A stretch of 64,000 nucleotides of DNA from positions 1 through 64,000 of the forward strand of contig JAGVLO010000001.1 of assembly GCA_020049775.1 (NCBI GenBank), read 5' to 3'. Numbering within the stretch: position 1 is the first letter of the stretch; each line of letters starts with the position of its first letter. Source of the stretch: Alphaproteobacteria bacterium. GTDB lineage: Bacteria > Pseudomonadota > Alphaproteobacteria > Rickettsiales > SXRF01. This document shows, one piece after another, positions 1 to 64,000 of this stretch. The notes under the pieces were generated by a model. The model was not told where the DNA came from, searched no databases, and saw only the letters and a program-made list of their open reading frames with translations. Position numbers and translations under genes: made by a program.

Positions 1-1
1 C

Positions 2-166
2 TATTACGACAGCTATTATGACGGCTACTACGAGGGCTATTACGACAGCTATTATGACGGCTACTACGAGGGCTATTACGACAGCTATTATGACGGCTAT
101 TACGAGGGCTATTACGGCTACTACGAAGGCTACTACGAAGGCTATTACGAAGGCTATTACGAAGGC
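2..166 (+). repeat. In-frame tandem repeat, 36-bp unit built of three 12-bp units
   Basis: Three consecutive 36-bp units (2-37, 38-73, 74-109) are identical except for one synonymous change in the third. Each encodes YYDS-YYDG-YYEG. They are followed by a 9-bp short unit (YYG, 110-118) and four 12-bp YYEG units (119-166). The array may extend left of the window. Near-identity at the DNA level implies recent expansion. All unit lengths are multiples of three, so changes in copy number alter protein length, not frame. Confidence 0.95.
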
Positions 167-3100
167 TATTACTACGATACCTGCTACTTCTATTACGATG
201 CACCTGCCACATATCCAGACGCGCCAGTAGTTACACGTCTTCCTGATCTGCCGTATAAACCTGCCATGCCAATGGATACTCGTCTGCGCGACAGGGAGTT
301 TAAGAAGGCTAAACTAGGCCAGGATAGCTGGGATATTGATACCTCGTGGCTACTGGGTGATGACCCAGAGCTTGACCTCAGTAATGCAGATAGCGCACCT
401 GACAGCAACCTTTACTATGATAGCCCGCCAAGCATCTTCGGTACAAAATACCAAGGCAATATCACCGGTGCCGCACCGCGCAGAGGCGAATGGTACCAAA
501 TGAAAGATACGCCGATTGTCGATGTGAACAGCTATCTTGCTGATCCGAATATGGCGTTCCAATATTTCATTAAGCTGCAAGACGAATCGTTCAACCAGGC
601 TAATACCGTGGACGAAGGCTCTGACAGAAGTAACTATTACGTAAGCAGTACATTCTTTATAGGTGACCCGCAACAAGGCTGCCCAGACATTGTTCAGTGG
701 ATCACGCCACCTGATAAAAAACCAAGCACACTTTATAACCGTGCTAAGCATAGGCTGACTCAGGCTAATAACTGCTATAACTACTTCATCCTTAATCATA
801 GTAAAAAACCTTGGTTTACGATGGAGCGTCCTGGACCATCGACCACTGACCCATTGTCCAAAACCAAACCAGAGCGTTCATTCCTCAATAACTGCCAACC
901 TTTGGTGAATGGTATTGATGCAACCTTCCTTGAGTTTGCAAAACCGGACGACAAACCAAGAGAAAAGATGGTCGGCTATTCAACCGTATGGTCATACGAC
1001 CGCGCAGATATGGATGAAAACGAATACTATCTCAGCACTTATCTGCAAAAAACATGGGATGCAAACTTCGTGTACCTTGAAGACAATAAGGGTGTGAAGA
1101 ATCCCGCCGGAACTATATTGTTCGAACTTAAAGAGCAGATTGAGTTCACCTTTAAAGAAACCAGCTTGCCTTGTATCAAGCGGGAAGAAATCGAAGAAAA
1201 TGAGCAGCTAGAACCGCCACCGCCGCCGAAGACCACTATCGATAATCCATGCGTACCTGATTCGTACTACGAAAGTTATGACAGCTATTATGATACCTGC
1301 TTGAAACTTGAGCCAATTCCGGCTGACTTCAAGTGGATTTCAAAGGAAGAAAAGCCACGTTATTGCCCGAATGTTGAAAGAATTACGGAACCAAGCCATC
1401 CGTTCTCGCCACGAAACGATATGGGAAGCACTGACCGTGCGTACTCTTCAAAAACCTCGAAAAAGCTGAAGGATCCGAAAGACTGTACGCCAGAGTGCTG
1501 GGGCTATACCGATTGGAATAAGCCAGACGCACGCAAAGAAAGAGATATGCACCTCAACCCTGTTGTTCAATGCGCAGTGGTGCCTGTGGATATCTTAAGC
1601 TTCCGCCAAGAGGCCTTCGACAGCTGTATTATGCAACGTATTAACTGGAACTTTAATATATTCCTGATGGATTGGCTGGAAGGCAACATCCAGATGGCAG
1701 ACTCAGAGTGTCCGGATCCGCAACATTCCGATAAAGGCGGCCGTATTCCAGAATCCGGATGGCGCTTCAACCAGGGATCACCTTGTAAGACACGTTATTG
1801 GGAAACGGATACTGTTGCAGAATGTCCTGTGAAAATGAGTATCCAACAGTGCTGCCGTATTATCGTGAAGGACGTTGTACCGGCCAACTTCATTAAGTAC
1901 CGCACCTGTGAGGGCAAACGCCAAGCAATTGCAGAAGACAAGGAACTGCAGGAACTCCTGCATGCTGACGAGTTGCATGTATGCTACGACTCGCCGCCGG
2001 CACCCAACTTCACAGGCGCTGATACACCGGCAGACTCGCCGATTTATAACATCGTTGATGATACATTTGGTGGCCCGCCAACCGCTGAATGGTTCTATGC
2101 AACCAATAGACGCCCGGATATCAATATCCAGAGTCATTGCACCAACATGCGCATCAATGAAAATAATTGTTACAATTCTGAGCCGCCTGAATACCGCTTT
2201 ACCAAATATTTCGCAGCACACTCTGATGATGTGGGCGAAGGTGCAACGGGCAAGCTGATAGGCTATAATATGCCATATGTACGTTGGTGGGATACCGGCG
2301 TATCGGCACTTGAGCCAGATCACGGCGGCAGCTTCGTGAATACGCTGGGCGGCTTCGATACCGTAGTCGGTGCCGGTCGTGAAGAACGCACCAGTTACGA
2401 TGCCGAGGAAAGCAAAAATCTCGCTTATGAAATCTATGGTGATGCGCCACCAGAATTGTTTATTGTACAGCAACAACAACAAGGACGCGTTGGTGGTTGG
2501 GCTGAGCTTAAAAAGTATCAGGTTGATACTATGCGTAACGACAATAACTTCTGTATTGGCGTGTATGAAAAATTACGCAAACCTGGTTCCGAGGAAGCCT
2601 TGGCCCTTGCAAAAATAGGCTCAGGCTATAATAGCCGTGTAGGCGCGCACTGGCCGTGGTCATGGCCGCACCTTGGCTATGCCAGCGATACACACGGCCA
2701 CGCATTCCCGTCCGCATTTGGTAACGGACAATTCATGTCATCACCAGGGCTTGACCAGGTATTGACTGGTGACGTGATTGTGTACAAGATCAACGGGCTA
2801 CCGCGCGTAGCATACGTAAGCAAGATCGCAGGATTCGCTAAAGAAGGCGACGACATCCCGATTTCCGATGACAGCAATACTGATGTGAAGATCGTATTCA
2901 ACCCGAATGATAGCCGTTTCCACCTTGATAGCGAGGATGGCGAGCTACTACATCCGACACGTATTGAAACCATGACATGGGATTATGGTAAGTTCCAGTC
3001 TTCTACCGCCGGCAGTATTATGTGGGGTATGGGACCAGAGCGCACAATTTATAAGAATGAGGTCCCTGAATATTATCAGAACCAAATTTGCGAATTGGAA

Positions 3101-3811
3101 TTCCGCGCCCTGACATATTTCGAGGATCAGCAGAGCGGTATATTGGATGAAGAATGTCTGGATGTTGCGAAAGACGATCTGAATTGCAGTGGCCTGAAGT
3201 GCCAGCCGTCATGCGTTGACCCTGACTATACTTCATGCGTACTGCCCAATAGTATCAGCGATTGGGATTCTGTAATGATATTCCGGCCGATTGTTAATAA
3301 TGATGAGCCATGCCCAGGCCAGATAACAGATGTTACGGACAACATTCCATTCGATCTGTCTGCAACTTATACCTATCAGACCCCTGTCATAACTGAAGAA
3401 GACTTATTTAACGGTGTCAAGCCGCCACCACCACCAACCGAAGTAATAACGCAGTCCGAAGCGCAGCTCGTAAACAGCAACTTGTGGGCATACTGCGTCA
3501 ACGAAGGTTACCCGCCGCCAAAAGACTGGAGCAGGGAATACAGAGGACCGCAAACTGGTGCTATTACAAAGACCACTCTATGCGGCCCAGAATGGCGCTA
3601 CAAAGTTAAAGGCAGTGATATGTCAGGCATGACACCTGAAGAGCGTGCAAAGGCACGTGAAGATGCAGCGAAGAGCGGTTGCAGCGCATCTACACAAGCA
3701 TACAAACTCTTCCCTCAATTCCGTGGCCGCGAAACGCCAAAGAAGGATATCCCTGATCCACAAGGATTCCACGGCCTATGGAATATCATGCCATACTGGC
3801 CTTTCAGATAA
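2..3811 (+). CDS. Very large Tyr-repeat, Cys-rich protein of unknown function (5' end outside window)
   Basis: The reading frame is open from the first bases of the window, so the protein starts upstream; 1269 residues are visible and the ATG at 266 is internal. It opens with about 14 units of Tyr-Tyr-(Asp/Glu)-(Gly/Ser); a degenerate echo (YYESYDSYYDTC) recurs near 1266-1300. The rest is not repetitive: about 32 cysteines, two proline tracts (near 1213-1230 and 3420-3438) that look like domain linkers, and a run of five Gln near 2470. A stretch near 2760-2830 (TGDVIVYK then RVAYVSK, with a Cys about 75 residues before) faintly resembles the Cys...GDV...HVA pattern of CHAP/NlpC-P60 hydrolases, but the usual His is Arg. 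I do not recognise the family. The Cys content suggests a secreted or surface disulfide-bonded protein (inference). It is followed by a strong terminator and is not in an operon with the genes to its right. Confidence 0.85.
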   Translation, partial: YYDSYYDGYYEGYYDSYYDGYYEGYYDSYYDGYYEGYYGYYEGYYEGYYEGYYEGYYYDTCYFYYDAPATYPDAPVVTRLPDLPYKPAMPMDTRLRDREFKKAKLGQDSWDIDTSWLLGDDPELDLSNADSAPDSNLYYDSPPSIFGTKYQGNITGAAPRRGEWYQMKDTPIVDVNSYLADPNMAFQYFIKLQDESFNQANTVDEGSDRSNYYVSSTFFIGDPQQGCPDIVQWITPPDKKPSTLYNRAKHRLTQANNCYNYFILNHSKKPWFTMERPGPSTTDPLSKTKPERSFLNNCQPLVNGIDATFLEFAKPDDKPREKMVGYSTVWSYDRADMDENEYYLSTYLQKTWDANFVYLEDNKGVKNPAGTILFELKEQIEFTFKETSLPCIKREEIEENEQLEPPPPPKTTIDNPCVPDSYYESYDSYYDTCLKLEPIPADFKWISKEEKPRYCPNVERITEPSHPFSPRNDMGSTDRAYSSKTSKKLKDPKDCTPECWGYTDWNKPDARKERDMHLNPVVQCAVVPVDILSFRQEAFDSCIMQRINWNFNIFLMDWLEGNIQMADSECPDPQHSDKGGRIPESGWRFNQGSPCKTRYWETDTVAECPVKMSIQQCCRIIVKDVVPANFIKYRTCEGKRQAIAEDKELQELLHADELHVCYDSPPAPNFTGADTPADSPIYNIVDDTFGGPPTAEWFYATNRRPDINIQSHCTNMRINENNCYNSEPPEYRFTKYFAAHSDDVGEGATGKLIGYNMPYVRWWDTGVSALEPDHGGSFVNTLGGFDTVVGAGREERTSYDAEESKNLAYEIYGDAPPELFIVQQQQQGRVGGWAELKKYQVDTMRNDNNFCIGVYEKLRKPGSEEALALAKIGSGYNSRVGAHWPWSWPHLGYASDTHGHAFPSAFGNGQFMSSPGLDQVLTGDVIVYKINGLPRVAYVSKIAGFAKEGDDIPISDDSNTDVKIVFNPNDSRFHLDSEDGELLHPTRIETMTWDYGKFQSSTAGSIMWGMGPERTIYKNEVPEYYQNQICELEFRALTYFEDQQSGILDEECLDVAKDDLNCSGLKCQPSCVDPDYTSCVLPNSISDWDSVMIFRPIVNNDEPCPGQITDVTDNIPFDLSATYTYQTPVITEEDLFNGVKPPPPPTEVITQSEAQLVNSNLWAYCVNEGYPPPKDWSREYRGPQTGAITKTTLCGPEWRYKVKGSDMSGMTPEERAKAREDAAKSGCSASTQAYKLFPQFRGRETPKKDIPDPQGFHGLWNIMPYWPFR

Positions 3812-3840
3812 CTCCTGCAGTTACTTACTAGGCACAATAA

Positions 3841-3875
3841 AAAGCCAGGCCTTCACCAAAGGGCCTGGCTTTTTA
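3841..3875. terminator. Bidirectional Rho-independent terminator
   Basis: A 9-bp perfect stem (AGCCAGGCC at 3843-3851 with GGCCTGGCT at 3862-3870) has a 10-nt loop, a T run on its right and an A run on its left. It lies between the convergent Tyr-repeat gene and murU and can end both transcripts. Confidence 0.92.
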
Positions 3876-3887
3876 TAGGCTATAAAA

Positions 3888-4607
3888 TTAGTGGTTTTTA
3901 ATCCAGTCTTCGGCCAGTTTCAGGCCTTTGGGATCACCAACATGCAGCCAGCTGCCATCATGGGGCAACCCATAAATACGCTGTAAGCTTCCGTCCTGAC
4001 TTATGTCTCGGTTATAGAGCAGGTTCATTGAAAACGCGCCTTCTGGCGCAGCTTCAAATAGGCGCGGGTGCAGTAGTTGTACGCCGGTAAATACGAAGGG
4101 AGCATGGTCTTCTGTTGTCCTGCGGCGCAAGCGGCCATCGGGCAACAGATAGAAGTCACCCTTGCCTTCGTAGCCTACGGCTTTTTCTGTGGGATGCAGA
4201 AGTAGCAACGCGTCCATATGGTTCCCCCATGCTTCTGACAGGCGGTGTAATGCCGGTTTCTTTCCATCAATACAAAGCGTATCGCTGTTAGCCGAAAAGA
4301 ACGGTGCCTGCCCCAGCAGCGGCAATGCTTTTTTTATACCGCCACCCGTTTCTAGCAAGTCTGGTTCATGGGAAATATGAATCACTGGCAAATTTTTGCG
4401 CTTAAGGTGTGATTCAAGCATCTCCGCCTTATAGTGGCTGTTTACCACAATATCATTCACACCTGATGCGCTAAACCAACCGAGAATACGATCGATAAGC
4501 GGCACACCGTCCACGGCAATCAGTGGCTTGGGCGTGTGATCCGTCAGCGGGCGCATGCGCGTACCCAAACCGGCGGCAAGCAATATGGCTTTGGTAGGCA
4601 TACTCAT
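3888..4607 (-). CDS. murU: N-acetylmuramate alpha-1-phosphate uridylyltransferase MurU
   Basis: A cytoplasmic nucleotidyltransferase of 239 aa that makes UDP-MurNAc from MurNAc-1-phosphate and UTP, the last step of the peptidoglycan recycling route that bypasses de novo, fosfomycin-sensitive synthesis. The N-terminus carries the NTP_transferase signature (AAGLGTRMRPLT, residues 11-22, then PKPL), followed by a sugar-binding region (ETGGGIKKAL) and a DT metal site in SANSDTLC. It overlaps the amgK stop by 4 nt, so the two are translationally coupled. The pairing with amgK makes this function more likely than the related glucose-1-phosphate or mannose-1-phosphate transferases, which share the same signature. 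It is the last gene of the iscX-tsaE-amgK-murU run. Confidence 0.9.
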   Translation of the reverse strand: MSMPTKAILLAAGLGTRMRPLTDHTPKPLIAVDGVPLIDRILGWFSASGVNDIVVNSHYKAEMLESHLKRKNLPVIHISHEPDLLETGGGIKKALPLLGQAPFFSANSDTLCIDGKKPALHRLSEAWGNHMDALLLLHPTEKAVGYEGKGDFYLLPDGRLRRRTTEDHAPFVFTGVQLLHPRLFEAAPEGAFSMNLLYNRDISQDGSLQRIYGLPHDGSWLHVGDPKGLKLAEDWIKNH

Positions 4608-5686
4608 GCTGTCAGCGCCAGATCGCCTGCGGAGTGGCGAATGCTAATTACGCCGCGATTCTCGGGCGCTATATGCCTGTCTGTCCATTCACGCAATTTT
4701 TTCATGGATGGGTGCTGCAGGTCACGTTCCAGATGTTTCCATACACGCGGAAGGTAATCAAGATAGTGCTGTTTGTTGTCACGTGCGGCAAGACGGGAGA
4801 ATATGCCGATAATCTTGCTGTTGCGCTGTGCGCCGAGCAGGGCATAAGCAGCCATAAAGCGGTCATGATTTACAGCTGTGGCATCAATATAGCGCTTCAT
4901 CATCGCATCCACCACTTCGGCTGGCACATCACGACGCGCATCCTCCAACAAGGAAACAAGATCATAAGCTGCATCACCATACACGCCATCCTGAAAATCC
5001 AGCAGCCCGACGCGTTTAATGCCGCTTCGCTCAGGCAACCACATCAGGTTGTCGGCATGATAGTCGCGATGCACCCAAATATTCGTTGCCAGTGGCGCAC
5101 TGTTAATCAGTTCATGCCATAATGCCTTGTATTCGGATGCAAGCTTCAGCGCCTGTTCCTTGCCAAGAACCTGCGGCAAGAACCAGTCGGAAAATAAATT
5201 CACTTCCCTCATCAGCAATGTGTAGTCATACACCGGTATATTAAGTTGCTGCGGATTTGAAAATTTTGCATTGCTGTCATGCCACTGTGCCAACACGTCA
5301 ATTGCCGCCGCATATAGTTGCTGCTCAAGCGCAGCCCGCTCGTTCTGGCTTGCCGTTTTCAATATGCGGGTGAAGGAATCATCCCCTAAATCTTCCAGCA
5401 AGAGCAGACCGGCATCCGTATCATGCGCCAATATACCCGGTGCGCTGTAACCTTTATCGTAAAGATATTGTGCAGTCAGCAGAAAGGGACACACGTCTTC
5501 CTTATCAGGCGGTGCATCCATCAGCATAGCGCTGCGGCCATCCTGTAATACACGTATATAGCGCCGGAAAGAAGCGTCGCCCGCCAGCGGCTGAAGCTCG
5601 GCCCTGTTAAAATCCGTGGACTTCAAAAGGCTTTGTATTGCTTCAAGCCGCGCCGGTTGCACAGTGTGTATAAAATTACTGTTCAT
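4604..5686 (-). CDS. amgK: Anomeric MurNAc/GlcNAc kinase AmgK (aminoglycoside phosphotransferase fold)
   Basis: Predicted to phosphorylate MurNAc (and GlcNAc) at the anomeric position, giving the substrate of MurU. The 360-aa protein has the APH/choline-kinase catalytic loop (HRDYHADN, residues 206-213) and the metal-binding LLDFQDG (228-234). The N-terminal half has the GDASFRRY motif of this subfamily. It overlaps tsaE by 11 nt upstream and murU by 4 nt downstream, so this is a compact operon. The tsaE-amgK-murU order recurs in alphaproteobacteria as I remember it; often addB follows, but here the operon stops at murU. The APH fold alone would allow other small-molecule kinases; the neighbour settles it. 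Confidence 0.9.
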   Translation of the reverse strand: MNSNFIHTVQPARLEAIQSLLKSTDFNRAELQPLAGDASFRRYIRVLQDGRSAMLMDAPPDKEDVCPFLLTAQYLYDKGYSAPGILAHDTDAGLLLLEDLGDDSFTRILKTASQNERAALEQQLYAAAIDVLAQWHDSNAKFSNPQQLNIPVYDYTLLMREVNLFSDWFLPQVLGKEQALKLASEYKALWHELINSAPLATNIWVHRDYHADNLMWLPERSGIKRVGLLDFQDGVYGDAAYDLVSLLEDARRDVPAEVVDAMMKRYIDATAVNHDRFMAAYALLGAQRNSKIIGIFSRLAARDNKQHYLDYLPRVWKHLERDLQHPSMKKLREWTDRHIAPENRGVISIRHSAGDLALTA

Positions 5687-6194
5687 GAAGTGCTTCCTTC
5701 ACCTTATTCAAACGTTCCTGCCATATTTCCGCATGGCCTGAGAATAGCAGTATTCTCTCGTTTTCCGTATGCGTGCCTGACATGGCAATATGCAGCGCGG
5801 ATGCCGGCAGCCTGTTCTTTGCAATTTCCGGCCATTCTATCACCGTAATGCCCGCACACAACGCGTCGTCCAGCCCTATTTCCTGTAAATCCTGCTCATT
5901 TTCCAACCGGTACAAATCAAAATGCGATAGTGATTCTCCGTTATTCAGCGGATAGGTTTGCAAAATTGTAAAGGTCGGGCTGACAATCTCTTCCTGCACG
6001 GGACAAATAGCCTGAATAAAGGCACGGGCAAAACTCGTTTTTCCAGCCCCTACTCCACCTTCCAGAAGAATACAATCACCGGACTTGCATTGCCTGGCAA
6101 GCGCAGTCGCCACATTATTAGTCTGCAAAATATTTTTTGATGCCAGCACTGCCAGCTTTTCGCCAGCATTCGCATCAGGTTTAGCCACGCTCAT
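5676..6194 (-). CDS. tsaE: tRNA threonylcarbamoyladenosine biosynthesis ATPase TsaE
   Basis: This is the ATPase partner of TsaB/TsaD in making t6A at position 37 of ANN-decoding tRNAs, a cytoplasmic and usually essential step. The 172-aa protein carries Walker A GGVGAGKT (46-53), the switch-like SPTFTI (72-77) and HFDLYRL (91-97), all hallmarks of the family. I chose the ATG at 6194 because the open frame extends further upstream (to 6275) only through the iscX coding region. With this start the gene overlaps iscX by 14 nt and amgK by 11 nt. Length is slightly above the usual 150-160 aa because of a short N-terminal tail. Confidence 0.93.
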   Translation of the reverse strand: MSVAKPDANAGEKLAVLASKNILQTNNVATALARQCKSGDCILLEGGVGAGKTSFARAFIQAICPVQEEIVSPTFTILQTYPLNNGESLSHFDLYRLENEQDLQEIGLDDALCAGITVIEWPEIAKNRLPASALHIAMSGTHTENERILLFSGHAEIWQERLNKVKEALHEQ

Positions 6195-6375
6195 CAATCC
6201 ACGCCATCTGAATTGCTTCCAGGATTTTTTCGTTGCAACCATCTGGTTTATCGTTAAATTCCGGAATCGAAGCAACCCATTGTTTTAAATCCGTAAAACG
6301 AAGGTTAACATTGTCCGCATCTGGATGAATCTCTTCGAGTCGTATGGCAATTTCCCTAATATCAACCCAGCGCAT
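6181..6375 (-). CDS. iscX: Fe-S cluster assembly adaptor IscX
   Basis: A small acidic protein of 64 aa that aligns along its whole length with the 66-aa E. coli IscX as I recall it: W-x-D-x-REI near the N-terminus, the RFTDLKQW core, then NEKILEAIQMAW and an acidic end. IscX binds IscS (cysteine desulfurase) and tunes iron supply during cluster assembly. It normally closes an isc operon; here no other isc gene is nearby, and instead it heads the tsaE-amgK-murU run, overlapping tsaE by 14 nt. The placement is unusual, but the sequence match is strong. Confidence 0.9.
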   Translation of the reverse strand: MRWVDIREIAIRLEEIHPDADNVNLRFTDLKQWVASIPEFNDKPDGCNEKILEAIQMAWIDERG

Positions 6376-6475
6376 TCTGATTATCCTTCAATTAAAAACA
6401 CAATTTTAATATAGTCGCGCTATTATTCAATACAACCATTGAAAAATATACAAAAATCATGCAGCATTATAGAGT

Positions 6476-7687
6476 ATGAAGTTAAAAAATCTATTTATCA
6501 TCCTTTTGATTCTGAAGTTTCGGAAGTTCTTCATCCTGCTGGTGGCGGCCGGTTCCGGTGCGTTGATTCATTACATACGTTACCCTGAGGGTATTCCCAC
6601 CAACCAAGACCCCTATGCGTCTGAACAAGAAATACAGGAAGTGCAGCAGTCACAAAGCAATGAAGGGGATGTGTATTCCAGCGTAGCCGGTAAAGGCAGC
6701 TTGTATGAAACCCTGCAAAACGCACGCGAGGGTGCTAAAACAGGCAAAGAATATACCGGTAGGGATTTTGGCCCAGTCACCACAAAGAAAACGCCCACAC
6801 AATCACAATACCAGGATTACAACAACAGTAGCCAGTCGGGGGGTATCGGTAAAGTAGGCAGTGCCGGTTCAAGGTCACCCAGCGGAAATTATGGCAGTAA
6901 TCCCTATGCCAAAGAGCAATCTTCATCTGATGATGTCGCTTTGCTGCAAGCCGCTGCAAAAGGGGATAAAGTCAATGTAGATCGTCGTCTTTCTGCCGGA
7001 GCAAAAATAGACAGCCGCGATAATGAACGGCGCACACCGCTGATGTATGCCAGCGCAAATGGCTTTGAGGAAATTATAGACCGTCTTGTCGCCGCGGGGG
7101 CAAACCCCAATTTTAAAGACCGTGCCGGAAACAACGCCTATGACTACGCCGCAGGCCGAGGACTGGTAGAAACCGTGCAGTATTTGCTGGACCGCAACCG
7201 CGCCAAGGACGACCGCCATTATATTGAATTTGCACAAACCATTCGCGCCGTTTATGCCGGCGACACTTCCCTGTTGCCAGCCGGCAGCGGCAAGTTAACA
7301 TCGGTCAACCGTCTCAACCCGGACGGTCAGGCACCTTTACATATCGCAGCGGGCAATGGCTCTATCGAGCTAATTAACGCACTTATCAAGCGTGGCGCAG
7401 AAGTAAACCTTGCCAACAAGGATGAGCAAACGCCGTTGCACTGGGCAGCATGGAACAACCAACCGGAAAGCGCCGAAGCCCTGCTGGTTGAAGGCGCTTG
7501 TGTATTTCAGGGCGAAGCCGCCGGAAACAATGCCTTGATGCTTGCTGCTCAAAGCGGGAGCAAGTCAGTCGCGGAAGTGCTATTGAAATACGGTGCAGAA
7601 AAAGGTATCGCCAATAAGCAAGGCAAAACTGCCGCCATGCAGGCAGAGGACCGCGGCTTCAGAGACCTCTCAACTATTCTTAAATAA
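6476..7687 (+). CDS. Membrane-anchored ankyrin-repeat protein
   Basis: The 403-aa protein begins with a hydrophobic segment (about residues 5-35) that could be an uncleaved signal anchor or signal peptide, then a Gln/Ser/Gly-rich linker (about 45-150), then about six ankyrin-like repeats (150-403). Recognisable repeat cores are RTPLMYASANG, QAPLHIAAGNG, QTPLHWAAWNN and NNALMLAAQSG. It probably exposes a protein-binding ankyrin domain outside the cytoplasmic membrane; partner unknown. Divergent from iscX with 100 nt between them, and convergent with the TPR gene, ending 5 nt before its stop. The ribosome-binding site is weak, so a downstream start cannot be excluded. Confidence 0.8.
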   Translation: MKLKNLFIILLILKFRKFFILLVAAGSGALIHYIRYPEGIPTNQDPYASEQEIQEVQQSQSNEGDVYSSVAGKGSLYETLQNAREGAKTGKEYTGRDFGPVTTKKTPTQSQYQDYNNSSQSGGIGKVGSAGSRSPSGNYGSNPYAKEQSSSDDVALLQAAAKGDKVNVDRRLSAGAKIDSRDNERRTPLMYASANGFEEIIDRLVAAGANPNFKDRAGNNAYDYAAGRGLVETVQYLLDRNRAKDDRHYIEFAQTIRAVYAGDTSLLPAGSGKLTSVNRLNPDGQAPLHIAAGNGSIELINALIKRGAEVNLANKDEQTPLHWAAWNNQPESAEALLVEGACVFQGEAAGNNALMLAAQSGSKSVAEVLLKYGAEKGIANKQGKTAAMQAEDRGFRDLSTILK

Positions 7688-7692
7688 CAGTA

Positions 7693-10600
7693 TTATTTCT
7701 TGGTGCCGCCTATGGCATCCAGACCGGCGATTTTTATACGCGCGCGGTAATTTTCTACAAATGAGCGTGTCTGTGACAGCGAACTCATAATATCGTCAAA
7801 ATTGGTGGGCGTAGGCTCCACTTCGGTTGCCGTGATAAAATTAAAGAGCGGCTTATATGGATTGTTAGTCGCTAGCAGCGGCTCGAAATAATCGCGCAGA
7901 TATTGCAACTGGACGCGATTATCCTGGAAAATATAGGCGAGCGCCAACTTGAGTACGGCATCACTCTCATCCAGCGTAAGCGGTGCGGTCACGTCCTTGC
8001 GCGCCTTAAGTATGGACTCAACACCAGAAATTACACGTGTCCAGTCTTTCTGCTGCCAGAAAATGCCTACGCGAATGCTCTCGGCATCAGACGATATATC
8101 GTTGGCAATAACCTGTAGCGCCTTGTCATGTTTATCAAGCTGACTGAGTGCTTCTGCCAGCAAGCGGTTGCGTACCAGCCCCAGCGGCTGCGAAATTTCG
8201 CCATACACCGAGTCTTGCAATGCCAGCAATGCCTTTTTGGGATTGCGGTTGAGCAGATGCACGGTTGCCAGTTTTACGCCTGCCTCTGTGCGGGGTTCTT
8301 TTTCGGTTTCACGCATCTGGCGGTCAAGCAGCGCTGCCGCTTGATCCAGCAGATCAACTGCTACCAGTTTATCTGCCAGCATGTTCACGATTTCATTGCC
8401 GACATTGCCGCGCGGCACCTGATTTTTATACTGGTAGAATAAAGTAAGCACTTCAAGCGGGGGCATAGTATCTGCAATGCCTTCATCGAACATTGCTACG
8501 AACGTGTCTTCCATCTTGCGTGCCATTTCAATAGCGGCTGGCGTATTGGGAAATGATTCAACACCGCCGGACCATATACGCATGGCGTTGGTGTAATCCT
8601 TGCGCTCCGAATACATGCCGCCAAGCAAGCCCAATACCTTCATTTCCATATTATCGCCATGCCACGCCATACGCAGGCGCTCAAGCCGGTCGATTGCCTT
8701 TTCACGGTCTATAGTCCCCTGCTCCATGCCCCATAATATGCGTGAAAATTCTGCCCGTGCCTGTACAAAGGGAGCGCGGTGATTTTCAGCAAGCTTGTCC
8801 CACATCTCAATGGCTTCATCCTGTTGACCGGTAGCGGCGGAAATAACCGCCAGCAGGTAGTTAACATAATCCTGAATCCCAGGCAGGAGGTTTCCATCCT
8901 GCAACGAATCAAACACCTTCAATGCTGTGTTATATTCCTTGGCCTCAACTGCCCTGTCTGCCGCGACAATCGCAAGACGCTGGCGGAACAGCGGCGGATA
9001 CTTACTGATATAGTCGTTATTTATATCCATGTAGCTGTACTGACCGGGATTGCCGAGCAGGTCGGCAAGCATGCTACGCCAATAATCGACTTCCTTGTTG
9101 TTGTTCAGCTCGGATGCTGAAAAATCACGCGCAGCTTCTGCATAGCGCGCCATCAGAAAATTCGCCGCACCATGCATGGCAGCAAGTTTTGCACTGCGGT
9201 AAAATACGATACTGGTACGCGAAATACTCTCCAACTGCCCCAGCGCTTCGGGGGCCATGCCTTCGCTGAGAAAAATCTGCGCCAGGCGTAAGCGTGCGCG
9301 GTTTGCATCATCTACCGTTTTTGCCGAGACAATCTCTTGCAGAAGTTCGGTTTTTAATTTGTTGCGGTCTTTATCTTCGGGGACTTTCCACGCATTGAAC
9401 GGAAAGAGTGTGCTGCTGCTTTGCAATACAGGCTGTGGGCGTTTTTCATCAGTGCTGGCTGCGGTAGGCAATCCCGGCGTCAGCGTAATACCCTGGCGCG
9501 GGGAAATTCGCAGGCCGTTTCGCTGCTGCAGCACCTGCACATCGTCAGCTTTTTTCATCACCACAATGCCCTGTGCTGTTTCCAGCAGGGTGAAGTCAAT
9601 GAATTCGCGTTTATACAGCAGGCCCTCACCCAGCTTGAACGATGGCGTTATCACCAAAGTATCGCCGACTTGAGGATCGGTGATTTCAAACGATTCGGAC
9701 ATTTCCAGCGCCGGTATGAATACATGCGGCGGCACTGGCGGATCTGTTTTCAACTCAACCTTAAGCGCATTGGATATCAGCCTGCTTTTCGGAGTAAGCA
9801 GAATCGCCCATTCAAATTTGCCTTCTTCTTTGGCAATCGTAGGGAATACCGTGCTTTCAACGGGCATGCGCAGCGCAGTCACCTGCTGCGCGGGGAAAAT
9901 TTCCGCCTTGCCTATAACCGTTTGTGGCAGGTTATTAAAATCTGACAAATCCAGTGCAACATGTTTGTTAAACACAATCCACAACATGCCTGAGCGAATA
10001 AACACGGCAGATGCCGTACGCTCATTAAACGGAAAACGTAACGTAGCACTGTCATCAGCAGCAGAAATGCCTACTTTCAGCGCACCGGGTATTGCGGCAT
10101 CCGTTGCCTTGGCTGGTGTTTCATCACTCCTTTTTACCGACTCGTCTGCCGGCTTTTCCGGGTTCAGGAACGGTTCTTCAAGGACACTCTTTTTTTCTTT
10201 TGGCTTTAACTCCGTCTCCGTAAGTTTTTTGTCTTCCGGTTTTGCAGACGCTGCCTCAGATTTATCTTCTTTTGCTGCTGATTCTTTATCTTCTTTTGAT
10301 ATCTTCTTTTTGTTAAGCGCCGACTTAATCATGTCCGATACTTTTTCGATCGTACCTTTGTCAACTTCCGGCTCTACTTCTTCAATTACCGCAGGTGACG
10401 CAGGCGCTGCCGTGGCTGTTTGTTCTTGTGGTGCTTCTTCTGCTGCAGCGGGCTGGGTTTCCGCCGCCGGCGCTGTCGTTTTCTCGTCGGTGCTGGCAGC
10501 AGGCTTAGTTTCTGCCTGCGCAACAGGAGCGACAACAGGAATAGGCTTTGGCTCTGGCTTAGCCTCGGCAGCTGCGGGAGGTTTTTCTTCTGCTTTCGCT

Positions 10601-11151
10601 TGTGTCTGCAATGGTTTTTGTTCAACAGGTTTTTCTTCACCGGCAGCAGGTGTCAGCTTATCAAGCTTCTGTGCTTTTGTATCCATGACCGGTTTGCTTG
10701 TCGGCTTTGCCAGCGGCGGGGCAGCGGGTGATTTTTTGCTGCTGCGAGATTTTTGCGGATCAAGTCCAATCAACTCAACACCGTTATTCTGGTCCTTTTT
10801 GAAGGTACGGATAGTGTATGGCTGGTCGAGCGTAAAAATAACGGTTTTGCCGTCTGCCTTACGCTGCGCGCTGGTCACATACGGGTAAAGCTGCGACAAA
10901 ACATGACTGAAGTCACCACCAACATTGCGGTCAAACGTAACGGTAAGGACATTCCCCTTGAGGTGGGCGCCAAAATCCCCTGCCTTGGTCCATTGGAAGA
11001 TAATTTTTGCACTGCTACCCTGCAATTGCCCGCGCATGATGGCCATGTCAGGCTTGGGTGCAGCCACGGCCTGCGGGGCCTGTAGCAACAGATAGCTACC
11101 GACAAAAGCAGATAAAATATTATTTATCAACAGCTTGTTTTTTAGTTTCAT
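7693..11151 (-). CDS. Large exported TPR protein, FimV-like in layout
   Basis: The 1152-aa protein has a signal peptide ending about residue 31 (QAVAAPKP). A beta-rich AMIN-like region (about 35-135) is followed by a low-complexity Pro/Ala/Glu/Lys stretch (about 140-345), a second beta-rich region (345-560) and a helical tail with TPR-like repeats (about 610-1150). The layout recalls FimV/HubP-type polar organisers, but there is no visible LysM and I see only general resemblance. It lies downstream of cheY and cheZ on the same strand, 113 nt after cheZ, without an obvious terminator, so it may belong to the motility/chemotaxis set (inference). The large antisense open frame at 9680-10888 is a shadow of its biased composition. 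Confidence 0.8.
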   Translation of the reverse strand: MKLKNKLLINNILSAFVGSYLLLQAPQAVAAPKPDMAIMRGQLQGSSAKIIFQWTKAGDFGAHLKGNVLTVTFDRNVGGDFSHVLSQLYPYVTSAQRKADGKTVIFTLDQPYTIRTFKKDQNNGVELIGLDPQKSRSSKKSPAAPPLAKPTSKPVMDTKAQKLDKLTPAAGEEKPVEQKPLQTQAKAEEKPPAAAEAKPEPKPIPVVAPVAQAETKPAASTDEKTTAPAAETQPAAAEEAPQEQTATAAPASPAVIEEVEPEVDKGTIEKVSDMIKSALNKKKISKEDKESAAKEDKSEAASAKPEDKKLTETELKPKEKKSVLEEPFLNPEKPADESVKRSDETPAKATDAAIPGALKVGISAADDSATLRFPFNERTASAVFIRSGMLWIVFNKHVALDLSDFNNLPQTVIGKAEIFPAQQVTALRMPVESTVFPTIAKEEGKFEWAILLTPKSRLISNALKVELKTDPPVPPHVFIPALEMSESFEITDPQVGDTLVITPSFKLGEGLLYKREFIDFTLLETAQGIVVMKKADDVQVLQQRNGLRISPRQGITLTPGLPTAASTDEKRPQPVLQSSSTLFPFNAWKVPEDKDRNKLKTELLQEIVSAKTVDDANRARLRLAQIFLSEGMAPEALGQLESISRTSIVFYRSAKLAAMHGAANFLMARYAEAARDFSASELNNNKEVDYWRSMLADLLGNPGQYSYMDINNDYISKYPPLFRQRLAIVAADRAVEAKEYNTALKVFDSLQDGNLLPGIQDYVNYLLAVISAATGQQDEAIEMWDKLAENHRAPFVQARAEFSRILWGMEQGTIDREKAIDRLERLRMAWHGDNMEMKVLGLLGGMYSERKDYTNAMRIWSGGVESFPNTPAAIEMARKMEDTFVAMFDEGIADTMPPLEVLTLFYQYKNQVPRGNVGNEIVNMLADKLVAVDLLDQAAALLDRQMRETEKEPRTEAGVKLATVHLLNRNPKKALLALQDSVYGEISQPLGLVRNRLLAEALSQLDKHDKALQVIANDISSDAESIRVGIFWQQKDWTRVISGVESILKARKDVTAPLTLDESDAVLKLALAYIFQDNRVQLQYLRDYFEPLLATNNPYKPLFNFITATEVEPTPTNFDDIMSSLSQTRSFVENYRARIKIAGLDAIGGTKK

Positions 11152-11264
11152 GCGTCCCTACTGAAGCAGAGTGTACACTGCTCCCTACGCCTAATTTATT
11201 GCATGGCGGGACAGAAAAAAAGCAAAAAAGACCTTAATTCAGATAATCAGGCCAAATATACGGA

Positions 11265-11921
11265 TTAATTTTTACCGCCGAGGCTGGCAAACAAGGCGTC
11301 GATATCAGCCTGTGACGAGGCATCACCAGGCAGCTGCGGGCCATTAAGCAGGTCTTTGTCTGTCAATGGCTTGGCAGGCTCATCACTGCCTGATGCAAGC
11401 ATTTCATTGCCAAACAGCTCGTTAAGCTTGTTTATGCGCTCTTCAATATTGGCCAGAAGCTTGATTACCCTGTTAATGCGCTGACCGGTAATATCCTGAA
11501 AATTACAGGCCTCGTAGATTGCAGAGGTCATAGCCATGATCTCCTTGGCACGGTCACCACCAAGGCCGGTGGCCATGTTGCTTATCTGGTCGGCGGCATC
11601 CATGATGCTGGTAGTGGCTTTCTCGGTTGCCTTGATTACCTCATCAAGATGCTGCGAGGCATCCATAATGACCTGTTCTTTCTTGTCATTAGTGGAAATG
11701 GCAAAAATTTCCTGCTTTGCATCCACGATATACTGCGCAAGACGCTTGATTTCCTGATGCATGAACACATCGGTGGTCGCCGTGGAAGGCGCCAGTGATG
11801 ACGCCATGTTTAGGAACATGCCCCCCACATCCTCAAGAGAAAGATCGCCTTTCTGCTCGCGGAGTTTGACGAGATTAAGAAGCAGTGCCTTGCCCAGCTT
11901 CATCTGTGTATCGGTAGACAT
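11265..11921 (-). CDS. cheZ: CheY-P phosphatase CheZ
   Basis: CheZ speeds dephosphorylation of CheY-P and so ends the motor-switching signal. In this 218-aa protein the long helical hairpin carries the catalytic stretch FQDITGQ, with Asp143 and Gln147 at the same numbers as the catalytic residues of E. coli CheZ. The C-terminus (DIDALFASLG) matches the short CheY-binding tail seen in the family. It sits 21 nt downstream of cheY, supporting co-transcription. Both functional ends are intact, so it should be active. Confidence 0.9.
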   Translation of the reverse strand: MSTDTQMKLGKALLLNLVKLREQKGDLSLEDVGGMFLNMASSLAPSTATTDVFMHQEIKRLAQYIVDAKQEIFAISTNDKKEQVIMDASQHLDEVIKATEKATTSIMDAADQISNMATGLGGDRAKEIMAMTSAIYEACNFQDITGQRINRVIKLLANIEERINKLNELFGNEMLASGSDEPAKPLTDKDLLNGPQLPGDASSQADIDALFASLGGKN

Positions 11922-11942
11922 AAGAAATCCCTGTTTAAATTT

Positions 11943-12329
11943 TTAGAATTCACCGATGACACTGGTCATTTTTGTCTTCAGTGTTTCTGCATTAAAAGGC
12001 TTAACAATGTAATTGCTGACGCCGGCCTGCTTGGCAGCGATCACGTTTTCCGGCTTGCTTTCTGCTGTCACCATGATGAAGGGCAGGTTCTTAAGCTTGT
12101 CGTTGGCGCGTACCTGCTTGAGCAGCTCCATTCCGGTCACCGGTTCCATGTTCCAATCAGAAATAACCATGTTGAAATTGTCTTCCTGAAGCTTCTTGAA
12201 GGCTTCACCACCATCAGCTGCCTCATCCACATTTTCAAATCCCAGCTGCTTGAGTAGATTCCGTACAATACGGCGCATGGTGTTATAATCATCGACAACC
12301 AGTATGCGCATTTTTTTATCTACAGCCAT
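11943..12329 (-). CDS. cheY: Chemotaxis response regulator CheY
   Basis: A stand-alone receiver domain of 128 aa with all active-site residues: acidic pair Asp13-Asp14, phospho-acceptor Asp58 (ISDWNM), the Thr of MVTAES and the Lys of IVKPF. No output domain follows, as expected for the motor-binding CheY. I chose the ATG at 12329; the open frame runs to 12377 but the extra residues do not fit the family. It is first in the cheY-cheZ-TPR run. No kinase or receptor gene is in the window. Confidence 0.92.
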   Translation of the reverse strand: MAVDKKMRILVVDDYNTMRRIVRNLLKQLGFENVDEAADGGEAFKKLQEDNFNMVISDWNMEPVTGMELLKQVRANDKLKNLPFIMVTAESKPENVIAAKQAGVSNYIVKPFNAETLKTKMTSVIGEF

Positions 12330-12681
12330 AACCCTAAACCCGTTTCTTTTGTGAAAGTAAAAGTGCGAACAACACAAGCCTAACTCTAGCCGTGATATTT
12401 TAAAGTAAGGTTAAGGCGTCTGGCAAAAAAGGGCTAAAAAATGATTAACGCTACAGGCGCTTACAACGCTGGTATGCCTGTATTTTCAGGCGTTGCCACG
12501 TATCGCCCTGTCACTTAAAGCACATATATTTTTTAGCATACCGCATACATTTTAGTATAGCTGGTCAGCAATTAACCAGATGTTGCCCGGAAAAAGATTA
12601 ATATTTACAACCGGCTGTATTACAAGCTGTCAACGGTAAAAAGCGACATGAAAAATAAAAAAACCTTGACTTATATTTCCA
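12330..12681. other. Non-coding stretch between cheY and the ydcH promoter
   Basis: No convincing coding frame on either strand. The right end leads into the ydcH promoter; the left end should hold the cheY promoter on the minus strand, but I see no clear box. Several short direct and inverted motifs around 12460-12500 (repeats of GGCGTT/AACGC type) are too weak to call. Confidence 0.5.
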
Positions 12682-12711
12682 TTGAACAGGAAGTCAAGCT
12701 GTTTCTATAAT
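12682..12711 (+). promoter_or_regulatory. Sigma-70-type promoter of the ydcH leader
   Basis: TTGAAC at 12682-12687 and a perfect TATAAT at 12706-12711 are 18 bp apart. Transcription would start near 12718, just before the first hairpin of the leader. A second possible -35 (TTGACT at 12666) is too far away. Confidence 0.6.
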
Positions 12712-12717
12712 AGTGAT

Positions 12718-12840
12718 AGTCGGGTTAATCCCGATTTACCCTGATAAAAGTACCGGCAGCCTAAAAGGTCGCAATTCAGACCTCCTGCCGGCACGTCAGG
12801 GGCGTGATTTTCCACCTTGCTAGGGTGCGGAAATTTTTTT
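12718..12840 (+). ncRNA. Structured RNA: terminated small RNA or attenuator leader of ydcH
   Basis: From the predicted start site the RNA folds into three hairpins. The first is TCGGG/CCCGA (12720-12724 with 12730-12734). The second is a long stem, CCGGCAG/CTGCCGG (12753-12759 with 12785-12791), topped by AGGTC/GACCT (12766-12770 with 12779-12783). The third is a terminator-like hairpin with seven T. A small competing stem, CACG/CGTG (12792-12795 with 12803-12806), adjoins the second. The ydcH start lies 34 nt after the T run. It could be a free sRNA of about 120 nt or a leader that aborts transcription under some condition. I do not match it to a known RNA family. Confidence 0.55.
12809..12840 (+). 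terminator. Terminator/attenuator hairpin ahead of ydcH
   Basis: Stem TTTCC-ACC (12809-12816) pairs with GGT (12824-12826) and GGAAA (12829-12833) with a 2-nt bulge, followed by seven T. It faces the ydcH direction and lies between the promoter and the gene. Confidence 0.65.
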
Positions 12841-12873
12841 CGTAAGTTATTTTTCTAGAAAGGAATGCTTACT

Positions 12874-13071
12874 ATGTCCATCCAAGCACATGTTGATTCG
12901 CTTGCAGAAAAGCGTGTTCAGATTAAGGAAGCAATTGCTGTTGAATCGGCTCGTCCGATGCCCGATTTCACAGTGATTACTAACTTGAAAAAGCAAAATC
13001 TGGCATTGAAGGAAGAAATGCAGCGATACTTTGTTATGCTGGGAGGCAAAAACTACAACGCTTCTTCGTAA
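12874..13071 (+). CDS. YdcH family small protein (DUF465)
   Basis: A 65-aa protein with the DUF465 layout: two helices rich in Lys/Glu joined by the RPMPDF turn, and the diagnostic LKKQNLALKEEMQR. Such proteins are predicted helical hairpins; no biochemical role is firmly known. The ATG at 12874 is preferred to that at 12865 because the AAGGA at 12860-12864 is correctly spaced for it. The gene has its own promoter, structured leader and terminator, so it is a single-gene unit. Confidence 0.85.
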   Translation: MSIQAHVDSLAEKRVQIKEAIAVESARPMPDFTVITNLKKQNLALKEEMQRYFVMLGGKNYNASS

Positions 13072-13108
13072 GCACCAATTTCTAAGTTGGTAGTTTAGCT
13101 AGTCTAGA

Positions 13109-13146
13109 AAAATACCCAGGCATCACTGCCTGGGTATTTTGTTTTT
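13109..13146. terminator. Strong terminator between ydcH and the helicase gene
   Basis: A 13-bp perfect stem (13109-13121 with 13128-13140, core ACCCAGGC/GCCTGGGT) has a 6-nt loop and a T-rich tail. The left flank is A-rich, so it could also serve the convergent helicase transcript. Confidence 0.92.
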
Positions 13147-13167
13147 GGAGTATATTAAAACGTATAT

Positions 13168-14478
13168 TTAGGCGCTAACCACTTGACGCGGTGCATGCGC
13201 ATGACCGCCAGCAGCACCCGCAGGCTTGCGGAAACGGCGGCGGCGTCCACCTTCACGGCTGCCACCATTCTCACCTGAAGAATGTTTGGCTTTGGCGTCA
13301 CGCTGGCCGTGGCCATTGTTAGCTTTGTTGCCTTTGTAGCCGCCGGACTTGCCGCTTGGCCTTCCATGCCTTGGCGGCATAGGCGGAAGCGGTTGGCCCG
13401 GGTTCAGCAATTTCTGTATATCGCGCCACAGCAATCCGTCTTCCGGTGCAATAAAGCAAATCGCCGAGCCTTCCGCACCATTACGGGCTGTGCGGCCAAT
13501 GCGGTGAATGTAATCTTCCGGACATTGCGGCAGATCATAGTTGATGACATGCTCGATATGCGGAATATCCAGACCACGCGCCGCGATGTCAGTGGCGACA
13601 AGAATACGGAATTGTTTGTCGCGGAATCCCTGAATCACTTTTTCGCGTTTGCGCTGGTGCAAGTCGCCATGAATGGTATCGGCCTTGAAGTGCATCTTGT
13701 GCAGACGCTCTGCCATACGGTCGGCACCACGCTTCGTTTTCACGAACACGATGATAGAACCTTCACGCGTTTTGATCTGATTTACTAACTCATCAAATTT
13801 GGCAGCCTGCGCCACATGCATAACTTCCTGCTGGATGTTAACATGAGGCTTGGAGTTGCTGTCAACGGCGATACGCTCCGGATTGTTGAGGTAGCGGGCA
13901 GACATTTTGACAATCGCATCCGGCAGGGTAGCCGAGAACATCAATGTCTGGCGGCCTTGCGGAATAAACTTCAATATGCGCTCGATCTGTATGCCAAAAC
14001 CCATGTCCAGCATGCGGTCTGTTTCATCAAGCACAAGGTAATTCACATCGTGCAGGATGAGGTTGCCGCGTTCCAGATGGTCGTTGATACGGCCAGGCGT
14101 GCCCACAATAATACGCGGGCGCATGCGCAACATAGCGCATTGCTTGGTCATGGAATCACCGCCGATAAGCAGGGCGGTTGGGATAAAACTGCGTTTGCCG
14201 AGCAAATCGTTGATAACACTCATTACCTGTGCGGCCAATTCACGCGTGGGGGTCAGCACCAGGGCGCTGCCACGGGGAGAAGCCATAATCTTGGTAATCA
14301 TTGGAATCGCAAAGGCCGCTGTTTTTCCGGTACCGGTGGCAGCAGAGCCTAGTATATCCCTGCCTTGCATGGCAAAAGGAATTGCCTTTGCCTGAATAGG
14401 CGTAGGCGTAGTGTATTGCATGCGCTCCAGAGAAGCAGCAAGCGCGGCCGGAAGGCCGAATTCTTGAAATGTAGACAT
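13168..14478 (-). CDS. DEAD-box ATP-dependent RNA helicase (RhlE-like)
   Basis: An RNA-unwinding ATPase of 436 aa. Helicase motifs appear in order: Q motif (YTTPTPIQ), motif I AATGTGKT, Ia PTRELA, motif II written DETD instead of DEAD, SAT, and motif VI HRIGRTAR. A Gly/Lys/Arg-rich C-terminal tail (about 375-436) resembles the RNA-binding tails of RhlE-type proteins. It follows the cold-shock gene on the same strand with 131 nt between, suggesting a cold-induced pair. The intervening DNA contains a long-range inverted repeat. The Ala-to-Thr change in motif II is not expected to abolish ATP hydrolysis, but it is uncommon. Confidence 0.92.
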   Translation of the reverse strand: MSTFQEFGLPAALAASLERMQYTTPTPIQAKAIPFAMQGRDILGSAATGTGKTAAFAIPMITKIMASPRGSALVLTPTRELAAQVMSVINDLLGKRSFIPTALLIGGDSMTKQCAMLRMRPRIIVGTPGRINDHLERGNLILHDVNYLVLDETDRMLDMGFGIQIERILKFIPQGRQTLMFSATLPDAIVKMSARYLNNPERIAVDSNSKPHVNIQQEVMHVAQAAKFDELVNQIKTREGSIIVFVKTKRGADRMAERLHKMHFKADTIHGDLHQRKREKVIQGFRDKQFRILVATDIAARGLDIPHIEHVINYDLPQCPEDYIHRIGRTARNGAEGSAICFIAPEDGLLWRDIQKLLNPGQPLPPMPPRHGRPSGKSGGYKGNKANNGHGQRDAKAKHSSGENGGSREGGRRRRFRKPAGAAGGHAHAPRQVVSA

Positions 14479-14504
14479 ATTATCCTTAAAGCGGCTCTAC
14501 AAGT

Positions 14505-14552
14505 GACGCGGCCATAAATAGACAGAAGCCGCGCAACCATAATGGCCGCGTC
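14505..14552 (-). promoter_or_regulatory. Inverted repeat in the leader of the helicase gene
   Basis: A perfect 11-bp inverted repeat (GACGCGGCCAT at 14505-14515, ATGGCCGCGTC at 14542-14552) encloses 26 nt. Within the loop AGCCGC (14527-14532) can alternatively pair with GCGGCT (14491-14496) next to the helicase start, which would form a pseudoknot or a switch. A further stem, GGGGC/GCCCC (14568-14572 with 14587-14591), lies between it and the csp stop. None has a T tail, so read-through from csp is plausible. Confidence 0.55.
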
Positions 14553-14609
14553 GTTGTATACCGATAAGGGGCAGTGCCTAAAGGACGCCCCCGAAGGATA
14601 TGGGTTTAA

Positions 14610-14819
14610 TTAAGCTGCAACCAGCTTAAGATTTGCTGCAGAGGTCTTGCCCTTGTTGGTGGCAAGTTCGTAGCTTACTTTCTGACCTTCGTTCAGGTTA
14701 GACAAGCCAGCCTGCTGCAGGGCGCTGATATGTACAAACACATCGCTGCCACCCTGATCGGGCTGAATGAAACCGTAACCTTTAGTCATATTGAACCATT
14801 TAACAATACCAGTAGCCAT
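14610..14819 (-). CDS. Cold-shock domain protein (CspA family)
   Basis: A 69-aa RNA chaperone with a single cold-shock domain: RNP1-like KGYGFI, RNP2-like VFVHIS and the GIVKWFN start. It keeps mRNAs open at low temperature or in stationary phase. The ATG at 14819 is set by AAGGAG six bases upstream and by the family; the open frame upstream to 14933 does not resemble coding sequence. It is followed by the helicase gene. Confidence 0.95.
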
Positions 14820-15151
14820 AATAATCTCCTTTAAACGTATGGCATTAAACGCATACGACAACTGCGCCGCATGCTTGGGAGCTTCGTAACCTCCGGTGTA
14901 CAACAAGGTACGACCGAGGAAACTCTTGGCCACACGTCACGAAAGAAACAGCCTTAAAGGAAGATCTTACCTGCACCTCTTTAATGCAGCCGCTATGCCC
15001 CGACTTAATAACCACGGGGTTCGCGGTGATAGAATGGAAAGAGTCTGATACTTAACTCAAGGCATATGTTTTAACACATCCTTTTGGGTTTAGCAAGCCA
15101 TCAGCGCAAAATCTCCTGTTTTTTAGGGGTTTTAATGCCCAGAAGCATAAA
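14820..15151 (-). promoter_or_regulatory. Long leader and promoter region of csp
   Basis: This 332-nt gap has no convincing gene. On the minus strand it holds a hairpin about 70 nt before the csp start (14890-14901 with 14908-14919, ends CCTC/GAGG, one mismatch region and a GTAC core). Long structured leaders are typical of cspA-type genes, where they act as thermosensors. A possible promoter (TTGCTA then TAAAAC on the minus strand, around 15100 to 15070) would give a leader of over 200 nt. The end near 15150 carries the ABC transporter terminus. Confidence 0.5.
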
Positions 15152-16825
15152 TTATACTTTCTTTTCAATGGCATGAAATGGCCGCAAGGAATCGCGGTGA
15201 CCCACGCTAATCAGGGCTATGGCAGGCAAACGTGCCTTAATAAGGCCATAAAGTGCCGTTTCCGTTTCCGCGTCCAGCGCCGAGGTGGACTCGTCAAGGA
15301 ACAGGAAGTCCGGTTTGTCCAGCAGTACCCGTGCAAAGGCGATCCGTTGCTGTTCACCCAGCGACAATATATGTGACCACAGCGCCACCTCGTCCAGCCT
15401 GCCTGCCAGATGGTCGATCTGGCATAGTTTCATGATTTCCAGAAGCTGCGAGTCATCCTCCACTGCCGCTGCCGGATAGTAAATGGCCTGCCGGAGCGTA
15501 CCCGTGGGCATATAGGGCTTCTGGGGTACAAACATCATACGTTCTGCCGAAGGCAGGCTGAGTTTGCCCTCCATAAACGGCCACAGCCCCGCCAACGCAC
15601 GCAGCATGGTACTTTTGCCCCTGCCCGACGGGCCGGTAACCAGCAGCGAGTCACCTTGTTTGATATTGAGGTCGAGGCCGTTCAGCAATTCTTTTCCATC
15701 CGGCAGGCGGATGGTGAGTTTTTCTGCGTGAATAGCGTTTGCATCCGCCGTGCGTTCCAGCCCTGCTGGAGGTGCAGCCGCTACTTCCGAGCGCTGAATA
15801 TTCTGGCTGAACCCGCTGAGACGCTCTACCACTGCTTTCCATGTCGCGATACTGCCGTAAGCGTCAATAATATAAGACAGCGCACTCTGCACATGACCGA
15901 AGGCCGAGGCTGTTTGCATCAGTCCGCCCATCTGAATCTTGCCAGCAAAGAACTTAGGTGCCGCCACTACAAACGGAAAGATAATTGCCACCTGATGATA
16001 GCCGGAGGTAAACCAGTTGAGCATTTTCTGGCGTTTCATGATTTCCCAGAAATTATCCACCACCGATGAGAAACGATGCGTGAAGTTGGCGTGTTCCTGC
16101 GACTCGCCGCTATAGAAGGCAACGCTCTCGCTGTTTTCACGCAGGCGCACAAGGCTGAAACGAAAATCAGCTTCATAGCGCTGCTGGTTGAAATTGAGAT
16201 TAATCAGCGGGCGGCCGATTTTCATCGTTACCCATGTGCCGACGATGGCATATAAAAACGCCACCCACACCATATAGCCAGGAATGGACACTGCTGTTTC
16301 CATCACCGTGAATTCCAGCGAGCCAGATAATCCCCATAAAATAGTGAGGAATGAAAACAGTGTCACCAGCGCACTGAGCAGACCAAGCGAAAGTCCAAGC
16401 GTAAGCGCAATAAACTGTTCAATGTCTTCGCTGATGCGCTGGTCAGGGTTGTCGGTAGCATTGCCGAGCAGCTGCATGCGGTAATAATGTTGTTTATGCA
16501 ACCATGTCGAGAGCCACTGGCTGGTCATCCACCGCCGCCATTTGATGCGCAGCATCTGGTTCAGGTAGGTCTTATATACAGCCACAAGGATAAAGGTGAA
16601 GGCAAGGTAGCTGAAGGTGACAAGCGCTGCGTAGAACGCATCCTTGTCCACATTTTGCAGTGAATTGTAAAAGTCGTTGTTCCAGCGGTTGATAAGCACG
16701 CTCAGATACACTTCGCCGAGGTTAAGGCCCACAATCACCAAGAGAAGCAAACGCGCCGCCCAGCGCTCCTCCGACTTCCAGTACGGACGCGCCAAGAACC
16801 AGCATTCCTTAAAAAACTGCCGCAT
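15152..16825 (-). CDS. YddA/SbmA-BacA-like ABC transporter, permease-ATPase fusion
   Basis: The 557-aa protein has an N-terminal membrane domain of the ABC_membrane_2 (peroxisomal ABCD-like) type, with about six helices, containing the family stretch NRWNNDFYNSLQ. An ATPase domain follows with Walker A GPSGRGKST, signature LSLGEQQR and Walker B FLFLDES. Relatives include YddA and the Rv1819c/BacA-related vitamin B12 and peptide importers, so the substrate is uncertain. It diverges from the His-rich gene at 16970 across a 144-nt region holding two Zur-type boxes, so its promoter may also respond to zinc (inference). Confidence 0.88.
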   Translation of the reverse strand: MRQFFKECWFLARPYWKSEERWAARLLLLVIVGLNLGEVYLSVLINRWNNDFYNSLQNVDKDAFYAALVTFSYLAFTFILVAVYKTYLNQMLRIKWRRWMTSQWLSTWLHKQHYYRMQLLGNATDNPDQRISEDIEQFIALTLGLSLGLLSALVTLFSFLTILWGLSGSLEFTVMETAVSIPGYMVWVAFLYAIVGTWVTMKIGRPLINLNFNQQRYEADFRFSLVRLRENSESVAFYSGESQEHANFTHRFSSVVDNFWEIMKRQKMLNWFTSGYHQVAIIFPFVVAAPKFFAGKIQMGGLMQTASAFGHVQSALSYIIDAYGSIATWKAVVERLSGFSQNIQRSEVAAAPPAGLERTADANAIHAEKLTIRLPDGKELLNGLDLNIKQGDSLLVTGPSGRGKSTMLRALAGLWPFMEGKLSLPSAERMMFVPQKPYMPTGTLRQAIYYPAAAVEDDSQLLEIMKLCQIDHLAGRLDEVALWSHILSLGEQQRIAFARVLLDKPDFLFLDESTSALDAETETALYGLIKARLPAIALISVGHRDSLRPFHAIEKKV

Positions 16826-16919
16826 AAGCCTCTGTTTTTAGCTATTTGTAAGGCGCTAACCTGCCACAGCCGCCGCCGATTGGCAAGTAAGCGCTGGATT
16901 TAAAGCTTGCTTGCATAAA

Positions 16920-16934
16920 TGTTATACTATAACA
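16920..16934. promoter_or_regulatory. Zur box 1
   Basis: TGTTATACTATAACA is a perfect 7-1-7 palindrome of the Fur/Zur type, 36 nt before the His-rich gene start and 95 nt from the start of the divergent ABC transporter gene. The same motif recurs at 16939 and upstream of zur. Confidence 0.85.
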
Positions 16935-16938
16935 ATAC

Positions 16939-16953
16939 TGTTATGTTATAACA
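16939..16953. promoter_or_regulatory. Zur box 2
   Basis: TGTTATGTTATAACA matches box 1 in 13 of 15 positions and is the exact reverse complement of the box ahead of zur. Its centre is 19 bp from that of box 1, about two helical turns, so two Zur dimers could bind side by side and cover the promoter of the His-rich gene. Confidence 0.85.
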
Positions 16954-16969
16954 TATATAATGGCGTGGT

Positions 16970-17929
16970 ATGACTAAAACTCAGGAAACATCGCAAGAAC
17001 GTGAAGAATGTAAGACACGTGAGGAACGTGCCGAGGATATCGCCTACACCATCAACCACGCGCTGGCCTGCACTGCTACCGACTTTATCGACCCTTATGT
17101 CGGTAACTGGACACAAAAATACCTTGGCAGGCGTTTTTCCATAGGCTGCGGCCATGACCACAACGATGACAAAGGACACGACCACGGAATGCATTGCGGG
17201 CCAGCAGAAAACATGCATGACCATAGCTCGCACACACATCTTGGCCTGCCGATAATAGATGATCACGATAACCATAGCTGCGGACACGACCACCATAAGC
17301 ACGGACATACACCGGACAGTCATCTCACCCATTGGTGGCTGGGTGAGGTCATCGGTGATTTTGGTGCTGTACCCGTAACTATCGCTTTCCAGCGCTATGC
17401 GCCCGGTTTTATGAACGGCATACGTAATGTGCTGGAGCCTGTGCTTGGACCGATCTTTAAATTTGGCGCAAACCTGTCTGCCCGTAGCTGGGCAACCAAG
17501 CAAGGCCTTAGCAGTGAATCGGAAGCATGCAAAAAGAAAGCTGATGAAATATATGAACATGAGGTACGCCACCTGCCGCAGGCATTGCTGTGGACCGCAT
17601 CTTCCATTGCCATCAATCTGAGTACTCAAAAATTGCTGGGTAACACCGCACCGCTATGGCAACTGGCGGCAGGCAAAGCGGCGGGCGCGAGTATCAGTGC
17701 CGGGCTTGTAGTAAGCGGGCGGGCGCTTATGCCACAAACAGCGCGCAACTGGGATGGCTGGACAAGCAAAAATGTCTTCCTGCCAATGACCAAAATGTTG
17801 GGAAGCTTTGCCGGAATCACTGAAAGCGATGTGGAACGCATGGCAGAAAAACAGGCGAAATTAGAGAAAAACTCTTGGGTCAACAATGTACACCCATCCG
17901 CCATTACAGCGGACAACCCTGCCCGCTAG
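16970..17929 (+). CDS. His-rich, predicted zinc-binding protein under Zur control
   Basis: A 319-aa protein I cannot place in a known family. Residues 62-121 hold 18 histidines in short HDH/GHDHH-type clusters with three Cys at 60, 76 and 104, a likely zinc-binding or zinc-storage region. Residues 125-160 and 190-240 contain hydrophobic stretches that may enter a membrane. There is no clear signal peptide. Two Zur-type boxes lie directly upstream, so it should be made when zinc is scarce. It is convergent with the DUF3299 gene. Possible roles are zinc chaperone, zinc reservoir or part of the import route; the sequence alone does not decide. Confidence 0.85.
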   Translation: MTKTQETSQEREECKTREERAEDIAYTINHALACTATDFIDPYVGNWTQKYLGRRFSIGCGHDHNDDKGHDHGMHCGPAENMHDHSSHTHLGLPIIDDHDNHSCGHDHHKHGHTPDSHLTHWWLGEVIGDFGAVPVTIAFQRYAPGFMNGIRNVLEPVLGPIFKFGANLSARSWATKQGLSSESEACKKKADEIYEHEVRHLPQALLWTASSIAINLSTQKLLGNTAPLWQLAAGKAAGASISAGLVVSGRALMPQTARNWDGWTSKNVFLPMTKMLGSFAGITESDVERMAEKQAKLEKNSWVNNVHPSAITADNPAR

Positions 17930-17938
17930 CGAAAACCG

Positions 17939-18436
17939 CTACTGAATTTTTTGTGCGTTGGAAATTTTAAAAAACAAGCCAAGCTGGGCATTATTAACAA
18001 GCTCAAACGTACCCTTCACCTTGATGGTGTCGTCATCCCACGACACTTCCTCGGTCATGAATACTTCTACGATTTCATTCGGCTCTCCCGGCGGGCAGAA
18101 ACCACAGGTCGGTGTGCGCTTGGAAATAATGAAATGCTTAAACTTTTCTGTTGATTCCAGCGGCAGCATAAAACCGCTGATAGTCACTTCCTTGCCGACC
18201 AGCGCCTTGATTTCCTCGGGATGCTCCGCGCTATAATGCCACTTAACCTTATCAAGGCTGGTTTTTGTCTTAGCCAAAACATTCCACATCGGGTCTTTGG
18301 ATTTGGGTAGGTTATCTTGTGCCTTGCGTTCTGCTGACAGCTCGGCGTCAAGCGCGCTGCTGTTTTCCTGACTGAACCCGCCCAGCCAGAGAAAAGCAAA
18401 CGCACATAGTGAAATAGTAAGTAACTTAGGTTTCAT
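17939..18436 (-). CDS. DUF3299 exported protein, zinc-associated
   Basis: A 165-aa protein with a signal peptide (hydrophobic to about residue 21) and the DUF3299 core: SGFMLPLE, then CGFCPPGEPNE with the paired Cys, and VKGTFELV. It is the last gene of an ATPase-permease-DUF3299 operon, its start overlapping the permease stop by 1 nt. From memory, a similar set (P. aeruginosa PA4063-PA4066) is zinc- and Zur-regulated, which matches this setting. The CxxC pair may bind metal or act in redox chemistry; its function is not established. Confidence 0.85.
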   Translation of the reverse strand: MKPKLLTISLCAFAFLWLGGFSQENSSALDAELSAERKAQDNLPKSKDPMWNVLAKTKTSLDKVKWHYSAEHPEEIKALVGKEVTISGFMLPLESTEKFKHFIISKRTPTCGFCPPGEPNEIVEVFMTEEVSWDDDTIKVKGTFELVNNAQLGLFFKISNAQKIQ

Positions 18437-19662
18437 TATCCCCTGGCCAGTACGTCTGCTACATTAACACGGTATGCTAACATAGCAGGAATAATGGCAG
18501 CCAATGCGCTGATTACAAGTGCAAAAAGCGCGATGTACATTTCATAAGGATGGAATAACGCCGCTTCCAGCACTATATGTTTACTTTGCTCCAGCCACGA
18601 CGCAGCTAGGTGCATCAAAACGCGTGCCAGCAAAAGCCCTAGAATAATACCGGACACACCGAGCAGAAGACCTTCCCACAACACCAGTAAGAACACCTTC
18701 CAGCGTGTAGCCCCAAGGCAGCGCATCAGCACAATATCGTAGCTTCTCTCGTTGACAGCATTGAAAAGCGTTACAAAAAACCCGAGAGCAGCAATCACCA
18801 CCAGCAGTGCGCCGAATCCACGTACGGCGTCGCTGCCTGCACCCGTCAATTTCAACAAGCGCGCAAGCTCAAATGCCGGACTTGCCGCCTGCATGGCGCT
18901 CTCACTATTCACCAGTCTCGGCAGCGTTACCGCTGCTGCCGGTGATGCATAACTAACCAGCAATGCGGTAATTTCGCGCGGTTTTTGTTCTGCCTTTTTT
19001 TCTTTTTTATGGTCATGCTTGTGGTCGTCACTTTCATGTGACTCCGCTTCCTCACCATGCACATTCCAGACACTTTCGACAGGCGTCAGCATCAGCCGGT
19101 CAACAACGCCACCAGTCGGCTTGAGGATGCCGACAATTTCATATGGCATTTCATCATGGCTGTCATCACCAGACGTCAGGCCATGCGCACCAATGACTTT
19201 GTCACCCACGTTCAGTTTTTGCTGTTGCGCCACCTGACTACCCGCCACCGCTTGCATCGACGCGGAAAATATTTTTCCCTGCGCTATCTCTGCCCTGTAA
19301 TGTGTTATATAATCCGCCGTCGTGCCTACGATACGAAAACCCTGATAATTGTCACCCAGCGCAAGCGGTATAGCTGATTTAATAAGCGGGTGGCGTTTGA
19401 TGGTATCAGCGTCGGCCAATGCAATATTGCCTGTGGGTACATCTAGATGGAATACAGACGACAATATCAGCTGCATTGGGCTACCTTTAGCGCCCACAAC
19501 CATATCTATGCCCTTAAGGTCACGCGTAAAGCGTTGCTGCAGTTGCTCGTTTACATGTAACAGCGTAACTATCATCGCAATGCCTAATCCCAGCACAGCA
19601 ATATTAAAAATATTGGAGAGCAAACGGAAACGAAGATTCAACACAGCAAGCCGCGCAATCAT
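18436..19662 (-). CDS. FtsX/MacB-type ABC permease with His-rich loop
   Basis: The 408-aa protein has the MacB/LolC-type topology: one helix at about 15-38, a large periplasmic domain (about 40-270) and three helices at the C-terminus (about 280-400). Family motifs near the end include LMRCLGATRWKVF and PAMLAYRVNVADVL. The periplasmic part has an insertion rich in His/Asp/Glu/Lys (about 202-223, including DDHKHDHKK), fitting metal handling. It overlaps the ATPase gene by 4 nt and precedes DUF3299. MacB-type systems do mechanical work across the periplasm instead of classic transport; in this context a role in zinc acquisition or protein mobilisation under zinc limitation is inferred. Confidence 0.88.
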   Translation of the reverse strand: MIARLAVLNLRFRLLSNIFNIAVLGLGIAMIVTLLHVNEQLQQRFTRDLKGIDMVVGAKGSPMQLILSSVFHLDVPTGNIALADADTIKRHPLIKSAIPLALGDNYQGFRIVGTTADYITHYRAEIAQGKIFSASMQAVAGSQVAQQQKLNVGDKVIGAHGLTSGDDSHDEMPYEIVGILKPTGGVVDRLMLTPVESVWNVHGEEAESHESDDHKHDHKKEKKAEQKPREITALLVSYASPAAAVTLPRLVNSESAMQAASPAFELARLLKLTGAGSDAVRGFGALLVVIAALGFFVTLFNAVNERSYDIVLMRCLGATRWKVFLLVLWEGLLLGVSGIILGLLLARVLMHLAASWLEQSKHIVLEAALFHPYEMYIALFALVISALAAIIPAMLAYRVNVADVLARG

Positions 19663-20309
19663 GATACCTCCGCAAGCGATACAACCTGGCTAAAATGTGC
19701 TTTCACGCGATTATCATGTGTGGATATGAGCAAAGCCGAACCCGCCTGCTGTGCTTGTTCTTTTAGCACCTTAATCACGCTCTCGCAGGACTTATCATCA
19801 AGACTGGAGGTTGGCTCATCTGCCAACAGCAACGCAGGCTTGTGAATCACTGCGCGCGCGATTGCCACACGCTGCGCCTGTCCATGACTGAGTTGATATG
19901 GTAGGCTGTCTTTCTTATCTGCAAGCTGCATCTGCTCCAGAAGCGAAAACGCCCGCTCACGCTGCGGCACAAGCCCGGTCATTGCAGAAGGAAGCAGAAG
20001 ATTATCCATCACGCTCAGTGATTTTACCAGATGCAGTGTCTGGAATACCATGCCGATATGTGTACCACGGAACTGGTCTCTGCGGGATTCGGGCATGCTG
20101 CTCATCTCTACACCATTTACGGTTATTGTTCCCGTCATAGGTTGAAGCAATCCTGCAATGGCGTAAAGAAGTGTTGTTTTACCGCATCCGGAGGGTCCGG
20201 TAATCAGACATTGAGAAGCGTTTTCCAACTGCATACCTGGAAACCGTACAACCGTCCTTCCGCCATACCCAAGCGTAAGAGGCGACATTATAAGCGTTTT
20301 ATCATTCAT
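19659..20309 (-). CDS. LolD/MacB-type ABC ATPase
   Basis: A 216-aa ATPase with Walker A GPSGCGKTT, signature LSHGQAQRVAIARA, Walker B LLLADEPTSSLD and the H-loop STHD. The closest subfamily is LolD/MacB/FtsE, matching the FtsX-like permease that overlaps it by 4 nt. It is the first gene of the operon reading left from the divergent region shared with zur. The single Zur box there (20389-20403) lies 80 nt from its start, so zinc control is likely. Confidence 0.9.
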   Translation of the reverse strand: MNDKTLIMSPLTLGYGGRTVVRFPGMQLENASQCLITGPSGCGKTTLLYAIAGLLQPMTGTITVNGVEMSSMPESRRDQFRGTHIGMVFQTLHLVKSLSVMDNLLLPSAMTGLVPQRERAFSLLEQMQLADKKDSLPYQLSHGQAQRVAIARAVIHKPALLLADEPTSSLDDKSCESVIKVLKEQAQQAGSALLISTHDNRVKAHFSQVVSLAEVS

Positions 20310-20388
20310 TGCTTACCTGAAATATATATTCAACGCTGCTGTTGCATATTGACGATGTATTCGCTAGAAATGGGCTTGTAAAGTAAAA

Positions 20389-20403
20389 TGTTATAACATA
20401 ACA
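20389..20403. promoter_or_regulatory. Zur box 3 in the zur/ABC divergent region
   Basis: TGTTATAACATAACA is the exact reverse complement of box 2. It is centred 34 nt before the zur start and 87 nt before the divergent ATPase start, so one site could govern both directions and give autoregulation of zur and the znu genes. Confidence 0.85.
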
Positions 20404-20429
20404 ATCGTGTTCTATCCAAAGGATTGAAT

Positions 20430-20849
20430 ATGCGCTCCAAATCTACAGAACTATCCGCCCACAGCAAAAAAGTGCTGGAGCTTCTCAGCAAAAGCGCCAA
20501 GCCGCTTTCCGCGTACGAGATACTGGACAAGCTGCGCAAGTTCGGCATCAAGGCCCCGCCCACTGTGTACCGCGCCCTTGAATCACTGCTAGAGCGCGGC
20601 ATGGTTCACCGCATTGAATCGCTCAACGCCTTCGTCGCCTGCCATGACGAAGACGAGGAAGACCATGAACATAACCACACCGCACAATTCGCCGTATGCC
20701 GTGGCTGCGGCAGTGTTGCCGAAATCCATGACCACCGCTTAAGTGATTTGATTCACGAACTCGGTAAAAAACTGAAATTCCGCATCGAGCGCGAAATGCT
20801 CGAGTTGCTTGGCCTATGCCAGCAATGCGAAAAAAAGACGGGTGCATAA
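20430..20849 (+). CDS. zur: Zinc uptake regulator Zur (Fur family)
   Basis: A 139-aa Fur-family repressor. An N-terminal winged helix contains SAYEILDKLRKFG and the recognition-helix PPTVYRALESL. The dimerisation half carries an acidic His-rich stretch (HDEDEEDHEHNH) and two CxxC pairs (CRGC, CQQC) that hold the structural zinc. Position as the first gene before znuC/B/A and the adjacent palindromes argue for zinc as its ligand. The ATG at 20430 is preferred to the TTG at 20424 because AAAGGA ends 6 nt upstream of it. The stop is 1 nt from the next small gene. Confidence 0.92.
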   Translation: MRSKSTELSAHSKKVLELLSKSAKPLSAYEILDKLRKFGIKAPPTVYRALESLLERGMVHRIESLNAFVACHDEDEEDHEHNHTAQFAVCRGCGSVAEIHDHRLSDLIHELGKKLKFRIEREMLELLGLCQQCEKKTGA

Positions 20850-20850
20850 C

Positions 20851-20952
20851 ATGTTTTACTTAAGCGCTACGCAACGTGTCGGAATTGCCAGCCTGCTGCT
20901 GACGGTATTGTGGTTACTGACCTTATGGGCCACCGGAACTATGCAGGTCTGA
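20851..20952 (+). CDS. 33-aa predicted single-pass membrane peptide between zur and znuC
   Basis: A short frame begins with ATG one nucleotide after the zur stop and ends with TGA one nucleotide before the znuC ATG, so all three genes are tightly coupled. The peptide (33 aa) has a polar start (FYLSATQR) and one hydrophobic helix of about 20 residues rich in Leu/Trp. No strong ribosome-binding site is visible; translation would depend on ribosomes finishing zur. The exact fit between two stops and starts argues that it is real and not chance. It could be a subunit or regulator of the Znu permease (inference). Too short for sequence recognition by eye. Confidence 0.6.
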   Translation: MFYLSATQRVGIASLLLTVLWLLTLWATGTMQV

Positions 20953-20953
20953 C

Positions 20954-21691
20954 ATGGCAGCCGTACAGCTCGAAAACCTCACCCTAAGCTATAACCGCCA
21001 CCCTGCCGTGCATCATATCAGCGGGAGGTTTGAGTCCGGCTCGCTTACCGCCGTCACCGGCCCGAATGGTGCTGGTAAAAGCACGCTGGTGAAAGCCATC
21101 GCCGGTATTATCACGCCCGACTCCGGCAAGGTGCATATCGAAAAATCAGCACACGAAACAATCGCCTACCTGCCGCAATCATCTGACGTGCAGCGTGACT
21201 TCCCGCTGTCGGTGCTGCATCTGGTGGCCAGCGGCCTATGGGGAAAGACAGGTATGCTGCGTGCCATCTCCGACAGCAAGCAACAACAAGCTGCGCACAT
21301 GCTGGACGATGTCGGATTAAAGGGATTTGAAAATCGCGATATCGCCAGCCTGTCATACGGACAGTTCCAGCGCGTGCTGTTTGCTCGCCTGCTGCTGCAG
21401 GACGCATCGCTGATAGTGCTGGATGAACCCTTTACCGCCATCGATGCCGAAACCACCGCACACCTGCTGGATATCATTGCACGTATGCACCAGCAAAAGC
21501 GCACAGTCATCTGCGTGCTTCACGACATCGAGCAAATACGAAAGCATTTCCCCGATTGCCTGCTGCTGGCACGCGAATGCATCGCATGGGGGAAAACCGA
21601 ACATGCGTTAAAAATGGAATCGCTGCAGCGCACATTGTTTTTCCGTGACCGCTGGACACCCAACCCTGAAATATGCAAGCAGGCCTCGTGA
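20954..21691 (+). CDS. znuC: Zinc ABC transporter ATPase ZnuC
   Basis: This 245-aa protein powers zinc import through ZnuB. It has Walker A GPNGAGKST, Q-loop YLPQSSDVQRDFP, signature LSYGQFQRVLFAR, Walker B LIVLDEP and an H-loop in VLHD. The Q-loop and signature forms are those of metal-type (Mn/Zn) ATPases. The gene overlaps znuB in a TGATG arrangement and lies downstream of zur with a 33-codon frame between. Confidence 0.92.
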   Translation: MAAVQLENLTLSYNRHPAVHHISGRFESGSLTAVTGPNGAGKSTLVKAIAGIITPDSGKVHIEKSAHETIAYLPQSSDVQRDFPLSVLHLVASGLWGKTGMLRAISDSKQQQAAHMLDDVGLKGFENRDIASLSYGQFQRVLFARLLLQDASLIVLDEPFTAIDAETTAHLLDIIARMHQQKRTVICVLHDIEQIRKHFPDCLLLARECIAWGKTEHALKMESLQRTLFFRDRWTPNPEICKQAS

Positions 21692-22560
21692 TGTTACACG
21701 AAATGCTGTTTACCCCTTTTATGGATTATGGATTTATGCGCCGCGCGCTCGTGGCCTGTATTGCGTTATCACTCAGTAGCGCGCCGCTGGGCGTATTTCT
21801 GGTAATGCGGCGCATGGCGCTGGTCGGCGACGCTATGTCACATGCCATTCTCCCCGGCGCTGCAATCGCGTTTTTGTGGTTTGGCCTTGCGCTCTGGCCG
21901 ATGGCAATCGGCGGCGCTATTGCAGGCGTGCTGGTAGCGCTTGTTGCTGGTGCGGTATCGCGCTTCACAACGCTGAAGGAGGATGCCAGCTTTACCGGTG
22001 CGTATCTGCTGTCGCTGGCGGTTGGCGTACTGGTTATTTCAGTCAAAGGCAGTACGGTTGACCTCATGCATGTGTTGTTCGGCAATGTGCTTGCCATCGA
22101 CAATCATTCCCTGTGGCTGGTAGTGGGCATTTCCAGCGTTTCCACACTGGCGCTGGCCGTGCTGTATCGCGGGCTTATCATGGAATGCTGCGATCCGGTA
22201 TTTCTGCAATCGGTTAAAGCACCCAGCAATAGAATTCACCAATTGTTTTTACTGCTGGTCGTATTCAACCTTGTGGCCGCCTTCCAGACGCTGGGCACAC
22301 TCATGGCGCTTGGCATCATGGTGTTGCCCGCCATAGCCGCACGTTTTTGGACACGCAACATCGACCACACGCTTGCATACAGTATTTTGTTTGGTAGCGC
22401 CGCATCTTATGCGGGTCTTCTGGTGTCGTATCATTTCAGCGTTCCCTCCGGCCCTGCCATCGTGCTTACCGCAGGTAGTATTTACTTGTTTTCCCTCGTA
22501 TGCGGCGGCCATGGCAGCATCAAGGCACGTTTTCTTCCACACTATCATTTTACGAGTTGA
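21691..22560 (+). CDS. znuB: Zinc ABC transporter permease ZnuB
   Basis: Integral membrane channel of the Znu importer, 289 aa with about eight to nine helices. It has the ABC-3 family stretches SAPLGVFLVMRRMALVGDAM, SHAILPG and GIMVLPAI near the C-terminal half. The start is placed on the ATG whose first base is the last base of the znuC stop (TGATG). An in-frame ATG at 21673 inside znuC is the alternative and would add six residues. Confidence 0.92.
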   Translation: MLHEMLFTPFMDYGFMRRALVACIALSLSSAPLGVFLVMRRMALVGDAMSHAILPGAAIAFLWFGLALWPMAIGGAIAGVLVALVAGAVSRFTTLKEDASFTGAYLLSLAVGVLVISVKGSTVDLMHVLFGNVLAIDNHSLWLVVGISSVSTLALAVLYRGLIMECCDPVFLQSVKAPSNRIHQLFLLLVVFNLVAAFQTLGTLMALGIMVLPAIAARFWTRNIDHTLAYSILFGSAASYAGLLVSYHFSVPSGPAIVLTAGSIYLFSLVCGGHGSIKARFLPHYHFTS

Positions 22561-22566
22561 TATATT

Positions 22567-23493
22567 ATGTTACGTTTACTCACTATTATTTGCAGCCTCC
22601 TGTTTTCATTCACCGCACACGCCAACACAGAAAAACTGAAAGTCGTTGCCAGTTTCAGCATACTGGGCGACATTGTGCAGCAGATAGGCGGCGACGCCAT
22701 TGATCTGCATGTGCTGGCAAAAGCCAATAGCGATGCTCATGTGTTCGAACCCACACCCTACGATGCAAAAACACTGGCAGCTGCAGAGATTGTTGTCATC
22801 AACGGCCTCGGGTTCGAGGGCTGGATAGAACGCCTTGTTTTAGCCTCTGGTTACAAAGGACAAATAGTTACAGCCAGTAAGGGTGTCAATACCATTGCGC
22901 CAGAAGAAGAACATCATGGCCACGAGGAACATGATGATCATGGAAGCGTTGACCCGCACGCATGGCACAACGTGGCTAATGTAAAAACCTATGTTGCCAA
23001 TATCCGCGATGCGCTTGCAAAACACGATCCTACAAATACCGTGCATTACAATGCGCGCGCGCGTGCCTACCTGTTGCAGCTGGAGTCGCTCGACACATGG
23101 ATAAAATCGGAAATAGCCAAAGTCCCGCAAGCAAAGCGCAAGATAATTACCACACACGATTCCTTCCAGTATTATGCCAGCGCCTACGGCATCAGCTTTA
23201 TTGCACCACTTGGTGTAACCACCGACAGCGAAGCCTCGGCTGCGGATATTGCAAAACTGATAGATCAGTTACGCAACCGCCAGATACAGGCCGTATTCTT
23301 TGAGAACACATCTGACGGCAGGATAGTTCGCCAACTACAGACAGATGCAAAAGCACATATCGGCGGTACGCTCTATTCTGATGCTCTTTCAAAGAATGAT
23401 GGCCCAGCCGCAAGCTATCTCGCGCTAATGCGGCACAACACCGCACAGCTGGTAGCCGGAATGCTATATAACCCAATGTTACATAAGCACTAG
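22567..23493 (+). CDS. znuA: Periplasmic zinc-binding protein ZnuA
   Basis: A solute-binding protein of cluster A-I, 308 aa, with a signal peptide (cleavage after about residue 19, AHAN). The metal-site elements are present: His58 in DAHVFEPTP, a charged His-rich loop at 111-126 (four His with Glu/Asp) that is typical of ZnuA and absent from Mn-specific relatives, His131 in DPHAWHN, and the TTHDSFQY stretch. It delivers zinc to ZnuBC. Six nucleotides separate it from znuB. No strong terminator follows. Confidence 0.93.
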   Translation: MLRLLTIICSLLFSFTAHANTEKLKVVASFSILGDIVQQIGGDAIDLHVLAKANSDAHVFEPTPYDAKTLAAAEIVVINGLGFEGWIERLVLASGYKGQIVTASKGVNTIAPEEEHHGHEEHDDHGSVDPHAWHNVANVKTYVANIRDALAKHDPTNTVHYNARARAYLLQLESLDTWIKSEIAKVPQAKRKIITTHDSFQYYASAYGISFIAPLGVTTDSEASAADIAKLIDQLRNRQIQAVFFENTSDGRIVRQLQTDAKAHIGGTLYSDALSKNDGPAASYLALMRHNTAQLVAGMLYNPMLHKH

Positions 23494-23556
23494 ACGCAAC
23501 GTTGTTTTTCCGTTATCAGCGTATAAGATTAGGTTGCATCAACAATAATTGAGTTC

Positions 23557-24501
23557 ATGAGCCAGCAAGCCGCACCCCTCATTTCCGTAGTCGTACCCTG
23601 TTACAACGAAGAGGGCAGCATCGGAACGCTTTACCAGAGGCTGCGGGAAACACTCCAACGCTACGACGTGCAGGGTACTGAAATCGTACTGGTCGATGAC
23701 GGATCCAATGACAATACCTGGCAAAGCATTAGCGCTTTATGTAATAAGGATAAGGATGTTATAGGCCTGCGCCTTTCGCGAAATTTTGGCCATCAGGTAG
23801 CGCTTACCTGCGGTATCGAGAATTGCCGTGGCCAGCGTGTGCTGATTATCGATGCCGACCTGCAGGACCCGCCAGAACTATTGCATGACATGATGACAAA
23901 AATGGACGCCGGTTACGATGTGGTTTACGGCCACCGTATCGAGCGCAAAGGAGAAAGTTTCTTCAAACGTGCGTCAGCATGGGCATTCTACCGATTCCTA
24001 AACAAGCTGAGTGAAGTACCCATTCCAAAAGATGTGGGTGATTTTCGCCTGATGAGCCGCCGCACGGTGGATGCACTTAAACAAATGCCGGAACGTGTGC
24101 GCTTTACGCGTGGCATGGTCAGCTGGCTTGGATTCCGTCAGGTGGCTCTCGATTATATACGCTCCCCGCGCTTTGCCGGAAAATCGCATTATTCCGTACA
24201 TGCAATGCTCAAGCTGGCCACCGCAGGCCTTACCAGCTTTTCCACACAGCCGCTGCGTTTTGCGCTCTGGCTTGGCATCGGGCTTACTTTCATCAGCGGC
24301 GTTATTCTGTTTGGCATATTACTGGACTGGCTGCTGACCGGCCGCGATGACATGTTCGTAGCGATGATTGGATTTTTCCTGCTTTTTCAGGGCATCCAGT
24401 GGATTATACTTGGCATCATCGGTAGCTATATCGGCATTATTTTGCGTGAAACCAAGATACGCCCCCTGTACCTGCTGGACGACCATCTCAACAAAAAATA
24501 A
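23557..24501 (+). CDS. GtrB/DPM1-type polyprenyl-phosphate glycosyltransferase
   Basis: A family 2 glycosyltransferase of 314 aa that would load a sugar from a nucleotide donor onto undecaprenyl phosphate on the cytoplasmic side. The catalytic domain spans about residues 8-235: VVPCYNEEGSI, VDDGSNDNT, the DADLQDPPE metal-binding motif and a VGDFRLM stretch. Two C-terminal helices (about 238-300) are those of GtrB/ArnC-like enzymes. It stands alone, 63 nt after znuA. The acceptor and sugar cannot be read from sequence. Confidence 0.88.
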   Translation: MSQQAAPLISVVVPCYNEEGSIGTLYQRLRETLQRYDVQGTEIVLVDDGSNDNTWQSISALCNKDKDVIGLRLSRNFGHQVALTCGIENCRGQRVLIIDADLQDPPELLHDMMTKMDAGYDVVYGHRIERKGESFFKRASAWAFYRFLNKLSEVPIPKDVGDFRLMSRRTVDALKQMPERVRFTRGMVSWLGFRQVALDYIRSPRFAGKSHYSVHAMLKLATAGLTSFSTQPLRFALWLGIGLTFISGVILFGILLDWLLTGRDDMFVAMIGFFLLFQGIQWIILGIIGSYIGIILRETKIRPLYLLDDHLNKK

Positions 24502-24572
24502 TGCGTTTTGCACAGTCAACGCTGTATAAAATAACAATAATACTTGTGAAAACCACGATTTTAGTGTTTATA

Positions 24573-24593
24573 TAGAGGTAAGTACTACCTCTA
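24573..24593. promoter_or_regulatory. Palindrome upstream of the orphan gene at 24622
   Basis: Perfect 8-bp arms (TAGAGGTA at 24573-24580, TACCTCTA at 24586-24593) with a 5-nt spacer and AT-rich flanks, 28 nt before the next start. It may be an operator over the promoter or a leader hairpin; no T tail, so not a terminator. Confidence 0.5.
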
Positions 24594-24621
24594 ATATATA
24601 CTAATTCTGGGGGACTCGGCG

Positions 24622-25479
24622 ATGCAAACAGGTGAAATGTTTCATGAAAGCGCGCGAGGTTCCGACCGCTATTTTGACCTCAGCACAGCCATAGAAGACC
24701 TTGCAACCCACTTCATAGACGCCAGACCAAAACTGGAGCGTGCAGGATTCGGCGATTGCGCGCAGAAACTACAACACCACATCACGCTGTTTAACATTGA
24801 ATGCGCGCCGCCGCATATAACTGACGGCGTACCACCCATCGAGCTTAAGGCCGCCTATGACAAATCCGCGGCTACGCTGGCCCGCATGTGTGGCCTGCTT
24901 TACCAGCAGGTGCATGAACATTGCAGCTTCGGTGGGCATTATGACCTGATTACCCAACTTATGTCGGCCATGCGCGAATTCAACAAGGTCGCTCCGCGTC
25001 ATCTCAAACAAATGGGGCTGGACTACCACGAGTTTGACAGCCTTACCCTTGAGCTGGAAGCAAAGCTGGGGCTGGATACACCGCATCAGGTGGAAGAAGC
25101 GCCAAGCGATCGCAGGCGCAAACTTGCCAAGAACCCGCAGAAAATCGAAACCGCGCTTAGGGAATGCCTCGAGACTGCGCACAGCATACGCCCGCAGGTC
25201 ACCAATGCCAAAAACCAGCAAAAACTGGACAAAATTATCGGCGATGTCGGCTCCATTCTGGGCAACCTGCCCGAAAGCGACGACGAGGAATCACAAGGCA
25301 AGCGTATTGCCGCGCTGATTTCTGCCAGCGCTAAGATATTGAAAGTTGGTAAGTGGATACGCAAGGTAGATTTGCTGGAAACCCACCCATCGGAGAGTGT
25401 AAAACGTGAGATTCTGCGGCGTTTCGATGATCTGGCCAGCTTATCGCGCGGGCAGGAACCCGGGCAAGGCCGCCATTAG
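24622..25479 (+). CDS. Hypothetical helical protein
   Basis: A 285-aa soluble, mostly helical protein with no signal peptide or membrane segment. Two helical halves (about 15-150 and 165-275) are joined by a charged Arg/Lys linker (DRRRKLAKNP). I find no catalytic motif. Start supported by GGGGGA about 12 nt upstream. It is a single gene between the glycosyltransferase and tRNA-Thr, with a palindrome in its promoter region. Confidence 0.75.
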   Translation: MQTGEMFHESARGSDRYFDLSTAIEDLATHFIDARPKLERAGFGDCAQKLQHHITLFNIECAPPHITDGVPPIELKAAYDKSAATLARMCGLLYQQVHEHCSFGGHYDLITQLMSAMREFNKVAPRHLKQMGLDYHEFDSLTLELEAKLGLDTPHQVEEAPSDRRRKLAKNPQKIETALRECLETAHSIRPQVTNAKNQQKLDKIIGDVGSILGNLPESDDEESQGKRIAALISASAKILKVGKWIRKVDLLETHPSESVKREILRRFDDLASLSRGQEPGQGRH

Positions 25480-25560
25480 GCCGCAATAGTTAAGAAACCC
25501 CCTTTTTTCTTGTACTTTGGCACGATAATCAGTAATAACGTCAACCTTACCTAAGAATAC

Positions 25561-25636
25561 GCTGATGTAGCTCAGCTGGTAGAGCACCGCATTCGTAATG
25601 CGGGGGTCGCAGGTTCGAATCCTGTCATCAGCACCA
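25561..25636 (+). tRNA. tRNA-Thr (anticodon CGT)
   Basis: Full cloverleaf of 76 nt including an encoded CCA: acceptor stem GCTGATG/CATCAGC, D arm GCTC...GAGC, anticodon stem CCGCA/TGCGG around TTCGTAA, and T arm with GGTTCGAATCC. Anticodon CGT reads ACG. No integrated element is seen beside it. Confidence 0.97.
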
Positions 25637-25668
25637 TTTCCTCTGCGTCCACAGTTGGAGAAAAGCGC

Positions 25669-26361
25669 TTAATCTACCCTCACCAATTCGCTATATTCGC
25701 CACTCGTTGCCAAAGTTACCGTGACTTTTTCTTTAGTACGGTTACGCCAGAACCAGCCATGTTTGCCATCAAAAGCCGCTTCAATCACGCCAGTATCGCG
25801 TAATTGGGATACGCCTTTGCTGTAACCGTGATATTTGATGTTCAGGTTTTTAGAATCGCCATGATTGTCAAAGTTGACTTTTCCGCTACTCGACCACTCA
25901 TAGCTAACCTTCTTGCCTTTCTGCAGTACGGCCTTGATTTCAGCCGCTTCATTGGGGGCAAGCGTAAATGTCATTTCGTCTTTGCGGAGCTTGCTATCAA
26001 CCGGTTCGGGTTTTTCCAGAAAAACCACGGACTCCACAGGCTGGGATGCTTGCGCTTTGGCAACTTCGGCCAAGGGCTTCGCAGCAGAGGCAAATTTGTT
26101 CACATCCTCTGGTGATATTTGCTGCATGGCAGTTTCTTGGGGGATCTCTCTGGCAGCTTCCTGCGCAAGTGACATTTTAATTTCACCCATTTGCTTTAAT
26201 CCGGTTACCTGCCCTAAGCCCGTAGGGTCAATGCCGTACTCGGCAGGCATCACCACTGTTATCAGCAACACGCCGGCACCGGCAGCGGCCAATATAGTGG
26301 ACTTAACAAGTTTTTTGGTAGATGGAAGCTCCCTGTCGTTTGGGATATTGGAATTATACAT
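25669..26361 (-). CDS. Transmembrane anchor protein of the HupE operon
   Basis: A 230-aa protein with a short cytoplasmic N-terminus, one helix (about 20-40) and a periplasmic part holding an Ala/Gln/Glu-rich helical stretch and a beta-rich C-terminal domain (about 125-230; ANEAAEIKAVL, EWSSSGKVNFD, HGWFWRN). From memory such single-pass proteins accompany HupE/UreJ and a CsoR/RcnR repressor in other alphaproteobacteria. Good ribosome-binding site (GAGGA). Third gene of the csoR-hupE operon, 27 nt after hupE. Its job is unknown; the domain may bind a metal or a partner outside the membrane. Confidence 0.8.
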   Translation of the reverse strand: MYNSNIPNDRELPSTKKLVKSTILAAAGAGVLLITVVMPAEYGIDPTGLGQVTGLKQMGEIKMSLAQEAAREIPQETAMQQISPEDVNKFASAAKPLAEVAKAQASQPVESVVFLEKPEPVDSKLRKDEMTFTLAPNEAAEIKAVLQKGKKVSYEWSSSGKVNFDNHGDSKNLNIKYHGYSKGVSQLRDTGVIEAAFDGKHGWFWRNRTKEKVTVTLATSGEYSELVRVD

Positions 26362-26388
26362 GGCAATGTCCTCGGATATGGTTAGTCG

Positions 26389-27063
26389 TTACGATACAAT
26401 ATAGCCGGTGATCTGGTATCCCATGAGCAGGAATCCCAGCAGCATCATGAATGCATTGGCAGAGTAGGCATGGCGGATGAAGCTGCCGGACTTGCGCCAG
26501 TAGGTGATGGCGATAAGTATGCCCACCAACGCCAGTATCTGGCCGATTTCCACGCCAACATTGAAGAAAATGAGATTGGCAAGCAGCCCGTCGGCGGGCA
26601 GCTCATAATCCAATATTTTGGTGGCAAGGCCAAAGCCATGGAAAAGCCCGAAAATAAACGTCGCGGCCTTGGTATTGGGCTGGAAACCAAACCAGCGCTG
26701 GAACGCGCCCATGTTATCGAGCGCCTTATAGACAACGGAAAAACCGATAATCGCATCGATGATATAGGCGCTGATACTAATTTCCATCAGCACGCCCGAG
26801 AGCAGCGTAATCACATGCCCGACGGCAAACAGCGTAACATAGATCGTCACGTCCTTCAGTCGGTAGAGAAAGAAAATAACACCAAACAGGAACAGCAGAT
26901 GGTCGTATCCCGTCATCATGTGCTTTGCGCCAAGGTAAATAAAGGGAATCATATGCACGCCGGATATTTCAGAGATATATCCCTTGTCACCAGACGTAAC
27001 GCCATGGGCAAACGCCGCATCAGCAAACAGCAGACAGACTAACAAAAAAAATAAAATCCTCAT
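26389..27063 (-). CDS. HupE/UreJ family membrane protein, predicted metal permease
   Basis: A 224-aa membrane protein with a cleavable signal (ends about AFAHG) and about six helices. Conserved His-containing motifs HMMTGYDHLLFL (first helix) and LFHGFGLA are the signature of HupE/UreJ_2 proteins, thought to carry nickel or cobalt. It is second in an operon with a CsoR-type repressor and an anchor protein. The repressor's Cys-His-Cys ligands resemble copper sensors, so the metal is not settled. Ribosome-binding site GAGGAC nine nt before the start. Confidence 0.88.
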   Translation of the reverse strand: MRILFFLLVCLLFADAAFAHGVTSGDKGYISEISGVHMIPFIYLGAKHMMTGYDHLLFLFGVIFFLYRLKDVTIYVTLFAVGHVITLLSGVLMEISISAYIIDAIIGFSVVYKALDNMGAFQRWFGFQPNTKAATFIFGLFHGFGLATKILDYELPADGLLANLIFFNVGVEIGQILALVGILIAITYWRKSGSFIRHAYSANAFMMLLGFLLMGYQITGYIVS

Positions 27064-27071
27064 GATGTCCT

Positions 27072-27338
27072 CTATAGATATTTGGTGATTTCTTTGAGTT
27101 CCCGCATTTTCTTTTTCGTTTCGGCGGCGGGTTCGTTATCAGTGTGTTCAATGCAGCCCTCAATATGGTCATGCACGAATATTTGCTTGGCAGCGCCAAT
27201 CGCCGAATAAACGGCCTGTAGTTGCTGCGCGACCTCAAGACAAGGCCTGTCCTGCTCGATCATGTCGATAATTTTTTTTAAATGGCCATCCGCCCGTTTC
27301 AGGCGTTTGATGATGTCTGGATGTGTCTGGTGGTGCAT
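27072..27338 (-). CDS. CsoR/RcnR family metal-sensing repressor
   Basis: An all-helical repressor of 88 aa. Metal ligands fit Cys33, His58 and Cys62; the spacing 25 and 4 is exactly that of Cu(I)-sensing CsoR (Cys36, His61, Cys65 in the reference as I recall it). An N-terminal cluster of His2, His3 and His6 resembles the RcnR type. It would release DNA when it binds metal. The ATG at 27338 is chosen because the longer frame runs through the operator. First gene of the operon with hupE and the anchor gene, 8 nt apart from hupE. Confidence 0.9.
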   Translation of the reverse strand: MHHQTHPDIIKRLKRADGHLKKIIDMIEQDRPCLEVAQQLQAVYSAIGAAKQIFVHDHIEGCIEHTDNEPAAETKKKMRELKEITKYL

Positions 27339-27368
27339 CTGGTTATCTCTGTCAATGTATATCCGGCC

Positions 27369-27392
27369 TATCCTATGGAGGGGGATAGGATA
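27369..27392. promoter_or_regulatory. CsoR/RcnR-type operator
   Basis: Perfect inverted repeat (TATCCTAT at 27369-27376, ATAGGATA at 27385-27392) flanks an 8-bp G-rich spacer (GGAGGGGG). AT-rich arms around a G tract are typical of operators in this repressor family. It lies 31 nt upstream of the repressor start. Confidence 0.75.
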
Positions 27393-27545
27393 TAGCAAGT
27401 GTTTTTGTAGTCCGCTATTCTTCCGCCACATAAATCATTTGCCGACACGAAGAGCGGGGTGATAAGCTTCCGCCACGACTTGCCCAATCTTACAATCAAT
27501 ACATATTGATCAGGACATTCTGCAACCACAGCCGGAGCAAAACGC

Positions 27546-29972
27546 ATGAACCTAGTCCCCAACCGGTTGCACTATATATCCATCGCCGCGCTGGCACTTA
27601 CCATGATTGCCGTGCAGATATTGCTGTCACGTATTTTCAGCGTAGTATTCTATTACCACTTTGCTTTCGCAGGCGTTACCTTTGCCATGCTCGGACTGAC
27701 CATCGGCGCGCTGCGCGTCTATACCCTGCCTAAACGCTTCCTGCCCGAGCGAGTGGATGTCGAATGCGCGCATCACTCGGTGCTTGCCGCCCTGCTGCTG
27801 ACTGCCAGCGTGTTGCTGCTGGTGGACATTCCCGGGCGGCTGATTGGCATGGTGGAAACACATGGTTCCATACAAGGGCTGCTGGTAGGGCTTTTTGGCC
27901 TTTCGTGTCTGCTTGGTGTTGCTGGCTTCATTAAAGCCTTTGTCGATATTGGTGTGGCCGTTACACTGCTGCTTACCTACTTTCCTGCCCATACCAGCCG
28001 GCTTTACGCTGTTGACCTCGCCAGCGCCGCGCTCGGTTGCCTGCTGGTAATACTGACCCTGAAATTCCTTGACCCCATAAGCCTGCTACTCTTGCTTTCC
28101 GCAATGCTTGCCTTGCTGTCATGGGTTATACTGAAACCGCAAGGTAGCAACCGCAGGTTATCGCTCACGCGCATTGCTGCGCTCTCACTGTGCGCATTGC
28201 TGGCTGTGCAGTCCGTTTCTTACGCTTCCGGCGATCCCGTGTTCCGTGTGCGTATCGGTAAGTTCGTGGCACTAGAAAATCTCATTTTCGAGCGCTGGAA
28301 TACCTATTCGCATGTCGCTGTCTTCCCTACACCCATTAAATCTCCGGATGGCTGGGGTTTTGGCAGTAATTTCGATATCAAAAACTATCCTGATACTGAA
28401 CAATACAAACTCAAGATAGATGCCGATGCCAGCACTGTGCTGACCAGATTCGATGGCGACACCGGCAAGGTCGGTTACCTGAAATATGACATCACCAATC
28501 TTGGCTACCATCTTCGCAAGGTCGGACATGCAGCGGTTATCGGTGTGGGCGGCGGACGCGACGTACTCTCCGCACTCACCTTCGGCGCCGATAAAATCAC
28601 CGGCATTGAAATTAACCCCGCTATATTCGAGGCCCTCAACAAGAGATTCTATGAATACACAGGCAAGTTAAGCAGCTACCCGAATGTGCAGCTTGTCAAT
28701 GCCGAAGCGCGTAGCTACATCAGTTCCAGCTCTGCCGCTTATGACATGGTGCAGATATCGCTTATCGATACATGGGCAGCAACGGCAGCAGGCGGGCTGG
28801 CGCTGTCTGAAAACAAACTTTATACCACAGAAGCATGGACGGAATTCCTCACCCGCCTGAATGACGGCGGCATGCTGGCCGTGTCGCGCTGGTTTATACC
28901 GGGGCAGCATCAGGGCGAGCTTTACCGCATGTTATCTATCGCGGCAGATGCGCTGAAAACCATCAACCCTGCTGCCAATATCCGCGACCATGTGCTTGCA
29001 GCAAACGCCAACCATATTGTCACTGTTGTTGTCAGCAAATCGCCCTTCACGCCGCAGGAAATTGCCAATTTCATGAAAACCTGCCAGCAATACGGCTTCA
29101 AGCCACTGCTATCGCCACAGCAGTCTTTTGATATTATCGCCGACACTATTACCACTGGTAACGCAAGCTCCGCTTTCTACGAATCACACCCGCTGGATTA
29201 TTCCGCACCGACAGACGACAGGCCGTTCTTCTTCAACATGGCGCGGTTCAGTCAGGTATTGCTCCAGCCTACCACCGGCAATTATAACCTGATAAATAAC
29301 ATGGCGGTGTATGTGCTGTTTTTCCTCTCCGCCGCCACTGCCGTCGCTATGGGTTATTGCGTGTTGCGCCCGTTCTTCAAGCAGTTCCGCGAGCGCCGCC
29401 TGCAATGGTCTTCCTGCTCGTCCTACATCACCTATTTCATGTGTATCGGCCTTGGCTTCATGTTCATCGAAATGTCGCTGATGCAGCGGCTGATGATTTT
29501 CCTCGGCCATCCCGTTTACGGACTTTCGGTGATATTGTTCACCATGCTGCTGTTCAGCGGCATCGGCAGCTACACAGTAAAAGATGCAGCGCCATCCGCG
29601 CGCAGCTTTATGCAGCGCCCTGCCCTACTCTGCCTGTTGCTGGTGGCTACCGGCTTTGCCATACCGCCGGTAATGACCTCGCTGGCGCATTACGACACAC
29701 TGACACGCATTGCGGCATCGGTCGTACTGCTTGCGCCCATAAGCTTTTTCATGGGCATGATGTTCCCGCTGGGTGTCGGTGCGGCAAGCAGGAACAATGC
29801 CGACCTCTTGCCATGGCTGTGGGCGCTTAACGGCGTTGCTTCGGTATTCGCCAGCATCTTCGCCGTGGCCGTATCCATGAGTTACGGCATCAGCTTTGCC
29901 TATATGGTGGGGGTTGGGTGTTACATGATATGCACGGTTATCTGCCTGCGCTGGCGTAATTCAGCAGTGTAA
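27546..29972 (+). CDS. Membrane-embedded spermidine synthase-like protein
   Basis: An 808-aa protein with three parts: an N-terminal membrane domain of about seven helices (to about residue 225), a central Rossmann-fold domain like spermidine synthases (glycine-rich VIGVGGGRDVLSA near residue 330, then GIEINP), and a C-terminal membrane domain of about seven helices (about 585-805). Large proteins with this layout are often annotated as fused MFS/spermidine synthase; the aminopropyl-transferring residues are not obviously complete, so the substrate is unknown. Ribosome-binding site CCGGAG 10 nt upstream. Convergent with the MYG1 gene. Confidence 0.85.
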   Translation: MNLVPNRLHYISIAALALTMIAVQILLSRIFSVVFYYHFAFAGVTFAMLGLTIGALRVYTLPKRFLPERVDVECAHHSVLAALLLTASVLLLVDIPGRLIGMVETHGSIQGLLVGLFGLSCLLGVAGFIKAFVDIGVAVTLLLTYFPAHTSRLYAVDLASAALGCLLVILTLKFLDPISLLLLLSAMLALLSWVILKPQGSNRRLSLTRIAALSLCALLAVQSVSYASGDPVFRVRIGKFVALENLIFERWNTYSHVAVFPTPIKSPDGWGFGSNFDIKNYPDTEQYKLKIDADASTVLTRFDGDTGKVGYLKYDITNLGYHLRKVGHAAVIGVGGGRDVLSALTFGADKITGIEINPAIFEALNKRFYEYTGKLSSYPNVQLVNAEARSYISSSSAAYDMVQISLIDTWAATAAGGLALSENKLYTTEAWTEFLTRLNDGGMLAVSRWFIPGQHQGELYRMLSIAADALKTINPAANIRDHVLAANANHIVTVVVSKSPFTPQEIANFMKTCQQYGFKPLLSPQQSFDIIADTITTGNASSAFYESHPLDYSAPTDDRPFFFNMARFSQVLLQPTTGNYNLINNMAVYVLFFLSAATAVAMGYCVLRPFFKQFRERRLQWSSCSSYITYFMCIGLGFMFIEMSLMQRLMIFLGHPVYGLSVILFTMLLFSGIGSYTVKDAAPSARSFMQRPALLCLLLVATGFAIPPVMTSLAHYDTLTRIAASVVLLAPISFFMGMMFPLGVGAASRNNADLLPWLWALNGVASVFASIFAVAVSMSYGISFAYMVGVGCYMICTVICLRWRNSAV

Positions 29973-29977
29973 CTCTG

Positions 29978-30892
29978 CTACTTGCCCTGTCCCCAGCTAT
30001 TATCGACACCAACACGCCGTGCATATTTACCCGAAAGGGATTGGGCTTGCGTGGGTTGCAAGCTGGCAGCAATAATTTTTTCAATATCGGCATCGGCTTT
30101 GGTGGTGACTGCCAGAAAACCATTTGCGTGGATAAAGCTTTTTGGTGACTTCGCAGGGTCAAGCTCTTCCAGCGATTTAGCGTTCCTGAAATCAACGCGC
30201 GGATGGTCGTCAATGCGTTTAAATTTCCAGCCACCATCACGGCTGTTGGGCGATACGATAATTGCAACATCATGTTCCCGCGCAAAATCCTCACGCGCCA
30301 CACTCTTATCCTGTGTATCCACATAGTAACGCACGCTGTCCACTTCCTTAATCTGCATGTCTGCCTGCAGGCGTTCATAGTCCGGCTGGTATTCCTGCGC
30401 GCGCGCCACCATGTTTTTACCCATGGTCTGCATCACTACTGCCATCTCTTTTGGCACTTGCTGGTAGTCCGAGAAGCTGCTGAGCATGGCTACGCCGATA
30501 GGGTCTGAAAGAGCGTTATATTCAGCTACGGACAATCCAAAACGCCCGGCGGATTTTACTGGCCCTTCACGGTCTTCAATATCCACCGTGTCATAAGCCT
30601 TATCTGAGAGTTTGAGTGCCTTCTCCAGCCCCAAATGCCTCGCTACCAGTGCATATGAACTGTTCAGGCTAGCATCATGATGGTGGTCGAAGTTATTCAG
30701 CGCCGGATTATATTGCCTGCCAATATCAATCACCATGACCGATGGGTCGCTCAGGTCAGCATCGGTTACCACACGACGCTCAATCTGTGTGCAGCCCGTC
30801 ATATGCGATGCAAGGCATATCGCCAAAAACTCGTCTTTATGCGCACTGCCGGGGTGGGTTACAATTTTTGTAATCTCTATTGGCTGGCTCAT
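29978..30892 (-). CDS. MYG1 family protein (UPF0160, DHH-type phosphoesterase)
   Basis: A 304-aa protein with the MYG1 signature: THPGSAHKDE (residues 12-21) and FDHHHD (68-73, the DHH metal site). The eukaryotic member is a 3'-5' RNA exonuclease of nucleus and mitochondrion; bacterial members are uncharacterised but keep the metal-binding residues. It should be a cytoplasmic metal-dependent nuclease or phosphoesterase. It lies 11 nt downstream of the MsbA-like exporter gene on the same strand. Confidence 0.88.
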   Translation of the reverse strand: MSQPIEITKIVTHPGSAHKDEFLAICLASHMTGCTQIERRVVTDADLSDPSVMVIDIGRQYNPALNNFDHHHDASLNSSYALVARHLGLEKALKLSDKAYDTVDIEDREGPVKSAGRFGLSVAEYNALSDPIGVAMLSSFSDYQQVPKEMAVVMQTMGKNMVARAQEYQPDYERLQADMQIKEVDSVRYYVDTQDKSVAREDFAREHDVAIIVSPNSRDGGWKFKRIDDHPRVDFRNAKSLEELDPAKSPKSFIHANGFLAVTTKADADIEKIIAASLQPTQAQSLSGKYARRVGVDNSWGQGK

Positions 30893-30903
30893 TTCCCTAC
30901 AAC

Positions 30904-32643
30904 CTATATCCCGAATAAATCTCTGTATGCGTGTGAATTCTTAAGCAGCTCATCATGCGTTCCGGTAGCACGCACTTCACCGCTGTCCATCATAATCATC
31001 TTGTCGGCATTCATGACTGTCGATAAGCGGTGGGCAATGATAATGGTAGTGCGGTTCTTGGTGAGTTGCTCCAGCGCCTCCTGAATTTCCGACTCTGTTC
31101 TTGGGTCAAGCGCAGATGTTGCTTCATCAAGCAGCAATATCGGGGCATTGCGCACAAACGCACGCGCAATAGCTATGCGCTGTTTTTGCCCGCCCGAGAG
31201 ATTTTGTCCGGCAAAGCCAAGCCTCGTATCATAGCCGTCAGGCATCGCCATAATAAAATCATGGCACTTGGCAGCCTTTGCCGCTGCAATGATTTCCTCT
31301 TCCGTTGCGCCTTCCCTGCCATAACCTATGTTGTTGCACGCCGTATCATCGAAAATAAAAATATCCTGCGATACAAGGGCAATACTGGCACGCAGGGAGT
31401 TGATGCTGGCTTCATTGGTATCGTGATTATCAATTGTGATAGTGCCAGATGTCGGGTCATAAAACTTGAGCAGCAGGTTAAAGATAGTGGATTTACCACT
31501 GCCAGAATAACCAACAATCGCTGTTTTCTTACCGGCTTCCATGGTGAGGCTTATGCCATTTAAAGCCCGGCCGCCATTGGGGTACTGGAAAACGACATCT
31601 TTAAATTTGATTTCACCGGACGTAATCTGAATTTTGATGCCTTGATCACGGCTGCTGCGGCGAGGTTTCGTATCAATGATTTTATAAAAACGCTCGGTAT
31701 TAACCAAAGCTGCGCTCATAATGCTGCCTGTGCTGGTCAGCGCCCTGATAGGACGCGATATCATCATCAGTGACGTAGTAAACGCAATCAACTGTCCTGC
31801 CGTCATCTGGTCGTGGATAAGCTGGTAACCGCCATACCATATGACAAAGGCAACAGCCACGCCTGCCAGAATCTGCATCATGGTAGGCGTAAGGTTGGCA
31901 ACGCCAATAACCTTGTCGTTCGTTTTTTCAATGTCATACATGTACTGGCCGACCTTGCTAATCTCAAAGTCTTCCTTGGCAAACGCCTTGATGACGCGTA
32001 TGCCCTCGATGCTTTCCAATACACGCGAATTCATCAATATGGTTTTTTCATTGGACTGGCTGACCAGCTTTTTAAGACGTCGCATAATTTTCAGCATTGG
32101 ATAATAGGCAACCGCAAAGGCCGAGAGCGCAATCACCGTCAGCTCAAAACTCTGGTAAACCATTACCATAAACAAGCCAATCGACGTAATCAGCTGCTTA
32201 ACCCATGCGTTGAAAAAGCGCTGGACACCACTGGCAATACCAATGGTTTCACCACCAATGCGCGACAGCAGATTGCCGGAGTCATGCTCGGAATAAAACT
32301 CGATTTCGTTATTTATAATATGGCGAAATAAGTCTTTGCGCGTATCGGTGATAATCGCATTTCCGAATCTTGCCATCAGCAAGTTGGAGTAGTAGGTCGC
32401 AATCGCCTGCACTACGCACAGCACCACCACCGCAATGGGGATATACATTAAATACGTGAGATCTTTATCGCGAAAAACCTTATCAAAAGCCTGTTGCAGC
32501 AATAAAGGCTGTAGCGCCGTTGTAGCAGAGATAATCAGCAGCAACGCCACGGTTACCGCCATCATTCTGTAGTGTTTTCTTACATAGTCTCTATACAGCC
32601 GTTTCACCAACTGCATAGTATGTTTTTCTATTAGTTTTTTCAT
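30904..32643 (-). CDS. MsbA-like ABC exporter
   Basis: A 579-aa half-transporter: six-helix exporter domain (about 20-320) followed by the ATPase with Walker A GYSGSGKST, signature LSGGQKQR and Walker B ILLLDEATSALD. This is the type that flips lipid A core or other lipid-linked cargo outward. Its place at the downstream end of the glycan locus suggests lipid-linked glycan or lipid A as cargo, but the family also carries peptides. An internal Met at residue 10 could be the start; no ribosome-binding site decides. Confidence 0.88.
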   Translation of the reverse strand: MKKLIEKHTMQLVKRLYRDYVRKHYRMMAVTVALLLIISATTALQPLLLQQAFDKVFRDKDLTYLMYIPIAVVVLCVVQAIATYYSNLLMARFGNAIITDTRKDLFRHIINNEIEFYSEHDSGNLLSRIGGETIGIASGVQRFFNAWVKQLITSIGLFMVMVYQSFELTVIALSAFAVAYYPMLKIMRRLKKLVSQSNEKTILMNSRVLESIEGIRVIKAFAKEDFEISKVGQYMYDIEKTNDKVIGVANLTPTMMQILAGVAVAFVIWYGGYQLIHDQMTAGQLIAFTTSLMMISRPIRALTSTGSIMSAALVNTERFYKIIDTKPRRSSRDQGIKIQITSGEIKFKDVVFQYPNGGRALNGISLTMEAGKKTAIVGYSGSGKSTIFNLLLKFYDPTSGTITIDNHDTNEASINSLRASIALVSQDIFIFDDTACNNIGYGREGATEEEIIAAAKAAKCHDFIMAMPDGYDTRLGFAGQNLSGGQKQRIAIARAFVRNAPILLLDEATSALDPRTESEIQEALEQLTKNRTTIIIAHRLSTVMNADKMIMMDSGEVRATGTHDELLKNSHAYRDLFGI

Positions 32644-32671
32644 GATGCTATAAAATAATGATGTTCAATGC

Positions 32672-33733
32672 TTACCAGCACTCCGTTGGCCAGTGATATT
32701 GTTCCGACAGGTCCATACTGAAAGTTCTTTCCATGATATATTTTGCCACCAGCCGCTCATTAAAGCAGCCATGGTATTTCTCCCAGCCCTTACGCGCTAT
32801 TTTCTGGCGAGCCTCTGGGTTCTGTTTATAATACAGTGTTTTTTCTAACAGCTCTTCTTTTTCGCTGAAGAACACCAGTTCTTTGTCTTCCTCAAACAAA
32901 TCTTCGAACTTATTGTCACGCGTGGTGAAGGTCAACAGACCACTGCCCATGTAGTGCGACATCCGGTCAGAGGAATAGAGGTATAAATCCTCATCCGCAG
33001 CTTTCTCGTAATTGCCACGAGTCCATATCTGGCTGATATTCACACCCATCTTGGATTTGGCAATCGTCTCGAAATATATGGCGTTATACAGCAATGGTTT
33101 TCCGTTCATGCCATAATAGTCAATCTTTACGCCGTTCGCTTCCAGATAAAGGGGGAACGCTATGCGGCGGTCATTTTCAACCGATCCTTTGAGAGCGCGC
33201 AGCGCCCAGAACACATCATTTTCCAGATCTGCATGCTCAAAACAGCGCGGCCATTCAATCGAGGCGTCAGCAATGTTGGGAACAAAAGAAACCACTTTGC
33301 CATTGCGCGAAAACTTCTTCAGACCCGCGCCTGCCGTGGTAATAAAAGTGGCATCTACCACATCCAGCTTATTGTTGATATTTGTCGCATTATGCGGATT
33401 AAAAATAATATCTACATTGAACTGCGCCACACGCACATACTTCAATATTTTTCTGGCGCGCTCTATGGTGTGCGGCTCTATGACATCAGCATGGCATAGC
33501 AGTATCATATCTGGCTTGAAATTAGCGCAAACGTCCAGAAAGAATTTGTTGCAGTATTTCCTGCCGGCAGCAATCATGCCCAAAGGCGAAGCACAGCGTG
33601 CAATATCTCGGTCGCTTAGAAACAATACGTGGTGTCCGTTGCGTGTAAAGCCATTATGCAACTTGGCGCACTGGTCATAGTACCTTGCGCCGCGGTGCTT
33701 ATGATTACCATTGCCTACAAGCAGTAACTTCAT
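32672..33733 (-). CDS. CgeB-like glycosyltransferase
   Basis: A 353-aa GT-B-like protein related to CgeB/spore maturation glycosyltransferases. The C-terminal half holds the donor-site region: YEKAADEDLYLYSSDRM, GSGLLTFTT, and a tail of the type QNPEARQKIARKGWEKYH that closes this family. It would add a sugar to a surface polysaccharide or lipid-linked precursor. Its start overlaps the next gene upstream by 4 nt. First gene of the glycan locus after the MsbA-like exporter. Confidence 0.8.
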   Translation of the reverse strand: MKLLLVGNGNHKHRGARYYDQCAKLHNGFTRNGHHVLFLSDRDIARCASPLGMIAAGRKYCNKFFLDVCANFKPDMILLCHADVIEPHTIERARKILKYVRVAQFNVDIIFNPHNATNINNKLDVVDATFITTAGAGLKKFSRNGKVVSFVPNIADASIEWPRCFEHADLENDVFWALRALKGSVENDRRIAFPLYLEANGVKIDYYGMNGKPLLYNAIYFETIAKSKMGVNISQIWTRGNYEKAADEDLYLYSSDRMSHYMGSGLLTFTTRDNKFEDLFEEDKELVFFSEKEELLEKTLYYKQNPEARQKIARKGWEKYHGCFNERLVAKYIMERTFSMDLSEQYHWPTECW

Positions 33734-34584
33734 GCGATTCGCGCCGTCCCGTCCTGTTTATACGCCTTGATCCCCAGAAAAAATGAGAACAGTCCCATGA
33801 TCTCGTACAGGCTGACTATTACTTTAGCTTTGCGCATCAATATCAGGTTTTTAATGATATTGAGAAAATTCTTGAGTGTTTTAGAAATGAATTTTTTCCA
33901 TGCTTCCGTCATGCCGAAATGTTTTCGGTAATAGTATGAGCGCGACCACGCCGAGTGCCATGCCCTAATTTTAAGGACGCGCATGGAGCTGGTGGTGGAC
34001 GTACCCCACTCATGTTCAGCTTCCGCCTGTTTGCATATGGCCAGCTTATAGCCAGCCGTCTGAAAACGGTCACACAAGTCAGTTTCCTCGAAGAACAGGA
34101 AAATATTCTCATCAAACAGGCCGACTTTCTTGAGCGCATCCATGTTGAACATCATAAGCGCACCTACGATCCAACCGGTATAGCAAAGCCCCTGTTCGTT
34201 ATAGGCATGCTGTTTCTGGAATATCTTCTGCCCATTTTCATAATGGAAAGTATTTGCGCCGATCATGCCGATATCAGGGTGTTTTCTGATGTTTGCCAGC
34301 ATCACTTGAACAGACTGCGCATCAATGCGTACATCAGGATTAAGCAGCATGGCATAGGGAGTGGTCGCCATGGAAAGTCCGACATTAGCAGCCTTGCCAT
34401 AACCAATATTGCTGTTGCGCACAATTTCGACATGGCTGTAGCGCGAGACAACTTCAACCGTGCTGTCGCTGCTGCCGTTATCGAGAACAATAATGCGCTG
34501 GTCTTTCGGCAAAAGCTTCAGGCAGCCCTCCACCACCTTGGCGCTGTTGTACGTAACGATAAGGAAGGTAATGTCCTGAGCCAT
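33730..34584 (-). CDS. Family 2 glycosyltransferase, rhamnosyltransferase-like
   Basis: A 284-aa GT-A enzyme: LIVTYNSAKVVE, the VLDNGSSDST motif, a LNPDVRID metal-binding motif in place of the classical DxD, and FFEETDLCDR with the catalytic-base region. The order is that of the WcaA/rhamnosyltransferase group. A short hydrophobic stretch near 245-275 may attach it to the membrane. Overlaps the CgeB-like gene by 4 nt; 14 nt separates it from the FkbM gene upstream. Confidence 0.87.
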   Translation of the reverse strand: MAQDITFLIVTYNSAKVVEGCLKLLPKDQRIIVLDNGSSDSTVEVVSRYSHVEIVRNSNIGYGKAANVGLSMATTPYAMLLNPDVRIDAQSVQVMLANIRKHPDIGMIGANTFHYENGQKIFQKQHAYNEQGLCYTGWIVGALMMFNMDALKKVGLFDENIFLFFEETDLCDRFQTAGYKLAICKQAEAEHEWGTSTTSSMRVLKIRAWHSAWSRSYYYRKHFGMTEAWKKFISKTLKNFLNIIKNLILMRKAKVIVSLYEIMGLFSFFLGIKAYKQDGTARIA

Positions 34585-34598
34585 GCAGCTACACTAAA

Positions 34599-35441
34599 TC
34601 AGATGGCTTCAAACACAGCGTTATGCGCCAGTTCATCTTCACTGGCTCCCTGTTCAAAGCGTGGTTTTTTGCTAGCCGTGTAATGCGAATAAGCATGACG
34701 GTAATCAAGCTTTTCAAAAAATTCAATGACCTTGCTTTTTTCACCCGGGTTGATTTCCACCTGAACGCTGCGCGGCTTGTTGAAGGACGAGAGAATGCGC
34801 GTCATTCCTTTGAGGATACTCAGTTCGTTGCCATCCACGTCAATTTTGATGGCATTTGGCATCGGCACCATTTTCTTTTCAACCAACTCATCCAATGGTA
34901 CGGCACAAACGATTTCCTCAAACTTGGGTGTAAAATCGCGGTGGTCGGGCAGTTTTTTGTGGCCGAGCTGCGTCATGGATGCGCCGCTTTCAACCGACAT
35001 GTAATTAAGCTTGAACACATCACTGCGTTCACCCAGCGGAATGGCAATCGGCGAAATGCTGGATAGCAGGTTATTCTTGCTGATATTATCTACAAGGCAG
35101 ACAAAGTTGTATTTATGCGGTTCAAAGGCAAACACCTTCACATCTTTTGCCTGACGCGCGGCATAAAGCGAATAAAGCCCGACATTGGCGCCGATGTCAA
35201 AAAATACATCGCCGTCCTTCACGGTGTCCTTTATCCATTTGATCGTGCCTTCCTCCTTGCTGAAGAAGGTCAGGTAGCGTTGCAAATCGCCCTTTCCCGC
35301 AGGTGTGAAATGATACTCTACGTTGCCGTCATGCACAGTGAGGCCGAAGCGTGTCATGCGCGTCAGGTGCTTTGAAATATTATAGAGTTTCTTTGCAGGC
35401 CACAGGTTGCTGGACTCGCGTTTCAGGTTCACCTTTATCAT
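34599..35441 (-). CDS. FkbM family methyltransferase, copy A
   Basis: A 280-aa SAM-dependent O-methyltransferase of the FkbM type: FFDIGANVGLYSLYAA (SAM binding), FAFEPHK, and IKIDVDGNELSILKGM, the family's catalytic-side motif. It would methylate a sugar hydroxyl. It overlaps the oxygenase gene by 4 nt. A paralogous pair in the opposite orientation lies at 37041-38629, with near-identical motifs (KIDVDGNEL, NKPRSVQVEINPG). Confidence 0.87.
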   Translation of the reverse strand: MIKVNLKRESSNLWPAKKLYNISKHLTRMTRFGLTVHDGNVEYHFTPAGKGDLQRYLTFFSKEEGTIKWIKDTVKDGDVFFDIGANVGLYSLYAARQAKDVKVFAFEPHKYNFVCLVDNISKNNLLSSISPIAIPLGERSDVFKLNYMSVESGASMTQLGHKKLPDHRDFTPKFEEIVCAVPLDELVEKKMVPMPNAIKIDVDGNELSILKGMTRILSSFNKPRSVQVEINPGEKSKVIEFFEKLDYRHAYSHYTASKKPRFEQGASEDELAHNAVFEAI

Positions 35442-36223
35442 GATATGTTCTCTATGTTGATGGTTATGGTTTTCCTGAGTGCGCTCTCAGGTCCTGTCAT
35501 TGGCGACACGGAATGCCATGAATTATAGGTTTTGACAAACAAAACGCACTGGTTGGGATTAAATGGAAACGTCTTAACAGGGGTTACTTCCTCAAACGGG
35601 AGCTGAAAGTTTACATTGTTATAAATTTTGGTGATGTCTTTCGGCTTATCAATATTGGTGCCACCGCCCCATTCTTCTTTCCACTCACCGGGCTTGATGA
35701 ATGTCAGCACAAGCGTCACCAGCTTGCGCGTGGCGTCCGTGTGCGGAAGGATGTTACCGCCATTGGCAGACATCAGTGAAAACTCAAAGCGGCTGCGCAG
35801 CAATTTTTTATCAAATGCGCGGCCAATAATGCTGCGGCGCTTTTTCGCCATTTCACGCGTGTACCAGAAGCGGCGGATATTCTGATCAATGCCATGCCCG
35901 CGCAGGAATTCGAACACTTCCTTGATGAATTCCTTGGTTTTGACCTGTTCATAAAAATCTTTCCAAGCCTTGTTCTCTTTCAAAAAATTGAAATAGAATT
36001 CGCGGTTGTTCTTTTCTGCCAGCGAATATTTATTGCCAAGCGCAGGCTTGAACTTGAACATATCCAATGAGGGGTATGTATCACATAATTCCTTGTAATC
36101 CGCCTCATTCAGGAAGTTGGGGATATAGCAAATGGGATATGGCTCGTAGTCAAACTGAGCGTTCTGATAATTAAATTTATGCATAACAGCGTCACGAAAA
36201 TCTATGTTTGTTGCGGTACTCAC
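35438..36223 (-). CDS. 2-oxoglutarate/Fe(II) oxygenase, copy A
   Basis: A 261-aa protein with the double-stranded beta-helix oxygenase signature: iron ligands His-x-Asp in LPHTDATRK and the distal His in YNSWHSVSPM, followed by the 2OG-binding Arg in ALRKTITIN. It resembles prolyl-4-hydroxylase-like oxygenases found in glycan clusters. It could hydroxylate or oxidise a sugar or a lipid. It overlaps both the FkbM gene (4 nt) and the TylF gene (4 nt), so all three are one transcript. Confidence 0.82.
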   Translation of the reverse strand: MSTATNIDFRDAVMHKFNYQNAQFDYEPYPICYIPNFLNEADYKELCDTYPSLDMFKFKPALGNKYSLAEKNNREFYFNFLKENKAWKDFYEQVKTKEFIKEVFEFLRGHGIDQNIRRFWYTREMAKKRRSIIGRAFDKKLLRSRFEFSLMSANGGNILPHTDATRKLVTLVLTFIKPGEWKEEWGGGTNIDKPKDITKIYNNVNFQLPFEEVTPVKTFPFNPNQCVLFVKTYNSWHSVSPMTGPESALRKTITINIENIS

Positions 36224-36960
36224 TGTTTAATCACCATGGCCTGACCAGTGGGAATATAGAAGAGCGTCTCATTCTTGTCGGCAAAGAACTCCTCCATGGC
36301 TTGCTTAGCACCAGGACATGAGCTAAATCCATAATCATCGCATATGATTACACCCCCGGGGCTCACCCTGTCATAGAAGAATTTGAGGCTGTCGATAGTG
36401 GGCTGGTAAAGATCGACGTCGATATGCACAAACACAAACTTCTTGTTAGCAACATCGGGAAAGCGGTCCGGCACCCAGCCTTTGTGGAACTCGCAGTTAT
36501 TAAACATGGAAAGATTTTTGCGGGTAACAGCCTCTTCGACACAAATATCACCCTTTTTCCACGCAGTGACCTTGCTTTTTTTGTCATGATCCTCAGCCGT
36601 TGGCTCAGACAACCCCTCGAAGGAGTCGAAAAGATGATGTGTTCTGGACGAGTCATTAAGCCCCTTATTAATAAAAAAGCTGCTGCTGCCAAACCTTACA
36701 CCCACGTCTGCGCTGTCACCCGGTATATTGTGCAAGCGCTTGGCCGTGTTGAAAAGAAAGAAGCGGCGGTCATTGGACATGCCGAATTCACGCGGCCATT
36801 CTTTCTGGGCTGCCTTGAAATCCGCGTCATTGATCCAAATCAAATTCGGCTTGTAATATTCGAAATTATATTTCTTGCATATGGCCTTTACCGAATGCCA
36901 ATATGCCTTCCGCCGCGCTTTGGGGTTAGGAGATAACTTTTTGAGAGTGTTTGCTAACAT
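36220..36960 (-). CDS. TylF/MycF-type sugar O-methyltransferase
   Basis: A 246-aa methyltransferase of the macrocin-O-methyltransferase family: DVGVRFGSSSFFINKGL (SAM pocket), HHLFDSFEGL with the first acidic residues, FVHIDVDLYQPTIDSL (metal site) and CDDYGFSSCPGAKQA. Such enzymes methylate sugar hydroxyls in antibiotics and surface glycans. It is the leading gene of the leftward transcript and diverges from oxygenase copy B with 80 nt between. Confidence 0.87.
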   Translation of the reverse strand: MLANTLKKLSPNPKARRKAYWHSVKAICKKYNFEYYKPNLIWINDADFKAAQKEWPREFGMSNDRRFFLFNTAKRLHNIPGDSADVGVRFGSSSFFINKGLNDSSRTHHLFDSFEGLSEPTAEDHDKKSKVTAWKKGDICVEEAVTRKNLSMFNNCEFHKGWVPDRFPDVANKKFVFVHIDVDLYQPTIDSLKFFYDRVSPGGVIICDDYGFSSCPGAKQAMEEFFADKNETLFYIPTGQAMVIKQ

Positions 36961-37040
36961 ATAATTATCTTGACTCCGAGTTTATTTGAGGGCGTTCTGC
37001 CTTGTAAATACCGTTTGGGAACATACATTGGAACTTGTCT

Positions 37041-37790
37041 ATGATGAAGCTGAATTTTAATAACGCGCAATTTGATTACAAGCCTTTTCCGATTTGCTAT
37101 ATACCTGATTTTCTTGATGAATCAACTTATAATGAGTTAAGCAGCTCCTATCCGGACATGAGCAAGTTCGCCTTCAAGACCAAATTGGGGGGTAAATATT
37201 CACTGGCAGAGCGTAATAACGGCGAGTTTTATTTCGATTTTCTGAAGAGTAACGCCTGCTGGAAAAACTTTTATGACCATGTAAAGAGCAAAAAATTTGC
37301 ACTGCAGATGATCGATTATGTTAAAAGCAACAATATCGACCTCGGCTTCAAACAGGATATCTGGTGGACAGAAAACGGCAACATGCCATGGCGCAATGCC
37401 CTTGCCCGTTTTATGAACAAGCGGGTGATGATGAGCAAGTTTGAGTTCTCCATCATGCCGGCCAATGGCGGCCATATTCTGCCGCATACCGACTCCGCCA
37501 ATAAAAACCTTACGCTGGTATTGTCATTCATCAAACCGGATGAATGGAATGAAGCATGGGGCGGCGGCACCGAGGTTAACGAGCCCAAAGACGAAACCAA
37601 GACCTATAACCACGTGAACAAGGTGTTTCCCTTTGAAGATGTGAAGACCATCAAAACCTTCCCCTTCAAGCCCAACCAGTGCGTGTTATTTGTAAAAACC
37701 TATAATTCATGGCACTCGGTCGCGCCCATGACAGGACCGGAGACCGCCATGCGTAAGACAGTGACGATTAATATCGAGAGTTTTACATGA
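37041..37790 (+). CDS. 2-oxoglutarate/Fe(II) oxygenase, copy B
   Basis: A paralog of the oxygenase at 35438. Same landmarks: a common N-terminus (NAQFDYKPFPICYIPDF), iron ligands in LPHTDSANK and YNSWHSVAPM, and the Arg in AMRKTVTIN. The 249-aa length is set by the ATG at 37041; a TTG at 37035 is the alternative. The stop overlaps the FkbM start by 4 nt, as in copy A, so the two-gene module was copied as a unit. Confidence 0.82.
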   Translation: MMKLNFNNAQFDYKPFPICYIPDFLDESTYNELSSSYPDMSKFAFKTKLGGKYSLAERNNGEFYFDFLKSNACWKNFYDHVKSKKFALQMIDYVKSNNIDLGFKQDIWWTENGNMPWRNALARFMNKRVMMSKFEFSIMPANGGHILPHTDSANKNLTLVLSFIKPDEWNEAWGGGTEVNEPKDETKTYNHVNKVFPFEDVKTIKTFPFKPNQCVLFVKTYNSWHSVAPMTGPETAMRKTVTINIESFT

Positions 37791-38629
37791 TACGCACCAC
37801 CCTGTATCGGAATCAGAATAATTTTAAACAGGTTAAGAAGCGCTTCAACCTAGCCAATATGCTTTCAAAACCCTTCAGGTTTTGTCTGAGCGTTGTTGAC
37901 GGCCCGATGAAACTGGATTTTTATCCAACTTTTAAAGCGGAATTGTACCGTTATGCCACTTTCTTTACCAAGGAAGAAGGCACTATCAAGTGGCTGGAAA
38001 ACACCCTGCAAAAAGATGATATATTTTACGATGTCGGCGCAAACCTTGGCCTTTACTCATTGTTTGCGGCCAAACTCAATAAAAACGTCAAGACCTATGC
38101 GTTTGAGCCGCATAAGCTAAATTTCGCCAGCCTGATAAACAACGTACGGGATAACGGATTGCTCAAGGATATTATCCCGATTTCCATACCGCTCAGCGAT
38201 ACCGCGGAGCTGACCAGCTTATATTACAAATCGCTCTATAACGGTGGTTCAATGAACCAGCTTGGCAAAAAGAATGATGCCTTCAGCAGCAGGGACTTCA
38301 ATGTGTCTTTTGAAGAAATCATATACGCCATGCCTATGGACGCCCTCGCCGGAAGCGTGCTTCCGTTCCCTACGGTTGTAAAGATTGATGTGGATGGCAA
38401 CGAACTCGCCATCCTCAAGGGCATGACCAATGTCCTGTCCGCTCCCAATAAGCCAAGGTCGGTGCAAGTTGAAATCAATCCGGGCTATAAAACCAGCATT
38501 ACTGATCTCATGAACAGTTATGGCTATGATCTGGATTACTGCCACTACACTTCCAGCGCCGATGAATGGGCAGAAGAACTAAGCAGCAAAGATGACGTGC
38601 CACACAACGCCGTATATAAACTGCGTTAA
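37787..38629 (+). CDS. FkbM family methyltransferase, copy B
   Basis: A paralog of the FkbM gene at 34599 with the same length (280 aa) and motifs: FYDVGANLGLYSLFAA, YAFEPHK and VKIDVDGNELAILKGM. The C-terminus (DDVPHNAVYKL) corresponds to ELAHNAVFEA of copy A. It overlaps oxygenase copy B by 4 nt and is convergent with the next methyltransferase. Confidence 0.87.
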   Translation: MIRTTLYRNQNNFKQVKKRFNLANMLSKPFRFCLSVVDGPMKLDFYPTFKAELYRYATFFTKEEGTIKWLENTLQKDDIFYDVGANLGLYSLFAAKLNKNVKTYAFEPHKLNFASLINNVRDNGLLKDIIPISIPLSDTAELTSLYYKSLYNGGSMNQLGKKNDAFSSRDFNVSFEEIIYAMPMDALAGSVLPFPTVVKIDVDGNELAILKGMTNVLSAPNKPRSVQVEINPGYKTSITDLMNSYGYDLDYCHYTSSADEWAEELSSKDDVPHNAVYKLR

Positions 38630-38631
38630 GC

Positions 38632-39543
38632 CTATTTTTTCTTCTTAAAAGGGCGCTTGATACCCATCTTAAGCTTGGAAATGCTTTCTTTGCGGCCCGC
38701 TTTTACAATGCATTGTTCACTCTTCTTCACCGATTTAACCAGCGGCTCTACCACGCTTGCCTTACCCTTGGTAATCAGTATCGCATTGTGGAAGTCCGCT
38801 ACTTTCCGGAAGCCTGCCATGTGGGCAAGATGGGTGAGCGATTCGCAGGTGAAGTAAAATTTATGCGCGAGATGGAAATCGCCCAGCAATGTCTTTTTCT
38901 TGCGGGTGTTTTCAATCAGCGGCACTTCGATATAGATATAGCCTGTATCGCTGATAAGCGGTGAAATCTGCTGCAGGAACTCGACCGGACGATTGATATG
39001 TTCCAGCACATGCGACAGCACCATCATGTCGTATTTATTGTCTTCGGTGAATGCTTTCAGCCCCTGCTTCATGCCGTATTCCATGTATTTCTTATCGAAA
39101 TCCTGAATATAGACATCGTAACCGGCGTCTTTAAATGCCTTCATGCGTCCACCAGCGCCGCTGCCATAATCAAGCACCTTTGCTTCCTGCGACTTCAGGA
39201 AAGATTTAAGCATCTTCAGCAATGCCGCCGAAGATTTCGACTGCCTTTCAAACAAGCCTTCGGCTGGCACGTCGCCGCGCTTAACCGGCCCATACACCTC
39301 TTTGTAATAGGTTTCGATGGATTTGTCGGACAAGTAGGGATTGATACGCAGCGTGCCGCAGCTCGCGCATTGCACCACGGTGAAGTGGTTACGGTGGCGC
39401 GTAGCGGTAGATACAATCTTATAGTCCTCGCCGCCGCAGAAGCAGTCGTAATATTTGAAATCAAAATCCTTCAGCTTGCCGCCCGTTTCATCATGCAGCT
39501 TTTTGAAGCGGTGAAGGTCATTGTTGTAGTTATAAACCAGCAT
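38632..39543 (-). CDS. Class I SAM methyltransferase with N-terminal zinc-finger-like motif
   Basis: A 303-aa protein. Residues about 33-70 hold CFCG and CASCG pairs, a zinc-binding-like module found ahead of some sugar methyltransferases. The SAM domain follows with VLDYGSGAGGRMKAF and LSHVLEHINRPVEFL. The C-terminus is Lys-rich. It likely methylates a carbohydrate or glycolipid. It is the last gene of the leftward operon coming from 43963, 28 nt after the family 8-like glycosyltransferase. Confidence 0.85.
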   Translation of the reverse strand: MLVYNYNNDLHRFKKLHDETGGKLKDFDFKYYDCFCGGEDYKIVSTATRHRNHFTVVQCASCGTLRINPYLSDKSIETYYKEVYGPVKRGDVPAEGLFERQSKSSAALLKMLKSFLKSQEAKVLDYGSGAGGRMKAFKDAGYDVYIQDFDKKYMEYGMKQGLKAFTEDNKYDMMVLSHVLEHINRPVEFLQQISPLISDTGYIYIEVPLIENTRKKKTLLGDFHLAHKFYFTCESLTHLAHMAGFRKVADFHNAILITKGKASVVEPLVKSVKKSEQCIVKAGRKESISKLKMGIKRPFKKKK

Positions 39544-39571
39544 GCGTATTTATCCTTGTTGGCTTTGGTTA

Positions 39572-40339
39572 TTATTTGATGCGCCTGATTTTATCAGCCG
39601 AGTCTGAAAGCTTTTCACGCGCCATGTCTGTCAGGGAAAACACATCGGCTTCCTTGCAATAATTCGCGCCTGCATATTCTTTGAACCATTCCACCGAATA
39701 TTCAGTGTCCTTGAATTCAGGATAGAATGGGCCGCCAATCGTGTAATGCACCAGCGAAGGCTGCTCTACCTTCTGTTCATTATCTTCGGTATAGGCCGCC
39801 AGATAGTTCCATTTCAGCGGCAGGCCGCCAATGAGATTGTCGTCGCCCAGCCATTTGAACTGGTGCAGCTCAAGGCCGGAAGCCTTGTTCACATAATCCA
39901 GCGACAGCGCTTTGCATTTGGCGTTATTGAACAGCACCACCGACGACCAGTTTTTCTTTTCATACGATGTCTGCACCGCGCCCATGAATTTCTTTGCTTC
40001 ATGCGGGTGGTGGTCGTGTTTCACGCACATCACGGAATATTTGTCGTCGCGCAAGTTCCAGAGGTTTGCAATATCGTCCATCAGGATAATATCGTTATCC
40101 ATGAATATCGACCAGCCCTCGTAATTTGAAAGATACGGTGTCAGGAAACGCGAAAAAGAAAACTCGGTCGATTGCACGCTGACCATTTCGCGGTTGAAGA
40201 TAGATTTCACGTTGTTGATATTGATAGGGCAAACCAGCACGGGCATGGAGCTGCGCTGCGTGATGCTATGCACGAGCGTCTGGAACGCGACCGGAATACG
40301 GTTGTCATACCCCACAAAAATTCTAATCGGTTGCGTCAT
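39572..40339 (-). CDS. Family 8-like glycosyltransferase
   Basis: A 255-aa GT-A-like protein; RIFVGYDNRIPVA start, then FMDNDIILMDD containing the DxD metal site, and GLPLKWNYLAAY. Similar small proteins appear in alphaproteobacterial glycan clusters. The ATG at 40339 is chosen because GGAGA lies 7 nt upstream; the frame extends to 40360 but overlaps the neighbouring stop codon. It lies in the same operon as the two large genes upstream. Confidence 0.8.
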   Translation of the reverse strand: MTQPIRIFVGYDNRIPVAFQTLVHSITQRSSMPVLVCPININNVKSIFNREMVSVQSTEFSFSRFLTPYLSNYEGWSIFMDNDIILMDDIANLWNLRDDKYSVMCVKHDHHPHEAKKFMGAVQTSYEKKNWSSVVLFNNAKCKALSLDYVNKASGLELHQFKWLGDDNLIGGLPLKWNYLAAYTEDNEQKVEQPSLVHYTIGGPFYPEFKDTEYSVEWFKEYAGANYCKEADVFSLTDMAREKLSDSADKIRRIK

Positions 40340-40350
40340 CTGTTTCTCCA

Positions 40351-42186
40351 TTATGCGCAATGCTTGATTGCATTGTTCCTAGCCTGCGAAAGAACCACCA
40401 ACTCATCAACGAAGTCATTGACGTCAATCAAATCTTCTTTTTGCCAGGCAATGCCAATGTTCCGCTGGCTCAAGAGCATATCATAATGTTTCATAACCGC
40501 TTTTATCATGGGTGCAACATCATTTTTACTTTTTACGCCATAAATCAGCGGGTAATGCCCCTCGCTAGCAGGCGTGTGGCTGCACGGGAAATGGAAATAT
40601 TTTTTACGGTAAGTATATAATAATGTTGGAATATTGGCAGGCACAGACTCTTCCATAGTGGTCGAAAGATTGGATACTACCATGTGGCATTTCTTAACCA
40701 GCTTGGAAAAGCCAATGCCCGTATCCAGCACCACTTTATGCCCGATACCCAGCCTGTCGATATGCTCCTTGATGACCTGATAATGCGGGTCAAACTTGAA
40801 GGGCTTCAGCTTCATGATCACCTTGATGCCGTCCACATCCTTTATCTGCTCAAGGAACTCCAGCGACTGCGATAAATACTCAAACGAGGTCTCGCGACAC
40901 CATGGTATATGCAGCCAGCCGATGCGCGTATAGACATCGGTGTAATTGCCCGCGTGGATGATGATAAAATCTTCCTTGCCGTCATACGGCGTTTGCAGCG
41001 TTTCATCATACAGCCGCACAGGGCGCATCTCGTAATTGAAATCGGGATGCATATCCTTTGCCAGCGCTAGCGTCAGCGGAGATTTTGGAACAAAAATGGT
41101 GGTCAGCTCGGTCAGCAGCCTGTCCTGACTTCCCCATGAGCGCTGCACCAAATCAGAGATGGGGTGCGACTTGTTGAGATTGTGCGTGCCGTGATTGACC
41201 AGCACCGAGATATTATGCTCGCCGTTATTGAGGTGCATCTGCTCGATCGTGCCGCGTATGAACGGATACATGGCATGGTCGCCGATATTGATATTGGCGT
41301 CTATCAGGCGGATTACCTCCATGCCGAAATCATACTCGGCACGCAGCACGGGGATAAAACGGATGACGTTATCCAGCACTACGCGGCGCATATGCGGATT
41401 GCGGATAGAAATAGTCGGAATATTATTTTTATACACCCTGAATTTGCGCGGGTTGATGGCCTTGAACAACGGCACCGGCTCGTTGAGGCTGGTGTTTTCT
41501 TTTTTTAGCCACAGGCAGGTTTTCAGGTAAATGGTGAAAGTGCGAAACGCCATTACGCCCATGCGTCGCAGCGAATAAGACACATGCGATACATCTTTTT
41601 CCACCAGCGCCTTCACGATATGGCGTGTGGCGGGATTGACAAAGTCGACAAGGCGGATAGTAGAATTCGCCGTTGTTTTCGCCACCAGTTTTTTATTCAG
41701 CCATTTGGCGATGCGATAATTGAAATAGGTATAATCCGTCTTGGAATAGAGATTGATTTCCGACGCCGCCTGATTAATGACGCGGAAACAGAACTCGCCA
41801 AAATCATCGCTGTGACAAATTTTTCCGCCCTCCTCCCAGTAATATCCACCAAACCGGTCTTTAACCTTGGCGAGGCAGTAATACACATAATACGCCGTGG
41901 ACAAAAAGTAATAGAGATACACCCTCAGGCTGCGTGATTCGCCATAGCGCAAGCCGTAGAAATGCTTGCACTCTTCCGTTACCTTGTCCAAATCGCGTAT
42001 GGTAATTGCCGCCGTTTTTGCGTGCAGGTGCGGGCCATACAGTTCCATCGAGGTGATGATATTGTAATGTTCTTTATCAAAGTAGTATTTTGCTTCGGGG
42101 CAAAAGGACAATACGCTGTCCGGCTTTACGCCTTTTTTGATAAAGACCTTGGCCTGCGCCGCGTTAAACACCAACCCCAATTTCAT
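40351..42186 (-). CDS. Large GT-B-like surface carbohydrate protein, paralog 1
   Basis: A 611-aa cytoplasmic protein; the second half looks like a GT-B glycosyltransferase (FVPKSPLTLALAKD, IIHAGNYTDVY, VIMKLKPFKFDPHY, MVVSNLSTTMEESV and IPTLLYTYRKKYFHFP). The last segment resembles the donor-binding half of polysialyl- and heptosyl-type transferases. The first half (about 1-290) is unlike any domain I know and could bind the acceptor. It is a tandem paralog of the next gene, 10 nt away. The start at 42186 avoids overlap with the upstream stop. Confidence 0.7.
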   Translation of the reverse strand: MKLGLVFNAAQAKVFIKKGVKPDSVLSFCPEAKYYFDKEHYNIITSMELYGPHLHAKTAAITIRDLDKVTEECKHFYGLRYGESRSLRVYLYYFLSTAYYVYYCLAKVKDRFGGYYWEEGGKICHSDDFGEFCFRVINQAASEINLYSKTDYTYFNYRIAKWLNKKLVAKTTANSTIRLVDFVNPATRHIVKALVEKDVSHVSYSLRRMGVMAFRTFTIYLKTCLWLKKENTSLNEPVPLFKAINPRKFRVYKNNIPTISIRNPHMRRVVLDNVIRFIPVLRAEYDFGMEVIRLIDANINIGDHAMYPFIRGTIEQMHLNNGEHNISVLVNHGTHNLNKSHPISDLVQRSWGSQDRLLTELTTIFVPKSPLTLALAKDMHPDFNYEMRPVRLYDETLQTPYDGKEDFIIIHAGNYTDVYTRIGWLHIPWCRETSFEYLSQSLEFLEQIKDVDGIKVIMKLKPFKFDPHYQVIKEHIDRLGIGHKVVLDTGIGFSKLVKKCHMVVSNLSTTMEESVPANIPTLLYTYRKKYFHFPCSHTPASEGHYPLIYGVKSKNDVAPMIKAVMKHYDMLLSQRNIGIAWQKEDLIDVNDFVDELVVLSQARNNAIKHCA

Positions 42187-42196
42187 TTGGTTACTT

Positions 42197-43963
42197 TCAT
42201 GCCGCCACTTTAAGTATATTGTGCGCAAACGCATCGGGTTTCAGTATTTCATCCTGCTGCCACGCCACCTTGCCGTAAAGTTCGGGGTCAAACAGTTTTT
42301 CCCGGTTGTTGCGGGTGAAGTCGATAATGTCCTTAATCGATTTGCGGTCGCGCACCAAATAGGCGGGGTTCAGCCCTTCGCGGTTTAATACTTGTGCAGG
42401 AATGTGGAAATAGCCCTTGTGATAGGTATGTATCATGACCGGAATATGATTGATGAGCGCTTCTTCCACCGTACCCGATAAGTTGCATATCACCATGCTG
42501 GCTTTGGCGAGCAGGTCAGAGAATTTGCTGTCGGTATCCACCACCACCTTGTCGTGCAGTTTCAGGCGGTCGATACATTCACTCACCAGCTTGTAATGTG
42601 CGGGCGCCTTTTTGGGCTTGAGCTTTATCACCAACTTCACGCCGTCGATATGCTGCATTTCCTCAATCAGCTCAACCATGCTCAGCAGATATTCCTCCGC
42701 CGTTTCCTTGCACCACGGAATGTGGAAATACACATCGGTAAAATTTCCGGCATGCAGCAGCATGAATTCATCCGTTGGCGCCGGATGTTTTTTAATTTCC
42801 TGAAACACATTCAGCTTGTGCGTGCGGAATTGGTTTTCAGGGCGTATTTCCTTCGCCAGCACTTCCGTGAGAGGTGATTTTGGCACATGGTCGGTAACGA
42901 ACTGGGTTATCATCCTGTCCTGCGCCGCCCACATCTTTGCCGCGATTTTCGATATCGGGTCATATTGCACGGTGTGCGTGCCGTGGTTCATCATCACATA
43001 CGTGCCGCCGTAAGCGCGCATACGTTCCTGCGCGGCCAGCACATACGGATATTTTGCAAAATCGGAAATGCCAATTTCAGGTTTAAAGAGGTCTATCAGC
43101 TTCTGGCCGATTTCATATTCCGTTTTCAAAAACGGGATATACGATTTTATGGCAATGCGCGTGGCCTGTGTCACTTCTGCGTAGGCAAGCGCAATATCCG
43201 GTGCTGCAACCTGCTGCTTGTATTTATGCGGGTTGTTAGTGCGGAACACCCACACCGGCTTGTCTTTTTTCGATGCGCGCAGCGCCCATGTGCAGCCTTT
43301 GATAAAAAACTTCAGCGATTGCACCATGTTCTTGCTGATTTTTTTGCTGGCCACCACAATGTATTCACCGCTGCTGTCCAAAATCGGATTTATCATTTTG
43401 CGCGGCAGCTCGTCGCCGAAATTGATAATCAGCTTTTTGCCGCGCAGTCGCAGTATCAGCGCCAATATGCGGTTGCAGGCTTCCGTCAGCAGATAATGGG
43501 CAAAGGAAAAATTCGGATTTGAATAGCCGGTGATTTTGCTTTTGGCGTGATCCACCAGCTCAAGATACATTTGCGGATAATTGCCGTGCTTTATGCTGCT
43601 GTCCGCCCCTACCCAGAATAGTCCATGCCCGTTTTTTTTCATGAAGCGGGTGGAGAAATACAGGTAATAGGCAATGCTCAGGAAGTGGTAGAGGTACACA
43701 GAAAGGTTTTGCGCCTCACCGTCCGACAAATTGTAGAAACGCTGCATTTGGGGCCTGAGTTGCTCCAAATCACGGTCTATCAGCACGGCCGCTTTCGCAT
43801 GTGAAAGCCCGCGATACTGCTCTACCGCCGACATCACTTTATAGCCTGCATTCTCTAAAATCTGGCGGGTGGCCGGACAAAAACTCAGCACTACATCCGC
43901 TGGCACTTTCTGGCCAGCGATGACCTGCGCCTGTGAAGAGTTAAGTGCTACGCCGTACTGCAT
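42197..43963 (-). CDS. Large GT-B-like surface carbohydrate protein, paralog 2
   Basis: A 588-aa paralog of the preceding gene, alike from end to end: VLSFCPATRQIL near the start, MMNHGTHTVQYDPIS, HVPKSPLTEVLAKE, LLHAGNFTDVYFHIPWC, VIKLKPKKAPAHY and CNLSGTVEEALINH. The central part differs most. It begins the leftward operon that ends at 38632. The pair may build an alternating polymer or act on two acceptors (inference). Confidence 0.7.
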   Translation of the reverse strand: MQYGVALNSSQAQVIAGQKVPADVVLSFCPATRQILENAGYKVMSAVEQYRGLSHAKAAVLIDRDLEQLRPQMQRFYNLSDGEAQNLSVYLYHFLSIAYYLYFSTRFMKKNGHGLFWVGADSSIKHGNYPQMYLELVDHAKSKITGYSNPNFSFAHYLLTEACNRILALILRLRGKKLIINFGDELPRKMINPILDSSGEYIVVASKKISKNMVQSLKFFIKGCTWALRASKKDKPVWVFRTNNPHKYKQQVAAPDIALAYAEVTQATRIAIKSYIPFLKTEYEIGQKLIDLFKPEIGISDFAKYPYVLAAQERMRAYGGTYVMMNHGTHTVQYDPISKIAAKMWAAQDRMITQFVTDHVPKSPLTEVLAKEIRPENQFRTHKLNVFQEIKKHPAPTDEFMLLHAGNFTDVYFHIPWCKETAEEYLLSMVELIEEMQHIDGVKLVIKLKPKKAPAHYKLVSECIDRLKLHDKVVVDTDSKFSDLLAKASMVICNLSGTVEEALINHIPVMIHTYHKGYFHIPAQVLNREGLNPAYLVRDRKSIKDIIDFTRNNREKLFDPELYGKVAWQQDEILKPDAFAHNILKVAA

Positions 43964-44034
43964 TATGGGAACATCCTGATTTGGCTGCTGATACTATTGG
44001 TTAATCAGGCCAAGTCAAGATAACTTACAACAAC

Positions 44035-44409
44035 TTATCCGGCGTTGATGGGTACAGGCTTGCGGTCTTCGCCAATGGCCACGAACACAAAGCGGCCTTC
44101 TGTCACTTTTTCCTTATGCTGCCCTGCCTTACGGTTCTTGCGTTCTACATACACATCTACTTTCACCGTAATGCTGGTACGCCCCATTTTTTCAACATTA
44201 GCATGGCAAACCAGACAATCGCCTACAAATACCGGATTGTGGAACACGATATTATCAATCGCCACCGTTACCAGATTATGGTGTACCAGCTTGCGGGCTT
44301 CCACAGCACCGGCAAGGTCCATCATGCTGACAATCCAGCCACCGAACATATTTCCGTCGGGATTGGTGTCGCTGGGCATGGCAATGACTTTAATGGCGGG
44401 CTCTTGCAT
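44035..44409 (-). CDS. YciA-like acyl-CoA thioesterase (hotdog fold)
   Basis: A 124-aa hotdog-fold thioesterase with AMPSDTNPDGNMFGGW, the family's active-site loop, and DNIVFHNPVFVGD. It hydrolyses acyl-CoA thioesters in the cytoplasm. The ATG at 44409 gives the usual length; a GTG at 44433 would extend it by eight residues and neither has a good ribosome-binding site. It stands alone between the glycan locus and the next orphan gene. Confidence 0.88.
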   Translation of the reverse strand: MQEPAIKVIAMPSDTNPDGNMFGGWIVSMMDLAGAVEARKLVHHNLVTVAIDNIVFHNPVFVGDCLVCHANVEKMGRTSITVKVDVYVERKNRKAGQHKEKVTEGRFVFVAIGEDRKPVPINAG

Positions 44410-44460
44410 AAGCACCGTTTTGGGTGAAAACACCCACTACGTCAAGCAGGAAAGAAGGGG

Positions 44461-46056
44461 TTAGGTAGAAGGGAGCGGCTGGCCGGATTTTTGCTCGGCT
44501 GCGGCGGCGGCCACTTTGGCCTGCCACGCGCTGGACTTGTCCTTGCTGCATGGCTTGTTGAGCGGACAGGAAACCGCCTTGCCCGCTTCCTTTGCGTCTT
44601 CCTGAAGGCTGGCGGCACTGGCCAGAGCCCACGGGTTTTTACGCATCATTTCTACCTGATGGCGCAATTGTTTTTTCACGTCTTCGTCTTTCATGGCCAG
44701 TGTATTCTTGTCACCGAGAAAGCGCGCCACATGGCCAATCAGCTCTTCCTGCTGGCTGGTGGGCTGTTTGGCAATCGTATCAGCGGCAATGGAAATCACG
44801 GAATTGGAGATACTGTCGTCCGAGGTAACGCCCTCGCCATGGCCTTTGGAGGAAATGGCGATAAGCAGCTCTGCCAGAAGATTGCTGGCGACAAACACAC
44901 CACGATACATCAACGCCCTTTTATCGGTCTGCGTACCCACGTAATAATCCACCGCTGTGCTGGCTGCGTGGCACATAGTGGCAACCATGTAGCCAGCGCC
45001 GGTGATAGTAAGCGGGCGCTCCTGAATCCAGTCCCATATACCCATGATACCGCCACGCTTGGGCTCGTCCGGATCGCGCTTTTTCTCTTTCACGAAATTG
45101 CCGAACATGGCGGAAAGGAACGTCAGCGATCCCAGACCTACGTCAAGCATAGACGAGGTTTTGTGTAACTTGTTGAGGTATCCAGCAGCCTGGTCGGCCG
45201 TCTGGCCCGGCCATTTATTCATGTACTGCGATACTTTCAGGTCATCCGGGCCAATATGCTTGCCCATCTCCTTGTAAGCCGCCGCAGCAATACACACACC
45301 GGCCAAGGCATAAAACGTGTTCATCAGTTCCACCGGATAGCGGCGCATCAGATCGTCGCCTTTTTTAATCAGGCCTTTTCTACTGTCATCAATAATGCTG
45401 TTGATGGAAGCTTCCGGCGGCAGCTTGATATTCTGCTTTTCAAGATACTCTGCCATTTTCTTCGACAGGTCTTCGATGTCGAGGTCAGAGCGGTCGGGCC
45501 TGCCGGTAATCGGGTTGCTGCCGAAAATAAAATTCCCTGCCGTGCCTGCGGTGTAAGCAAGGCCTGCCGCTTTGGTAAGACCACCCGGCGTGTTCCAGCC
45601 ACCGGGGCCGGACTCCAGCGATTTGCCGAATTTGGCGGCTTCCGCAATTTCATTTTGTTCCCGCAACTGGCCATAACGAAAGAATGAACCGTCACCCACG
45701 AAATAGGCAACAGCGCTCCAAAACAGCGTCTGCTTTCCAAATTTTTCCTTGAATGTAAGAACATCGAGTGGATCGTCAATTTTTTTACCATCGCCGGCAA
45801 TCCATCCCTTTTCCTGCAATTCACCAATCAGCTGGCCTTCCGAGCGGAAGCCGCGCAATTCAAGCTCCGGTCTGTCATTTTCAGAGGTGGGAATCGCCTG
45901 CCAGCCGCGGTCGCGGAAACTATCAACAATCGGCTTTAGCTTATCAAAATCGCAGGAATCCTTGACCTTGAGATAGGCGCGCATAGTACCTGTCGCGGTC
46001 TTGCGGAAGTTGACCTCGTCAATAAGGCTCGACTGCGGATAGGTAAAGATCGCCAC
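44461..46056 (-). CDS. Hypothetical multi-pass membrane protein
   Basis: A 531-aa protein I do not recognise. A soluble N-terminal region (about 1-150, with a fold-like segment KPIVDSFRDRGWQAIP), then about four hydrophobic segments near residues 245-265, 300-325, 350-375 and 385-405. The tail is soluble with two Cys (CPLNKPC). There is no signal peptide, so the N-terminus is probably cytoplasmic. It may be linked to the membrane-transport genes around it, but nothing in the sequence says so. Confidence 0.7.
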   Translation of the reverse strand: MAIFTYPQSSLIDEVNFRKTATGTMRAYLKVKDSCDFDKLKPIVDSFRDRGWQAIPTSENDRPELELRGFRSEGQLIGELQEKGWIAGDGKKIDDPLDVLTFKEKFGKQTLFWSAVAYFVGDGSFFRYGQLREQNEIAEAAKFGKSLESGPGGWNTPGGLTKAAGLAYTAGTAGNFIFGSNPITGRPDRSDLDIEDLSKKMAEYLEKQNIKLPPEASINSIIDDSRKGLIKKGDDLMRRYPVELMNTFYALAGVCIAAAAYKEMGKHIGPDDLKVSQYMNKWPGQTADQAAGYLNKLHKTSSMLDVGLGSLTFLSAMFGNFVKEKKRDPDEPKRGGIMGIWDWIQERPLTITGAGYMVATMCHAASTAVDYYVGTQTDKRALMYRGVFVASNLLAELLIAISSKGHGEGVTSDDSISNSVISIAADTIAKQPTSQQEELIGHVARFLGDKNTLAMKDEDVKKQLRHQVEMMRKNPWALASAASLQEDAKEAGKAVSCPLNKPCSKDKSSAWQAKVAAAAAEQKSGQPLPST

Positions 46057-46230
46057 GTATTTGCCCGTTAAATATTACTGGTTATCCAATTTTAATTTAA
46101 CAGGTTAATCCATTCAATCCCATGGAAAAAATATGACATTACTGTGTCAGCCTGACCTGGTGGCTGGTAATTAATATATATAAAAAACAATATATTGAGC
46201 CATACGCCTGAAAACATTCATTTTCCGGCC

Positions 46231-46270
46231 AAAAAAATAAGCCCGCCTCCGGATAGGACGCGGGCTTATT
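46231..46270 (-). terminator. Terminator of the APC permease gene
   Basis: An 11-bp perfect stem (AATAAGCCCGC at 46236-46246 with GCGGGCTTATT at 46260-46270) followed, on the minus strand, by a run of T. It lies 17 nt after the permease stop. Confidence 0.9.
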
Positions 46271-46286
46271 AATCAATTACAGTAAG

Positions 46287-47738
46287 TTACTGTGCTGCGC
46301 GCAGCTTGCTGTGTTTGCAGCTATAGGCGAAGTAAACCGCAACGCCAATGGCCAGGTACACAATATAAAACTGCACCGTCACCGGATTGCTCAGCAACCC
46401 GAAAATCAGGTAGGCGCAGAACAGGATACCCAGTATCGGGAAATACGGAGAGAACGGCACGGTAAACGGACGCGCCATGTTCGGCTCCTTCTTGCGCAGG
46501 TAGAGTACGGTAAAGCAGATGATGGCAAACGCCGTCAGCGTACCCAGCGACACAAGGTCACCAAGGATGCTGATAGGCGTGGTTGCCGCCACAACGCCAA
46601 TGATGCTGCCTACCAGAATCGTGTTGATCCACGGTGTCTGGTATTTAGGATGCACTTTGGCAAATGCGGGGGGCATCAGGCCGTCACGCGCCATGGTGTA
46701 GAAAATGCGTGTCTGGCCATAAAGCAACACCATCATTACCGAAGTAAGACCGGCAATAGCGCCAATCTTGATGAGGAACGACAGCCACGGCAGCTGGATA
46801 GCGTCCACCGCCTTGGCAATCGGATCCGGCACGTTGAGCGTGTCGTAAGGAACCAGTCCGGTCAGCACCAGCGCCACCAGCATGTAAAGCACGGTACATA
46901 CAAGGAGCGAACCGAGAATACCAATCGGAACGTCCCGTTTCGGATTGCGCGCTTCCTGCGCCGCGGTGGATACGGCTTCAAAACCCACATAGGCGAAGAA
47001 CACAACACCTGCGCCGCGCAGGATGCCGCTCCAGCCATACTGGCCGTCCACGCCGGTATTTTCCGGAATAAACGGTGTCCAATTTTCTGGGTTGACGTGG
47101 AAAATGCCAATAGCAACAAACAGCAACACCACCGTCAGCTTCACTGCTACGATAACGTTGTTCACTGTGGCAGATTCCTTTACGCCGGTCACCAACAGCC
47201 AGGTCATGGCAAGAATGCCAAGCATGGCAGGCAGGTTAAAGCCACCCGTATTGGTGATTGTATGTGTTGTCAGGTCCAGTTCCAGCGTCGGCGTAGTCAG
47301 CCACACCGGAATAACTATGCCAAAATTTCCAAGAAAACTAACAAGGTAACCTGACCAGCCCACGGCAACGGTAGATGCCGCTACGCCGTATTCGAGCAAC
47401 AGCAGCCAACCCATGATCCATGCGAACAGCTCGCCCAAACTGGCGTAAGAGTAGGAATAGGCGCTACCGGACACCGGCAACATCGAAGCCAGCTCGGCAT
47501 AGCACAGCCCTGCAAACGCACAACACAGGCCAGCAATGACGAATGAAAGAATGATGGCAGGGCCTGCATATTGCGCAGCGGCCTGACCAGTCATCACGAA
47601 AATACCTGCACCGATGATGCAGCCAATGCCAAGGCTTACAAGGTTGGCAGCCGACAATGTGCGCTTGAGTTCACCCTTTTCAGACTCTTGCTGGATCTGA
47701 TGGATGGGTTTTTTGATAAGGTATTTGGAAAAGCTCAT
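46287..47738 (-). CDS. APC family amino-acid permease, cationic-amino-acid-transporter-like
   Basis: A 483-aa inner-membrane transporter with about 12 helices. It begins with the LGIGCIIGAGIFVMTG motif that holds the substrate, and contains YAELASMLPVSGSAYSYSYA and VFFAYVGFEAVSTAAQEA, typical of the CAT/YfnA group. It would import amino acids with protons. A single-gene unit with its own terminator. Confidence 0.9.
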   Translation of the reverse strand: MSFSKYLIKKPIHQIQQESEKGELKRTLSAANLVSLGIGCIIGAGIFVMTGQAAAQYAGPAIILSFVIAGLCCAFAGLCYAELASMLPVSGSAYSYSYASLGELFAWIMGWLLLLEYGVAASTVAVGWSGYLVSFLGNFGIVIPVWLTTPTLELDLTTHTITNTGGFNLPAMLGILAMTWLLVTGVKESATVNNVIVAVKLTVVLLFVAIGIFHVNPENWTPFIPENTGVDGQYGWSGILRGAGVVFFAYVGFEAVSTAAQEARNPKRDVPIGILGSLLVCTVLYMLVALVLTGLVPYDTLNVPDPIAKAVDAIQLPWLSFLIKIGAIAGLTSVMMVLLYGQTRIFYTMARDGLMPPAFAKVHPKYQTPWINTILVGSIIGVVAATTPISILGDLVSLGTLTAFAIICFTVLYLRKKEPNMARPFTVPFSPYFPILGILFCAYLIFGLLSNPVTVQFYIVYLAIGVAVYFAYSCKHSKLRAAQ

Positions 47739-47782
47739 ATAACTCCCCTTTTTGTAATTTAAGGCGGAGTAGTTCTACACGG

Positions 47783-49390
47783 TTATGTGTTATTTGCAAA
47801 GCGGTTATGCAACAGGTCAATATCCCTTAAAATTTCGTGCATTACCTCGTCACCAATCGTAAATGTCTGGCGCAGGCACACCACTGCCCTGCGTTCCGCG
47901 CTGAGTACCTCTTTCCAGATATGGTTTTCGCTGGCTATCAGCGGGTGATGTTCCTGTGATTTTGAATCAGCAAGGTTCAGCGGCGTGTTGGGGCCGTCGC
48001 CCAGCGATTCCAGCCTGTCCTTGTAATGGCTGACAATGCGCTCCAGCGCCGCCGCGTGCAGGTTCCCGTCCTGTTGCAGTTCTTCTAAACGGCGCATGGC
48101 GGTCTCTGCCGCTTCTTTCTTCGCCAGCCACTGCTCTTGGAAAATATGGCCGTCATAGACCAGCGACAATTTATTAATCAGCCACGGCAGCGACAAACCC
48201 TGCAAAACCAATGTCACGAGTATTACATCAAAGGCGAGAAAAATAATCAGGTCGCGGTGTGGAAAACTGGTCCAGCCGTCGGCCAGCACCGTAGGTAATG
48301 CCAGTGCCGTTGCCAGCGATACCACGCCGCGCATGCCTGTCCACGCCACGATAAATAGATTCTGCCATGACGGGCAGCTTTTCTTTGTTGCTTCGCAGGA
48401 CGTAAACAGCAGGGGAATATAAGTAATGCCGAATATCCATGCAAAACGTATGAGTATAGCAACCAGCGGTACAGCGATGGAAAGCGTCACCAGATCATAT
48501 ACATCATATGCGGACAGTCCCTTGAGAATCCCGGGGAAATACATGCCGATAAGCAGGAATACCAGACCGTTAAGCACAAAGGTAGTCATGCGCCAGACTG
48601 CCTGCGCCGGAATGCGGAACGCCGGCGGGAAAATGCGCGGGCCATGCCAACTGATGACAATTCCGGTGGCCACCACCGCCAGCACGCCCGACCCATGCAC
48701 CGATTCCGCCAGCAGGTAAGACGCATAGGGAATCAGCAATGTGCTAAGAATTTCCACCGCAATATCTTTAATTTTAGGAAAGATTTTAATGTAAAGCCAG
48801 CCCAGCAACCAGCCAAGGAACAGGCCGGACGTACACATCCACAGGAAATTCAGGCTGGCATCCAGCATCGAAAATGCGCCGGTCACCACTGCCGCCACAG
48901 CAAATTTATAAAGTACAAGGCCGGTGGCATCGTTAATCAGGCTTTCGCCCTCGAGCAGCACAGTCAGTTTTTTTGGCAGGCTGACTTTCTTGGTCACCGC
49001 CACGGCTGCCACCGCATCCGGCGGCGAAATAATCGCGCCAAGCACAAACCCCAGCGCAAGGCTGATTTCCGGCATCAGCCAGTTAACCGTGAACGCCACA
49101 CCCACGCAGGTTGCCAGCACAAGGCTGATAGCCATTTGCAGAATCGGCCGCTTGTTGGCCATAAAGTCGCGCAGCGATGTGAAGTACGCCGCCTCGGAAA
49201 GCAGCGGCGGCAGGAAAATCAGCAGCAGCATCTCCGGCGGAATTTCAAAGGAAGGAAAATCAGGAATGCTAGCCAAAGCAATGCCCGCCACCACAAACGC
49301 GATGGGCTGCGCCATGTTCATACGCTGCGCAAGATAAGCCACGATACAAACCGACAACAGCAGTATGAGAAATATTTCGGCGCCGTTCAT
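47783..49390 (-). CDS. Na+/H+ antiporter of the CPA1/NhaP type
   Basis: A 535-aa membrane protein; about 12 helices (to about residue 400) with the conserved ion-binding motifs ISPPDAVAAVAV and LEGESLINDATGL, and a soluble C-terminal tail that is helical and charged. It expels sodium in exchange for protons and steadies internal pH. Divergent from the lipoprotein gene with 74 nt between. Confidence 0.92.
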   Translation of the reverse strand: MNGAEIFLILLLSVCIVAYLAQRMNMAQPIAFVVAGIALASIPDFPSFEIPPEMLLLIFLPPLLSEAAYFTSLRDFMANKRPILQMAISLVLATCVGVAFTVNWLMPEISLALGFVLGAIISPPDAVAAVAVTKKVSLPKKLTVLLEGESLINDATGLVLYKFAVAAVVTGAFSMLDASLNFLWMCTSGLFLGWLLGWLYIKIFPKIKDIAVEILSTLLIPYASYLLAESVHGSGVLAVVATGIVISWHGPRIFPPAFRIPAQAVWRMTTFVLNGLVFLLIGMYFPGILKGLSAYDVYDLVTLSIAVPLVAILIRFAWIFGITYIPLLFTSCEATKKSCPSWQNLFIVAWTGMRGVVSLATALALPTVLADGWTSFPHRDLIIFLAFDVILVTLVLQGLSLPWLINKLSLVYDGHIFQEQWLAKKEAAETAMRRLEELQQDGNLHAAALERIVSHYKDRLESLGDGPNTPLNLADSKSQEHHPLIASENHIWKEVLSAERRAVVCLRQTFTIGDEVMHEILRDIDLLHNRFANNT

Positions 49391-49464
49391 AACTATTCCT
49401 AGAAAATATCCTTCACAAATGTCATACCCCTACTTATATAGTCGATTTATTGACGGAGGCCAAC

Positions 49465-50280
49465 ATGAAGACAAAAATTTCTCTAGCCATTGTTGCAATC
49501 ACGGTTCTGGCGCTTGGACTTTCTGCCTGCGTACCCGCCAGTAACATTGTCAAAGCCCCCGCCAAAAGCGCCAAGCCCAGCGCGCGCCTTACCGTCCTTC
49601 CACTTGAACAGCCGCAGATGGGAAAGACCATCAACGCCAAAGCGAAGTTCAACCACCTCAAAGACCATTACACACTGCTTAACGAAGACCTGAAGGAAGT
49701 AGTCAGCAACCGCATTCATTTGCTGGTGATAGATCCTAGCCTGACCGACTACCACCATATCCACCCAGCGCCGATTGATCCCAGCGGACTGTTTACCTTC
49801 CAGTTCATGCCCAGATTTTCTACAGGCTACCGCGCATGGGCAAATATCACTCCTGTGGAAACCGGCCTTAAGGAAATGGTTCGCGCCGATATCGGAAAAC
49901 CCGGCATCAGCGTTATCAACCGCACGGAAAGCCGTGAAGCCACCGCAGACGGCTACCGCTTTGCGCTCAACTTCGACAAAGAACTTACAATGGGTGAAGA
50001 ATATAAAGGCACGCTGACCGTCACCAGCTTGTCTGGCAGTGTCGCCGCGCTGGAATCCCAAATGGGTGTATATGGTCATATCGACGGATTTTTTGCCGAC
50101 TACCGCAGCGCCCTGACCAGCCAGCTTACCAAGGCTAATAAGTCCGATGATTCGGTGCTGGCCTTCACCGTCGCTCCGGAGAAATCCGGCTACCTCAAAT
50201 TATTTGCGCAGGTCAAAATCGGTGGACGCATGGTCACCGCCCCGTTTGGCGTAATGGTGGCTGAAGCCAAAAAGAAATAG
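49465..50280 (+). CDS. Lipoprotein with HxxHP motif
   Basis: A 271-aa exported protein with lipobox LSAC near residue 22. The start at 49465 is set by GGAGG 5 nt upstream (a TTG at 49450 is in frame). The beta-rich body has LLVIDPSLTDYHHIHPAP followed by an F-F-P sequence of the type found in small copper-related domains, so it may bind metal in the periplasm. It ends one base before the stop of the convergent aminopeptidase gene. Role unknown. Confidence 0.8.
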   Translation: MKTKISLAIVAITVLALGLSACVPASNIVKAPAKSAKPSARLTVLPLEQPQMGKTINAKAKFNHLKDHYTLLNEDLKEVVSNRIHLLVIDPSLTDYHHIHPAPIDPSGLFTFQFMPRFSTGYRAWANITPVETGLKEMVRADIGKPGISVINRTESREATADGYRFALNFDKELTMGEEYKGTLTVTSLSGSVAALESQMGVYGHIDGFFADYRSALTSQLTKANKSDDSVLAFTVAPEKSGYLKLFAQVKIGGRMVTAPFGVMVAEAKKK

Positions 50281-52059
50281 CTAAACAGCAACGCAGCGCG
50301 CCGCCAGCCATTCACGCTCGTGGCCATCGAGTGCTGGTGATAACTTATCCAGCACCCATGCGTGGTAGTGGTTGAGCCATTCTTTTTCCGCTGCCGTAAG
50401 CATAGCAACATCTACCAGCCTTGTATCAATCGGCACGCAGGTTAGCGTCTCGAAGCCGAGGAACGGCTTGTTGTTTTCGCCCTTGTGCTTTTCAGTAACG
50501 GCCACAAGATTTTCAATGCGTATGCCGTAAGCGCCCATTTTGTAGTAGCCTGGCTCGTTCGATATCACCATATGCGGGTGCAACTCGGCTTCTCCGGCAC
50601 GCTTATTGATGCGCTGCGGACCTTCATGCACACCGAGGAAATGCCCTACGCCATGGCCGGTTCCATGGTCATAATCCAGCCCCGCCTGCCACAAATACTG
50701 GCGTGCCAGCACGTCAATCTGCGTGCCGTTTGTGCCTTGCGGAAAATGCGCCGTGGCAATAGCGATATGGCCCTTTAGTACACGTGTGAAACGATCTTTA
50801 TGTTCTTCGCTTGGCGTACCGATAGGCACAGTGCGCGTAATATCCGTCGTACCATCAGGATACTGGCCGCCGGAATCGAGCAGGAATAATTCGCCGGATT
50901 TAAGCGCGCGGTTGCTTGCCTGCGATACACGGTAATGCACAATCGCACCGTTAGGGCCGCTGCCGGAAATGGTGGAAAAGCTTGGCTCTAGGAATAGCGG
51001 ATGCGCCGAGCGCAGTTGCAGCAGCTTTTCGCACACTTCTGTTTCCATCACCTGACGCCGCGGGGTTTCCTCGTCCAGCCAGCACAATAGCCGCGCCACC
51101 GCCGCTCCGTCGCGGATATGGGCATCGCGTATGCCGCGCAGTTCCACCGCATTCTTGATGGCCTTCGGCAATATGCACGGGTCCTTGCCGTCTATCACCA
51201 CTGCACCTGCTTCCTGCAACACAATCTGGTACCACACCGGCGCCGATTTCGAATCGCACAGCACCCGCAGGCCGCGCGCACCCATTTTGCGCAGGTCGTT
51301 CTCCAAATTTGCCGGATCGCATATTTCCACAGAGCTGCCGAGATGTCGGCGCACAAACCCGTCGCAACGCGCCAGCGATACATAGAGTTTCACCGAGCCT
51401 TGTGTATCCATGATGGCTACAATCAGCGCCACCGGTGTATGCTCGACATCACGCCCGCGAATATTCAGCAGCCAGTTCACCGACTCTGGCGTGGACAGCA
51501 CCACAGCATCCGCGCCAGATTTGGCAACCGCCTCGCCCACGCGCTTGCGCTTAGCCACCGACGCCTCTCCCGAATAACCGATATCCAGCACGGTGATGGG
51601 CGATTCCGGCAATGGTGGCCTGTCTTTCCACACATCATCCACCAGATTGGAAACAGCAACGCACTGCACATCTTTTTTAAACAGCACTTTCTGTATGCGG
51701 TCTATCGCCTCAAAACTATAAATCCTCGGGTCAAAGCCTACAATATCGCCTTTTGACAGGTTTTCCGCGAGCCACTGTTCCATTTTGATATCACCGCTGT
51801 TTAGCAGGCTATAGAGCTTGGAATCCACTTCGTGCTGTGCCTGAATCGTATAGCGTCCATCAGTAAAAAATGCTGCTTTTGAGCCGGTTACAGCTACCGC
51901 CCCCGCCGATCCGGTAAAGCCGGTCAGCCACTCTATCCTGCGGTTGCAGGTGGGTGGGTACTCGCTCATAAACTCATCATTAAGCGGCTGGAGATAGCAG
52001 CTAATACGCTGTTTTAAAAGTATTTTTCTTACCGATTCCAGTTTTTGCAAAGCATTCAT
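50281..52059 (-). CDS. Xaa-Pro aminopeptidase P (family M24B)
   Basis: A 592-aa cytoplasmic dimetal peptidase that removes N-terminal residues ahead of proline. Two creatinase-like N-terminal domains (about 1-300), then the pita-bread domain with the metal ligands: Asp pair in LFLLDSGGQ...DGTTDITR, His in GTGHGVGHF, Glu in ISNEPGYY and IRIENL. The long three-domain form resembles eukaryotic APP1 more than the 440-aa E. coli PepP. Single gene between two convergent or divergent neighbours. Confidence 0.92.
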   Translation of the reverse strand: MNALQKLESVRKILLKQRISCYLQPLNDEFMSEYPPTCNRRIEWLTGFTGSAGAVAVTGSKAAFFTDGRYTIQAQHEVDSKLYSLLNSGDIKMEQWLAENLSKGDIVGFDPRIYSFEAIDRIQKVLFKKDVQCVAVSNLVDDVWKDRPPLPESPITVLDIGYSGEASVAKRKRVGEAVAKSGADAVVLSTPESVNWLLNIRGRDVEHTPVALIVAIMDTQGSVKLYVSLARCDGFVRRHLGSSVEICDPANLENDLRKMGARGLRVLCDSKSAPVWYQIVLQEAGAVVIDGKDPCILPKAIKNAVELRGIRDAHIRDGAAVARLLCWLDEETPRRQVMETEVCEKLLQLRSAHPLFLEPSFSTISGSGPNGAIVHYRVSQASNRALKSGELFLLDSGGQYPDGTTDITRTVPIGTPSEEHKDRFTRVLKGHIAIATAHFPQGTNGTQIDVLARQYLWQAGLDYDHGTGHGVGHFLGVHEGPQRINKRAGEAELHPHMVISNEPGYYKMGAYGIRIENLVAVTEKHKGENNKPFLGFETLTCVPIDTRLVDVAMLTAAEKEWLNHYHAWVLDKLSPALDGHEREWLAARCVAV

Positions 52060-52143
52060 TGCGTTTATCTATCCCTGTTTACGCTTTCCCAACATCTGTA
52101 GGTTAGGATTTAGCTTAGATAAATCCATACCATAACAAGCATT

Positions 52144-53166
52144 ATGCCGCTACGGGGTCTTTTTCAATGGGTGATTTGTGTGCTGCTATTATCAGCGGCA
52201 TGGGTCGTCCATGCATCACCTGCAACCAATAGTTCTATTCCTTCTGAATATATCAACCCGCCGGATGCGCCCGCCAAGCCCAAACCGGTTGCCGTTATTT
52301 ATTTCCAGAATAACAGCACCGGTACACACGATCATTCCAGCGCGATTGAAACCATGGCGCTAGAATCACGGCGCGAATTCAGGATTCAGATAGAAACACA
52401 TCCGCTGGCCACAGAGCTGTTGCTCGCCACCACGATTGATACTATCGCCGAGGGTGACACCGGTATGATTGTGATTATCGCACCCAAAGACACCGCCGCG
52501 CTGATGAAAATACCCGGCCTCTATCCGGATATTCATTTTTCCATTATCGGGGCGCAAACGCCCATTTACCTTATTAACGTCCATAGCCTCACCTTCAGCG
52601 AGCAGGAGGGCGGCTTCATCAGCGGCGCGCTGGCTGCCCTGCAATCCAAAACAGGAACGGTGAGCTTCGTAAGTTCCGATGATACCGCAAGCACACGCAA
52701 TTTTGCTTATGCCTACCTGCAGGGCGCCAAATATATCAACCCGCAGGTGCAGGTGGTGCAGCAGCTCGGCGCACAACCCGTCAACCGAAAGCAAGCCGTG
52801 CATGAAAGCAATGCCGACATTACCTTTATCATGGATGATGAATTGCTGCCTGCCATGCTTCAGCACGCAAAGGAAAAGAAACGCCTGCTCATTACGCAAA
52901 ACCCGCGCGCGCTGTCAAACAACAAGGAAGTGTTGACCAGCCTCATCAAACATTATGATTTCGCGCTCTACAGGACACTAAAAAGCCACGCCAACCACAC
53001 ATGGGCGCCAGGCACGCATATGATAGGGCTTGGCAATGGCTATATCGATTATGTGGTGGATAATGACAATCGCGGCATGTTTGACAAAAACAATATCGAA
53101 CGCGTTGAACGCACCAAAGACCTCGTGTCGCAGGGCGTGATTAAAATCAATCCACTGGCCGAGTAA
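52144..53166 (+). CDS. BMP-family (PnrA-like) periplasmic substrate-binding protein
   Basis: A 340-aa protein with a signal peptide (to about residue 24). Its landmarks are those of the basic-membrane-protein family: EQEGGFISGALAALQSKTG, VSFVSSDD and FAYAYLQGAKYINPQVQV. Relatives bind nucleosides for an ABC importer. No permease or ATPase genes are adjacent, so it may serve a transporter elsewhere or be a sensor. Convergent with prmA, with stops one base apart. Confidence 0.78.
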   Translation: MPLRGLFQWVICVLLLSAAWVVHASPATNSSIPSEYINPPDAPAKPKPVAVIYFQNNSTGTHDHSSAIETMALESRREFRIQIETHPLATELLLATTIDTIAEGDTGMIVIIAPKDTAALMKIPGLYPDIHFSIIGAQTPIYLINVHSLTFSEQEGGFISGALAALQSKTGTVSFVSSDDTASTRNFAYAYLQGAKYINPQVQVVQQLGAQPVNRKQAVHESNADITFIMDDELLPAMLQHAKEKKRLLITQNPRALSNNKEVLTSLIKHYDFALYRTLKSHANHTWAPGTHMIGLGNGYIDYVVDNDNRGMFDKNNIERVERTKDLVSQGVIKINPLAE

Positions 53167-54081
53167 TTATCTCTCCAGCACCAGCGTACACCACTCGTTA
53201 TGCGTAAAACGTTTTTTTAACTTCAGCCCCTGCATAAGGTGCGCGGATAGCACCATCGTTTCCTGCGAAGTCAGCAGACCGGAAAGCACAGCCGCGCCGC
53301 CGGGCAGCAAATGGTTATATAAGTCGGGTGCAAACTTCACCAAAGGCCGTGCAAGGATATTGGAGATAATCAAATCATACCTGCCGCCCCTGCCCGCACG
53401 CTTCAGGCGCTCGCTGGCATAGCCGTCCGACACCGCCGCTTCTACCCACACCTGCTCACGGTTTTCGCGCACATTGTCTTTGGTCACGCGCACAGCCACG
53501 GGGTCGATGTCCACGGCAAGCACATCCGTTTTCCACAGCTTCGCCGCCGCAATCGCCAGCACACCAGAGCCGCACCCCATATCCAGTATATTGCGAAAAC
53601 TGCGCGAACGCGCCAGCCAGTCCAGCGCCTCGAGACAGCAGCGCGTGGTGCCATGTTCACCAGAGCCAAAGGCAGCGCCCGCATCTACCTTAATGGCAAT
53701 CGCGCCATGCGGCGGCGGTTCTTCCACATGTGAACCGTGGATATAAAACCGCCCGATAGTAAGCGGCGGAAAATTGCGCGCCACCTGCGACAGCCAGTCC
53801 TGCTGCTCGATTTTCTCCACCACCGCTTCCGGCGTCGGCACTTCATGCAGCATGGAGATCACCATCAGCCGCTGTTTGATTTCTGTTATATCCGGAACGT
53901 CACCAAACAGTAATTCAAATGTCCAGATGCCATTGGCCTCATCCGTTTCAAAGCCGGATACCGCAAGCGCAAGGTCATCAAACGAATTATCCGCCGTGCC
54001 CGCCGCCGCCGCCGGTATTATGAATTTCACCTTCCAGTAAACCTTACTCTGGGCAAAAGGGTTTTTATTATTCTTGTTCAT
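53167..54081 (-). CDS. prmA: Ribosomal protein L11 methyltransferase PrmA
   Basis: This 304-aa enzyme trimethylates ribosomal protein L11. C-terminal SAM domain: VDAGAAFGSGEHGTTRCCLE, then ILDMGCGSGVLAIAAAKL and the LIISNILARPL stretch with the Asn-Ile of PrmA. The N-terminal third is the L11-binding domain. It is the last gene of the leftward ftsA-to-prmA block, 13 nt after ligA. Confidence 0.92.
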   Translation of the reverse strand: MNKNNKNPFAQSKVYWKVKFIIPAAAAGTADNSFDDLALAVSGFETDEANGIWTFELLFGDVPDITEIKQRLMVISMLHEVPTPEAVVEKIEQQDWLSQVARNFPPLTIGRFYIHGSHVEEPPPHGAIAIKVDAGAAFGSGEHGTTRCCLEALDWLARSRSFRNILDMGCGSGVLAIAAAKLWKTDVLAVDIDPVAVRVTKDNVRENREQVWVEAAVSDGYASERLKRAGRGGRYDLIISNILARPLVKFAPDLYNHLLPGGAAVLSGLLTSQETMVLSAHLMQGLKLKKRFTHNEWCTLVLER

Positions 54082-54094
54082 GATAGTCCTTTGC

Positions 54095-57903
<3,809 letters not shown>

Positions 57904-58944
57904 TTACCAGGGGGTTATCTTTTCCCAAATGGAAGGGCCATCAGATTCTATGGGTTCTTCCTTGTTTTCTGCAGGCGCATCTTCCTTCTTATCCGCAGTG
58001 GTTTCCAGAGTGGTGGAAGACACAGGCTCAAACGGCGCACTGACCGGCGGCAGCTTCTTCAGCGCCTTCTCATCCGGCGCGTTGGCACGGTCTGCATCCG
58101 TAGGCTCTTCAACGCTCAGTTGCTTAAGTTCCTTGGCATAGCGCTCGGCTTCCTCTTCCATTTCTTCCGACGGCTTGGCGCCTCCGCTCAACAAATCATA
58201 GGTATCGCGATACCATATATTGTTCGGAAAATTATGGCCAAGCACGGCGGCGTAGCGCATCGCCTCTTCGGTCACGCCGAGCTTGAGGAAACACTCAACG
58301 AGCCTGTGCAAAGCTTCCGGTACATGGCTGGTGGTCTGGTGGTTTTCGACTACGAAACGGAAACGGTTGATAGCAGCGATATATTGCTGGTTGCGCTGGT
58401 AATAGCGGCCCACCTGCATTTCCTTGCCCGCCATATGGTCCATGGTCAGGTCGAGTTTGATTTTTGCGTCACGCGCATATTCGCTTTCAGGGAAGCGGCG
58501 GATGATTTCGCGCAGCGCCTGCATGGCCTGCGAGGTAACTTTCTGGTCGCGGCCCACGTCGGTAATCTGGTCGTAATAGCACATGGCTATCATGTAATAG
58601 ACGTAAGGGGTGGATTCGTTATTGGGGTAGAGCTTTACAAAACGTTCCCACGTACTTGCGGCGGCATCATACTCGCCCACCTGATAATTGGCATAGCCGG
58701 ACATAACCTGCGCGTTAACCGCCCATTCTGACGACGGATGCTGGCGCTCCACTTCCTCGAACGCTTTTACCGCTTCCTTATAGTTACTCTCGGAATATTT
58801 TGTGCGTGCATCGTTATAGAGTACTTCAGCACTCTCCGGCGGGCGTTCCGCTTTTTCATCATCACTATCGCTGCAGCCAACGGTAAACGCCAGCAACATT
58901 GCCGCTAATAATAGTTTTGGTTGGTTCATGGAAATCGGCTTCAT
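57904..58944 (-). CDS. bamD: Outer-membrane protein assembly lipoprotein BamD
   Basis: Component of the BAM complex that inserts beta-barrel proteins. 346 aa with lipobox FTVGC (Cys24), then TPR repeats (SAEVLYNDARTKYSESNY, HPSSEWAVNAQVMSGYANYQ, RRFPESEYARDA). The Glu/Pro/Ser-rich C-terminal extension (about 270-346) exceeds the usual 245-290 aa. The start at 58944 has AGG upstream; an ATG five codons on is an alternative. Directly followed by recN. Confidence 0.9.
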   Translation of the reverse strand: MKPISMNQPKLLLAAMLLAFTVGCSDSDDEKAERPPESAEVLYNDARTKYSESNYKEAVKAFEEVERQHPSSEWAVNAQVMSGYANYQVGEYDAAASTWERFVKLYPNNESTPYVYYMIAMCYYDQITDVGRDQKVTSQAMQALREIIRRFPESEYARDAKIKLDLTMDHMAGKEMQVGRYYQRNQQYIAAINRFRFVVENHQTTSHVPEALHRLVECFLKLGVTEEAMRYAAVLGHNFPNNIWYRDTYDLLSGGAKPSEEMEEEAERYAKELKQLSVEEPTDADRANAPDEKALKKLPPVSAPFEPVSSTTLETTADKKEDAPAENKEEPIESDGPSIWEKITPW

Positions 58945-59023
58945 GGCCTGAATTTATATCAGGCAAAAGGCAGGGCAGACAAGACGAATCTTTACGTGAT
59001 AAAATAGCCGTAAAAAAGGAACT

Positions 59024-59968
59024 TTATGCGTAGGCAGCCACGGCAGTGGCGGCCACAGCCAGTGCAAGCTCAAATTCCTTGCCTGCCGGAGCCATGACAT
59101 AGGCCGTTTCATCGGCAAACAGGGCGCGCAACAGCTTGTTGTTGATGGCATGGCCGGGGCGCACGAAGGTGAAGCGTGCATCGATATGGCAGCCGGCAAG
59201 ATAGAGGTCGCCGAGGCAATCCAGTGCCTTGTGACGCACGAACTCGTCCTGGTAACGCAGGCCGTCTTCATTGAGGATAGCTTCCTTACCCACAACAATG
59301 GCATTTTCCAGCGAACCGCCAAGGGCAAGCCCCATCTGGCGCAGGGCAGCCACTTCATGCTCAAAGCCGAATGTGCGCGCGCGTGACAGCGTCTGCTTGA
59401 AGGTCACTTCGCGGAAGTCATAGTGTGAAGCCTGACGGTTGATGACAGGGTTATTGAACTGTATCTCGATACCGATAATGCAACCTTCATCGCCCTCTTC
59501 ATTGGGTTGGATGCGGGCAACGGACTCGCCGTCACGCACTTCGATGGTTTTGAGTACACGCAGCACCATACGCGGGGCAGCAAGCTGCTTGAGGCCAACG
59601 CACTCCAACATAAATACGAAAGGTTCCGAGCTGCCGTCCATAATCGGCACTTCCGGCCCATCCAGCTCAACCACGGCATTATCAAGGCCCACACCCCATA
59701 TAGCGGCCATCAGATGCTCGATAGTAGCCACGGTAACGCCGTGCTTGTTGCGGATGGTCGTGCCAAGACGTGTTTCGCTTACAACGTCATAACGTGCGGG
59801 TACAACCGCTATATCAGCACTCACATCCGTGCGGCGAAACACAATGCCCGTATTGACGGTGGCAGGATAAATGGTCAGGTTGACCTGGCTGCCGCTGTGC
59901 AGGCCGATGCCAGAGCATGATACTTTGCTTGCGAGGGTGGTTTGCCGGATATTCTTGGATTTAGTCAC
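59024..59968 (-). CDS. lpxC: UDP-3-O-acyl-GlcNAc deacetylase LpxC
   Basis: The committed zinc-dependent step of lipid A synthesis; 314 aa. Zinc ligands are His in TIEHLMAA and the HKALD pair in HKALDCLGDL; the substrate site GIGLHSG is at the N-terminus. I placed the start at a GTG (59968); the frame runs upstream to 60025 but that part is unlike any LpxC, and AGG lies 10 nt before the GTG. Confidence 0.93.
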   Translation of the reverse strand: MTKSKNIRQTTLASKVSCSGIGLHSGSQVNLTIYPATVNTGIVFRRTDVSADIAVVPARYDVVSETRLGTTIRNKHGVTVATIEHLMAAIWGVGLDNAVVELDGPEVPIMDGSSEPFVFMLECVGLKQLAAPRMVLRVLKTIEVRDGESVARIQPNEEGDEGCIIGIEIQFNNPVINRQASHYDFREVTFKQTLSRARTFGFEHEVAALRQMGLALGGSLENAIVVGKEAILNEDGLRYQDEFVRHKALDCLGDLYLAGCHIDARFTFVRPGHAINNKLLRALFADETAYVMAPAGKEFELALAVAATAVAAYA

Positions 59969-60115
59969 GTTTATGATACCTAATTTTTTGAAACATACAT
60001 TCGAGTCAGACTTTAGGAGACACACCCCCTTTTTTCAATTCACTGTTTATTACAGTTTGTTACAAAGAAAATAGTTGGAGGAACAAGGGCTTATAACGTT
60101 AAAATGCGTTAATTT

Positions 60116-61018
60116 TTATAGCCCTAAACAGGCTAAATTTTCAGCCGGACAGGCAATCACATCCTGTATTTTCGGTGTCTTGGCGTAATCAAACGGTGCC
60201 AAGCGGTATCCGCCGCTGTTATAATCGCCCGACATAAAATAATAGAAGCGGTAATTCTCGGGGAACATCGCATAAAAATCCGCTTCACTACCCACAGCCT
60301 CACGGGTGGTGGGAGAAAGCTCGATAATAATCAGCGGGCGGTCGCGCAGCAAGGTCTGGCGCAGGCCGTCCAGTACGAATTTTTCGTAGCCCTCGACATC
60401 GGCCTTGATGATATTGACCTTGGAAATACCAAGCTCTGTCACCACATCGTCACCACGGCGAAGCTGCATGTCGCCCAGATAATAATTATCCTGCTTATGT
60501 CCGCTCCAGAACGACGCCGCGCCCAGGTTGCTGTCAGGTGCCGCGTAGAACGGCAGCATCTTGTCCTCGCTGCTCAGCCCGATGGAATGGACGGTAACAT
60601 TGCTGATGCGATTCAGGGAGAGGTTATATTCAAGCTGTTTGCGCACACGTTCGAACGGCTCAAATGCCTGTACGCTATCCACCAGCTTGGCCATGAACAA
60701 CGAGTGGTTTCCAGCATTGGCGCCTACGTCCACAAAGGTCAGGCGCTCACCCGTGCGCTTTTTCAGGCGCAGCACATAATCGCGAAGCAACATGAGCATG
60801 TACTTTTCATGCGCACCGCAGAAATAGACAAGCCTATCGATATAATTGACAATATTGCCGTTGAAGCGCATACCCCATGCCGGATCAAAAAACGGAGCTT
60901 CAAACGGATAGTCGCGCAACATAGCCGGATACAGGCGCTTGATAACCGAGCGCCTTGTTTTATACGGCAGCCAACGCTGCTTGCTGAGAAAAACAGAAAA
61001 ATTCTGCAACGAATTCAT
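60116..61018 (-). CDS. FkbM family methyltransferase, copy C
   Basis: A 300-aa FkbM-type enzyme: FVDVGANAGNHSLFMA, QAFEPFERVRKQLEYNL and IKADVEGYEKFVLDGL. It is only distantly related to copies A and B. It lies between ftsZ and lpxC, where most alphaproteobacteria have no gene; transcription probably comes from ftsZ or an own promoter. Target unknown; perhaps lipid A or a surface sugar. Confidence 0.85.
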   Translation of the reverse strand: MNSLQNFSVFLSKQRWLPYKTRRSVIKRLYPAMLRDYPFEAPFFDPAWGMRFNGNIVNYIDRLVYFCGAHEKYMLMLLRDYVLRLKKRTGERLTFVDVGANAGNHSLFMAKLVDSVQAFEPFERVRKQLEYNLSLNRISNVTVHSIGLSSEDKMLPFYAAPDSNLGAASFWSGHKQDNYYLGDMQLRRGDDVVTELGISKVNIIKADVEGYEKFVLDGLRQTLLRDRPLIIIELSPTTREAVGSEADFYAMFPENYRFYYFMSGDYNSGGYRLAPFDYAKTPKIQDVIACPAENLACLGL

Positions 61019-61204
61019 AGGCCGCTGGTATAGCGCGACTGGCAGGGTTCTGCAATAGCTACGATACTGCTATCCACCCAATCATGCTAGCGCGTCAGCG
61101 AAAACAATGATTTGTGAGAACCGCAACGCAATGTACACAGAAGTAAATGAGTAGCAGAAGCACTACTAATCATTGTTTGCAGCAAGCAATAGTAGTGATT
61201 GGGG

Positions 61205-62863
61205 CTAATTTGCCTGACGGCGGAGAAACGCAGGAATATCAAGATATTGGTCTTCATCCGACAAGCGAGCAGGCTTTTCGGAAGCTTCTGCCTGCGCCGA
61301 AGATTTCTGCACCACTTGCACACGCTCGGCGGGCTGTAGCTTTTCATCCCCGCGTGACAGCACACGGCCAACATCCGCCACCATTTTCTGGAAAAGGCCA
61401 CGGCTGGCAACCTGTGGCTCGCGCTGTGGTTGGCGGGCCTCGGTCACCGGTGATACAGAGATATAGGATTGCTGGCGGGTTTCTGACATTGCTTCCCTGA
61501 GGTCAGCAGCGGAAGCAGGCTCGCGCATGGCAACACGCGACTCTTCAGCAGCCATGGCTGCCGGAGCAGAGGTAGGCTCGTCATCATCAAAATCAGAAAA
61601 GCGTGCTACGGCAACACGGTCACCGGATGGAGCAGCAGCACTTTCGGGCCTGTCAATACGCATGGCGTTGTTGGCACGTTCAACCATCGCCCGCAATGTG
61701 GGGGATGGCGTTTCGCGGTTTTCATAGGCCGGAGTAGCAAGACGGTTTGCCGGTTGCAGCGGGATGGCCGGAGCGGATACCGGTTTAGGCGCTTCCTGCT
61801 TCGCAGGCGCGGTACTCACGAGGTTGTATGGCTTCTTGACATCGCTGGTAACAGGCGCAGTGGTTTTTTGCGTGTTATCAAGCTTCTTTACGTTTGGAGC
61901 GTCAATACCCGTGGCAACCACGGATACGCGCATACGACCTTCCATATTTTCATTAAAGGCAGAGCCGAAGATGATGTTGGCCTCGGAATCCACTTCCTCA
62001 CGGACACGGTTGGCGGCTTCATCCACCTCAAACAGGGTCATGTCGGGACCACCGGTGATGTTGATGAGCAGCGCACGCGCACCACGCAGCGACACATCGT
62101 CGAGCAGCGGGTTGGAGATAGCGGCCTCAGCTGCTTCGATGGCACGGCGTTCGCCGGTAGCCTCACCGGTACCCATCATGGCCTTGCCCATTTCGCGCAT
62201 CACGGTGCGGATGTCGGCAAAATCGAGGTTGATAAGGCCGGGTTTGACCATCAGGTCGGTAACGCCACGCACGCCGGAATGCAGCACTTCGTCAGCCATT
62301 TTGAAGGCGTCGGCAAAGGTAGTGCGCTCATTGGCGATGCGGAACAGATTCTGGTTAGGGATAACAATCAGCGTATCGACATAGCTTTGCAGTTCCTTCA
62401 GGCCGGATTCGGCAAGGCGCATACGGTGCGTACCCTCGAAGGTGAACGGCTTGGTAACTACGGCAACGGTAAGGACACCGCGCTCCTTGGCGATGCGGGC
62501 TACTACGGCAGCCGCGCCGGTGCCGGTGCCGCCGCCCATGCCGGCGGTAATGAACACCATGTTGCTGCCTTCGATATACGCAGAGATTTCGTCACGCGCT
62601 TCTTCGGCGGCTTCGCGGCCAATTTCTGGATTGGCGCCAGCGCCAAGGCCCTTGGTGATGCCCGCGCCAAGCTGTATGGTGCGTTCGGTGAGCGAATGAT
62701 CGAGCGCCTGCGCGTCAGTATTCGCAACCACGAAGTTCACACCCTCAAGGTTAGACGCTATCATGTTGTTGACTGCATTTCCGCCGGCGCCGCCTACACC
62801 AATTACAGTAATTGTAGGGCGCAACACTTCGGCTTTGTTTGGAAGGTGCAGGTTAATCGTCAT
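61205..62863 (-). CDS. ftsZ: Cell-division GTPase FtsZ
   Basis: The tubulin-like GTPase forming the division ring; 552 aa. GTP-binding [13 protein letters not shown] and the tubulin signature GGGTGTGA are present, with [17 protein letters not shown] closing the globular core. A long low-complexity linker (about 325-535) precedes the terminal peptide [10 protein letters not shown] that binds FtsA. The length is typical for alphaproteobacteria, whose linkers are long. GAGGAG lies 9 nt before the ATG. Confidence 0.95.
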
Positions 62864-62972
62864 ATGTCCGTCTCCTCGGAGAATTGTATCCAGTACACAT
62901 ATTGAACGATTTATTCTTTTTTACCACTAGATTTTGTGGTCAGGTGCAAAAAAAATTGTCCCGTCGCTACCG

Positions 62973-64000
62973 CTAGAAGTTTTCGCGGAACCAGTTGACC
63001 ATCTTATCGAACCCGGAGCTAAGCCCCCCGCGGCGGCGGTAATTGTCAAACATTTGTTCTTCCATGGGCTTTTTATGGGCATATTCCAGCATACCCAGTG
63101 CTGCTGCAAAGGCAGGACCACTCACGGCTTCCGCCAGTCCCGGCATGGTACGCGGGCGGGCCAGACGCACCTGCTTGCCCAGAATGTTGGATGCCATCTC
63201 GCGAGCGCCCAGCAACTGGCTGGCCCCACCGGTCAGCACCACGCGCTTGCCGGCATAGGCACCGGCACCGTTGATTTCAATTTTGCTGCGTATCATCTCG
63301 AAGATTTCTTCCATGCGCGGGCGGATAACCCCCACCAGCATGGAACGCGGCAGGCCGTTAAGCTCATCGGAATCTTCTTCACCCAGCGGCGGCACATCCA
63401 CCATGACATGGTCGTCATTTGCGGTTGCAATGGCACTGCCATGCAGCGTCTTGAGGCGTTCAGCATTGGACAGGCTGGTGGAAAGACCGCGTGCGATGTC
63501 GCTGGTCACATGCACGCCGCCTACCGGTATGGCGTCGGTATAGATATTCTTGCCGCCAGCGAACACGGTAAAACTGGTCACGCCACCACCCATGTCAATC
63601 AGGGTAACGCCCAGTTGTTTTTCGTCTTCCTCAAGGCAGGACAGAGCTGAGGCGTAGGGCGATACAATATATTCGTCCACGTTCAGGTGACAGCGTGCCA
63701 CACAATGCGCGAGGTTACGCGTAATGCTGGGCAGGCCGGTGATGATATGCAAATCGGCGCCGAGCTTTTTGCCATACATTTTGCGCGGGTCGCTGATGCC
63801 GCGTGCGCCATCAAGATAATAGGAAACGGGGATACAATGGATGATATCGCTTTCATTATGGGCTATGCTGGCGCGCCCCTGTTCAATGATGTCCATAACG
63901 TCACGGTCGGTGACTTCCTCGCCGAGCATGGTCATTTCCACGGTCACATTGCGCGACACGATATTGCCGCCCGACAAGCTGACCTTCACATCTTCAATGG
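62973..64000 (-). CDS. ftsA: Cell-division actin-like protein FtsA (5' end outside window)
   Basis: The visible 341 residues cover the C-terminal four-fifths of FtsA: the 1C domain (VEMTMLGEEVTDRDV), the phosphate-binding LIDMGGGVTSF, VVLTGGASQLLG and the terminal amphipathic helix FDKMVNWFRENF that attaches to the membrane. FtsA links FtsZ to the membrane. The frame continues past 64000; the GTG near 63989 is internal. The gene precedes ftsZ by 109 nt. Confidence 0.93.
   Translation of the reverse strand, partial: IEDVKVSLSGGNIVSRNVTVEMTMLGEEVTDRDVMDIIEQGRASIAHNESDIIHCIPVSYYLDGARGISDPRKMYGKKLGADLHIITGLPSITRNLAHCVARCHLNVDEYIVSPYASALSCLEEDEKQLGVTLIDMGGGVTSFTVFAGGKNIYTDAIPVGGVHVTSDIARGLSTSLSNAERLKTLHGSAIATANDDHVMVDVPPLGEEDSDELNGLPRSMLVGVIRPRMEEIFEMIRSKIEINGAGAYAGKRVVLTGGASQLLGAREMASNILGKQVRLARPRTMPGLAEAVSGPAFAAALGMLEYAHKKPMEEQMFDNYRRRGGLSSGFDKMVNWFRENF

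Follow-up and report, generated by a model that had tools for sequence, protein, structure and literature searches.

A module made up of a 2OG-Fe(II) oxygenase gene followed by an FkbM-family methyltransferase gene is present in two oppositely oriented copies, A and B, in the window examined here, the whole 64,000-nucleotide stretch of DNA that was analysed. Protein trees indicate that the two copies most likely represent an old duplication of the whole module, which took place either in this lineage or in whichever organism donated the surrounding gene cluster. The same oxygenase-FkbM unit recurs in Verrucomicrobia and on five phage contigs, as a survey of other genomes proposed in a preliminary description established, and this recurring cassette is a more interesting result than the duplication. 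Every protein family involved is already known, save for two tandem proteins without a family match, and the duplication is real and module-level. The opposite orientation, already described, is borne out by coordinates and strands (Table 1) and by protein identities of 57% over 249 aa for oxA and oxB (E 9e-114) and 48% over 279 aa for fkA and fkB (E 4e-97), both of which lie, by these alignments, far above chance. A genome search recovered copies A and B as the sole two copies of the module in the source genome.

Table 1 The duplicated module and the surrounding cluster genes, with positions in the window
Feature	Positions	Strand	Basis or remark
MsbA-like ABC exporter/flippase	30904-32643	-	
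Glyco_trans_1_2 glycosyltransferase	32672-33733	-	
GT2 glycosyltransferase, rhamnosyltransferase-like	33730-34584	-	
fkA, FkbM-family SAM methyltransferase, copy A	34599-35441	-	PF05050, TIGR01444
oxA, 2OG-Fe(II) oxygenase, copy A	35438-36223	-	PF13640
tylF, TylF/MycF-type sugar O-methyltransferase	36220-36960	-	PF05711
Intergenic region, divergent, tylF to oxB	36961-37034	.	Sequence
oxB, 2OG-Fe(II) oxygenase, copy B	37035-37790	+	PF13640, 57% identity to oxA
fkB, FkbM-family methyltransferase, copy B, faster evolving	37787-38629	+	PF05050, relative-rate tests
Class I methyltransferase (Methyltransf_23)	38632-39543	-	Convergent with fkB
GT8-family glycosyltransferase	39572-40360	-	PF01501; relatives beside oxygenase-FkbM in Verrucomicrobia and phages
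627-aa protein without family match	40351-42234	-	31% identical to its neighbour
588-aa protein without family match, tandem relative	42197-43963	-	

The identical 4-nt overlap reported for both copies was confirmed as ATGA at each oxygenase-FkbM junction. Since other 4-nt overlaps are frequent within the window (tylF to oxA, glycosyltransferase to glycosyltransferase, and more), the overlap alone says little and was dropped as a sign of duplication, leaving protein similarity as the evidence for kinship. For oxB, an ATG start at 37041 is more likely than the TTG at 37035. Copy B is divergent from tylF across about 75-80 bp, and a promoter scan of this region gave signals not above those of shuffles; promoter and terminator signals were set aside, as shuffled sequence scored as well. 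The copies had been described as lying around a TylF gene. While tylF does lie between them, it is not flanked symmetrically but is the first gene of the copy A operon. Its product exceeds the PF05711 cut-off (87.7 versus 23 bits), belongs to the family of the TylF, MycF and NovP sugar O-methyltransferases, and has O-methyltransferases, including NovP and MycF-type enzymes, as its nearest solved chains. The gene nevertheless falls outside the recurring module, and it was rejected as a module component because no TylF relative was found beside the oxygenase-FkbM module in the compared loci.

Trees were constructed from 15 oxygenases, from 12 FkbM proteins and from both genes concatenated. In the oxygenase tree, copies A and B are sisters (support 98/96), joined next by Verrucomicrobia, then by Roseibium, then by others and phages, and placing A or B with Verrucomicrobia was rejected (AU p 0.023). 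The FkbM tree has the same branching order, with A and B as weakly supported sisters (84/88), and on its own does not reject a grouping of either copy with Verrucomicrobia (AU p 0.19 and 0.09). Concatenation again yielded A and B as sisters (98/96) and rejected the alternatives (AU p 0.028 and 0.018). The gene trees agree, and the copies do not fall in unrelated clades, the outcome that the preliminary description had equated with independent acquisition. A separate arrival of two related modules, set back to back by chance, is compatible with the FkbM tree taken alone and with the near-complete lack of the module across 263 order genomes and its absence from other members of the family, a distribution which suggests that the module probably arrived laterally. 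We nonetheless regard two arrivals as unlikely, given that the oxygenase and joined trees unite A and B and reject the alternatives and that the copies are adjacent and alike in base composition. Outside relatives reach only about 50% identity at best, so that sampling is sparse; this leaves some room for separate acquisition from unsampled donors and makes duplication here indistinguishable from duplication in the donor. Within the window, long DNA-level inverted repeats persist only inside the oxygenase genes, the longest being 281 nt at 72% (arms 35436-35716 and 37512-37792), and a recent duplication was discarded on this ground.

The two FkbM genes have diverged unequally, fkB having accumulated changes at about twice the rate of fkA (40 versus 19 unique changes with one outgroup, p 0.009; 37 versus 20 with the other, p 0.033); for OxB and OxA, relative rates do not differ significantly. 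It had been suggested that the substrate-facing parts differ and that the copies therefore modify different sugars. This was not supported, as mismatches between A and B fall at columns that are variable in all relatives (p 3e-11 and 1e-8) and no substrate site was located; such divergence was dropped as a mark of new specificity because it reflects generic variability. Different target positions for the two copies are possible, the one hint being the faster evolution of fkB.

The gene cluster holding the module spans about 30.9 to 44.0 kb. Module genes have a G+C content of 44-48% compared with mostly 50-56% for genes outside the cluster. The oxygenase was detected in five of 385 genomes of the class at E 1e-20, the source genome included, and close FkbM relatives among the 263 order genomes were restricted to the source genome, two further matches being distant. 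From the low G+C content together with the rarity of both proteins, we infer that the whole cluster was probably acquired laterally. Its tandem proteins (40351-43963) matched no family in Pfam or NCBIfam, and a search with one of them against solved structures and 50 related genomes returned matches only within its own genome. Elsewhere in the window, a third, distant FkbM gene (28% over part) is located at 60116-61018 beside LpxC, and a 403-aa ankyrin-repeat protein is encoded at 6476-7687.

On balance, we favour the interpretation that copies A and B are a unit duplication of a sugar-tailoring oxygenase-FkbM module serving a lipid-linked glycan of the cell surface, LPS or a similar one. It builds on homology, shared module ancestry, intact catalytic residues, operon structure and recurrence elsewhere, from which a sugar substrate, the order of the two steps and different positions for the two copies are presumed. 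The oxygenase would oxidise a carbon of the sugar, and the FkbM enzyme, translationally coupled to it, would O-methylate that sugar, probably at the newly installed hydroxyl; the adjacent glycosyltransferases would assemble the glycan and the MsbA-like transporter would flip it. The surface-glycan setting suggested earlier is backed by the glycosyltransferases, the MsbA-like flippase and LPS-type neighbours in relatives. To our knowledge, little has been described of 2OG oxygenases that hydroxylate the sugars of bacterial glycans, and the substrates of FkbM enzymes are mostly not established.

Both methyltransferases score above the curated cut-offs of PF05050 and TIGR01444 (57 and 90 bits for fkA, 42 and 66 bits for fkB), and the FkbM model (pLDDT 92.8) has an ordinary class I methyltransferase fold (Z 16-17). 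Against PF05575, the family of RfbT, the O-antigen methyltransferase of V. cholerae (PMC9929944), fkA scored 29.0 bits, narrowly over the cut-off of 27.9, and fkB gave no match. RfbT/WbeT belong to the same FkbM family and RfbT methylates O-antigen, whereas the window FkbM proteins are paired with an oxygenase and fkB falls below PF05575. FkbM genes are also included in enterobacterial flagellin glycosylation islands (PMC4875605), likewise as optional tailoring genes of a surface glycan; those islands differ in that the word 'oxygenase' is absent from the text of that report and in that the window cluster is without flagellin. At one further locus (L179), a different FkbM gene is preceded by PhyH, an unrelated 2OG oxygenase, a pattern consistent with hydroxylation and subsequent methylation as a recurrent theme.

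Two Verrucomicrobia (L007 and L178) carry the full module, oxygenase then FkbM, with a 4-nt overlap between the genes in L178. Both modules are followed by an opposite-strand GT9 heptosyltransferase, a KpsF/KdsD-type isomerase and a GT8 protein 53-55% identical to that of the window (55% for L007), and are preceded by an O-antigen ligase and other glycosyltransferases, which points to an LPS-type cluster. A comparable arrangement is seen on the B side of the window, where oxB and fkB are followed by the convergent methyltransferase and GT8. Oxygenase genes without FkbM were found in Roseibium (L004-L006; 52-54% identity) and at loci L025-L027 and L180.

The phage modules surfaced via FkbM searches only; oxygenase-led searches of phage and plasmid collections and a first scan of viral contigs gave no match. 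Searching viral contigs with FkbM led to related oxygenases on L031, L032, L033, L055 and L058/L059. All five phage contigs (L031, L032, L033, L055, L059) also encode a GT8 relative, and the oxygenase, FkbM and GT8 genes sit among structural genes. Oxygenase and FkbM share an ATGA overlap in L031, where only the final oxygenase codons are present on the contig, and in L032; they are separated by a methyltransferase gene in L033 and by two other genes in L055, while L059 encodes a fusion of the oxygenase with an MptE-like/methyltransferase protein. By comparison, seven viral contigs with a more distant FkbM have neither this oxygenase (0/7) nor a GT8 gene.

Among relatives recovered by FkbM-led searches, and hence not selected for the presence of the oxygenase, this oxygenase is nearby on 5/5 phage contigs and in L178. 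FkbM proteins of this subclade were thus always found near the oxygenase, which itself often occurs without FkbM; this is most simply explained if FkbM acts on what the oxygenase produces. The solitary oxygenases of many genomes and the intervening genes in L033 and L055 would also fit two enzymes that modify separate groups, their co-location explained by a shared pathway alone, but the tight pairing by 4-nt overlaps in several lineages and the failure to find a subclade FkbM without the oxygenase make this explanation rather doubtful.

A second alternative is that the cassette tailors O-glycans of surface proteins, such as flagellin and phage fibres, instead of LPS. On plasmid 3 of Aquicella lusitana (Coxiellaceae; L051), a distant oxygenase homolog annotated as hypothetical protein AQUSIP_RS11425 overlaps an FkbM gene by 4 nt beside flagellin and fliK; GT8 and a distant homolog of the oxygenase adjoin FliW, FlgL and FlgK in genome G014; three phage cassettes come after Ser-rich fibre-like genes and genes for MptE-like (Maf) proteins; and the FkbM genes of the enterobacterial flagellin islands point the same way. 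However, an MsbA-like transporter is part of the window cluster, no flagellin or other appendage genes lie near it, and the closest bacterial relatives adjoin LPS genes, the flagellar cases being distant homologs. A role in protein glycosylation therefore appears improbable for this cluster, and tailoring of a lipid-linked glycan remains the preferred reading.

As to the sugar itself, genes of ulosonic-acid type (KdsD-type, KdsA/KdsB, NeuB and PseF-like) are located near several relatives, some close and some distant (L007, L178, L040, L028, L037 and L041), which makes a Kdo-like sugar a candidate substrate; we treat this as a lead only. No ulosonic-acid gene is present among the annotated genes of the window cluster. 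Viral contig L040 carries, at 2638-8480, KdsA, a small protein whose gene shares a 4-nt overlap with that of a distant FkbM, and KdsB, and is a case of phage-borne Kdo genes adjoining FkbM. The Kdo hydroxylase KdoO has its own Pfam family, which the window oxygenases did not match, PF13640/PF13661 being the only families matched at E 0.001. More speculatively, and with low confidence, oxygenase-FkbM, usually with GT8, may be a portable cassette of bacterial surface-glycan clusters and tailed phages that hydroxylates and then O-methylates a sugar of ulosonic (Kdo-like) or similar type and, in phages, decorates the virion fibres.

Both oxygenases match PF13640 in Pfam. The Fe ligands of oxA (H161, D163 and H237) and the 2OG-type R250 are invariant in 15 sequences; with the HxD...H triad and the 2OG-binding Arg in place, 2OG/Fe-dependent catalysis is predicted. 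The oxygenase model (pLDDT 87) adopts a double-stranded beta-helix fold nearest to PolD and PasI (Z 21), with lower values for OGFOD1/Tpa1 (17-19) and prolyl hydroxylases (about 15), and PasI was also matched by sequence profile (E 2.7e-7). PasI of Photorhabdus, whose structure was deposited with an eight-carbon octosyl-acid ligand, and PolD of Streptomyces act on eight-carbon sugar acids, but they belong to a nucleoside pathway as opposed to a glycan cluster, and at 16-20% identity the likeness in fold shows no substrate. The window oxygenase, unlike these enzymes, has an extra low-confidence model segment at residues about 110-140, and residues about 100-140 form the most variable stretch of the oxygenases, which is modelled with low confidence at 120-140 and is shortened in phages. 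That PasI and PolD, the nearest folds, act on octosyl-acid nucleosides could hint at a small-molecule (nucleoside-type) biosynthetic cluster, which is very improbable given such low identity and neighbours that are glycosyltransferases and an MsbA-like transporter.

In the literature on FkbM with oxygenase, LPS or phage, of which our coverage was partial, the pair was not described. Being present twice in a single genome and preserved as a unit in different phyla and in phages, the module offers a compact system for finding both sugar hydroxylation of this kind and FkbM substrates, and if phages use the cassette to coat virions or to change host glycans, phage-host recognition would be tied to a new surface chemistry.

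More distant arrangements were also observed. Locus L025, which belongs to a further genome of the class, carries a tandem pair of oxygenases without an adjacent FkbM (8743-10317), which is an independent oxygenase duplication. In G001, the one other member of the genus that was searched, a distant oxygenase gene is divergent from a distant FkbM gene (L010). The G014 locus (L154), from the same family, additionally includes two GSCFA proteins and is possibly a flagellin glycosylation island.
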